Positions 1 through 41,057 of a stretch of DNA of 41,057 nucleotides are shown piece after piece; position 1 is the first letter of the stretch; every line of letters begins with the position of its first letter. A program made the position numbers and the translations under genes. Under the pieces are notes generated by a model. That model was not told where the DNA came from. It was given only the letters and a program-made list of their open reading frames with translations, and searched no databases. The stretch is from Pelagibacteraceae bacterium AG-422-B15 (GTDB lineage: Bacteria; Pseudomonadota; Alphaproteobacteria; Pelagibacterales; AG-422-B15), in contig CAJJBM010000007.1 in the NCBI GenBank assembly GCA_905182445.1, forward strand, positions 1 through 41,057. The letters run 5' to 3'.

Positions 1-774
1 CCAGGACATGCTGATCTAACTTATTTTTTAAAGTACGGTATTCGTGATTATCGTGGTGGTGGCAGATCCTCTGCACGTGAGACTGCAAGTCGTGTTGCTG
101 CAGGTGCTGTAGCACGCAAAGTAATTAAACATATTCTTAAAAAAAATATAAAAATTAGAGGCGCTGTAATGCAAGTGGGTGCTTTGAGTATTAATCCAAG
201 AAACTTTAATTGGAGTACTGTCAGCTCTAATTCATTTTTTTGTCCAGATAAAAAGATCGTTTCTGTGTGGGAAGAGTATCTAGGACTTATTAGAAAAAAA
301 GGTTTATCTGTTGGTGCAACAATTCGAGTTAATGCCGAAGGTCTGCCTGCTGGAATTGGAGAACCTATTTATGGAAAGCTCGATACTGAACTTGCAGCTG
401 CAATGATGAGTATTAATGCTGTTAAGGGTGTTGAGATTGGTCTTGGAATGGAGGCCGCAAATATTACTGGTGATAAGAATTCCGATGAAATAAGAGCTAA
501 AGGTAAAAAAATTATATTTTCTTCAAATAATGCAGGTGGAATTTTAGGAGGCATTTCTACGAGCCAAGATATAGACGTATCACTTTCTGTTAAGCCTACT
601 TCCTCAATACTAAAACCTCAAAAAACTATTAATGATAAATTTAAAAACACCACAATATCAACAAAAGGTCGACATGATCCTTGTGTTGGCTTACGAGCAG
701 TTCCAATTGCTGAAGCAATGATGGCTTTAGTGCTTGCCGATCAATTAATGCGCAATCGTGCTCAGTGCGGTTAA
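1..774 (+). CDS. aroC: Chorismate synthase, 3' part (5' end outside window)
   Basis: Last enzyme of the shikimate pathway: it converts 5-enolpyruvylshikimate-3-phosphate to chorismate using reduced FMN. The reading frame is open from base 1, so the gene starts upstream; 257 residues are visible against about 360 in the family, so roughly the first 100 are missing. The visible part opens with PGHADLTY, followed by the family signature [17 protein letters not shown] and [10 protein letters not shown]. It ends with [16 protein letters not shown] and VLADQL, the usual C-terminal region. An internal ATG at 169 is not the start, because the signature lies before it. The stop overlaps the stop of the convergent ispA gene by 4 bases. 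Confidence 0.95.
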
Positions 775-1589
775 ACTTTTAGATCCATTAAGTAATCTAT
801 TAAATTATTAACAGATAAATTTTTTATATTAGCTTCTTTTAATAATTTTAAAGTTTTTGTATGCAGTCTATCTCTATACTCTACTAAGTATTTTTTCTCT
901 TTAGCTGACATCTTTGGCTCATCATTAAAGTCATCACTAATTTGAAAAATTTCTCCAATATTCATTCCAACTATTTTAAGTAAATTTATTTTTTTATTAC
1001 TAATTTTTGCAGCTATCCCAACAGCCTCTGTACAATAGGACATTAACTTTCCAGTTTTTAACTTATTAATATGAATACGACCATTGAACGTATTTTTTTT
1101 ATTTGATAAATCTTCAAACTGACCTTGAAGTAAGCCACCCTCACCAGAAATTTCAGTGAGTGCTAAAATTAGTTTTGCTTTTGTATGGCTATCTAGTTTT
1201 ATATGAGAACTGGATAACATTTTATAAGAAAGAGTTAATAAGCCACAACCAGCAAGTATTGCCGTATATTCATTATATTTAAAGTGTGTTGTTTTTTTTC
1301 CTCGTCTATATTTATCATTATCCATTGCAGGAAGATCATCATGGACTAAAGAATAATTATGGAGCATTTCAACTGCAATCCCTATCTTAATAGAATTATT
1401 AGAACTAACTTTTAATGCATTAGCAAAAGTATGGATAAGAAAAGGGCGAAATCTTTTTCCGCCAGCTAAAATGGAGTAATTAATTGACTTATTTAATGTA
1501 TTTGTATTCTTGGGTAAAAAATTTTTTAAGTCTAAATTAAATTTTTTAATAAATTTACTTAACTCAATAACAGTTTGAGTATTAGACAT
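771..1589 (-). CDS. ispA: Polyprenyl (farnesyl/geranyl-type) diphosphate synthase
   Basis: Condenses isopentenyl diphosphate with allylic diphosphates to make short-chain isoprenoids. In 272 residues it has GGKRFRP (43-49), the first Asp-rich motif DDLPAMDND (84-92), [11 protein letters not shown] (about 151-161), KTGKL (178-182) and a second Asp-rich motif DDFND (219-223). The second motif is unusual: most IspA proteins have DDILD followed by a conserved GD, whereas here DDFND runs into [10 protein letters not shown]. The catalytic aspartates are kept. It follows xseB with a one-base TAATG overlap, the common xseB-ispA pairing. Product length (C10, C15 or C20) cannot be decided from sequence. 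Confidence 0.88.
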
Positions 1590-1828
1590 TATTCAATTTC
1601 TTTTTTTGAAATCTTACCATCCGTAGATACCTTAATTTCCTCAAGCTTCAAAACTGCATCATTTAATTTTTGTTGGCAATGAGTTTTAAGATGTGAGCCT
1701 CTAGTGTAAAATTCAATAGACTTTTCAAGATCAATAGATCCACTTTCAAGATTATCGACAATCTCTTCGAGTTCGGCTAAAGCTTTTTCAAAAGACAATT
1801 TTGTTATATCGTGTGGAATATCAACCAT
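1589..1828 (-). CDS. xseB: Exodeoxyribonuclease VII small subunit
   Basis: Small subunit of exonuclease VII, a cytoplasmic single-strand DNA nuclease; several copies bind the catalytic XseA subunit, which is not in the window. The protein has 79 residues, the usual size, with the family core FEKALAELEEIVDNLESGSIDLE followed by a second helix starting SIEFYTRGSHLKTHCQQKL and ending LNDAVLKLEEI. This is a pair of long amphipathic helices. The stop overlaps the ispA start by one base, so the two are probably translationally coupled. It lies 3 bases after the acyl-CoA dehydrogenase gene. Confidence 0.9.
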   Translation of the reverse strand: MVDIPHDITKLSFEKALAELEEIVDNLESGSIDLEKSIEFYTRGSHLKTHCQQKLNDAVLKLEEIKVSTDGKISKKEIE

Positions 1829-1831
1829 AAA

Positions 1832-3037
1832 CTATAAATATTTCTTAAATTCATTTCTTGCAATCGTACCCTTATGAACCTCATCTGGACCATCAGCTAA
1901 TCTTAAGGTCCTCATTCCGGCATATGCTGCAGCGAGTTTAAAGTCCTCAGTTACACCTGCTCCACCAAATGCTTGTATAGCATTATCAATAATTTCAAGC
2001 GCCATTAATGGTGCTGCCACTTTAATCATAGCAATCTCATTTTTGGCCACTTTATTTCCAACTGTATCCATCATGTGAGCAGCTTTAAGTGTTAAAAGTC
2101 TTGTCATCTCAATGTTGATGCGAGCGTCAGCTATTCTTTCTTGCCATATAGAATGTCTGAACAATTCTTTGCCAAAAGCTTTTCGAGTTAAAAGTCTTTT
2201 ACACATGATTTCTAGTACTGCTTCAGCAACACCTATTGCGCGCATACAATGATGTATTCGTCCGGGGCCAAGACGTCCTTGAGCAATTTCAAAGCCACGT
2301 CCTTCACCAAGTAACAAGTTCTCAGGTGGAACTCGAACATCTTTAAATTCTATTTCTGCGTGACCATGAGGTGCATCATCATAGCCGAACACGGGTAAAT
2401 GCCTTTTGATATTTATACCAGGTGTATCTGCATCAATTAGTATCATCGATTGTTGTTTATGTTTATTTTCATTATCTGGATCTGTCTTACCCATAAAGAT
2501 ATAAAATTTACAACGTGGGTCCATAGCACCAGAAGTCCACCACTTAGTTCCATTTATTACGTACTGGTTGCCTTCCATTTTAATCTCACTCTGAATATTA
2601 GTGGCATCAGACGATGCTACCGCAGGCTCAGTCATTGCAAATGCAGACCTAATAGTGCCATCCAACAATGGTTTTAAATATTTCTCTTTATGCTCGTCTG
2701 TACCATAGCGAACCAATACTTCCATATTGCCTGTATCGGGTGCGCTGCAATTAAATACTTCTGCTGACCAAATATTCCTACCCATAATTTCACACATAGG
2801 CGCGTACTCTTCATTGGTATATCCTGAGCCGTATTCACTTTCTGGTAAAAAAAGATTCCATAAGTCAGCTGATTTTGCTTTTTCTTTTAGCTCCTGAATT
2901 ATTGGAACTACTTGCCACCTATTATCACCAAAACCTTTAATCTGATTATAATAAGTTTCAGTATTTGGATTTATATGTTCATCCATAAATTTTTCTAAAC
3001 GTTCTGTTGTTTGCTTAGCTCTGTCAGAAATAGTCAT
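1832..3037 (-). CDS. Acyl-CoA dehydrogenase family protein (ACAD10/11-like)
   Basis: FAD-dependent oxidation of an acyl-CoA to the 2-enoyl-CoA. The 401 residues contain the N-terminal helical domain, the flavin/substrate signature [16 protein letters not shown] (about 133-148), WWTSGA in the middle beta domain, and the C-terminal helical domain with [24 protein letters not shown] and [12 protein letters not shown]. The C-terminal pattern and the long N-terminal region resemble the ACAD10/11 type (long or branched chain) rather than short-chain butyryl-CoA dehydrogenases. It sits between tadA and xseB with gaps of 2-3 bases, so it is in an operon with unrelated genes, and the context gives no substrate clue. 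Class confident, substrate unknown. Confidence 0.85.
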
Positions 3038-3039
3038 AT

Positions 3040-3495
3040 TTATCTTCGTTCCTTAAAAAAGTTAATTAGCAGTCTATTGCAGCTATCACTACAAATATTA
3101 TCATAAATTTCTGGCAAGTGATTTGTATTCTCTTTTTGAAAATAGTTAATATTACCGTTAATAGAACCGTATTTTAGATCATCTGCACCAAAGTACAATC
3201 TTCTTATTCTAGCTTGTGATATTGCTGCGGCACACATAATACAAGGCTCTAAAGTAACGTATAAGTCACAATCGATTAACCTACTACGTTCTAATTTTTT
3301 GCATGCATCTCTTATTACATTTATCTCAGCGTGTGCTGTGGGATCCATGTTTTTATTGGTTTTATTAAAGGATTTAGAAATAATTTGACTAGTCTTAGGG
3401 TTATAAATAATTGCACCAACTGGTACTTCTCCAATAGAACTAGCCTCTTCTGCACATTTAATGGCTTCGAGCATTATGTTTTGTGAATTTGTCAT
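3040..3495 (-). CDS. tadA: tRNA adenosine(34) deaminase
   Basis: Deaminates A34 of tRNA-Arg(ACG) to inosine so that CGN codons can be read. From the ATG at 3495 it has 151 residues with the zinc and catalytic motif HAE (55-57, in [11 protein letters not shown]) and PCIMC (84-88), the cytidine/deoxycytidylate-deaminase fold signature in the TadA arrangement ([11 protein letters not shown], then [11 protein letters not shown]). A TTG two codons upstream (3501) is another possible start; ATG is preferred because neither has a clear ribosome binding site. It is divergent from the pseudouridine synthase gene, 45 bases away, so both promoters must lie in that short gap. Confidence 0.9.
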
Positions 3496-3540
3496 TATCA
3501 AAGAGTATATGCTATAAGCTAATTAAAATAACAATGAATT

Positions 3541-4254
3541 ATGAAAAATATAGATGTTTCAGAAAGAATCGCCAAGGTCATTGCAAGAGGATCTAAATAT
3601 TCACGCAGAGATGCAGAGAAACTTATCCTAGATGGCAGAGTTAAGATCGATGATCAAATTATTTTACAACCTAATATAAATGTAACTTCATCTAATAATA
3701 TTAAGCTTGATGATAAAAGTATCAATTTCAAACAAGAATTATTGCTTTATAAATATTACAAACCTAGAGGTGTTCTTGTTACCCATCATGACCCTGAAAA
3801 TAGAAAAACTATTTTTCATGATTTACCCAGGCAATTTGAAAAAATGATTTCAGTTGGGAGATTAGATTATGACTCTGAAGGACTTCTTTTACTAACAAAC
3901 AATGGTGATATAAAAAGAACAATGGAACTTCCAAATAATAATTGGAAAAGAACTTATCGCGCACGAGTTCATGGTAGAATTCAAGATGATCTAGTTCAAA
4001 AATTAAGAAAAGGACTTAGAGTACATAAAATGCAATATAAGCCTATTATAGCTACTATTGATAGCTCATCTAATTCTTATACTTGGCTTACTATGACACT
4101 AACAGAGGGCAAAAATCGAGAAATAAGAAATATCTTTGAAGCCTTTGATATGGTTGTAACTCGTTTAATTAGAATATCCTACGGGCCCTATAAGCTTAAT
4201 AAGCTTAATAAAAGTGAAGTGGAAAAAATTAAGTATATAAGCATAGAAAAGTAA
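3541..4254 (+). CDS. rluB: rRNA pseudouridine synthase, RsuA/RluB family
   Basis: Isomerises a uridine in rRNA; the RluB type acts on 23S rRNA U2605 in E. coli. The 237 residues begin with an S4 RNA-binding domain (about 4-60, SERIAKVIARGSKYSRRDAE), then the catalytic domain with YYKPRGVLVT (about 72-81) and the active-site loop GRLDYDSEGLLLLTNNG, with catalytic Asp at 109. KNREIRNIFE near the C-terminus is also typical. The short form without a basic C-terminal tail could be RluB, RluE or RsuA; the S4 domain excludes RluE. It is followed 10 bases later by rsmD, so both are likely to be one RNA-modification operon. The rluB symbol is a best guess within the family. Confidence 0.85.
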   Translation: MKNIDVSERIAKVIARGSKYSRRDAEKLILDGRVKIDDQIILQPNINVTSSNNIKLDDKSINFKQELLLYKYYKPRGVLVTHHDPENRKTIFHDLPRQFEKMISVGRLDYDSEGLLLLTNNGDIKRTMELPNNNWKRTYRARVHGRIQDDLVQKLRKGLRVHKMQYKPIIATIDSSSNSYTWLTMTLTEGKNREIRNIFEAFDMVVTRLIRISYGPYKLNKLNKSEVEKIKYISIEK

Positions 4255-4264
4255 CGAGTGTCTA

Positions 4265-4840
4265 ATGAGAATAATTAGTGGCATAAAAAGAGGACATAAA
4301 TTAATAACGCCTCGAGGTAATGTTGCTAGACCAATGACTGATAAAAATCGAGAAACTATTTTTAATATAGTTCTTCATGGCAAAGAACTTGCAGATTGTG
4401 GATTTAATCTAGATAACTCAATAATATTAGACATGTTTGCAGGAACTGGTGCTTTTGCTTTTGAGGCAATCTCAAGGGGTGCCAAGGAAGCTATACTAGT
4501 CGAAAATAATCAGTATATGATTGATATAATATTTAAAAATGCCGAAAAATTAGAAATGAATTTAGAAGTTTCTCTTCTGGAAAAAGACGCAACCAGTATT
4601 TGGGCTGATGATATAGATAAAGACAAAGAAATTGATTTAATTTTTATTGACCCTCCTTATGAAAAAAAACTAGAATTTAAAGCAATAAAAAATATCTTAA
4701 AGAAGAAAATCTTAAAAAAGAATAAAATTATTATAGTGGAGCAGTATATTAAAGAGTCGCTTATTACATATGAAGGGCTTGAACTTATACGGACTAAGGA
4801 GCTTGGAATTACAAGATTTAGTTTTTTTAAAATAAAATAA
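4265..4840 (+). CDS. rsmD: 16S rRNA (guanine(966)-N(2))-methyltransferase
   Basis: Uses S-adenosylmethionine to methylate G966 of 16S rRNA during small-subunit assembly. The 191 residues start with the family-typical MRIISGIKRGHKL and RPMTDKNRETIFN, then the SAM-binding motif LDMFAGTGAFAFEAISRGA (about 55-73) and the catalytic DPPY (129-132). Its stop codon is directly followed by the stop codon of the convergent pgi gene with no base between them. It is probably co-transcribed with the preceding pseudouridine synthase. Confidence 0.92.
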   Translation: MRIISGIKRGHKLITPRGNVARPMTDKNRETIFNIVLHGKELADCGFNLDNSIILDMFAGTGAFAFEAISRGAKEAILVENNQYMIDIIFKNAEKLEMNLEVSLLEKDATSIWADDIDKDKEIDLIFIDPPYEKKLEFKAIKNILKKKILKKNKIIIVEQYIKESLITYEGLELIRTKELGITRFSFFKIK

Positions 4841-5947
4841 TTATTTTAAAAAATTTTTTTGTTTTTCAACTTCGTCTTGCCCAAAAGGATCTACACCACC
4901 AAGTTCAGCAAGAATTAAAACTTCCAATATAGAGCTAGCAAATATCTTACCAAGCAGCAGACTTATTTCTTCATCATTTTCTAATGAATGATTACAAATT
5001 TTTACAATAGGCAAACCTTCGGTTTCCAAAGTCTTTATCATTGCATCTTTATGATTTGTTAAGGTAATATCTATGAAATCGTTGCTTTCATTACTATTGA
5101 CCGCATAAATTTCAAAAAATTTATCATCTGGTCCATCTAAATATAGCTGCAGTAGACTATGTTGATCTTGTGTCATCATTGAAACTATCGGAAGATATCC
5201 AAATCCATTTTTTCCCAAACTTTCAGCAAATAATTGTTTCAGCCAATTACCTAGTTCATAAAGTTCATCTCCATAAAAAAGCATGATATTAATTTTTTTA
5301 CCATTTTTTATAAAATCAAACTTTTTCATAGCTGATTCTTCAGGTGAAAAATCTCCTGATGTATATTTGTCATTTATAAAACTATCTACGGACTGATTAA
5401 GTCCTTGAAAAAAATTTTCAATATTATCATGAAATAAGGAGATAGGAATTAGCCCAGTGTTAGAAAAAATAGAAAATCTTCCTCCTATATTAGGATCGTG
5501 TTCGATTATCTTAATTCCCAAATGTTCGGCAAGAGTGTAAAGGGGTGCTGTATTTTTTTCTGTAATTACTAAGAAATTTTTAGGAATATCTATCTTGTCT
5601 TTTAATTCTACCACCAGATAATCGAATAAAGTTAAAACTTCAGAGGTAGTACCTGATTTTGATATAAATATAAATCCTGTATTTATTGGTTCAATAAGCC
5701 TAAGAGTTCTTTTGATTTCCTTTGAATTAAGATGGTCAAAATAGAATATATTTTTTTTACTCAGCGCATTTGCAGCTGCCTTAGATCCTTGTGAAGAACC
5801 ACCAATTCCAATAATAATATAATTATCAAATACGAAATCCAGATTGTCTTTTTCTTTTTTATACTGACTCTTTAAGTAATCAATATTTAAAAAAGGATAT
5901 TTTTTTTCATTTAAGTTTGCTTTAATTATTTGTACTGCGCTAGTCAA
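4841..5947 (-). CDS. pgi: Glucose-6-phosphate isomerase, short form
   Basis: Interconverts glucose-6-phosphate and fructose-6-phosphate in the cytoplasm. SIS-fold signatures are clear: IIGIGGSSQGSKAAANAL near residue 46, FIFISKSGTTSEVLTLFDY near 97, DPNIGGRFSIFSNTGLIP near 151, and DQHSLLQLYLDGPDDKFF for the usual QH segment. It has 368 residues, whereas common Pgi proteins have 420-550, so the N-terminal and C-terminal extensions are trimmed. A bifunctional Pgi/transaldolase is excluded by length. It lies 2 bases after the SbmA/BacA-like gene. The active-site Gly-Gly-Arg segment and the SKSGTT loop are kept, so I expect it to be active. Confidence 0.87.
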   Translation of the reverse strand: MTSAVQIIKANLNEKKYPFLNIDYLKSQYKKEKDNLDFVFDNYIIIGIGGSSQGSKAAANALSKKNIFYFDHLNSKEIKRTLRLIEPINTGFIFISKSGTTSEVLTLFDYLVVELKDKIDIPKNFLVITEKNTAPLYTLAEHLGIKIIEHDPNIGGRFSIFSNTGLIPISLFHDNIENFFQGLNQSVDSFINDKYTSGDFSPEESAMKKFDFIKNGKKINIMLFYGDELYELGNWLKQLFAESLGKNGFGYLPIVSMMTQDQHSLLQLYLDGPDDKFFEIYAVNSNESNDFIDITLTNHKDAMIKTLETEGLPIVKICNHSLENDEEISLLLGKIFASSILEVLILAELGGVDPFGQDEVEKQKNFLK

Positions 5948-5949
5948 TG

Positions 5950-6939
5950 TTAAGCTCTTACTTCTTGATCTAAATTATCTATATTTTTTTCAAACTCTCT
6001 TAATCTTTTGTAAACACTAGCTAATTCGATCAATGTAGGCCACGAGTTAAATAAATATTGCATTGAAGCTTCAACTCTACCGAACGCTCTTACTAGCTGT
6101 TGCATTACTCCAAGAGTCATAACCCCAGCAACAATTGCAGGTGCAATTAGAATATATGCAGATAACACATTGGCTTGAAGATATGCTAGGCGACCAATAT
6201 TAAAATAAAAATAATTTAAATAGCTCTTAAAATGTATCAATCTCACTCCATCAAATAATTCATTTAAAGTTTTTGGCCTAATGCTGCCATCATCTTCAGC
6301 TATTACAAGAATTTTTCTGTATGCGGCTTCTTTTTTTTGTAAATCATACTCAATACCTACTAGTCTTAAAATCCAAGCTAGTAGAATCATAAAAAATGTT
6401 CCACCTACAGACCATATAAAGGCACCTGTAACTAGCCCATATTGCCAATCACCAAACCACAGAATGGGAAGGCCAATTGATATAGTCATTAATATTGGAA
6501 AAAATTCGAAGAGTACTAAAATTGCTTCAAAAAAACTTGTCCCTAAAGTTTCCATAATTCGACTAAATTTAATTGTATCTTCTTGTACACGTTGTGAAGC
6601 TCCTTCTATTTGTCGAGCTTTGTCAAATACACTGTGGTAATATTCAACCATACTTGCTCTCCATCTAAATAAGAAATGTGAAGTAAAGAAAGCTGAAAAA
6701 AGTGATAATACTATCCACATTGCTGCAAATTGAACGAATATAAAAAGGGAACTAAAATACTCATCTAATGTTACAGCGTTTGGAGTGCCTAGGGCTTTTT
6801 GTATTAAGTCATAAAACTCACCAAACCAGTAATTAATTTTTACATCAATTTGAACTTGTAGCCAGATAGAGGTAAGAATTATTATGGATCCTAAGTAAGC
6901 CCATAGAGCCCAGTACTTATTTATAAAAAATTTAAACAT
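5950..6939 (-). CDS. SbmA/BacA-like inner-membrane peptide transporter
   Basis: Integral membrane protein of the SbmA/BacA family, known to import peptide antibiotics, thiazoles and cobalamin-like compounds in a proton-dependent way and, in rhizobia, needed for symbiosis. The 329 residues contain several hydrophobic segments (about 12-28, 66-90, 133-160, 165-192 and 255-278) and the conserved EGASQRVQEDTIKFSRIMETLG (shown in part; about 113-134). The C-terminal part ends SWPTLIELASVYKRLREFE. SbmA of E. coli has about 406 residues, so this copy lacks part of the N-terminus. No ATP-binding domain is present, which separates it from the related ABC exporters. The nearest neighbours (pgi, a lipoprotein) give no functional clue. 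Confidence 0.8.
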   Translation of the reverse strand: MFKFFINKYWALWAYLGSIIILTSIWLQVQIDVKINYWFGEFYDLIQKALGTPNAVTLDEYFSSLFIFVQFAAMWIVLSLFSAFFTSHFLFRWRASMVEYYHSVFDKARQIEGASQRVQEDTIKFSRIMETLGTSFFEAILVLFEFFPILMTISIGLPILWFGDWQYGLVTGAFIWSVGGTFFMILLAWILRLVGIEYDLQKKEAAYRKILVIAEDDGSIRPKTLNELFDGVRLIHFKSYLNYFYFNIGRLAYLQANVLSAYILIAPAIVAGVMTLGVMQQLVRAFGRVEASMQYLFNSWPTLIELASVYKRLREFEKNIDNLDQEVRA

Positions 6940-6972
6940 ATAAATATTTAATCATAAAATTTATTTTATAAT

Positions 6973-7278
6973 TTATTCTGATGTACTATTTGAGTCAGTA
7001 GTAAGAATATCTAGTAATTCGCTATCAGTATCATCACTGATACTTTCCGCATTATTAGAATCTAAATTTAGGATTTCTTCTACAGCGGTATCTTCGCCTT
7101 CAATATTTTCTTGAATTAATACACTCTCACTGTCTGAAGGTGGCTTTAACTCAAAATTTGGAGGAATTTCCAAAGCTTTTTGCTCTAAAGACTTAATATC
7201 ACTAATAATATTATTACCACCACAAGAAGCAAGGAGGTATAAGATTAGAATTATTGAAAGTTTTTTTATCTTAATCAT
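6973..7278 (-). CDS. Small DUF3035-like lipoprotein
   Basis: A 101-residue exported lipoprotein: positively charged start MIKIKKL, hydrophobic stretch, then a lipobox LASC with the lipidated Cys at about 19. After it comes LEIPPNFELKPP, the motif of the alphaproteobacterial DUF3035 family, followed by an acidic, Ser/Asp-rich, probably disordered tail. Its start overlaps the end of lspA by 8 bases, and lspA encodes the signal peptidase that would mature it. In many alphaproteobacteria the same lspA-DUF3035 order occurs. The function of the family is not known to me. Confidence 0.75.
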   Translation of the reverse strand: MIKIKKLSIILILYLLASCGGNNIISDIKSLEQKALEIPPNFELKPPSDSESVLIQENIEGEDTAVEEILNLDSNNAESISDDTDSELLDILTTDSNSTSE

Positions 7279-7768
7279 TGTCTGTCAGTTTATTTCTAAT
7301 TTCAGCAAATATTAAAAGAATACAGCCTAATGAAATATATATATCAGCAATATTAAATACATACCAATGTAAATTCTGGAAGTTTAGATCAATAAAATCT
7401 ATGACTGCACCATATGCAATTCTATCTATCAAATTTCCTAACGCCCCACCAATTACAAGGCTAAATGCGAAAAAATAATACTTTTGGTTTAATTTGTTGG
7501 CATAGATTAGCAATATACAAATTACAGATGATATTATGCAAACATATAATATATTGAAGCTAAGCATGTTGCTTTGAAATGAGCCAAAGGCAAAACCCCT
7601 ATTCCAGACTATTACTATATTGAAATATTCATTAACTTTGTAAAGAAAGTCACTAATCAGTAATTCTGGATTTATATCAAAGTGTCTAATTAAATAATAT
7701 TTACTCAATTGATCTGTCGCAGCAAAAAATAAAATAAATAAATAAAAATATTTACGATGAATATTCAT
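7271..7768 (-). CDS. lspA: Lipoprotein signal peptidase (signal peptidase II)
   Basis: Inner-membrane aspartyl protease that cleaves prolipoproteins after diacylglyceryl transfer. The 165 residues have four predicted membrane segments. They also have VWNRGFAFGSF (54-64), the catalytic Asp pair in GGALGNLIDR (Asp115) and VFNIADIYISLG (Asp142), and DFIDL between them. Length matches the family (about 160-170). It lies 3 bases after ileS and overlaps the next lipoprotein gene by 8 bases; ribF-ileS-lspA is a very common proteobacterial order. Confidence 0.95.
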   Translation of the reverse strand: MNIHRKYFYLFILFFAATDQLSKYYLIRHFDINPELLISDFLYKVNEYFNIVIVWNRGFAFGSFQSNMLSFNILYVCIISSVICILLIYANKLNQKYYFFAFSLVIGGALGNLIDRIAYGAVIDFIDLNFQNLHWYVFNIADIYISLGCILLIFAEIRNKLTDND

Positions 7769-7771
7769 TGA

Positions 7772-10585
7772 TTATTGAATTACGGATTCACATCTTTGGC
7801 AAATATTTTGGTTTAGTTTATCAAAATATTTCCAGCAACGACCACATTTTTCTCCGGCTACTTTAGATACTTTAACGCCAACACCTTGCAATTCGTTTAG
7901 CTGAAAGCATTCATCTGGTATACTAACTTTAGATATTGTTAGTTTTGAAACTATGCAGATGCTCTCTAAGTCACTTACATCAATATTTGAAATAATATCT
8001 GAGTCTTGAAAATAAATTTCTACTGCAGCCTCAAGACTTGAACCAATCAATTTATTTTTTCTCTCTATTTCAATTGCACCATTTACAGCTCTTCGAATTA
8101 ATTTCAAGTTTTCCCACTTAGTGGAAATTTCTTTGTTTTTCCAATTATTATTTACCTTTGGAAAGTCTTGGTTATGAATAGAAGTATCTTTGCCCAAGCG
8201 GCTTTGCCATGCTTCTTCTGTAGTAAAGCAGAGAATGGGTGCTAATAAAGTTAATAAATGATTAAAAAGAATATCAAGAACAGTTCTTGTGGCGCGCCGA
8301 GTAAGGCTAGATTTATGATCACAATACAAGCTATCTTTTCTTATATCAAAATAAAATGAAGATAGTTCATTTGTGCAGAAATTAAATATTGATGAAAATA
8401 CTTTTTGATATTCAAAAATTTGATAATTTTTGAGAACTTCTTCTTCTAACTCTGTTAGTCGTTCAAGAATATATTTGTCTAACTCTGGCAAATCAGAAAA
8501 CTCAACTTTTTCTTTTTCTTCAAAGTTGTCAAGATTACCTAAGATAAATCTTAAGCTATTCCTTAGTCTCCTATAGCTATCAGCATTACTTTTAATAATC
8601 TCTGGGCCAATTTTTAGATCATCTGAATAATCACTACTTGCAACCCAAAGTCGAAGGATATCAGCTCCAGATTTTTCAATAATTTCAGCAGGGGGAACAA
8701 TATTTGATGATGACTTGCTCATTTTATTCCCATCTTCATGCAATACAAATCCATGGGTTAAAACTGCCTCATATGGTGCAACTCCTCTAGTGCCGCATGA
8801 CTCTAAAAGAGAAGAGTGGAACCATCCCCTATGCTGGTCAGTACCTTCAAGATAAATAGAAGCGGGCCAAATTTGATCTTCTTTTTCATCTAAAACAAAA
8901 GCGTGAGTGCAACCTGAATCAAACCAAACATCTAAAATATCATCTACTTTTTCATATTCATCTGGATTGTATTTATCTCCTAGTAATTCAGCTTTTGTTT
9001 TTTCAAACCAAACATCACATCCATATTCTTCGTACATTTTAACAATTTTTTCATTAAGCTCAGTATCAATTAATGGTTCACCTGTAACTTTGTGATAAAA
9101 AATTGATAACGGAACACCCCAAGCTCTTTGTCGTGACACTACCCAGTCAGGTCTATTTTTAATCATCGACAAAATACGATTTTTTCCTTGTATTGGATAC
9201 CAATTAACTTTTTGAATTGCATCTAATGCTTTTTTTCTTAGATCATTAGTTTCCATACTAATAAACCATTGTGGGGTATTTCTAAATATTACTGGAGCTT
9301 TAGAGCGCCAAGAGTGAGGATAACTATGTCTAACAGAACCTTTACCACTTAGCGCATTATGATTTCTTAGCTCTATAATCACTGCAACATTAGCTTCAGC
9401 ATCTGACCCATCATCATTAAATATTTTTTTACCACTAAATAAAGGAACATGATCAAAATATATTCCATCTTTATCTACTGTTTCAGGTACTTCAACTCCA
9501 TTAGCTTTACCAAGTTCATAATCATCTGGTCCATGGCCTGGAGCAATATGAACAAATCCTGTTCCTTGTTCGAGAGTTACAAAGTCAGCGTGGTATAAGT
9601 TAACATCAAACTCATATCCAGAATTATGGAAAGGATGGCTACAAACAATACCAGACATGTCTGGTAAAGATTTTATTTTTTCTAGCTTTTCAATTTTACA
9701 TTTTTCTTTGAATTGCTCAGAGAGTTCATCTACTAAAATTACTTGATCACCTTCTAAGCTATATGATCCTTCTATTACCTGTACAACCTTATAGAGACTG
9801 TAAGAAAAATCTTTATTGTAAGCTAATGCTCTATTCCCTGGTATTGTCCAAGGTGTAGTAGTCCAAATAACTACTGAAGCATTCAGCAAATCATCATCAC
9901 TTGATTTTTTAATAGGAAATTTTGTAAAAATTGTAATTGATTTATGTTCACGGTACTCCAACTCTGCTTCAGCTAATGCAGTTTTTTCAACTGTTGACCA
10001 CATCACAGGTTTTGACCCTCTATATAAACCTTTGTTTACAAGAAATTTAAAAAATTCTTTAACTATTATTGCCTCAGACTTATGGGCCATAGTTGTGTAT
10101 GGTGTCGACCATTCTCCAGTAATACCTAGTCGAATGAATTCTTCTCTTTGAATATTAATCCACTTATCAGCAAAATCTCTACACTCTTTTCTAAATTGAA
10201 CAATGTCTACCTCATCCTTATTTAGTCCTTTTTTTCTATATTCTTCTTCAATTTTCCATTCAATTGGTAAACCATGACAATCCCAACCAGGCACATATGA
10301 AGAATCTTTTCCTAACATTTGCTGAGATCTGACTACAAAATCTTTCAATATTTTATTAAGAGCATGACCAATATGTAAATGACCATTGGCATATGGCGGC
10401 CCATCATGCAGAACAAACTTTTCTTTGCCTTTTGATTTAATACGTAAATTCTTATAAATTTCTTTTTCTGACCATTGTTCTAATATTTTTGGTTCCTGCT
10501 CAGGCAGTCCAGCACGCATAGCAAAATCTGTTTTTGGCAAAAACAGACTTTCGCTAAAATCGGCACTATCTTCTTTAGTTGTCAT
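7772..10585 (-). CDS. ileS: Isoleucyl-tRNA synthetase
   Basis: Charges tRNA-Ile with isoleucine and edits misactivated valine. The 937 residues contain the class I HIGH motif (71-74, in PPYANGHLHIGHALNK), an editing domain with VIWTTTPWTIPGNRAL, the KMSKS loop in HEDGNKMSKSSSNIVPP, and an anticodon-binding domain. The C-terminal zinc-binding tail has four cysteines (CGRCWKYFDKLNQNICQRC). The bacterial type with C-terminal zinc tail and the length fit. It lies between ribF (4 bases before) and lspA (3 bases after) on the same strand. No leader or T-box-like element precedes it, because ribF is directly upstream. Confidence 0.97.
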   Translation of the reverse strand: MTTKEDSADFSESLFLPKTDFAMRAGLPEQEPKILEQWSEKEIYKNLRIKSKGKEKFVLHDGPPYANGHLHIGHALNKILKDFVVRSQQMLGKDSSYVPGWDCHGLPIEWKIEEEYRKKGLNKDEVDIVQFRKECRDFADKWINIQREEFIRLGITGEWSTPYTTMAHKSEAIIVKEFFKFLVNKGLYRGSKPVMWSTVEKTALAEAELEYREHKSITIFTKFPIKKSSDDDLLNASVVIWTTTPWTIPGNRALAYNKDFSYSLYKVVQVIEGSYSLEGDQVILVDELSEQFKEKCKIEKLEKIKSLPDMSGIVCSHPFHNSGYEFDVNLYHADFVTLEQGTGFVHIAPGHGPDDYELGKANGVEVPETVDKDGIYFDHVPLFSGKKIFNDDGSDAEANVAVIIELRNHNALSGKGSVRHSYPHSWRSKAPVIFRNTPQWFISMETNDLRKKALDAIQKVNWYPIQGKNRILSMIKNRPDWVVSRQRAWGVPLSIFYHKVTGEPLIDTELNEKIVKMYEEYGCDVWFEKTKAELLGDKYNPDEYEKVDDILDVWFDSGCTHAFVLDEKEDQIWPASIYLEGTDQHRGWFHSSLLESCGTRGVAPYEAVLTHGFVLHEDGNKMSKSSSNIVPPAEIIEKSGADILRLWVASSDYSDDLKIGPEIIKSNADSYRRLRNSLRFILGNLDNFEEKEKVEFSDLPELDKYILERLTELEEEVLKNYQIFEYQKVFSSIFNFCTNELSSFYFDIRKDSLYCDHKSSLTRRATRTVLDILFNHLLTLLAPILCFTTEEAWQSRLGKDTSIHNQDFPKVNNNWKNKEISTKWENLKLIRRAVNGAIEIERKNKLIGSSLEAAVEIYFQDSDIISNIDVSDLESICIVSKLTISKVSIPDECFQLNELQGVGVKVSKVAGEKCGRCWKYFDKLNQNICQRCESVIQ

Positions 10586-10588
10586 AAT

Positions 10589-11542
10589 CTAACTTTTTTT
10601 TAAGATTTTTTTAGTTTTGATAATATCTTTGTCAATTTGATTTTTAAGAGACTCAATTCCTAAAAATTTCTTTTCAGGTCTTACGTAGTCAACAAAGCTT
10701 ACTTTTAATGCAGTTTTATAAATATTCAATTTAAAACTAAATAAATGCACTTCTAAAACTGCAGTTTTTTTACCAAATGTTGGTCTTAGTCCAAAGTTGG
10801 CAATCCCGTTTTTTATCTCACCTTTATGCTTACCTGAAATGAATGTCACTTTAACAGCATATACACCAAACTTAGGATAGATATATTTTTCAGTTGATAT
10901 ATTGGCAGTTGGAAATCCAATTTGTCTGCCACGTTTATCTCCAGTTATGACTGTACCAGATACTGACCAATGATGTCCTAAAAAATTATTAGCCTCTTTT
11001 ATTTTTCCTTTTTTTATAAATTTTCTAACATTTGAAGAAGAGAATATTTTTTTACTTTTATTAATTTTGTGTAGTTCTGAGCCACTTACTTTAAAGCTAT
11101 TTTCTAATCCAAATTTTTCTAAGTATCTTAAATTTCCAGTTCTATTTTGACCAAAACGAAAGTTTTTTCCTATGAACACATGTTGCATTCTACATCCATT
11201 AAGTAAAATTTTATTGCAAAAAGTTAGAGCAGACATCGATGCAAGTATTTTATTGAATTTAAGAATGATTATAAAATTAACTCCAAGGCTCTCTAAAATT
11301 TCTGACTTTGTTTCAAGTGAAGATAGTAAAAATTGTTTTTCTTTTGTAAAATACTCTCTTGGATGAGGATCAAACATCATTACTCCAAGCTGTGATTTAT
11401 TTCTTTTTGAAATAACTTTTGCAGCCTTGATAACTTTTTTATGACCTCGATGAACACCATCAAAATTTCCTATTACTAAAGATGAATTATAGAAATTTTT
11501 TGAAATCTTACTATAATCTGTAAATACTTTAATTTTACTCAT
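10589..11542 (-). CDS. ribF: Bifunctional riboflavin kinase / FAD synthetase
   Basis: Makes FMN and then FAD from riboflavin. The N-terminal nucleotidyltransferase domain has GNFDGVHRGH (25-34) and MFDPHPREYF (about 56-65). The C-terminal kinase domain has GDKRGRQIGFPTANI and PKFGVYAVKV, with a loop GIANFGLRPTFG. The 317 residues match the family. The start overlaps the stop of the upstream HAD gene by 4 bases (ATGA), indicating coupling. The protein is strikingly rich in lysine, in line with the base composition of the window. Confidence 0.93.
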   Translation of the reverse strand: MSKIKVFTDYSKISKNFYNSSLVIGNFDGVHRGHKKVIKAAKVISKRNKSQLGVMMFDPHPREYFTKEKQFLLSSLETKSEILESLGVNFIIILKFNKILASMSALTFCNKILLNGCRMQHVFIGKNFRFGQNRTGNLRYLEKFGLENSFKVSGSELHKINKSKKIFSSSNVRKFIKKGKIKEANNFLGHHWSVSGTVITGDKRGRQIGFPTANISTEKYIYPKFGVYAVKVTFISGKHKGEIKNGIANFGLRPTFGKKTAVLEVHLFSFKLNIYKTALKVSFVDYVRPEKKFLGIESLKNQIDKDIIKTKKILKKS

Positions 11543-12393
11543 AGGTATTCAGAAGTTAATAGTTTTATAGGTAAATTTGGTAAGTAATTTTTGGCAATTT
11601 TTTCTATTTCATTATTTAATACAATCTCATTTTTATGTATTCCTGACCTAATAAATAAAACATCTATATTAAAGTTGTTTGCCCCAAGAATATCAGTTGA
11701 AAAACTATCTCCAATTGCAAGTAAGTCTTTCTTTAAAATATTTTCATTATTAATATTTAATCGATTCAAAATATATTCATAAATTTCATTATATGGCTTA
11801 CCAAAATACTTTACTATTCCACCCATTTTTTCATAATTGAAAGCTAACGCACCCGCACAATCAATTTTTTTTTCACCTCGATAAACAATCTTATCTGGGT
11901 TGGCACAAACCATAGGAAGCTTTAATTTTTTCATATCATTCAGAATGTGCTTATAATCATTTACCGTTTCAAGCTCATCATCGTCTATGCCAGTACATAA
12001 AACAAAATCTGCTTGAAATAATTCTTCTGCTTGATTTATTTCTATATTTGAAAGCAAATCTTTATCTTTCATTGGCCCTAAATGATAATAGGTTTTTCCA
12101 AAGCTTTTATGATTTAAAAAATTAGCCGTTATATCTCCTGACGTGACAATAAAATCATAAAGGTTTTTATTAAGTCCAAGCTTATTGGTCAATTGATCCT
12201 CAACCATTGAGTTTGGTCTAGGTGCATTAGAAATTAAAACAATTTTTTTCCCATCCTCTTTTACCCTTTCCAAAAACACTTTACTTTTTTCAAAAATTTC
12301 TTTTCCATTATGTACAACGCCCCATAAGTCACAAAGTATTACAGAGTAAGAATTACTTAATTTGTAGCTATCAGTAATATTATGGATTTTCAT
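11539..12393 (-). CDS. HAD-superfamily class IIA hydrolase (TIGR01459-like)
   Basis: A 284-residue phosphatase-like protein of the NagD/class IIA HAD type. The nucleophile motif is ILCDLWGVVHNG, with Asp at 22; motif II is VLISNAPRP; motif III/IV are GKPYNEIYEY and AIGDSFSTDILGANN. The WGVxH variant after the nucleophile is typical of the alphaproteobacterial TIGR01459 group, often found just upstream of ribF as here. It overlaps ribF by 4 bases. Substrate unknown; a sugar or nucleotide phosphatase is likely from the fold. Confidence 0.82.
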   Translation of the reverse strand: MKIHNITDSYKLSNSYSVILCDLWGVVHNGKEIFEKSKVFLERVKEDGKKIVLISNAPRPNSMVEDQLTNKLGLNKNLYDFIVTSGDITANFLNHKSFGKTYYHLGPMKDKDLLSNIEINQAEELFQADFVLCTGIDDDELETVNDYKHILNDMKKLKLPMVCANPDKIVYRGEKKIDCAGALAFNYEKMGGIVKYFGKPYNEIYEYILNRLNINNENILKKDLLAIGDSFSTDILGANNFNIDVLFIRSGIHKNEIVLNNEIEKIAKNYLPNLPIKLLTSEYL

Positions 12394-12404
12394 TAAAAAT
12401 TTTC

Positions 12405-12434
12405 TTGTATAGTTTATCGTTATTCAACTATAAT
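12405..12434 (+). promoter_or_regulatory. Candidate sigma-70 promoter for the SDR gene
   Basis: A -35-like TTGTAT at 12405-12410, an 18-base spacer and a perfect TATAAT at 12429-12434. The expected transcript starts near 12441, giving a leader of about 22 bases before the ATG at 12463. It lies in the 69-base gap between the divergent HAD and SDR genes. Confidence 0.4.
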
Positions 12435-12462
12435 AATTTTTTATAAATTTGTTATACTTATT

Positions 12463-13236
12463 ATGTCTACATTGTTCAATTTATCTGGAAAAAAAGCAAT
12501 AATAACAGGTTCTTCAAGAGGGATTGGTAAAGCAACTGCTATCAGGCTTGCTGAACATGGAGCAAAAGTTGTTATATCAAGTAGAAAAATTGATGCCTGC
12601 CAAGAAGTGGCAAGCGAAATAAATAATACTTATGGTTCCGACACTGCAATAGCATTGGCTTGTAATATATCAGATAAAGAACAGCTACAAAAGCTTCACC
12701 AAGATTCAGTGGCTTGGTGTGGAGACATTGATATATTAGTATGTAACGCCGCAATTAATCCATATTTTGGTCCTTCTTTAAATATTCCTGACTCTGCATT
12801 TGAAAAAATTATGCGTTCAAATGTTCAAAGTAACTTTTGGTTATCTAATATGATAATCCCTAATATGGTAAAAAATAAGAATGGCTCTGTTATAATAATT
12901 TCATCAATTGCTGGCCTACATGGTAGTTCTTTATTGGGAGCTTATGCTATTTCGAAGGCTGCAGATTCTCAGTTAGCTAGAAATATTTCTGTTGAACATG
13001 GTTCAAATGGCGTTCGTGCTAACTGTATATCTCCAGGGTTGATTAAGACTGATTTTGCAAGAGCTCTGTGGGAAGATGAAGCAATTCTCAAATCTCAAAC
13101 TAATAAGTCTGCACTTAAAAGAATTGGCATGCCTGACGAGATTGCTGGAGCTGTTGTTTTTCTAGCTTCACAAGCCGGCTCTTTCACAACTGGGCAAAAT
13201 ATTGTAATTGATGGTGGTGAAGGTGAAACTGCCTAA
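12463..13236 (+). CDS. Short-chain dehydrogenase/reductase
   Basis: NAD(P)-dependent oxidoreductase of the classical SDR type, 257 residues. The cofactor motif TGSSRGIG is at 15-22, NAA at 95-97, the catalytic Ser in ISSIAG at about 147-148, and the YxxxK pair is Tyr161 and Lys165 (AYAISKAA). The end has GQNIVIDGGE, the usual C-terminal signature. The SSRGIG form and ASQAGSFTTGQNIV resemble the DHRS4-like group and many 3-oxoacyl-ACP-reductase-like proteins, so the substrate cannot be named. It is a single gene between the HAD/ribF operon and groESL. Confidence 0.88.
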   Translation: MSTLFNLSGKKAIITGSSRGIGKATAIRLAEHGAKVVISSRKIDACQEVASEINNTYGSDTAIALACNISDKEQLQKLHQDSVAWCGDIDILVCNAAINPYFGPSLNIPDSAFEKIMRSNVQSNFWLSNMIIPNMVKNKNGSVIIISSIAGLHGSSLLGAYAISKAADSQLARNISVEHGSNGVRANCISPGLIKTDFARALWEDEAILKSQTNKSALKRIGMPDEIAGAVVFLASQAGSFTTGQNIVIDGGEGETA

Positions 13237-13292
13237 TCAACTATATAAAATTCATATATATATCATATACTTAAATCTCAAAATCTGAGCCC

Positions 13293-13321
13293 TTGACATG
13301 GTTAGTGTGGATCACTATATG
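13293..13321 (+). promoter_or_regulatory. Promoter of groES-groEL
   Basis: A perfect TTGACA at 13293-13298 (preceded by CC, giving the CTTGAC form also seen in alphaproteobacterial heat-shock promoters), a 17-base spacer, and TATATG at 13316-13321. Transcription would start near 13328, with a leader of about 50 bases ending in the ribosome binding site AGGAG at 13368-13372 before the ATG at 13380. Whether sigma-70 or RpoH reads it cannot be decided; the -10 is closer to sigma-70. Confidence 0.6.
13303..13317. repeat. Inverted repeat inside the groE promoter
   Basis: TAGTG (13303-13307) and CACTA (13313-13317) are separated by TGGAT. The dyad fills most of the spacer between the -35 and -10 elements and reaches the first bases of the -10, a position where a bound repressor would block RNA polymerase. 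It does not fit the HrcA/CIRCE consensus. Confidence 0.4.
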
Positions 13322-13379
13322 CCTACATATACTGAGTGTAATCACCGGTAAGAAATAATTTTATTTAGGAGAATATATA

Positions 13380-13700
13380 ATGAATTTTAGTCCTCTACAC
13401 GACAGAGTGTTAGTAAAAAGGTTAGCGAGTGAAGAAAAGACTGCTGGAGGTATTATCATTCCTGATACAGCTCAAGAAAAACCTCAAGAAGGTTTAATAG
13501 TTGCAATCGGTTCTGGTGCAAAATCTGAAGATGGAAAAGTTACTCCATTAGACGTTAAAGTTGGAGATAAGGTTTTATTTGGTAAATGGTCTGGCACAGA
13601 AATTAAAGTTGATGGTGAAGAGCTTTGTATCATGAAAGAGTCCGACATAATGGGAATTATTGCAGATTCAAAACCAAAAAGTAAAAAAAAGAAAAAATAA
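13380..13700 (+). CDS. groES: Co-chaperonin GroES
   Basis: Caps the GroEL ring during ATP-driven protein folding. The 106 residues start [20 protein letters not shown]; the mobile loop is [17 protein letters not shown], followed by [11 protein letters not shown] and [11 protein letters not shown]. The usual end of the protein, DIMGII, is followed by a short extra tail [12 protein letters not shown]. That lysine-rich tail is not part of ordinary GroES, which ends at about 96-97 residues. A good ribosome binding site (AGGAG) supports the start. groEL follows after 30 bases. Confidence 0.96.
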
Positions 13701-13727
13701 TTATTTAAAAAAATATAAGGAGAATAA

Positions 13728-15386
<1,659 letters not shown>

Positions 15387-15410
15387 TCCAAGCTTAATTG
15401 CTTAATAAAA

Positions 15411-15435
15411 AAACCCGGTTTAGCCGGGTTTTTTT
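15411..15435. terminator. Rho-independent terminator after groEL
   Basis: Stem AAACCCGG (15411-15418) and CCGGGTTT (15424-15431) with a TTTAG loop, followed by T residues to 15435. A run of A residues lies before the stem, so the same hairpin can also end transcripts of the convergent minus-strand gene at 15456. Confidence 0.9.
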
Positions 15436-15455
15436 ATATCTAAATTTTAAGCCTA

Positions 15456-15710
15456 TTAACTTTTCTGATTTTTTGACTTAAATCTCTCTGACAAGTTTTG
15501 AATCTTAGTTTTTCTACCTCTAACTCTTTTTCTCCAATTTAAAAAAGAGGTCCTTTTAAGGTTAGCCTTCATAATAGCAATCACTTCTTTTTCCAATAAA
15601 TCAAATTGAAATTTAATATCGTCAAAAGTTGTTCTATCTTCCCAACCCATCTCTATAATTCTATCAATATCTTTTTGAGATAACGGCTTGGGCTGAGTCA
15701 ACTTCTTCAT
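15456..15710 (-). CDS. Conserved small protein, TIGR03643/DUF2805-like
   Basis: An 84-residue basic protein with no signal peptide or membrane segment. The core LSQKDIDRIIEMGWEDRTTFD, followed by LLEKEVIAIMKANLKRTSFL and NWRKRVRGRKTK, matches the TIGR03643 family. That family is found in many marine bacteria and looks like a small helix-turn-helix-type protein. The pattern of two helices, a turn and the WRKRV(R/S)GRKTK end suggests nucleic acid binding. It is the last gene of the hisS-hisZ-hisG direction, 7 bases after hisG, and ends at the shared groEL terminator. No experimental function known to me. Confidence 0.72.
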   Translation of the reverse strand: MKKLTQPKPLSQKDIDRIIEMGWEDRTTFDDIKFQFDLLEKEVIAIMKANLKRTSFLNWRKRVRGRKTKIQNLSERFKSKNQKS

Positions 15711-15717
15711 AATATAC

Positions 15718-16419
15718 TTATGAAATTGCGCTTAAAAATTGTTCACTGATTTTTTCTAAATCAGAGTTCCAATTAGCTGTTTTAGAATTAAAAATACTAG
15801 CAGATGAACTAAGTATCAATCCATCGTCTAATATTCTTAAATTATTTGCTTTTAATGTTTCACCTGAGGATGTGATATCTACTATAATATCTGACATTCC
15901 ATTAAATGGAGCACTTTCTGTTGAACCTGAGCTTCCCACAGTTCGATAGTCGGTAACTCCACATTTAGAAAAAAAGCGATTAGTTAAATTTGTATATTTG
16001 GTTGCAACCTTAAGGCGCTTTGATGTATTCATCCTTTTAATATGACTAATTTCATCTAAGTCAGCCATTGTAGTAACATCAAGCCATATTTTAGGGACCG
16101 CGACCACTAAATCCGCTTTACCAAAATTTAATATTAGCTCACTAGAAACTTTTGTTTCATAATCAAAAATATACTCTTGCACAAGATCATCGCCGGTAAT
16201 TCCTAAGTGAATATTTCCCTCACTTAATTGAGTAACTATTTCTTTTGCACCCATAAAATATATCAATATATCATTGTGGCTTGATAATTTAGCGATATAG
16301 TTTCTGTCATTACTTTCTTCTATAAAATTAATTTTTTTAGAACTAAGTAATTTTTCTAAATCTTTCCTAAGTCTACCCTTGCTTGGAAAAGCTATTTTTA
16401 ATATTGATTTATTATTCAT
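15718..16419 (-). CDS. hisG: ATP phosphoribosyltransferase, short form
   Basis: First enzyme of histidine biosynthesis: joins ATP and PRPP. The 233 residues are the short form, lacking the C-terminal histidine-sensing ACT domain, so it needs HisZ, encoded directly upstream. Seen motifs: IAFPSKGRLRKDLEKLL at the N-terminus, LGITGDDLVQEY, and the PRPP-binding region DIIVDITSSGETLKANNLRIL near residues 181-201. It lies 3 bases after hisZ. The short form with HisZ is regulated allosterically by histidine through HisZ; the operon also seems to be controlled by the leader described at 19038-19073. Confidence 0.93.
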   Translation of the reverse strand: MNNKSILKIAFPSKGRLRKDLEKLLSSKKINFIEESNDRNYIAKLSSHNDILIYFMGAKEIVTQLSEGNIHLGITGDDLVQEYIFDYETKVSSELILNFGKADLVVAVPKIWLDVTTMADLDEISHIKRMNTSKRLKVATKYTNLTNRFFSKCGVTDYRTVGSSGSTESAPFNGMSDIIVDITSSGETLKANNLRILDDGLILSSSASIFNSKTANWNSDLEKISEQFLSAIS

Positions 16420-16422
16420 ATC

Positions 16423-17550
16423 TTAAATATTATTATTATTTATAGCAAAGCCAATTGCAGAGGCATTGCTATCTAAGCCCAAATTAATAAGAAGAGCATC
16501 ATATCTTCCACCAACTACGACTTTATTGTTCTGATTATCTTTATCCTCAATTTCAAACATAATTCCATCGTAATACTCAATAGAATGGCCAAAATCAGTT
16601 TTAAAATTAATATCCCTACTTCCAATTCCTAACTTAATTTTTTGACTAAAATTTGAGGCTAATTGTACAACAGTATCAAATTGTTTTGCATCTTCTTGAT
16701 TAGTAAAGTTACTCATAGTATTTGCTAACTGGCCTAACTCACAATCAATACTAAGAAATGATCTTATCATCCTAACTATTTCAATACCTTTCTCACTTGA
16801 GATAATTGTTTCACTTTTAATATTCAAACGTTTGATAATATCTTCAATTGACCGCTCTCCAAATTCAATGGGATTAATATTTACAAGACGCTGTTTCAAT
16901 TCACTATCTGATATATCAACTTTAATTCCAAGATGTGTTTTTAGTACATCTTCTTTTCTAGCTTCATTAAACCCTATTCCAAGTTCAATACGTTTTAATA
17001 GTGACTCAAAATAATCTCTTCTAAAAAAATGTCTTCTCAACCTATCTTTCCACCTTTGCGGTAAGTCTAGACAATTAAGAAATTCTATAAATATTGATAT
17101 ATTTCCAAGGTTAATATCAAAATTAACTTTATTAATATTATTTAATGTTTTAATTGCTAGATTAATGATCTCTATTTCTTCTTGGTAATTATCGTCTTTA
17201 TCCGTATTAGCTCTTAGTATTTCAATTCCAGATTGATTAAGTTCTATTGACTTATCTATATTTCCAGATCTGAAGATTGGCCCACTATAGCAAAGTTTTG
17301 CTTGATCAAATTTATAATTATTTTGTAAATATGTTTGGCATGTTGGAATTGTTAAGTCTGGCCTTAAGCACATTTCTAATCCATGTGCACTTGAAACTAA
17401 AAACATATCTTTTCTAATTTGTTCTCCTGAAGTTTCAAAATAGATATCAGAGTTAACAACTAAGGGTGGTTCTATATATTTAAATCCCTCTAAAAGAAAA
17501 AACTCTTTAAACTTATTATTCAATTCTTGTATTGATTGATTGCCAGACAT
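16423..17550 (-). CDS. hisZ: ATP phosphoribosyltransferase regulatory subunit
   Basis: A catalytically silent relative of histidyl-tRNA synthetase that activates short-form HisG and carries the histidine feedback site. The 375 residues align with the class II synthetase core: FFLLEGFKYIEPPLV, LRPDLTIPTC, CYSGPIFRSGNIDKSIELNQSG and GGRYDALLINLG near the end. The C-terminal anticodon-binding domain of true HisRS is missing, which fits HisZ. It lies between hisS (1 base apart) and hisG (3 bases), so the three are co-translated from one transcript. Confidence 0.9.
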   Translation of the reverse strand: MSGNQSIQELNNKFKEFFLLEGFKYIEPPLVVNSDIYFETSGEQIRKDMFLVSSAHGLEMCLRPDLTIPTCQTYLQNNYKFDQAKLCYSGPIFRSGNIDKSIELNQSGIEILRANTDKDDNYQEEIEIINLAIKTLNNINKVNFDINLGNISIFIEFLNCLDLPQRWKDRLRRHFFRRDYFESLLKRIELGIGFNEARKEDVLKTHLGIKVDISDSELKQRLVNINPIEFGERSIEDIIKRLNIKSETIISSEKGIEIVRMIRSFLSIDCELGQLANTMSNFTNQEDAKQFDTVVQLASNFSQKIKLGIGSRDINFKTDFGHSIEYYDGIMFEIEDKDNQNNKVVVGGRYDALLINLGLDSNASAIGFAINNNNI

Positions 17551-17551
17551 A

Positions 17552-18937
17552 TTAAGTAAAGATTTTTTTTATTTCAGCAAGAAGCTCATCTTTATTAATT
17601 GTAAATTGGCCTGCTTTTAATTCTTTCCATTCTTCTCGACTATCTATATTTTTTGAAAGTTCCTTGCCAACAGTCAAATTCTTTAATGAAATAGTGTTAT
17701 TTTCCATTTCATCTTCACCAATAATAACTACAACAGATGCTTTTCTTTTATCACAATATTTTAGCTGTTTACTTAAATTACTCGATCCATAAAAAATTTC
17801 GCAGGCGTATCCCTCGTTACGCAATTGATCTGCTATCTTTAAATAAGTAGAAATTTGATCAGATAGTAGATTTGCTATAATTATCAATGGTCTTTTACTA
17901 GAGCTAATTTTATCAAACTGTTCTATAGCGTATACCAATCTATCAACTCCTATGGAAATACCAGTTGCTGGAACATCTTCCTTACCAAACCTTGCAATTA
18001 ATTTATCATATCTCCCACCTCCTGCTACAGAACCAAATATAACCTCTTTACCTTTATCATTTAATATCTGGGCGGTGAGTTCAACTTCAAAAACAAGCCC
18101 TGTATAATATTCTAATCCCCTTACTACAGTTGGATCAAACTCAAACGGAAGTTCTTTGTAATTCTGTAAGTATTCCTCAAAAGAATTAAGTTGATCATCT
18201 TTAGTAGTTTTATTAGAAATAAAATCTAAAATTTCTTCAGCCTGATTGTCTTTTAAATTAACACCCTGCATAAAATCACCAGATTTATCTTTACGGCCCT
18301 TTAAAAGTAACTCTTTGACACCATCTGTCCCTAAACGATCCAGTTTATCTACCGCTCTTAAGACTGCTGGTATTTGAATTTCATCAAGATTAATTTTTTT
18401 AAAAAGATCTTCCCAGATTACTCTACTCGAATACTTTACTTTGAATTCACTTGCAGTAAATCCAAGTTCCAAAAATATTTTTGCGACCATTACACATAAT
18501 TCAGCATCGATATAATTATTACTAATGCCAATAACATCGGCATCAAATTGAATAAATTCTCTATATCTTCCTGGACCTGGTTTTTCATTTCTCCATACTG
18601 AACCAACTTGATATCGTTTAAAAGGCTTAGGAATAAACTGATAATTTTCTGCCACGTATCTTGCTAATGGTGCCGTTAAATCGTAGCGCATTGATATCCA
18701 TTGATCATCTTCATCTTGAAATGAAAATACTCCACCACTTGGTCTTTCCACGTCAGGTAAAAATTTCCCTAAGGCTTCAGTATATTCAAGCGCTGGCGTT
18801 TCTATGTTTTTAAAACCAAATTTTTCACACTCGTTCCTGATAACCGCAATCACTTGATTTCTAATATCAATATTTTCTTCTGAGCTATCTTTAAATCCCT
18901 TAGGCAGCTGAGCTTTTGGTTTATTATTTTTATTCAT
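17552..18937 (-). CDS. hisS: Histidyl-tRNA synthetase
   Basis: Charges tRNA-His. The 461 residues have class II motifs: RYDLTAPLARYV (84-95), motif 2 FKRYQVGSVWRNEKPGPGR with RYREFIQFDADVIG (124-137), the histidine-binding RGLEYYTGLVFE, and GGGRYDKLI plus GISIGVDRLV (motif 3). The motif 2 form GPGRYREFxQFDAD resembles the eukaryote-like synthetases of one alphaproteobacterial clade, not the GRYRQFHQ form of E. coli. This fits the tRNA-His without G-1 at 20397-20473. A C-terminal anticodon-binding domain (about 355-440) is present. First gene of hisS-hisZ-hisG; a His-codon-rich leader precedes it. Confidence 0.94.
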   Translation of the reverse strand: MNKNNKPKAQLPKGFKDSSEENIDIRNQVIAVIRNECEKFGFKNIETPALEYTEALGKFLPDVERPSGGVFSFQDEDDQWISMRYDLTAPLARYVAENYQFIPKPFKRYQVGSVWRNEKPGPGRYREFIQFDADVIGISNNYIDAELCVMVAKIFLELGFTASEFKVKYSSRVIWEDLFKKINLDEIQIPAVLRAVDKLDRLGTDGVKELLLKGRKDKSGDFMQGVNLKDNQAEEILDFISNKTTKDDQLNSFEEYLQNYKELPFEFDPTVVRGLEYYTGLVFEVELTAQILNDKGKEVIFGSVAGGGRYDKLIARFGKEDVPATGISIGVDRLVYAIEQFDKISSSKRPLIIIANLLSDQISTYLKIADQLRNEGYACEIFYGSSNLSKQLKYCDKRKASVVVIIGEDEMENNTISLKNLTVGKELSKNIDSREEWKELKAGQFTINKDELLAEIKKIFT

Positions 18938-18956
18938 AATTTACATTCATAATACG

Positions 18957-18974
18957 GTATCAATTATATGATAC
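18957..18974. repeat. Hairpin just upstream of hisS
   Basis: GTATCA (18957-18962) and TGATAC (18969-18974) form a perfect 6-bp stem with a 6-base A/T loop, 20 bases before the hisS ATG. In the hisS transcript it would lie just upstream of the ribosome binding region. Confidence 0.45.
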
Positions 18975-19012
18975 TCAAAAAGTTAACTTAGTAATTTATA
19001 TAGGGGGTCGCA

Positions 19013-19037
19013 GTCTGTTAAAACGTTTTTAACAAAC
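19013..19037 (-). promoter_or_regulatory. 11-bp RNA hairpin directly after the His leader stop codon
   Basis: On the minus strand GTTTGTTAAAA and TTTTAACAGAC pair over 11 positions (one G-U) around a 3-base ACG loop. The stem begins at the base after the leader TAA, so a ribosome at the stop codon would cover it and one held at the His codons might not. The next bases are GCGACCCCC, not a T run, so it is not a standard intrinsic terminator. Confidence 0.5.
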
Positions 19038-19073
19038 TTAAATATGATAGTGATGATGCAACAAAGTAATCAT
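19038..19073 (-). CDS. Histidine leader peptide MITLLHHHYHI
   Basis: An 11-residue ORF (ATG at 19073, TAA at 19038) whose codons 6-10 are CAT CAT CAC TAT CAT, i.e. four His and one Tyr. It starts 136 bases before hisS on the same strand. Runs of His codons in a short ORF upstream of histidine genes are the hallmark of ribosome-mediated attenuation: low charged tRNA-His stalls the ribosome there and changes folding of the downstream RNA. The ATG lies in a small hairpin (CATTTC 19071-19076 with GAAATG 19081-19086), and the bases just before the ATG (GGGAA) are too close for a normal ribosome binding site. The regulated genes would be hisS, hisZ and hisG. The peptide itself probably has no function. 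Confidence 0.75.
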   Translation of the reverse strand: MITLLHHHYHI

Positions 19074-19107
19074 TTCCCGTGAAATGCCCGAATTATGGGA
19101 AAAAGTC

Positions 19108-19136
19108 AATATCTAATCATTTTTTCAAATTTTCAA
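19108..19136 (-). promoter_or_regulatory. Candidate promoter of the his leader-hisS operon
   Basis: On the minus strand TTGAAA (complement of 19131-19136), a 17-base spacer and GATATT (complement of 19108-19113). Transcription would start near 19101, about 28 bases before the leader ATG. The -35 overlaps the dyad at 19134-19150. Confidence 0.4.
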
Positions 19137-19150
19137 TCTTTCGAAGATTG
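19134..19150. repeat. Perfect 7-bp inverted repeat at the his promoter
   Basis: CAATCTT (19134-19140) and AAGATTG (19144-19150) around TCG. It overlaps the -35 of the predicted minus-strand promoter and lies 52 bases before the MFS start on the plus strand, so it could be an operator shared by the divergent genes or a hairpin in the MFS leader. Confidence 0.45.
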
Positions 19151-19202
19151 TCGTTATTCCGCAATAAAAGGCTATATTTATGAAATTAATCGAATCAAAT
19201 AA

Positions 19203-20390
19203 ATGAATCAAAATACTGCAAGATTAACAACATTTTATGCTGCAACTGGTCACATGTTCATGCATATGTTTGCTGCCTTTTACTTTGTTATTGTGTTAGC
19301 AATTGAAGACGATTGGCAATTTAGTTACGACGAACTAATTAATCTCTGGTTTCTTGGATCGTTATTAGTCGGTTTAGGTGCAATACCCTCTGGTTGGCTG
19401 AGTGATCGTTGGAGCCGTTCAGGTATGATGGCAATTATGTTTATAGGCTTAGGAATAGCATCTATAGGTTGTGGCTTAAGTACTGATAAATTTTACCTAC
19501 TTATTAGCCTATCTGTTCTTGGGCTATTTTGTTCTATTTATCATCCAGCTGGAATTGCTTGGGTTGTTAATTCATCTCATGCAACCGGTAGAGCCTTAGG
19601 CTTTAATAATATATTTGGAGGGGTCGGCATAGGTATTGGCGCTCTTAGCTCTGGCATTATTATAAAATATCTAAATTGGCAAATGGCATTCATTATACCT
19701 GGTGTCATTTCTATATTATTAGGTGTACTTCTTACTTGGCATATTATTTCTAAATCAATACCTATTAAAAATATTACTTCAGAAAAATTTAAAGAAAATC
19801 CACCAAAAGGAGATTACTTAAAAATCATCATAATTATGCTTATCAGCATTACATGTATGGGCTTCATATTTCAGATATTGCAAACATCTATTCCAAAAGT
19901 GATTGATATAAGGTTAAGTGAAAGTTTAAATTTAGATACTGCAAAAATTGGAATTGCTGTTTCTAGTATATATATTATTAGTGGCTTAATGAACTATATC
20001 GGAGGCATACTTGCTGATAAGTATTCAGAAAAAATTATTTATGTTTCCGGTATTTTTGGTCAGGCAGTATTGTTATTTATTGTAGCTTCCACTTCAAACT
20101 ATTTACTAATTATATTCGCGCTTATGACAGTCGCTTTTAATTCGAGTATTTTACCTGCAGAAAATGTACTGCTAGCCAAGTTTTCTCCTGAAAAATATCA
20201 AGGTCTTGTTTATGGAATAAAATTTATTGTTTCTTTTGCAATTGCTCCTGTAGCAGTACTATTGATCTCTAAAAGTTACGAAATAACTAATGAATTTATT
20301 TATTTATATATGGGCGGTGGATTTATAATGATCTTAGTATTTATGATGGCTATTAGTTTACCCTACTCACAAGAATCAAAGGCTATATAA
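19203..20390 (+). CDS. Major facilitator superfamily transporter
   Basis: A 395-residue inner-membrane protein with about 12 hydrophobic segments. The loop 2-3 MFS signature is GWLSDRWSRSG (about 64-74), and the conserved YHPAGIAWV at about 113-121 resembles the FHP motif of the fosmidomycin-resistance/nitrate-type branch. No substrate-specific motif is visible; drug export or organic anion uptake are both possible. The ATG at 19203 overlaps the TGA of an 8-codon ORF (MKLIESNK, 19180-19206), so initiation may depend on re-starting there. It is divergent from the hisS leader, with which it shares a 129-base spacer. Confidence 0.83.
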   Translation: MNQNTARLTTFYAATGHMFMHMFAAFYFVIVLAIEDDWQFSYDELINLWFLGSLLVGLGAIPSGWLSDRWSRSGMMAIMFIGLGIASIGCGLSTDKFYLLISLSVLGLFCSIYHPAGIAWVVNSSHATGRALGFNNIFGGVGIGIGALSSGIIIKYLNWQMAFIIPGVISILLGVLLTWHIISKSIPIKNITSEKFKENPPKGDYLKIIIIMLISITCMGFIFQILQTSIPKVIDIRLSESLNLDTAKIGIAVSSIYIISGLMNYIGGILADKYSEKIIYVSGIFGQAVLLFIVASTSNYLLIIFALMTVAFNSSILPAENVLLAKFSPEKYQGLVYGIKFIVSFAIAPVAVLLISKSYEITNEFIYLYMGGGFIMILVFMMAISLPYSQESKAI

Positions 20391-20396
20391 TAAAAG

Positions 20397-20473
20397 TGGT
20401 ACAGCTGGTCTGACTTGAACAGACGACCTCCTGGTCCACAACCAGGCGCTCTAACCAACTGAGCTACAGCTGC
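20397..20473 (-). tRNA. tRNA-His (GTG), without encoded G-1
   Basis: Read on the minus strand it folds as a complete cloverleaf: acceptor GCAGCTG with CAGCTGT, D arm TAGCTCAGTTGGTTAGA, anticodon stem CCTGG/CCAGG around TTGTGGA (anticodon GTG), and T arm with GTTCAAGTC. CCA is encoded. The base before G1 is T, so the normal tRNA-His G-1 is not in the gene; position 1-72 is G-U and base 73 is A. This is the form known from one clade of alphaproteobacteria. It lies 7 bases after the MFS stop on the other strand. Confidence 0.95.
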
Positions 20474-20563
20474 AAATAAAAAAACACTAATAAACTATAT
20501 AGTAACAATAGTACAGCACCATATATGTTATTGAATTTGTTACATTATTAAAGTTTTAAAGAG

Positions 20564-20592
20564 GTGATATTTTTATACTTATTTTGTATAAT
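20564..20592 (+). promoter_or_regulatory. Candidate promoter of the DUF2061 gene
   Basis: Perfect TATAAT at 20587-20592 with GTGATA (4 of 6 matches to TTGACA) at 20564-20569, spacer 17. The transcript would begin near 20599, about 26 bases before the ATG at 20625. The rest of the 20474-20624 gap shows nothing else clear. Confidence 0.4.
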
Positions 20593-20624
20593 GCCTACTG
20601 AAAATAACCTTACTGAAAAATTAT

Positions 20625-20855
20625 ATGTCTACTCAGAGTAATAAATCAAGATCATTAGTAAAAGCCTTCACATGGAGATTCACAGCTACTATTGATACCT
20701 TTGTAATCAGTTATTTAGTTATCTGGCAGTCAGATTTTAGTGCTTTTGAAACTGCAGGTTTAATAGCTAGTTTTGAGATCTTAACTAAAATAACTCTTTA
20801 TTACATTCATGAAAGAATTTGGTCTTCGGTAACCTGGGGTCGAGTCCCTAGATAA
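20625..20855 (+). CDS. DUF2061 membrane protein
   Basis: A 76-residue protein with two hydrophobic segments (about 24-34 and 43-58). The DUF2061 signatures are present: SLVKAFTWRFTATIDTFVISYL, where the WRFTATIDTFVIS part is diagnostic, then EILTKITLYYIHERIW, ending TWGRVPR. The family is small, inner-membrane and of unknown function; members sometimes sit beside sulfate-assimilation genes, but that is not the case here. It stands alone between tRNA-His and a convergent secreted-protein gene. Confidence 0.85.
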   Translation: MSTQSNKSRSLVKAFTWRFTATIDTFVISYLVIWQSDFSAFETAGLIASFEILTKITLYYIHERIWSSVTWGRVPR

Positions 20856-20860
20856 AGTAA

Positions 20861-20905
20861 AGGCTCAAGGTGGACTTAATCCACCGACACAAGAATTTTT
20901 AGCCT
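20861..20905. repeat. Nested hairpin after the DUF2061 gene
   Basis: Inner stem GGTGGA (20869-20874) with TCCACC (20880-20885), loop CTTAA; outer stem AGGCT (20861-20865) with AGCCT (20901-20905). It lies between two convergent genes and could limit read-through from both sides, although no T run follows directly. The rest of the 20856-20957 gap shows nothing else. Confidence 0.45.
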
Positions 20906-20957
20906 CAGAAACACTGTCTTCTCAAAAATATAGTTCTTTTTATAGATTAAAACTTTA

Positions 20958-21407
20958 TTAGGAAACTGATTCTACAAGTAAATTACAAAAGTTTATATCT
21001 GATAATATGTACCCATAAAAAGGGTCTACATTTTTTTCTAGTTGTTTATTCATATCACTTGAATACAACGCAAGCATACTGGCAACAATTTCTTTTGTTT
21101 GAATGTGAGCTTCTTCTTGGTTAACATTTTTAAAGTCAATATAGGGAACCAAAGAATATCTAAATAACATTTCAGAAAGTCCATAAGTTTGTTTTACTGA
21201 TTTTTGCAGTTCTTCGTCTGCATATAAGGCCATTGTATTTGAAATACCCATATAAAGTGCTGTGCATCTATTAACAGAATATAATTTATGCTCTATAGAT
21301 TTCGCGCCTTTATCCTTCATATATTCATCAATAGAGGAAAGAGAATCTTTAGCACTTACAAATGAAATTGAGGAAAGAATTAAGGATATAATAAATATAT
21401 ATTTCAC
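20958..21407 (-). CDS. Secreted protein of unknown function, two cysteines
   Basis: A 149-residue protein with a typical signal peptide: MKYIFIISLILSSISFVSA, probable cleavage at VSA-KD near residue 19-20. The mature part is mostly helical, with two Cys, one in VNRCTALYMG (about 48) and one in INFCNLLVES (about 142), which could form a disulfide in the periplasm. I recognise no family. It lies 40 bases after a 43-codon candidate gene on the same strand and may be transcribed with it. Confidence 0.6.
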   Translation of the reverse strand: MKYIFIISLILSSISFVSAKDSLSSIDEYMKDKGAKSIEHKLYSVNRCTALYMGISNTMALYADEELQKSVKQTYGLSEMLFRYSLVPYIDFKNVNQEEAHIQTKEIVASMLALYSSDMNKQLEKNVDPFYGYILSDINFCNLLVESVS

Positions 21408-21447
21408 TATTTCACAATATAAAAATATTAAGTTTATTCAACAATTC

Positions 21448-21579
21448 TTATGCATATAGCTTAGAAATATACTTATGACCATATGAAGTGACGGGGTCAG
21501 CGCGAACTAAACCCGTCGATTGTCTTGTATACAATGGTTTTGGTTTTGTAAACCAAGCTAATGGACTTATTGGACTCAC
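21448..21579 (-). CDS. Candidate 43-residue protein, GTG start
   Basis: ORF from GTG at 21579 to TAA at 21448. The protein begins MSPISPLAWFTKPKPLYTRQ and continues STGLVRADPVTSYGHKYISK, ending LYA. It is Pro-, Tyr- and Lys-rich, has no membrane segment or signal peptide, and has a balanced composition unlike the AT-driven noise of other frames here. AGTAGG 5 bases before the GTG is a possible ribosome binding site, and an in-frame TAG three codons upstream fixes GTG as the only usual start. It lies between tRNA-Phe and the secreted-protein gene on the same strand. I recognise no family; an RNA element instead of a protein is the alternative. The remaining part of the 21580-21656 gap shows only a short AGGTT/AACCT stem. 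Confidence 0.42.
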   Translation of the reverse strand: MSPISPLAWFTKPKPLYTRQSTGLVRADPVTSYGHKYISKLYA

Positions 21580-21656
21580 TAGTACCTACTGCAATTTATC
21601 GTAAAGCACAGGTTCTTTTAAACCTATAATATTTGACTGATTTGTTGGTATTGTAG

Positions 21657-21732
21657 TGGTGGCTCGACCTGGACTTGAACCAGGGACACAAGGATTTTCA
21701 GTCCTTTGCTCTACCAACTGAGCTATCGAGCC
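21657..21732 (-). tRNA. tRNA-Phe (GAA)
   Basis: On the minus strand: acceptor GGCTCGA/TCGAGCC, D arm AGCTCAGTTGGTAGAGC, anticodon stem AAGGA/TCCTT with loop CTGAAAA (anticodon GAA), T arm CCTGGTTCAAGTCCAGG, A73 and encoded CCA. It lies 26 bases after maf on the same strand and may be part of that transcript. Confidence 0.96.
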
Positions 21733-21758
21733 TTGATAAAATAATCGAAGATAATGTT

Positions 21759-22325
21759 TTAATCTAAATAACCCATAGATGAAAGCATATTTTTAACCTC
21801 ATATAAAGGTAATCCAACAACATTAGTGTACGAACCATTGATAGACTTAACAAATGATGCTGCAATACCTTGTATCTTATACGCCCCAGCAACATTGACC
21901 CATTCATTGCTCTCTAAATATTTATCAATTTCTAGATTAGTTAGACTCTTAAAATTTATTACTGTTTGAACTGATTTACAAATACTCTTATTTCCATTGG
22001 TGATGAAGATAGATGATACTACTCTGTGTCTTCTGCCTGATAAAAGTTCAAGATATTTTTTTGCAATATTTATGTCTTCAGTTTTATCAATAATACGCCT
22101 ACCACAAAATGCAATAGTGTCAGCAGTTAGGATTAAAGAATTTGGTTGTTCGTCCTGAATTTTTAAGGCTTTGCTCATAGCTAATCGTTTTGCACAAACT
22201 GTGGGTAATTCATCTTTTAAATTTTTCTCATCAATATCAGGACTGATAATCATATCTGGAATGATACCTATACTCTCTAAAAGTTCTTTGCGTCTAGGGG
22301 ATGAACTACCAAGTATAAATTGCAA
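21759..22325 (-). CDS. maf: Maf-like nucleotide pyrophosphatase
   Basis: Hydrolyses non-canonical or modified nucleoside triphosphates (house-cleaning enzyme). The 188 residues start with the signature LGSSSPRRKELLESIGI, then DEKNL, and SLILTADTIAFCGR with the catalytic Asp in TADT. SGRRHRVVSSI is the third conserved block. The size is usual. It lies 17 bases after infA, a common alphaproteobacterial neighbour. Whether it is the dTTP/UTP type or the m7GTP type (YceF) cannot be read from the motifs I see. Confidence 0.92.
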   Translation of the reverse strand: MQFILGSSSPRRKELLESIGIIPDMIISPDIDEKNLKDELPTVCAKRLAMSKALKIQDEQPNSLILTADTIAFCGRRIIDKTEDINIAKKYLELLSGRRHRVVSSIFITNGNKSICKSVQTVINFKSLTNLEIDKYLESNEWVNVAGAYKIQGIAASFVKSINGSYTNVVGLPLYEVKNMLSSMGYLD

Positions 22326-22342
22326 CTATAAATCTCTATTTG

Positions 22343-22561
22343 TTATTTATATCTAAAAGTAATTCGACCTTTTGTAAGATCGTAAGGTGTGACTTGAACC
22401 AGTACTTCGTCTCCAGTAAGGACACGAATTCTATTTTTTCTCATTCTACCGGCAGTATGAGCAAGTACAGTGTGACCATTTTCAAGTTCAACTTTGAACA
22501 TTGCATTAGGTAAAATTTCTGAAACTTTACCTTTAAATTCTAATATTTCTTCTTTTGACAT
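22343..22561 (-). CDS. infA: Translation initiation factor IF-1
   Basis: Single OB-fold protein of 72 residues that binds the A-site of the 30S subunit during initiation. The family sequence is well kept: [62 protein letters not shown]. It lies 3 bases after hisD and 17 before maf; infA-maf adjacency is typical for alphaproteobacteria. Confidence 0.97.
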
Positions 22562-22564
22562 ATA

Positions 22565-23857
22565 TTATTTTTTCGTAAGCCTATAATCTATTGATCTTGC
22601 ATGCCCGTCAAGTCCTTCGTTGGCAGCAATCTCATTAGCAGCTGGCCCAATTTGATTTAAGTTTTCTTGAGAACATTCGACAATTGAAGTTCTTTTTAAG
22701 AAATCAAAAACAGAAAGTCCAGAAGAATATTTTGCTGACTTAGAGGTTGGCAAAACATGACTGGGTCCAGCTATATAATCGCCAATTGCTTCTGGAGTAT
22801 TAGAACCTAGAAATACAGCACCAGCATTTTTGATTTTTTTAAGGTGAGACCTAGCATTACCTACCATCAACTCTAGGTGTTCAGGAGCAAATCTATTAGA
22901 TACTTTGATGGCCTCGTCAATATTCTCAACAATAATTATAGCCCCATTATCATTCCAGCTCTTAGAAGCTATTTCTTTTCTTGGTAAGCTGACAAGTTGC
23001 TCCGCTACTTCTAATTCAACATTTTCTGCAAGAGTAATATCATCAGTTATAAAGATACTTTGAGCACTGACATCATGTTCGGCTTGTGAAATTAAATCAG
23101 CTGCAATGTTTCTAGCGTCTTGATTTTTGTCAGCAATAACTAATATTTCTGATGGGCCAGCAACCATGTCAATGCCAACATCTCCGTATACCATTTTTTT
23201 AGCTTCAGCTACATAAGCGTTGCCTGGTCCAACTATGAGATTAACAGGGTCTATAGTTTTTGTTCCATATGCGAGTGCTGCAATCGCTTGCGCACCACCT
23301 ATTTTAAAAATTTTATCAACTCCAGAAATTTTTGCGGCATATAAAACTAATGGATTTATTTTTCCACCATTTGCTGGTGTAACCATAATAATATTTTCAA
23401 CTCCCGCGACCTTAGCCGGAACGGTATTCATGATAACTGAGCTCGGGTAGCTTGCAGTTCCACCTGGAACATAAACTCCAGCAGATTCAACGGAGTTCCA
23501 AATAAATCCCAGCTCAATGCCAAGCTCGTCCTTATAGTTAAGGTCTTCTGGAAGTTGTTTTTTATGATAGGCTGTTACTCTATCATGAGAAAGTTGAATA
23601 GCCTGCTTAAGTTCATCAGAAATATCTTTTGATGCTAATTCAATTTCTTCATTTGATACCAATATCTCAGTTAAATTTAAATCATTACTATCTAATTTGT
23701 TAGTTAGTTTTATAAGCGCTTCATCGCCATTTATTTTTACATCAGTTATAATATTTTTAACTGTCTCACCAATATCTACAGGTACCCCTCTATCAAGAGA
23801 AAGAATTTCTTCAAGTTGGGTATCAAAATCTAAGTCTTTACTGACAATTTTTTTCAT
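22565..23857 (-). CDS. hisD: Histidinol dehydrogenase
   Basis: Last two steps of histidine synthesis: histidinol to histidine, NAD-dependent, zinc-containing. From the ATG at 23857 the protein has 430 residues, the family size. Motifs: IVGPGNAYVAEAKKMVYGDV, DMVAGPSEILVIAD, SQAEHDVSAQS, NRFAPEHLEL and GPSHVLPTS. A longer frame starting at 23896 would add 13 residues that overlap the DUF2948 gene and is not used. The start lies just after the DUF2948 stop (TAGTAATG). It is separate from hisSZG but in the same 9-kb region. Confidence 0.95.
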   Translation of the reverse strand: MKKIVSKDLDFDTQLEEILSLDRGVPVDIGETVKNIITDVKINGDEALIKLTNKLDSNDLNLTEILVSNEEIELASKDISDELKQAIQLSHDRVTAYHKKQLPEDLNYKDELGIELGFIWNSVESAGVYVPGGTASYPSSVIMNTVPAKVAGVENIIMVTPANGGKINPLVLYAAKISGVDKIFKIGGAQAIAALAYGTKTIDPVNLIVGPGNAYVAEAKKMVYGDVGIDMVAGPSEILVIADKNQDARNIAADLISQAEHDVSAQSIFITDDITLAENVELEVAEQLVSLPRKEIASKSWNDNGAIIIVENIDEAIKVSNRFAPEHLELMVGNARSHLKKIKNAGAVFLGSNTPEAIGDYIAGPSHVLPTSKSAKYSSGLSVFDFLKRTSIVECSQENLNQIGPAANEIAANEGLDGHARSIDYRLTKK

Positions 23858-23859
23858 TA

Positions 23860-24279
23860 CTAATTTTCTTTTGGCTGTTCTTTTTTTACAGACCATGGCT
23901 CACCACGATCTTCTAACTTGCATTTAACAAGTTCTGTCTCAATTTTTATAGTGGCATCATTTTTAAAAAGCAATTCAATTTCTAAATTTTTATTTTTATT
24001 GGTGTAATAGTTAAAATCTAGCAACTCCAGTACATTTTTTGTATCGGCTTGATCAATGTTTTTAGATGTTACGGACAAAACATCTTCAAAAAATACAACT
24101 GCCTTGGTTCTAAGATTTACCTTATTAATAGCCTGTTCCTCCCACATAAAGCGAGTAATCATAGCCACAAATGAACGAATAGATGGTAAATATTTAACAT
24201 CACTGACTTCTATCAGTCCATCTTTTAGAACTGTAGAGATTATTTTTAATTCATCTGTATCAATCGCATTTAATCGCAT
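23860..24279 (-). CDS. DUF2948 family protein
   Basis: A 139-residue soluble protein of an alphaproteobacterial family regularly found between murA and hisD, as here. The start RLNAIDTDELKIISTVLKDG and RSFVAMITRFMWEE are characteristic, as is the acidic middle (VKYLP near 30, DFNYYT near 90). No catalytic motif or membrane segment is visible. It lies 2 bases before hisD and 9 bases after murA. Function unknown. Confidence 0.75.
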   Translation of the reverse strand: MRLNAIDTDELKIISTVLKDGLIEVSDVKYLPSIRSFVAMITRFMWEEQAINKVNLRTKAVVFFEDVLSVTSKNIDQADTKNVLELLDFNYYTNKNKNLEIELLFKNDATIKIETELVKCKLEDRGEPWSVKKEQPKEN

Positions 24280-24288
24280 TGAACTATA

Positions 24289-25554
24289 TTACTGTATTCT
24301 TTTTATATTAGCACCACATGAAGCTAACTTATTTTCTAATTTTTCATAACCTCTATCTAAATGGTAAACTCTATTTATAGTAGTCTCTCCTTTTGCGATT
24401 AAGCTTGCAAGAACAAGACTTACTGATGCCCTTAGATCTGTTGCCATAACTTGTGCACCTGAAAATCCATTACATGGATTAATCTTAGCTTGTGATCCAT
24501 TAATTTCTATATTTGCACCCATTCGATTTAACTCTGGAACATGCATAAATCTATTTTCAAATATATTTTCTCTTATCACCGATGACCTATTTGATAGAGA
24601 TAATAAAACCATCATTTGTGCCTGCAGGTCTGTTGGAAAGCCTGGATATTCTCGTGTATCTAGCTCTATACTTTTACTAATATCTGAAATCTTAACTTTA
24701 AGATTATTATCACTTTTAATCATGTCAACTCCTAAGCTTTCAAAAACAGAAAGTAAGTTTTTTATATGGTCAAAATTGATATTTCTTATTTCTAAGTCAC
24801 CTTGTGTAATTGCTCCAGCAATAATATATGTGCCTACCTCAATTCGATCTGGGATTACTGTATGAGTGGCTCCATGTAATTCATCAACACCTTGAATTAG
24901 AACTTTTCTATTAGGTCCAACTTCAATTTGCGCACCCATTGCTTTTAGCAAATCTATTAAGTCAATAATTTCTGGTTCAATTGCAATATTGGTAATTTCT
25001 GTTTCACCTTTAGCTAAAGATGCAGCCATAATAATATTTTCAGTAGCTCCAACTGAAATCATTGGAAGTTCAATTTTTGCTCCTTTTAAACCAGATTTTG
25101 CTTCGCACTTGATATAGCCTTTTTCTAAATTAAATTCTCCACCAAGTTTTGCTAATGCATCAACATGAATATTGACTGGTCTTGCACCAATTGCACAGCC
25201 ACCTGGCATGGAGACGGTAGCTTCTCTTTTTCTAGCCAATAAAGGTCCTAAGACCAAAATGCTAGCACGCATTTTTCTTACCAAGTCGTACTCAGCTAAG
25301 GCCTTATCACTTTCTTGATAGGTTAGTTTAATTTGATTATTTTCTATGAGTTTACTCTTATCAAAATTTACCCCCAGTGAATCTAATACACTACCCATAG
25401 TATGAATATCTGCGAGATTAGGCGTGTTATCTAAAATAACAGATTCATTTGTTAGTATGCTTGCTGCCATTAAGGGCAGTGAAGCATTCTTTGAACCACT
25501 AATTTCAATAGTTCCTTGAAGAGGCTCTCCTCCAATTATGACTATTTTTTCCAT
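24289..25554 (-). CDS. murA: UDP-N-acetylglucosamine 1-carboxyvinyltransferase
   Basis: First committed step of peptidoglycan synthesis: transfers enolpyruvate from PEP to UDP-GlcNAc. The 421 residues show GSKNASLPLMAASIL with Lys22, the active-site loop MPGGCAIGARP with catalytic Cys120 (the fosfomycin target), DRIEVGTYIIAGAI and EYPGFPTDLQAQ. Keeping Cys rather than Asp at this position predicts fosfomycin sensitivity of the enzyme itself. It lies 9 bases after dcd. Confidence 0.96.
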   Translation of the reverse strand: MEKIVIIGGEPLQGTIEISGSKNASLPLMAASILTNESVILDNTPNLADIHTMGSVLDSLGVNFDKSKLIENNQIKLTYQESDKALAEYDLVRKMRASILVLGPLLARKREATVSMPGGCAIGARPVNIHVDALAKLGGEFNLEKGYIKCEAKSGLKGAKIELPMISVGATENIIMAASLAKGETEITNIAIEPEIIDLIDLLKAMGAQIEVGPNRKVLIQGVDELHGATHTVIPDRIEVGTYIIAGAITQGDLEIRNINFDHIKNLLSVFESLGVDMIKSDNNLKVKISDISKSIELDTREYPGFPTDLQAQMMVLLSLSNRSSVIRENIFENRFMHVPELNRMGANIEINGSQAKINPCNGFSGAQVMATDLRASVSLVLASLIAKGETTINRVYHLDRGYEKLENKLASCGANIKRIQ

Positions 25555-25563
25555 TATGATATT

Positions 25564-26118
25564 TTAGAGTTTTGGAAGTGTGACGCCCTCTTGATTCATA
25601 TACTTACCTTTACGATCTTTATAGGTAATAGCTGGTGGCGCTTCACCTTTATAAAATAAAAACTGACAGGCACCCTCATTAGCATAAATTTTTGCTGGTA
25701 GTGGTGTAGTATTTGAAAATTCTAAGGTTACATGACCTTCCCATTCTGGCTCTAACGGAGTTACATTGACAATGATTCCACAGCGTGCATAAGTTGATTT
25801 ACCAAGACATATAACTAAAACATCCTTAGGAATCTTAAAATATTCAACTGTACGTGCTAAAACAAAGGAATTTGGAGGAATAATACACTCATCACCAGAA
25901 CGATCTACAAAACTTTTATCATTAAAATTTTTGGGATCAACAATTACAGAGTCTACGTTAGTAAAAACTTTAAATTCGGTAGATACACGAGCATCATATC
26001 CATATGAAGATACACCATAAGAAATAGTTCCATCTTTTTTTTGCCCGTCTACAAATGGTTCAATCATATTTTCTTCACGAGCCATTTTTGTAATCCAGTT
26101 GTCAGACATTATTGTCAT
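25564..26118 (-). CDS. dcd: dCTP deaminase
   Basis: Makes dUTP from dCTP for thymidylate synthesis. The 184 residues contain the trimer core [20 protein letters not shown] (about 115-134), then [20 protein letters not shown] and [10 protein letters not shown]. The catalytic Glu lies in VTLEFSN. Two ATG codons (26118 and 26109) are possible; the first is chosen because AAAGG lies 8 bases before it and because it overlaps the TGA of the small gene at 26115-26240 as ATGA. It is followed by murA. Confidence 0.94.
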
Positions 26119-26240
26119 ATATTTTTACCTTTGTTATTAATTTTTTTTTGAAAAAGTTTACGTTTTTGTAAGTTAGCTCTTAAAGCGATAGATAATTTTT
26201 CTTTCTTATCCTCATCTAATTTTTTATTAACCTTTTGCAC
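26115..26240 (-). CDS. Small basic protein (41 residues), GTG start
   Basis: ORF from GTG at 26240 to TGA at 26115. The sequence includes [20 protein letters not shown] and then RKLFQKK. The pattern of a short charged region followed by ALRANLxxRK resembles a small conserved alphaproteobacterial protein seen upstream of dcd/murA genes. It overlaps the end of the gene before it by 14 bases and the dcd start by 4 bases (ATGA). Tight coupling on both sides supports real translation. Highly basic and helical, so nucleic acid or ribosome binding is possible but unproven. Confidence 0.58.
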
Positions 26241-26415
26241 GACCAACTAAGAATTCTTTAATATCTTCTGGACTAAGCCCAGCTTTCTTTAGTTCTTTAA
26301 CTAATTTTTCTTCTTCTTTTTTATCTGTATTATCTGCATGCTTAGAATCACGCTTCTCTTGTTTAGCCATGGCTCTTTCGCCTCTTTTTGACTTATAATC
26401 ATGATGAATACCCAT
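26227..26415 (-). CDS. Small charged protein (62 residues)
   Basis: Starts MGIHHDYKSKRGERAMAKQE, with a region of Lys/Glu (DKKEEEKLVKEL) and the end [20 protein letters not shown]. The start at 26415 is chosen because GAGG lies 5 bases before it; the frame is open upstream to 26454. No membrane segment or signal. The end LSPEDIKEFL looks like a helix. Function unknown. It is first in the minus-strand run to dcd and murA. Confidence 0.55.
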   Translation of the reverse strand: MGIHHDYKSKRGERAMAKQEKRDSKHADNTDKKEEEKLVKELKKAGLSPEDIKEFLVGRAKG

Positions 26416-26461
26416 AGAAACCTCTGTATTTAGAATTTTGCTTATAATATACAAAAGTTAA

Positions 26462-26508
26462 TAGATTCTCTAGAAATATTGTAATTTTTTTATAATTTAT
26501 AGAATCTA
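26462..26508. repeat. 8-bp inverted repeat between DUF779 and the small gene
   Basis: TAGATTCT (26462-26469) and AGAATCTA (26501-26508) with a 31-base A/T-rich loop. It begins right after the DUF779 stop codon (minus strand) and could act as a weak terminator or as a binding site. Confidence 0.4.
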
Positions 26509-26509
26509 G

Positions 26510-26857
26510 TTATACGGCGCAAACTGTAGATCTTGTCAAAAATCTTCTTCCAGTACCGTTATCTAAAGAGAACATGCCACCAATACCAGAAACTGAGTCT
26601 ATGATAAGATCTGTATTTTGCCATCTTTCATATTGATCTTCGTTCATGTAAAATGGAACTCCACCAATTTCTCCAAGTTTTATATCCCGATCACCTAAGA
26701 AAAAGTCTTTAGCTTCATAGCACATGGGCGCACTTCCATCGCAACAACCACCTGATTGGTGAAAAATTAATTCATTTCCATATTTTTGCTTTAGATCGTT
26801 GATCAAGCTTAGTGCAGCATCAGTTGCTGATACTTCCATTATATGTTTTTCAGTCAT
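26510..26857 (-). CDS. DUF779 family protein
   Basis: A 115-residue protein of a family almost always next to acetaldehyde-type aldehyde dehydrogenases, as here (60 bases after it). Cys-rich signature HQSGGCCDGSAPMCY (about 38-52), then FYMNEDQYERWQNTDLIID, and SVSGIGGMFSLDNGTGRRF at the end. The conserved Cys could bind metal. AAGG 5 bases before ATG supports the start. Function not established; a role in aldehyde oxidation or in dehydrogenase maturation is inferred only from context. Confidence 0.85.
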   Translation of the reverse strand: MTEKHIMEVSATDAALSLINDLKQKYGNELIFHQSGGCCDGSAPMCYEAKDFFLGDRDIKLGEIGGVPFYMNEDQYERWQNTDLIIDSVSGIGGMFSLDNGTGRRFLTRSTVCAV

Positions 26858-26878
26858 GTTTACCTTGAAAATTTAAGT

Positions 26879-26904
26879 GGCCCCCTAGGTTATTATCGGG
26901 GGCT
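26879..26904. repeat. G+C-rich hairpin between aldehyde dehydrogenase and DUF779 genes
   Basis: GCCCCC (26880-26885) pairs with GGGGGC (26898-26903), plus a G-T pair outside, with a 12-base A/T loop. It is the most G+C-rich element of this stretch and no T run follows on the minus strand. It could trim expression of DUF779 relative to the dehydrogenase or protect the upstream mRNA. Confidence 0.6.
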
Positions 26905-26917
26905 ATTTTAATGGATC

Positions 26918-28456
26918 CTAAAAGAATCCTAGCTTATTAGGATCATAGGATACTAATAAGTTTTTAGTTTGTCTGTAGTGATCAAGCATCATTTTATGAT
27001 TTTCTCTTCCAATACCTGATTGTTTGTATCCACCAAATGCAGCATGAGCAGGATAAGCATGGTAACAATTAGTCCATACTCTTCCAGCTTGAATACCTCT
27101 ACCCATTCTAAAAGCTAAGTTTGCGTCTCTTGACCAAACTCCAGCACCTAGGCCATACAAAGTATCATTAGCTATTTCTAGTGCTTCTGCTTCATCTTTA
27201 AAAGTAGTAACTGAAACTACAGGACCAAAGATTTCTTCTTGGAAAATTCGCATTTTATTATTTCCCTTAAAGACAGTTGGTTCTATGTAGTAACCATTCT
27301 CTAATCCGCCATTTAATTTAGCGACATTACCACCAGCCAACACTTCGGCACCCTCGTCTTTTCCAAGAGTAAGATAAGAAGCAATTTTTTCCATTTGTTC
27401 AGTTGAAGCTTGCGCACCTAACATAGTATCCATTTGCAATGAATTGCCTTGGGTTATTGCATTAACACGCTTTAAAGCTTTTTCCATGAAAGCATCATAA
27501 ATAGACTCTTGAATAAGAGCTCTACTTGGACAAGTACATACTTCTCCCTGATTTAATGCAAACATAGTGAAACCTTCTAAACACTTATCAAAATAAGCAT
27601 CGTCTTCGCGCATAACATCCTCAAAGAAAACATTAGGTGATTTTCCACCTAATTCCAATGTAACTGGTATCAAGTTTTGTGAAGCGTATTGCATAATCAA
27701 ACGACCAGTAGTTGTCTCACCAGTAAATGCAATTTTTGCAATTCGATTAGAAGACGCAAGAGGTTTTCCAGCCTCAAGACCGTAGCCACTAACTATATTT
27801 AGTACACCAGCTGGAAGTAAGTCACCTATAAGTTCCATAAGTACCATGATGGATGCTGGAGTTTGTTCAGCCGGCTTTAATACCACACAGTTACCAGCAG
27901 CTAAAGCTGGTGCCACTTTCCATGTTGCCATTAGTATTGGAAAGTTCCATGGAATAATTTGTCCAACTACTCCTAACGGTTCTTTAAAGTGATACGCATA
28001 AGTATTTGCGTCAATCTCTGCAATAGATCCTTCTTCTGCTCTAATACAACCAGCAAAATATCTAAAGTGATCAACTGCTAATGCCATATCAGCATTAACT
28101 GTTTCTCTAATTGGCTTTCCATTATCAATAGTTTCAGCAGTAGCTAACAACATTAAGTTAGCTTCCATTACATCAGCAATTTTATTTAAAATATTTGCTC
28201 TTTCGGCAAGAGATGTTTTGCCCCAAGCTGGAAAAGCTGCGTGTCCCGCATCAATAGCCGAGTTTACATCATCTGCATTTGATCTTGCCATTTCACAGAT
28301 AACCTCACCTGTAATAGGTGAACAATTTTCAAAATATTGACCAGATTTTGGTTCAACAAATGCTCCATTTATATAATTTCCATATTTTGCCTTAAATGGA
28401 TAAGCGACTTCTAAGTGCTTAGTGTCCAGTGAGGCGCTTATATTTATTTGTGTCAT
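26918..28456 (-). CDS. NAD-dependent aldehyde dehydrogenase (ExaC/AldB-like)
   Basis: Oxidises short-chain aldehydes such as acetaldehyde or propionaldehyde to the acid. The 512 residues contain [61 protein letters not shown] with the general-base Glu, and [15 protein letters not shown] with the catalytic Cys. The [11 protein letters not shown] form is characteristic of the acetaldehyde group that travels with DUF779. A strong ribosome binding site (GGGGAG, 6 bases) supports the start. It diverges from a propionyl-CoA-synthetase gene, which suggests that aldehyde is oxidised here and then activated to the CoA ester. Confidence 0.92.
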
Positions 28457-28541
28457 TTTTTACTCCCCAGTAAATTATTTATCATTTTGTATTTAGTAAT
28501 TGTGAACTTATAAATGAAGCATGACAAGATGAATCTTATTA

Positions 28542-28569
28542 AATATTAATAATAATTATTATTAATATT
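28542..28569. repeat. 28-bp perfect palindrome in a divergent promoter region
   Basis: A 14-base half AATATTAATAATAA is followed at once by its exact reverse complement; the next base on each side breaks the symmetry. It lies midway between the divergent aldehyde dehydrogenase and propionyl-CoA-synthetase genes (gap 28457-28635), so it could be an operator for both or a DNA-bending site. Nothing else clear is seen in that gap. Confidence 0.6.
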
Positions 28570-28635
28570 AATACCTCCACCAGTTAGATAATTCATTTGC
28601 TTATATGATAACCCTATGGTTTTATTGCTAAAACT

Positions 28636-30528
28636 ATGAGTAAATATTTAGATACATTTAACAAATCAATCGCGGATAAAGAGAATTTTTGGCGGGAAGT
28701 TGCTGAGGATGTCATTTGGTATGAGCCGTTTGATGAAGTGCTACATACTGATGGACCACCATTTTATCAATGGTTCAAAGGCGGTAAAATTAATACTTGT
28801 TACAATGCGTTAGATAGACATGTTGATGAAGGCAATGGAGATCGACTAGCATTAATTTATGATAGTCCAATAACTGGAAACAAAAGTACCTACACTTATT
28901 CAGTAATGCGCGATCGAGTAGCGGTGATTGCTGGAGCTTTAAAAAATCAAGGTGTCGTTAAAGGTGATCGTGTCATAATTTATATGCCCATGATACCTGA
29001 AGCTGTTATGGCTATTCTTGCTTGTGCAAGGATTGGCGCAGTGCACTCAGTGGTCTTTGGTGGCTTTGCTGCAAATGAACTTGCCAATCGTATTGATGAC
29101 TCCAAAGCCAAATTAATTCTTACATCTTCCTGTGGTATTGAACCTGGTCGTATTGTTGAATACCAACCATTAATTAATGAAGCGATTAAAATTGCAAAAC
29201 ATAAACCAGATGTCTCAATATTTTTTCAACGAGACCAAAAAAAGGTTGAGCTTATTGAAAATCAAATTGATTGGAATGATTTTGTTAAAAATGTAGAGCC
29301 AGCTGAATGTGAGATCATGGATTCAAATGATCCCGCTTATATACTTTATACATCTGGTACCACGGGTACGCCAAAAGGAATAGTTCGAGATACGGCTGGA
29401 CACATTGTTGCGTTAAAATGGACCATGAAAAATATTTATAATATTGATCCAGGTGACGTCTGGTGGTCAGCCAGTGACATCGGCTGGATCGTTGGACATT
29501 CATATATAGTTTATGCGCCTTTATTTCATGGATGCACTACAGTTTTATTTGAAGGCAAACCTGTAGGCACGCCTGATGCTGGAGAGTTTTGGCGAATAAT
29601 CTCTGAGTATAAAGTGAAATCACTATTCACTGCACCAACTGCGTTTAGAGCTATTAAAAAAGAAGATCCTGAAGGTGAGTTTTTTAAAAAGTATAACTTG
29701 TCATCTTTTGAGTCATTATTTCTTGCTGGTGAACGGGCAGACCCAGATACAATTAAGTGGGCAGAAAATCTTCTCCATAAACCCGTTATTGATCATTGGT
29801 GGCAGACAGAAACGAGTTGGGCAATAACCGCAAATTGTGCTGGCTTAGGTCTATTTCCAACCAAATATGGGTCTGCCGGTAAACCTGTACCTGGCTATAA
29901 TGTAAAAGTATTACAAGATGATGGCACCGAATGTAAAGCCGGTGAAATGGGCGACGTTGTTGTTGAATTACCTCTACCTCCTGGTACATTTCCAACACTT
30001 TGGAATGCTGATGATCGCTATAAAAAAAATTATATGAGCAATTACCCTGGTTATTATCAAACTTATGATGCTGGTTACATCGATGAAGACGGTGATGTTT
30101 GGATTATGTCACGCACTGACGATATTATTAATGTTGCTGGACATAGACTTTCAACAGGCGCCATGGAAGAAGTTCTTTCAGAACACCCCGATGTTGCTGA
30201 ATGTGCAGTTGTTGGAATTGCTGACAAACTAAAAGGACAATTACCACTTGGTTTTGTAATTTTAAAAAACGGTACAACTAAATCTGAAACTGACATCACC
30301 ACAGAATGTGTGTCAATGATTAGACAAAAACTTGGTCCCGTTGCTGCTTATAAAAAAACTATCGTATTAAAAAGATTACCTAAAACTAGATCAGGAAAAG
30401 TATTGCGAGGAACAATGCGCAAAATTGCTGATCGTGAAGAGTTTAATCTTCCACCCACTATTGATGACCCACTAATATTAGATGAAATAAAAGAGTCATT
30501 ATTATCTGCAGGAATGATAAATTCATAA
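28636..30528 (+). CDS. prpE: Propionyl-CoA synthetase (PrpE-like)
   Basis: AMP-forming acyl-CoA synthetase. The 630 residues start with PrpE-type FWREVAEDVIWYEPFDEVL and PPFYQWFKGGKINTCYNALDRHV. They then show the AMP-binding motif YILYTSGTTGTPKG (about 235-248), SDIGWIVGHSYIVYAPL, WWQTETSWAI, and the C-terminal lysine KTRSGKVLRG, usual site of catalysis and acetyl-lysine control. The GGKINTCYNALDRHV form separates PrpE from acetyl-CoA synthetases, though acetate, propionate or 3-hydroxypropionate could be used. It starts a four-gene unit; the next gene begins one base after its stop. Confidence 0.88.
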   Translation: MSKYLDTFNKSIADKENFWREVAEDVIWYEPFDEVLHTDGPPFYQWFKGGKINTCYNALDRHVDEGNGDRLALIYDSPITGNKSTYTYSVMRDRVAVIAGALKNQGVVKGDRVIIYMPMIPEAVMAILACARIGAVHSVVFGGFAANELANRIDDSKAKLILTSSCGIEPGRIVEYQPLINEAIKIAKHKPDVSIFFQRDQKKVELIENQIDWNDFVKNVEPAECEIMDSNDPAYILYTSGTTGTPKGIVRDTAGHIVALKWTMKNIYNIDPGDVWWSASDIGWIVGHSYIVYAPLFHGCTTVLFEGKPVGTPDAGEFWRIISEYKVKSLFTAPTAFRAIKKEDPEGEFFKKYNLSSFESLFLAGERADPDTIKWAENLLHKPVIDHWWQTETSWAITANCAGLGLFPTKYGSAGKPVPGYNVKVLQDDGTECKAGEMGDVVVELPLPPGTFPTLWNADDRYKKNYMSNYPGYYQTYDAGYIDEDGDVWIMSRTDDIINVAGHRLSTGAMEEVLSEHPDVAECAVVGIADKLKGQLPLGFVILKNGTTKSETDITTECVSMIRQKLGPVAAYKKTIVLKRLPKTRSGKVLRGTMRKIADREEFNLPPTIDDPLILDEIKESLLSAGMINS

Positions 30529-30529
30529 A

Positions 30530-31477
30530 ATGAAAAAATATATAGTTTTCCTAGATAGCTCAACTTTTCCAAATCATTTAAAATTTAGTAAAGTAAAATT
30601 TCCTCATACTTGGAAAAATTATAAAACTACATCTCCAGAAGAAGTTATTAATAGAATTAAAGATGCTCATATTATAGTTAATAATAAAGTTGACCTTGGT
30701 CCGAATGAACTAGTTCACGCAAAAAAGTTAGAACTGATTGCCTTAACTGCGACAGGTACAAACATAATAGACCTCGAATATTGTCATAAAAATAATATCA
30801 AAGTATGTAACTTAAGAAATTATGCCTCCATCACAGTTGCTGAGCATGCATTCGCACTAATGCTAGTAATAATGCGGCAAATCAAAGGCTTAGAAGAAGA
30901 TATTGGATCAGGTTTGTGGCAAAAACAAAAAATTTTTACGATGGTTAACCGTAGAGTATTCAATCTGTACAATAAAAAAATTGGTATCATTGGTAAAGGC
31001 TCAATTGGCAAACAGGTTGCAAAACTTGCAAGAGCCTTTAGTATGGAAGTTGAATTTATCTCTGCTCAAAATTTAAAAAAACCACAACTACATAAATTTC
31101 TAAAGAAGCAAGATATTATTACTTTACACTGTCCTCTAAATAAAAATACGAAAGATCTCATTTCTTCAAAAGAACTTACTATTATGAAAAAAAGTGCGGT
31201 GATTATTAATACAGCTCGTGGTGGAATTATAAATGAATTAGCTTTAGTTAATGCTATTAAAAAGAAAATTATAGCAGGTGCAGGTATTGATGTGACTACT
31301 GCTGAGCCCCCTAAAAAAAATCATCCCTACTATCGAATTATTAAACATAGTAATTTTGTTTGGACACCTCATACAGCGTGGGCATCAGAAGAAGCTCTTC
31401 AAGCTTCTATGGATCAATTAATACTTAATATTAATGAATTCTATTTAGGAAAACCTAGAAACTTAGTAATTAAATAA
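30530..31477 (+). CDS. D-2-hydroxyacid dehydrogenase
   Basis: NAD(P)-dependent reduction of a 2-oxo acid or hydroxypyruvate. The 315 residues have the Rossmann motif KKIGIIGKGSIGKQVAKLA (about 143-161), and the family's catalytic triad residues: Arg in INTARGGIINEL, Glu in TTAEPP, His in TPHTAWAS. The glycerate/hydroxypyruvate-reductase branch is likely, but substrate is not fixed. It begins 1 base after prpE and overlaps the next gene by 1 base (TAATG), so all are coupled. A relic of the C-terminus of a second copy is at 33449-33508. Confidence 0.85.
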   Translation: MKKYIVFLDSSTFPNHLKFSKVKFPHTWKNYKTTSPEEVINRIKDAHIIVNNKVDLGPNELVHAKKLELIALTATGTNIIDLEYCHKNNIKVCNLRNYASITVAEHAFALMLVIMRQIKGLEEDIGSGLWQKQKIFTMVNRRVFNLYNKKIGIIGKGSIGKQVAKLARAFSMEVEFISAQNLKKPQLHKFLKKQDIITLHCPLNKNTKDLISSKELTIMKKSAVIINTARGGIINELALVNAIKKKIIAGAGIDVTTAEPPKKNHPYYRIIKHSNFVWTPHTAWASEEALQASMDQLILNINEFYLGKPRNLVIK

Positions 31478-32292
31478 TGACTCATTTTAAAACACCAAAA
31501 GATGGAAATGACATGATGCCATACTTTTTTGGACTAAGGCCAGAAAATGATAAAATAAGTGGGTGGTATAAAGATGTTACAATGATTGTTATTCCCTATG
31601 TAACTGACGAAAAAATTCTTAAATCTATAATTCCTGAAAAATTTGCACTTTTAGATGACCCAATTATAACTATTACCTACGCTTGCAATAAGGATATCGA
31701 TTGGTTAGCAGGACGTAGCTACAATCTTGTTTCCGTTAGTATAAAAGTTAAGTTTGAAGGAAAAGTTAATAAAGAGGATGGAACACTAAATCTAGTTATG
31801 TGGGAAAACCTTACTGACCCAATATTAACAGGAAGAGAACTTCAAGGAATCCCTAAGATTTATGCTAATATAAAAGATCACCAGGCATCTGATGAATCAA
31901 TTAGCACTAGCATGTCCCATTACGACAATACTATATTAGATATATCAATATCTAATATGACTCAGCTAGATGATAAAATGGTTGCAGTAATTAGTGAAAG
32001 TGAGAGAAATTTAAAATCTTTTGGAATTAGATATCTATCAAATGTAGATATTACGAAACCACCCGTACTAAATGAGTCAATTCTTCATACTTCACAAAAT
32101 TTTTTTAAAGAAATACATATAGGTAAAGGATCTTTAAATTGGTATCCGTCTAATTGGGAAAAAAACCCTACTCAAGCTCATATTATTAACAAGCTACAAG
32201 ATTTGCCTATTCTTGAATATAAAGACTCTTACTTTATTAAAGGTGCAACAAATCTATTTGTTCCAGATAAACCTTCATTAATTCTTAAATAA
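31477..32292 (+). CDS. Acetoacetate decarboxylase-family protein
   Basis: A 271-residue protein of the acetoacetate decarboxylase (ADC) superfamily. The region LTGRELQGIPKIYANI (about 117-132) corresponds to the active-site segment with the Schiff-base lysine; the classical enzyme has a second Lys directly after it (PKK), but here that position is Ile (PKI). In the known enzyme the second lysine lowers the pKa of the first, so this protein may not be a decarboxylase and may belong to the broader aldolase/dehydratase-like part of the superfamily. It overlaps the upstream gene by one base and is followed by a 3-hydroxyacyl-CoA-dehydrogenase-like gene. Confidence 0.72.
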   Translation: MTHFKTPKDGNDMMPYFFGLRPENDKISGWYKDVTMIVIPYVTDEKILKSIIPEKFALLDDPIITITYACNKDIDWLAGRSYNLVSVSIKVKFEGKVNKEDGTLNLVMWENLTDPILTGRELQGIPKIYANIKDHQASDESISTSMSHYDNTILDISISNMTQLDDKMVAVISESERNLKSFGIRYLSNVDITKPPVLNESILHTSQNFFKEIHIGKGSLNWYPSNWEKNPTQAHIINKLQDLPILEYKDSYFIKGATNLFVPDKPSLILK

Positions 32293-32294
32293 TT

Positions 32295-33437
32295 ATGTCT
32301 TCAGCTAATATAAAGAATATATGTTTTATTGGAGCTGGTACTATGGGTTGCTTTAACTCTTTAATTGCTTCAGTTGCTGGATATGAATGTAAAATTTTTG
32401 ACCAATCAGAAGATGTATTAAATGAAAGAATTAATAATCAAACATTACTTGCTCAATATTTAAATCAGTCAAATTTCTTTGAAGGTAAGGATATAAGTTC
32501 TGCTATTTCCAGAATAAAGAATTGTAATAATATAAATGACGCTTTAGAAAAAGCTGACCTTGTTAGCGAATCTATCCCTGAAAATTTAAACTTAAAAATA
32601 AAATTATTTAATGAAATAGAATCCATAGTTAATAAAAATATTATTTTAACAACCAATACCTCTAGTCTATCTATAAAAAAAATAAGTGAAGGCTTGCATC
32701 CTGATACTAAATTTGCAGCTTTGCATTCATACTTAGGTTCAAAATTGATTGATGTAGTTAGAGGTGCTTATACTTCAAATCAAACTATTAATTCTCTAGT
32801 TGATTATATTAAGAGTGTAGATAGCTATCCTTTAGTTCTAAACAAAGAACATCAGGGATATGTCCTCAATTTTATGCTTGGTGGACTATTAACCCAAAGC
32901 CTTTTAATGGTAATAGAGAATAAGCATACAATACAAGATATTGATGCTGCCTGGAAAGATTTAAATAGTAGTCAGTTTGGTCCGTTTGGAATGATGGATA
33001 TGTTTGGTTTAGACGTCGTAAGGCAAGCCTGGCAAGAAAAAGATTCAGACTCATTCCATTTAATGCATAAGAATAAAATAATAGATTTTTTATCACAATA
33101 TACCGATAAAAACTATTTAGGATTAAAAACTTTTAGAGGTTTTTATAATTATAAAGACATTGATATTAATTATAAGAAAGATAATTTTGCAGAAATTCAA
33201 AAAGATCTTTGTGTTAGCATAATAGAGGCTGCTGTTGTTTTAAATAGTAGAAAGATTGTTCATAAAGATGAAATAAATAAAGCCTGGATTATTGGTACCA
33301 ATCTCTCTAAGGGACCATTTGATTTTTTAGATAATATAGGTATTACAAGCTACCTAAAAAACTACGAAGAATGGGTTGCTAGAGAATATATTTCACCAGA
33401 ATTTCATTCATTAGTGAGAACCTGTTTATCAGAATGA
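32295..33437 (+). CDS. 3-hydroxyacyl-CoA dehydrogenase-family protein, divergent
   Basis: A 380-residue NAD-dependent dehydrogenase with N-terminal Rossmann motif CFIGAGTMGCFNSLIASVAG (about 9-28), TTNTSSLSIKKISE with the substrate-site Ser, LHSYLGSKLIDVVRG in place of the usual HFFNPxxxMxLVEV, and GYVLNFMLGGL in place of GFxxNR. A catalytic His is kept, but the catalytic Glu is Asp and the Arg after the Asn is Phe. A C-terminal helical domain follows (about 190-380). Likely substrates are short 3-hydroxyacyl-CoAs, carnitine-like or 3-hydroxy acids; not resolved. Last of the four-gene unit. Confidence 0.75.
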   Translation: MSSANIKNICFIGAGTMGCFNSLIASVAGYECKIFDQSEDVLNERINNQTLLAQYLNQSNFFEGKDISSAISRIKNCNNINDALEKADLVSESIPENLNLKIKLFNEIESIVNKNIILTTNTSSLSIKKISEGLHPDTKFAALHSYLGSKLIDVVRGAYTSNQTINSLVDYIKSVDSYPLVLNKEHQGYVLNFMLGGLLTQSLLMVIENKHTIQDIDAAWKDLNSSQFGPFGMMDMFGLDVVRQAWQEKDSDSFHLMHKNKIIDFLSQYTDKNYLGLKTFRGFYNYKDIDINYKKDNFAEIQKDLCVSIIEAAVVLNSRKIVHKDEINKAWIIGTNLSKGPFDFLDNIGITSYLKNYEEWVAREYISPEFHSLVRTCLSE

Positions 33438-33460
33438 TTGGTTTTTAAGAACTAATTATT
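33433..33460. repeat. 28-base repeat, copy 1
   Basis: 24 of 28 bases match the segment at 37160-37187 in the same direction. Both contain a TTRGT...ACTAA stem-like core and both overlap a gene end: here the stop of the dehydrogenase gene, there the stop of the ectoine hydrolase gene. Confidence 0.5.
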
Positions 33461-33508
33461 AATATAAATCGCTTTTACTCTGGAAGACCTAGAAACTTAG
33501 TTAGCTAG
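33449..33508 (+). pseudogene. Relic of the C-terminus of a D-2-hydroxyacid dehydrogenase gene
   Basis: Read from 33449, 19 sense codons ending in TAG at 33506-33508 give ELIININRFYSGRPRNLVS. The intact gene at 30530-31477 ends QLILNINEFYLGKPRNLVIK. Thirteen of the first 18 residues agree, and the DNA shares CCTAGAAACTTAGT. A stop codon (TAA at 33446) lies directly before, and no further homology is seen upstream. It appears to be the last remains of a duplicated dehydrogenase gene between the 3-hydroxyacyl-CoA-dehydrogenase gene and putA. Confidence 0.72.
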
Positions 33509-33515
33509 ACAATCA

Positions 33516-36500
33516 CTATTCGCTCATGCTTGTCATAAGAGAAATGTTTCCACCCATTGAAGTAGTATTATTTGAAAGAGAGTATTCATTACATAAATTT
33601 TGCAAATATCTTGGGCCTCCAGCTTTTGGTCCTGTTCCTGATTTACCGTGACCACCAAATGGTTGAGTCCCAACTACAGCCCCAACCATATCTCTATTAA
33701 CATAAATATTACCTACATCTATATTTTTAACTATCGTATTAATTGTATTTTCAATTCGACTATGAATACCAAGTGTCAATCCAAACCCAAGGTTGTTAAT
33801 CTTATTGCAAAGTTTAATTATATCTTTTGACTTAAATTTAATTACATGGAGAACAGGACCAAATATTTCATCGGCCACTTCATCAATTGACTCTATTTCA
33901 ATTAAAGTTGGGGGAACAAAACTACCCTTAGAAGAAATATTATTTGTTTGATAAATATTAGTAAATTTCTCAATGTGTTTTAAAATTTTTTGTTTAGCTT
34001 CTAAATCAATAATAGGCCCAATATCTGTTGAAATTAGCTCTGGACTTCCAACAATCAATGCATCCATAGCACCTTTCAACATATTAATAGACTTAACATA
34101 AACATTTTCTTCAATGCACAGTACTCTACATGAAGAGCATCTTTGCCCTGCACTTTTAAAACTAGAATTTATAACATCTTGTACCATATGCTCGGTTAAC
34201 GCTGAGCTATCGGCAATCATAAAATTTAAACCTCCAGTCTCTGCAACAAAATTAATTATATCATCTCGAAGAATTAACTGATTTTGAATTTTTTTTGCCG
34301 TCTCTGATGATCCAGTAAAAATTATATTTTTTAGACTCTTATGGCTTAACACTTTAGGCGCAATTTCCTCACCTCGACCTAAAATCAAAGCTGCTGCTTT
34401 TATTGGAAGACCAGCTTTAAATAAAAGATTAAACACAATTGAAGCACAATAGGATGTTTGTTCTGCTGGCTTTGCTAATACAACATTTCCAGCAACTAAA
34501 GAGGCAACAAGTTGCCCGGTAAATATTGCAATAGGAAAATTCCAAGGACTTATAGCAAATGTCATTCCTTTGCCTTTATAATAGTAATTGTTAGATTCTC
34601 CTGTTGGTCCATCTAGTAACTTTTCACAAAATAAGTTTTTAGCCTCCAAAGAATAATAGCGACAGAAATCTACTGCTTCACGAACATCGGCAATTGCATC
34701 ACTTATTGTTTTTCCTGCTTCTTGAATACAAGCATTTACAAGAAGTGAGGTATTTTCTTCCATTAAAGAAGCTAATTTTTCAATTATTTCTATTCTTTTT
34801 TTGAGTTCTTCATTTCTCCATAGCTGTGAAAATGACTCAAGGGATTTAATTGCAAAGTCTATATCTTCATCATTCGCATAATATACCTTTCCAAGAATTT
34901 GAGAGTGATCATATGGTGATATAATTTCTAAGTGTGTCTTTGATTTTGTCGATTGTCCGTTTATTATGCTACCAATAGATAAATTGTTCAGCTTTGGTAG
35001 TTCAGAAATTAATCTAATATTTTCCTCTTCAGAAAGATCGAGTCCATTAGAATTATCTCGATTTGTGAATAATTTTTTAGGCATAGGCAAATTATTCTCA
35101 TCTATTTTATCTATCTTGCTTAGAGGAGACTCAGCTAAATTCTCAATTTCTATATCTTGTTTATGAAGCTGATAGATAAAGGATGTATTTGCACCATTCT
35201 CAAGAAGTCTTCTAACTAAATATGGAAGCAGCTCATTATATCCTCCAATAGGAGCATAAATTCGACAATTAAAGTCATGCTTGTCAGCGAAATATTTATA
35301 AACTTCATTTCCCATGCCATGTAATTTTTGGAATTCAAAACGTTTATCCCCAAATAATTTTTGGATATAAGAAATGGTAAAGGCATTATGTGTTGCAAAT
35401 TGAGAATAAATATTCTTTGAATCATTTAATTGATGTGCACACTTAAGATACGACAAATCTGTCATAAATTTTTTTGTAAAAACTGGATAGTTAGGAAGTC
35501 CCTGCTCTTGAGCATATTTAATCTCTGAATCCCAATACGCACCTTTAACTAACCTAATATTCATTGATTTATTGAGTTTTTTTAATCTGCTTTCAAGCCA
35601 TTCAATTACAAAAGTACTTCGTTGTTGGTAGGCCTGAACAGCCAAACCAAACCCATTATAGACATCATCAATTAAATTACTTTCAAGAATATTTTCAGTT
35701 AGCATTAGAGAAGTTGTCAGCCGATCAGCTTCCTCAGCATCAAAACATATATCAACTTTACATTCTCTACCTAGTTCAATTAATTTAAATATTTTAGGTA
35801 ATAATTCTTTATAAAGTATTTCTAACTTTTGACGTTCGTATCTTGGGTGTAACGCAGATAACTTAATTGATATACTATGCTGCATATCAGATATTGTATT
35901 GCTTGTTGCTATAATGGCAGCTTCATAATTCTGATAATATTTTTCAGCATCTTCATAAGTAAGTGCGGCCTCGCCTAACATATCAAAAGAATATGCATAA
36001 TTATTATTCTTACTATTTCTAATTTTTTTATTTGCATTAGTAATATTTTTTTCAAAAATAAACTGTTTTGCTAAAATATTTATTGATTGTTTAATGGCAG
36101 AACGTAAGATTGGACCACTAAGGTTTTTTAATAAGTCTTTAAATATTTGGGATTCATTTATATCATTTTTTTTAACAATTTTTCCTGTTAACATAAATGC
36201 CATTGATGAAATGTTAATAAGTAATTCTTTATCTTTAGAAATGTGATCTTTCCATTTTCCTGAAGGAATTTTATCTTCAATTAACTGGTTGATAGTTGCT
36301 TTATCAGGTATTCTTAATAAAGCCTCTGCCAAACACATTAAAACTATACCTTCATTAGTACTAAGGTCGTATTCATGCATTAATTTTTCAAAATGATTAT
36401 GAGACTCGTAAGACCGTGCGGCGCCAATAATATTCTTAGTTAATTTATCTATTTCAAGTTGATGCTCTGAATAAAAAGGCTGAATAACTGGAAGAAATTT

Positions 36501-36554
36501 TTTTATTAAAAGTTCTTTTTGGTCTAAAAACTTGTTTTCAAAAATATCCTTCAT
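33516..36554 (-). CDS. putA: Bifunctional proline dehydrogenase / delta-1-pyrroline-5-carboxylate dehydrogenase
   Basis: Converts proline to glutamate in two steps, FAD then NAD, with channelled intermediate. The 1012 residues form an N-terminal helical arm, a PRODH barrel (about 185-480: FDMLGEAALTYEDAE, ISIKLSALHPRYE, RLVKGAYWDSEIKYAQ, ATHNAFT, FQKLHGMGNEVY, YAPIGGYNELLPYLVRRLLE), and an aldehyde dehydrogenase domain (about 520-1000: ISPWNFPIAIFTGQ, FTGSSETAKKIQ, VAETGGLNFMIAD, GQRCSSCRVL with the catalytic Cys, DEIFGPVLHVI). No N-terminal ribbon-helix-helix domain is seen, so it does not regulate itself by DNA binding. CAGGAG 5 bases before ATG is a strong ribosome site. Divergent from the Lrp-type gene. 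Confidence 0.96.
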   Translation of the reverse strand: MKDIFENKFLDQKELLIKKFLPVIQPFYSEHQLEIDKLTKNIIGAARSYESHNHFEKLMHEYDLSTNEGIVLMCLAEALLRIPDKATINQLIEDKIPSGKWKDHISKDKELLINISSMAFMLTGKIVKKNDINESQIFKDLLKNLSGPILRSAIKQSINILAKQFIFEKNITNANKKIRNSKNNNYAYSFDMLGEAALTYEDAEKYYQNYEAAIIATSNTISDMQHSISIKLSALHPRYERQKLEILYKELLPKIFKLIELGRECKVDICFDAEEADRLTTSLMLTENILESNLIDDVYNGFGLAVQAYQQRSTFVIEWLESRLKKLNKSMNIRLVKGAYWDSEIKYAQEQGLPNYPVFTKKFMTDLSYLKCAHQLNDSKNIYSQFATHNAFTISYIQKLFGDKRFEFQKLHGMGNEVYKYFADKHDFNCRIYAPIGGYNELLPYLVRRLLENGANTSFIYQLHKQDIEIENLAESPLSKIDKIDENNLPMPKKLFTNRDNSNGLDLSEEENIRLISELPKLNNLSIGSIINGQSTKSKTHLEIISPYDHSQILGKVYYANDEDIDFAIKSLESFSQLWRNEELKKRIEIIEKLASLMEENTSLLVNACIQEAGKTISDAIADVREAVDFCRYYSLEAKNLFCEKLLDGPTGESNNYYYKGKGMTFAISPWNFPIAIFTGQLVASLVAGNVVLAKPAEQTSYCASIVFNLLFKAGLPIKAAALILGRGEEIAPKVLSHKSLKNIIFTGSSETAKKIQNQLILRDDIINFVAETGGLNFMIADSSALTEHMVQDVINSSFKSAGQRCSSCRVLCIEENVYVKSINMLKGAMDALIVGSPELISTDIGPIIDLEAKQKILKHIEKFTNIYQTNNISSKGSFVPPTLIEIESIDEVADEIFGPVLHVIKFKSKDIIKLCNKINNLGFGLTLGIHSRIENTINTIVKNIDVGNIYVNRDMVGAVVGTQPFGGHGKSGTGPKAGGPRYLQNLCNEYSLSNNTTSMGGNISLMTSMSE

Positions 36555-36668
36555 ATTGGCTCCTGTTATGCAATTAGGAGAACCATAAATGCTATTTGTA
36601 AGAAATAATTACTTTATTTTGTCTGATTTATAAAATTAATTCTTTTAAAATTGTCAATTATAGAATAA

Positions 36669-36700
36669 ATTTACTTAAATATTATATAAATACAGTAAAT
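36669..36700. promoter_or_regulatory. Inverted repeat upstream of the Lrp gene
   Basis: ATTTAC (36669-36674) and GTAAAT (36695-36700) with a 20-base A/T spacer, 7 bases before the regulator's ATG, in the 152-base gap shared with putA. Lrp-type proteins bind such long A/T dyads. The rest of the gap has no other clear site. Confidence 0.35.
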
Positions 36701-36706
36701 ATTACT

Positions 36707-37144
36707 ATGCTAGATAATGTCGATATTAAATTAATTAGTCTTTTAACTGAAAATGGACGAGAAACGCTTAGTAATCTTGCAAAAAAAGTAAATCTTTCAA
36801 TTTCACCATGCCAAACTAGAGTCAGAAGACTTGAGAGTGAGGGGTATATAATTGGATATTCTGCAAAAGTTGACCATCAAAAACTTGACCAAGAACACAT
36901 AGCTTTTGTTCAAGTTTCATTGTCTGATACTAGAGCTCATGCACTAAAAGAGTTTAATAAAGAAGTTAATAATCTAATAGCAGTTGAGCAATGCCATATG
37001 ATTGCTGGTAGCTTTGATTATTTATTAAAAGTTAGAAGTTCAAATATAAGTGACTATCGCACCTTGCTTTCAGATCATATTTCTTCATTACCATACGTCG
37101 CATCAACTTCAACTTTTGTTTCGATGCAAACTATAAAAGGTTAA
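36707..37144 (+). CDS. Lrp/AsnC-family transcriptional regulator
   Basis: A 145-residue DNA-binding protein. The N-terminal winged helix-turn-helix is DVKLISLLTENGRETLSNLA-like with SISPCQTRVRRLESEGYIIG (about 28-48), and a C-terminal RAM (ACT-like) domain follows (about 68-140), where an amino acid would bind. It diverges from putA, the position of PutR, the proline-responsive activator of putA in other alphaproteobacteria. It also lies beside the ectoine hydrolase gene. An AsnC-type regulator (DoeX) accompanies ectoine degradation in Halomonas, so both roles fit. Its stop is 20 bases from the stop of the convergent hydrolase gene. Confidence 0.88.
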   Translation: MLDNVDIKLISLLTENGRETLSNLAKKVNLSISPCQTRVRRLESEGYIIGYSAKVDHQKLDQEHIAFVQVSLSDTRAHALKEFNKEVNNLIAVEQCHMIAGSFDYLLKVRSSNISDYRTLLSDHISSLPYVASTSTFVSMQTIKG

Positions 37145-37159
37145 TTTTATTTATCTTCC

Positions 37160-37187
37160 AATGATTAGTTTTTAAATACTAATTCTT
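37160..37187. repeat. 28-base repeat, copy 2
   Basis: Partner of the copy at 33433-33460 (24 of 28 identical). It spans the stop of the ectoine hydrolase gene. The TTAGT (37165-37169) and ACTAA (37178-37182) ends can pair, giving a short hairpin between two convergent genes. Confidence 0.5.
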
Positions 37188-38337
37188 TCGGAAAATTACA
37201 AAAAGCTTCAAAGCCATCATCGGTAACCCGCATTGCTTCACTGACTTCAACGCCCCAATCTCCCATTTGCATTACTGCAATCATATGAAGTGTACAATTA
37301 GTTTGGAGAACAGTGGGATCACCTTTAGAAATATTAACAGTTCTTTCACCCCAGTCAGGTGGAAAGCCAGCTCCAATTGAATAGCCTGTTCTAGAGTCTT
37401 TTTTAATATTGTATTTATCAAGTACTTTCCAAAATGTTTGAGCAACACTGTCTGCGGTAACTCCAGCTTTAATCGCTGACTTACCCTCTTCAAGAGCTTC
37501 TATAGTTTTATTCATGACATCTAATTTTTGCTGATCTTCTTTACCCAAAAATACTGTTCTTGCCATGGGACAATGATATCTTTTATAAGCACCAGAAATT
37601 TCAATAACTGTTGCTTCATCTTTTTTAAATAACTCATTACTCCAGGTTAAGTGTGCAGCAGAGGTACCTTGACCGGTTGGGAACATTGGCGCAATGCTTG
37701 GATAATCACCACCAAAACCTTCTTGCCCTTTAATTAAGCCTGAATAAACAGCTGCCGCTACATCACATTGCCGAGTACCAACATTAATAGTATCAATCGC
37801 TGCTTGCATACCCACTTCAACATTCCTTGCGGCTTGATGCATATATTTAATTTCAGTATCTGATTTGATAAACCTTACCCAGTTAACAAGAAAGCCACTA
37901 TCAATAAACTTACAGTTATTTAAGCCTTCTGTTAATTTTGAGTAACACGTTGCAGTAAAATAGTGCGCATCCATTTCTACAGCAATTGTTCCACTATCTA
38001 ATTTCTTTTCTTTTATAACTTCAACTAAGTATTCATAAGGGTGATGAGGTGGAACATGTACTAGCTTTTCTGGATATGGAATAATATTTTCATCTTTTAA
38101 ATAAGTTTGAATATATGCACCACCAACATCCATTTGTCTGACAAAGCAAATTGGCTCACCTAGCTTAGAACTTACGATCATGGTTTGTGGCATATAGAAT
38201 GACCAAGCATCAAAACCGCACAAGTAATAAATATTTGCTGGATCTGATACTAAGAGTGTATCGATGCCTTTATTTGCCATGACTGCTAGAGTTTTTTGCA
38301 CCCTCTGCTTATATTCATTGTGTGAAAAGTTTTTCAT
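37165..38337 (-). CDS. doeA: Ectoine hydrolase (DoeA/EutD-type, M24 fold)
   Basis: Opens the ectoine ring to N-acetyl-diaminobutyrate (and acts on hydroxyectoine in some species). The 390 residues have the creatinase/prolidase N-domain (DTLLVSDPANIYYLCGFDAW, SFYMPQ) and an M24 catalytic domain. The hydrolase signature is DYPSIAPMFPTGQGTSAAHL and EISGAYKRYHCPMARTVFLG. The usual M24 metal-ligand aspartates are replaced: the position before GA is Ile, and the second is Pro257 (HCPMART). This matches EutD/DoeA, which are metal-free, rather than aminopeptidases or DMSP lyase DddP. E246 is a candidate for the nucleophilic glutamate described for the family. Neighbours (EutA, an M20 deacylase, a PLP lyase) support the assignment. 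It is transcribed apart from them. Confidence 0.85.
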   Translation of the reverse strand: MKNFSHNEYKQRVQKTLAVMANKGIDTLLVSDPANIYYLCGFDAWSFYMPQTMIVSSKLGEPICFVRQMDVGGAYIQTYLKDENIIPYPEKLVHVPPHHPYEYLVEVIKEKKLDSGTIAVEMDAHYFTATCYSKLTEGLNNCKFIDSGFLVNWVRFIKSDTEIKYMHQAARNVEVGMQAAIDTINVGTRQCDVAAAVYSGLIKGQEGFGGDYPSIAPMFPTGQGTSAAHLTWSNELFKKDEATVIEISGAYKRYHCPMARTVFLGKEDQQKLDVMNKTIEALEEGKSAIKAGVTADSVAQTFWKVLDKYNIKKDSRTGYSIGAGFPPDWGERTVNISKGDPTVLQTNCTLHMIAVMQMGDWGVEVSEAMRVTDDGFEAFCNFPKELVFKN

Positions 38338-38406
38338 ATCTAAATTATAAGTAATAAGTTGTTAATTTAAAATTTTTTTTATTAAAAATCTGTTATATTT
38401 ATCTAT

Positions 38407-38511
38407 ATGCCAGATATACACCAAATTATAACTGAGGATCCAGCCACACTTCTATTGATTGTTCCAGTGGTTATTGCGATAGCAATTTATTTTGCCCTTT
38501 ATTCAAAATGA
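38407..38511 (+). CDS. 34-residue single-pass membrane peptide
   Basis: ORF from ATG at 38407 to TGA at 38509-38511. The peptide starts MPDIHQIITEDPATLL and then forms one hydrophobic segment LLLIVPVVIAIAIYFALY ending YSK: a polar N-terminus, a single helix of about 18-20 residues and a short Lys end. No signal-peptide cleavage site is evident. Its stop overlaps the start of the VOC gene (ATGA), so both are probably translated together. It is divergent from the ectoine hydrolase, 69 bases away. No family recognised. Confidence 0.55.
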   Translation: MPDIHQIITEDPATLLLIVPVVIAIAIYFALYSK

Positions 38512-38888
38512 TAGGTTTTGTAATGGTTGGTACTAATGACATTGAATCTGCGAATAAATTTTATGATATTGTTATAGGTACTCTTAATCTAACAAAAGCT
38601 TACGAAGACACTAAATGTATTGGCTATGCCAAGGATACTGCCTTAGAAGAAATCGAATTTTATATAACTAAACCTGCTAATAAAGAAACTGCTAGTTTTG
38701 GTAATGGGACTCAAATTTCATTTTATGCGGATAACAAAATAAAAGTTGATAAATTTCATGAGGTAGCACTAAAAGCAGGTGGTAAGGATGAAGGTCTTCC
38801 GGGCTTAAGACCCCAAAATGGAAATGTTTATTATGCTTATATAAGAGATCTTGATGGCAATAAGATTTGTGCTTATACAAATTTATAG
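38508..38888 (+). CDS. VOC (glyoxalase/bleomycin-resistance) fold protein
   Basis: A 126-residue protein of the vicinal-oxygen-chelate fold: MIGFVMVGTNDIESANKFYD at the start (beta-alpha unit 1), IEFYITKP, ISFYAD (start of the second repeat), HEVALKAGGKDEGLPGLRP, and YYAYIRDLDGNKICAYTN at the end, where the acidic residue normally completing the metal site is replaced or shifted. The common metal ligand pattern (His, Glu, His, Glu) is not complete, so it may bind small molecules rather than act as a lyase. Its stop overlaps the EutA stop by 6 bases on the opposite strand. Upstream, it is coupled to the 34-residue membrane peptide. Confidence 0.78.
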   Translation: MIGFVMVGTNDIESANKFYDIVIGTLNLTKAYEDTKCIGYAKDTALEEIEFYITKPANKETASFGNGTQISFYADNKIKVDKFHEVALKAGGKDEGLPGLRPQNGNVYYAYIRDLDGNKICAYTNL

Positions 38889-39632
38889 ATCAAAAATTTT
38901 TCCAAAACCTTTTAATTTATCTTTAATACCTGCTGTTCTAAGCGCATGCCACATCTGACCTTGGTTGCTTGTGATTACTGGTTTTCCTGTTAATGCCTCA
39001 ACCTCTTCAATAATATCAAGTGACCTAACTCCACTGCAACTCAAGAAGATTGCATCGGCATCTTTTTGATCAATACTTAAAGCGAATTGCTTTAAATACT
39101 CTGGGGTTATTGTGCCAAATTCTATGTTATTACCAAGATTGAGACCCTTAATATCCAAAACTTCAAAACCATTATTTTGAAAAAAAATTTTTTCTACAAT
39201 ATTTATTTCATCTAAATAGGGCGTTCCAATTACTAGTTTTTTTACTTCTAATTGTTTTAATGCTGCAACTACACCTGATACTAAAGTTATTGCTTTGGTG
39301 TATGGTGCGCCACGACTAATTTCTGCACAGATTTTGTCTTCACCAATTACTATAGATCCAGAAGTACAGCTGTAGCTTATGACATCTGGTTTTATTTCCG
39401 GCTGGATTCTTGCAGCGGCCTCAGCCATTTGATCGATATGCTCAGCTAACGTTTCATTGGTAATATAATCATTGGTTTTTAATCTTGTGAAGCTAACACC
39501 GACTCCGTCCGGTGCCATCTTATATGTATCTATCTCGCAAGCTAGATCTGTAGATAACAAAATAAAGCCTAGATTTGCCCTACTATTTCGACCAAGGTCG
39601 AATTCGACGTTATTAATATCAAATTCTGACAT
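38883..39632 (-). CDS. eutA: Ectoine-utilisation protein EutA (Asp/Glu racemase fold)
   Basis: Member of the aspartate/glutamate racemase and maleate-isomerase fold, of the EutA type found with ectoine/hydroxyectoine genes. From the ATG at 39632 it has 249 residues. The two cysteines expected in the active site are in VISYSCTSGSIVIG (Cys89) and IFLSCSGVRSLD (Cys199). The ATG overlaps the TAA stop of the M20 gene (TAATG), so the two are coupled. A longer frame from 39665 would overlap the M20 gene and is less likely. EutA is thought to change the stereochemistry of a hydroxyectoine-derived intermediate; this is family inference, not shown here. Confidence 0.82.
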   Translation of the reverse strand: MSEFDINNVEFDLGRNSRANLGFILLSTDLACEIDTYKMAPDGVGVSFTRLKTNDYITNETLAEHIDQMAEAAARIQPEIKPDVISYSCTSGSIVIGEDKICAEISRGAPYTKAITLVSGVVAALKQLEVKKLVIGTPYLDEINIVEKIFFQNNGFEVLDIKGLNLGNNIEFGTITPEYLKQFALSIDQKDADAIFLSCSGVRSLDIIEEVEALTGKPVITSNQGQMWHALRTAGIKDKLKGFGKIFDL

Positions 39633-40786
39633 TAAGATAATTGTTTGGTAATCAGTTCGGACCAAAAAGAAGAGCCTATAACTAATAATTCATCATTGAA
39701 GTCATAATCTGCACTATGAAGTGAGCGGCCATGACAACCTTCGGTACCATTACCTATTAAAATATAACAACCTGGTTTAACTGCTAACATTTGTGCAAAG
39801 TCTTCTGAAAATAATTTTGGTTCACAGTCACCGTCAACTAATTCTGCACCAACAAGATTTCTTGCAACATCCATAGCAGCATGAACTTGAGTAGAAGTAT
39901 TTATCGTCATATTAGTTTGGACCTCATATGAGAAAGAAAAATCTATGCCATGTGCTTCTGCAATTCCCTTTACAATTTGTCTCATGCTTTCTTCTATAAT
40001 CTTATTGGCCTCAAGTGATAACGCTCTTGTATCTCCACTTATGACTGATTCACCTGGCAATACATTTTTCATACCATTAGAAGTAAATTCAGTAACAGAA
40101 ACAACACCATTTAATGCGGGGTTAATTTTTCTAGAGACAATTGATTGTAAGGCTGTGATGATTTGTGTTCCAACTGTAATTGTATCTACACCCATATGTG
40201 GAAGTGCAGAATGCCCACCTCTACCATGCAATTTAATTTCGAATAAACTTTCACTCCCTGTTATTGCTCCCGCCCTACTTGCAAAATTTCCAGTGGTGAG
40301 ACCGGGTAGGTTGTGAAAAGCATAAACTTCATCAATATTAAATTTTTTAAAAAGCCCATCATCAATCATAGCTTGAGCACCTTCTGTAGCTTCTTCATCT
40401 GGCTGAAAAATAAAATAAGCAGTGCCATTAAAATTACCTGATTCAGCAAGATGCTTTGCTGCACCTAAAGCCATTGTTGTGTGACCATCATGACCACAAG
40501 CATGCATTTTGCCTTGGTTTTTTGACTTATATGAAAAATCATTTAATTCAGTAATGGGCAAGGCATCCATATCGGCTCTAATTCCAATGCTCTTAGTGCC
40601 TGATCCTTTTTTAAGAACACCGACAATTCCAGTTCCACCAATACCTGTGTGTACCTCTAATCCAAAGCCTTTTAGTAATTCAGTTACTTTTGCCGCAGTC
40701 TCATTTACATCAAAATTTAACTCTGGGTTGGCATGAAATTCATGTCGCCATAATTTTAATTCATTCTCTAGATCTTTAGTGAGCAT
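39632..40786 (-). CDS. M20-family amidohydrolase/deacylase
   Basis: A 384-residue zinc peptidase-type enzyme of the hippurate hydrolase/N-acetyl-amino-acid deacetylase kind: WRHEFHANPELNF (about 13-25), IRADMDALPITE (69-80), metal-binding CGHDGH (97-102), the catalytic/metal pair PDEEATEGAQAM with Glu131-132, AFHNLPGL with His158, and HGRGGHSALPH in the dimerisation domain. Near the end is LHSADYDFND. It lies between a PLP lyase and eutA in an ectoine locus, exactly where DoeB/EutE (a different, M14-like family) would deacetylate N-acetyl-diaminobutyrate. That substrate is inferred from context only. Confidence 0.88.
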   Translation of the reverse strand: MLTKDLENELKLWRHEFHANPELNFDVNETAAKVTELLKGFGLEVHTGIGGTGIVGVLKKGSGTKSIGIRADMDALPITELNDFSYKSKNQGKMHACGHDGHTTMALGAAKHLAESGNFNGTAYFIFQPDEEATEGAQAMIDDGLFKKFNIDEVYAFHNLPGLTTGNFASRAGAITGSESLFEIKLHGRGGHSALPHMGVDTITVGTQIITALQSIVSRKINPALNGVVSVTEFTSNGMKNVLPGESVISGDTRALSLEANKIIEESMRQIVKGIAEAHGIDFSFSYEVQTNMTINTSTQVHAAMDVARNLVGAELVDGDCEPKLFSEDFAQMLAVKPGCYILIGNGTEGCHGRSLHSADYDFNDELLVIGSSFWSELITKQLS

Positions 40787-40793
40787 GGTCTAT

Positions 40794-41057
40794 TTAGTCA
40801 GTTTGTTTTTCGGTTAAAATTAACATTACTTTACTCTCCGAAGATAAACCACAATCGTTGTTATCTATAGCTTTTTTAAGTGCTGCATAGCCTGCACCGC
40901 CAGATTCTGAAGTATTTAAGTCATTTTCTGATAATTCTACAAGACAGTCTTTGGACTCTTGATCTGTTATAGTCATGCAATAATTGGCGGTTTGTGCCAG
41001 TGAAGATAGAGCTGCAATTGATGGAACCTTACAATCTAATCGGCCCATAATAGAAAC
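40794..41057 (-). CDS. PLP-dependent lyase (threonine dehydratase/diaminopropionate ammonia-lyase-like), 3' part
   Basis: The frame is open to the end of the window (VSIMGRLDCKVPSIAAL), so at least the N-terminal two thirds are missing; 87 residues are visible. The part has MGRLDCKVPSIAALSSLAQTA, then MTITDQESKDCLVEL, and SESGGAGYAALKKA. These resemble the C-terminal end of fold-type II PLP enzymes, and the SGGAG segment is near the phosphate/cofactor edge of that fold. In ectoine clusters a dehydratase of this kind (EutB) acts on a hydroxy-diaminobutyrate; a diaminopropionate-ammonia-lyase relative is an equally good reading. It stops 7 bases before the M20 start. Identity uncertain because it is truncated. 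Confidence 0.55.
   Translation of the reverse strand, partial: VSIMGRLDCKVPSIAALSSLAQTANYCMTITDQESKDCLVELSENDLNTSESGGAGYAALKKAIDNNDCGLSSESKVMLILTEKQTD

Follow-up and report, generated by a model that had tools for sequence, protein, structure and literature searches.

A conserved histidine leader ORF before hisS-hisZ-hisG in SAR11 bacteria, a probable sensor of charged tRNA-His

On the minus strand of the window, the whole 41,057-nt stretch of DNA analysed here (contig CAJJBM010000007.1 of Pelagibacteraceae bacterium AG-422-B15), the genes hisS, hisZ and hisG follow one another with gaps of 1-3 nt. An intergenic region of 265 nt separates hisS from a divergent MFS transporter gene and contains a short ORF rich in His codons. 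The features of the locus are as follows:

15718..16419, minus strand: hisG, short-form ATP phosphoribosyltransferase (TIGR00070 above cut-off; PF01634)
16423..17550, minus strand: hisZ, ATP phosphoribosyltransferase regulatory subunit (hisZ models; PF13393)
17552..18937, minus strand: hisS, histidyl-tRNA synthetase (TIGR00442 above cut-off; PF13393)
19038..19073, minus strand: leader ORF MITLLHHHYHI followed by a stop codon (an 11-codon ORF kept in 44/44 loci)
19203-20390, plus strand: MFS transporter gene, divergent from hisS
20397..20473, minus strand: tRNA-His (GUG), upstream of the leader and separate from it (ARAGORN)

Family models identify the three his genes on the minus strand, in the order that the sequence-only reading had assigned to them after the leader. 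The best hisZ match (1-6 variant, E 6e-80) lies below the curated cut-off of its model. A His leader was also looked for before the tRNA-His gene of the window, and none was found there. Farther upstream, a stretch resembling the 3′ half of tRNA-Phe (about 20862-20905, minus strand; local alignment score 48 against a shuffled maximum of 29) lies downstream of an intact tRNA-Phe (21657-21732), with an orphan ORF (20958-21407, no family matches) between the two. The tRNA-Phe-like stretch and the orphan ORF are perhaps the footprint of an old integration.

Re-reading the leader bears out the earlier description of an 11-codon ORF on the hisS strand with CAT CAT CAC TAT CAT near its end. Its codons on the minus strand are ATG ATT ACT TTG TTG CAT CAT CAC TAT CAT ATT TAA, His occupying positions 6, 7, 8 and 10. 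The 136 bases originally given as the distance to hisS hold from ATG to ATG; measured from the leader stop to the hisS ATG, the distance is 100 nt. Among ATG ORFs of 6-40 codons on both strands of the 41-kb window, this is the sole one with at least four His in five codons. When the 265-nt intergenic region was resampled 20,000 times under a first-order Markov model, no such His-dense ORF arose, the background rate of His ORFs being estimated from the 41-kb window.

Conservation was assessed in 53 genomes of the window's family (AG-422-B15-like, SAR11 order). A hisS match was present in 45 of them and was merely a fragment in one, leaving 44 loci. Every one of the 44 has a leader of exactly 11 codons with clustered His codons, its stop lying 88-100 nt from hisS. 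Other peptides of the family are MFKFKHHHYHI, MIVFTHHHIHI, MLIIKHHHSHI, MFNFKHHTAHI and MINKLIHHYHI. His codons swap between CAT and CAC, and single ones are sometimes lost. Identity to the window's HisS ranges from 57 to 93% in these genomes; that the leader is kept throughout, though HisS identity drops to 57%, counts in favor of a leader peptide. The leader ORF is real and conserved. The sequence-only reading had proposed a search upstream of hisS in relatives, and had held that an ORF or His codons not conserved in close relatives would speak against it. Conservation was instead found at all loci compared, 44/44 in this family and 41/41 in the sister family described below. Presence in every relative checked suggests that the element is very probably a built-in sensor of charged tRNA-His.

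The leader is preceded by promoter-like boxes at constant spacing:

19105..19109, minus strand: -35-like box TTGAC (33/33 distinct family sequences have it, 35 or 36 nt upstream of the leader ATG)
19082..19087, minus strand: -10-like box GCATTT (sequence and constant spacing)

In the window, GCATTT follows TTGAC at 17 nt and precedes the leader ATG by 8 nt; across the family, assuming a 17-nt spacer, the -10-like box ends 7-8 nt before the ATG. In the sister family, a TTGN box is found at 33-36 nt in nearly all loci, a figure that is partly circular as the same spacing helped to pick among candidate leader starts. This constant spacing predicts a transcription start at or beside the leader ATG, and the leader mRNA is thus probably leaderless, or nearly so. 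A hisS start downstream of 19038 had been named at the outset as evidence against the leader; the conserved promoter-like spacing lies instead upstream of the leader and predicts a start before hisS that would include it.

Between the leader stop and hisS, three elements can be recognized:

19013..19037, minus strand: hairpin I, GTTTGTTAAAA-ACG-TTTTAACAGAC, candidate antiterminator (covariation in the family alignment)
19003..19009, minus strand: C-rich tract GACCCCC, unpaired, possible Rho site (family alignment)
18957..18974, minus strand: hairpin II, GTATCA-TATAAT-TGATAC (past the C-rich tract, ahead of hisS)

Hairpin I begins 1 nt past the leader stop codon. Across 25 distinct sequences, 221 of 221 scored cells are paired, three pairs are changed on both sides, and the covariation score is reached by none of 500 shuffles. 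The position fits masking by a ribosome at the stop codon, not by one stalled at the His codons, and it is where the antiterminator of trp-type attenuators begins. With a covariance model built from leader and hairpin, each genome has a single significant copy, in every case at hisS; searching the genomes with it revealed no additional significant copies. The weak matches that were inspected (L131-L134) lacked a recognizable leader. Within the C-rich tract, ACCCC is invariant in the window's family. In the window's genus, about 20 nt separate hairpin II from the hisS ATG, with no evident ribosome-binding site; other genera have a hairpin of different sequence at this position, the arms shifting between genera. 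A search for helices shared by 11 or more of 12 diverse members yielded only hairpin I and short 4-bp matches. Partners for the hairpin I 3′ arm or for ACCCC within about 160 nt downstream are not conserved, with energies mostly within the shuffle range. A 5-bp complement, GGGUU, in the "GFKD" codons of hisS was considered as an alternative partner and rejected, being absent in several members.

No intrinsic terminator was found after hairpin I in the window leader or in the 33 distinct family sequences, and the window's family yielded no terminator stem that would compete with hairpin I as in a classical attenuator. The element is therefore classed as working like a ribosome-mediated attenuator, not as a proven classical member. 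The attenuation reading originally put forward thus stands as regards the conserved ORF, its His codons and the covarying hairpin after the stop; the terminator half was not found in the window's family. Terminator-like hairpin-plus-T sites number 11 in positions 1-20000 of the window (8.8 in shuffles) and 9 in positions 21058-41057 (10.0 in shuffles); being no commoner than in shuffles, they suggest that canonical intrinsic terminators may be of little importance in this lineage. Rho is encoded in complete genomes of both families, and its action at the ACCCC tract may provide the off-switch in the window's family. Downstream of hairpin I, C exceeds G only modestly, so that the case for Rho is weak.

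The order's only other sampled family, which we take to be Pelagibacteraceae proper, has a different arrangement. In all 41 loci with enough upstream sequence, a different His leader comes first, then tRNA-His, then hisS. The leaders have 2-6 His codons (MNKLVIINKETHRHHFHAGCKLAI, MKNIVLNHTHHHTHAKHGLGN and MIINITYRETSRSTHRLCFHSL are examples). ARAGORN identifies a tRNA-His(GUG) between leader and hisS in 37 of the 41 loci, and the Rfam tRNA model finds one with the GUG anticodon in the remaining four (L044, L099, L100 and L176). The tRNA-His of these four has an unusual T-arm loop (GCGUAA type), missed by ARAGORN. The sister-family leader perhaps controls the tRNA-His gene itself, as the layout would allow. 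The two loci that were read further have hisZ and hisG after hisS. Folding of sister-family loci gives a hairpin at, or overlapping, the leader end, whose arms differ yet are complementary. The window shares with this family the neighborhood of Maf, tRNA-Phe, tRNA-His, hisS-hisZ-hisG and groEL; in the window's own family, tRNA-His sits beyond the MFS gene, upstream of the leader. Matched against the window, sister-family HisS proteins form two groups of differing similarity (E about 1e-135 versus about 1e-91), which suggests hisS divergence or replacement within one genus. Leaders with only two His codons (L046, L096, L097, L098, L174 and L178) count against a leader peptide. They display a THR/FHS-like pattern with repeated Thr and Arg codons; its retention alongside only two His raises the possibility that the peptide matters beyond its His codons.

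Among 46 other alphaproteobacterial hisS loci, one carries an unmistakable leader, MNTALHHHHHHS. In the order to which this locus belongs, a His leader precedes hisS in 16 of 52 loci. One family of that order has MNTxLHHHHHHx or a similar peptide, followed directly by CGCGCC-loop-GGCGCG (loci L151, L195, L198, L199, L206 and L209-L213). With the 10 nt that follow the stop masked in these loci, the 3′ arm pairs instead with a downstream UGCGCC, the two hairpins being mutually exclusive; the second is without a clear U-tract. Mutually exclusive hairpins are the expected anatomy of an attenuator and support the view that hairpin I of the window is an antiterminator. Another family of the same order (L194, L201, L207, L217 and L226) has longer His leaders of the MTRTAHHHGHHHPT... 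type before hisS, with a different strong hairpin after the leader.

Leader peptides of this general kind have precedents. In gammaproteobacteria, His leaders are known before hisG, the start of the his biosynthetic operon (Rfam RF00514). The window element likewise combines a short leader ORF, clustered His codons, a hairpin after or at its end, and histidine genes next; unlike RF00514, with hisG first and a terminator, it is an 11-codon leader before hisS-hisZ-hisG with no terminator found. At gathering score, the RF00514 covariance model matches neither the window nor representative loci, and in 10 genomes it gives sub-threshold matches only, none at hisS. In Firmicutes, hisS can be preceded by a T-box riboswitch; the Rfam T-box model has no match upstream of hisS in the window or in representative loci, and no Rfam family covers the leader element. 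Leaders rich in the cognate codon also precede synthetase genes, as here, namely pheST (the pheM leader) of Escherichia coli and gammaproteobacteria and trpS and leuS of Streptomyces (PMC1262725). These concern other amino acids and lineages, whereas in the window hisZ-hisG, for the first biosynthetic enzyme, come after the synthetase gene. The proposal that the synthetase is the first controlled gene agrees with a leader kept before hisS, but synthetase-gene leaders as such are not new. Closer in their genes are the bacilli, where His leaders precede hisZ and a hisS paralogue (PMC2965389, PMC4833913, PMC9413887); those Firmicutes leaders have described terminators, and the window differs from them in sequence and arrangement. 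Closer in lineage is the alphaproteobacterial trpL of Sinorhizobium meliloti, whose mRNA begins at the leader AUG (PMC10117765, PMC7298713). A start at the AUG is likewise predicted here, from spacing only, whereas for trpL, a Trp leader, the start is mapped and translation shown experimentally. Conserved codons without an obvious terminator recall the cys leaders of Mycobacterium, for which Rho has been proposed (PMC1262725); these respond to another amino acid, cysteine, in Actinobacteria, whereas a covarying hairpin and an invariant ACCCC follow the window leader. A search of the open-access literature returned no report of a His leader upstream of hisS in alphaproteobacteria or SAR11, and a study of Pelagibacter RNAs (Meyer 2009, PMC2704228) makes no mention of hisS or leader peptides. 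His leaders and synthetase-gene leaders were already known, and the SAR11 hisS leader is well supported as a new alphaproteobacterial variant.

We consider it likely, with a probability of roughly 0.8, that the element is a translated and probably leaderless His leader peptide through which hisS-hisZ-hisG expression depends on charged tRNA-His. The parts of the model that the sequence itself shows are the promoter spacing, the conserved leader with its clustered His codons, hairpin I and the ACCCC tract. If charged tRNA-His ran short, a ribosome would stall on the CAT/CAC cluster (codons 6-10), leaving the RNA past the stop codon free so that hairpin I could form. When it is plentiful, the ribosome would reach the stop and cover about 10 nt downstream, blocking the 5′ arm of hairpin I. 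Hairpin I would then act as an antiterminator and turn expression on, as in trp-type attenuators and as read from the hisS leaders of the other order. The direction of the response, from stalling to expression, is taken from established attenuators and physiology. The off-switch would operate without a recognizable intrinsic terminator in the window's family and may be Rho acting at the C-rich tract.

The missing terminator also suits translational control, in which leader translation would alter access to the hisS start via hairpin II, with no premature termination. The members that were folded have a hairpin immediately ahead of the hisS start, and in one group its 3′ arm includes the GGGA of the likely ribosome-binding site. 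The distance of hairpin II from the hisS ATG in the window's genus, where no ribosome-binding site is evident, argues against such control, as does the lack of conserved pairing between hairpins I and II, and we regard it as a possible but distinctly less probable mechanism. It appears unlikely that hairpin I itself serves as the terminator or stop signal and is hidden by fully translating ribosomes, so that expression drops when histidine is short. In 16 of 22 sister-family loci the T-rich tail after the leader-end hairpin satisfies a loose terminator rule, but AT-rich DNA gives such tails by chance and the window's family has none; moreover, this logic is opposite to that of known amino-acid attenuators, and the response would be reversed.

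The leader or its short RNA might also act in trans, alongside a cis role or in place of one, like peTrpL/rnTrpL of Sinorhizobium, a member of the same class with a similar leaderless arrangement to that predicted here (PMC10117765, PMC7298713). The strict linkage of the leader to hisS in all genomes makes this improbable indeed. As for a functionless chance ORF, short ORFs are frequent (the window has 733 nested ATG ORFs of 6-40 codons), but the outcome of the resampling and the conservation in all 44 relatives reduce this idea to near insignificance. Going beyond the preferred reading of a His leader peptide, one may tentatively picture a SAR11 homeostat, for which we would give somewhat less than even odds. 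Through a leaderless leader, the ribosome would read charged tRNA-His and so set transcription of the tRNA-His gene (in the sister family), the synthetase and the first His enzyme; in the window's family, with no intrinsic terminator, hairpin I would act against Rho or another non-hairpin termination signal at ACCCC.

SAR11 bacteria rank with the most abundant cells on Earth, and little dedicated regulation is generally attributed to them. An amino-acid leader conserved in both sampled SAR11 families would give them an explicit way of sensing histidine supply. Lying outside all Rfam families, the element fills an annotation gap, and with its terminator missing, the locus is a good example of how attenuation in AT-rich genomes may do without intrinsic termination. 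The greatest interest lies where the sensed tRNA gene sits inside the controlled unit: in the leader/tRNA-His/hisS layout of the sister family, the sensed molecule may be a regulated product as well, which is unusual for peptide attenuators.
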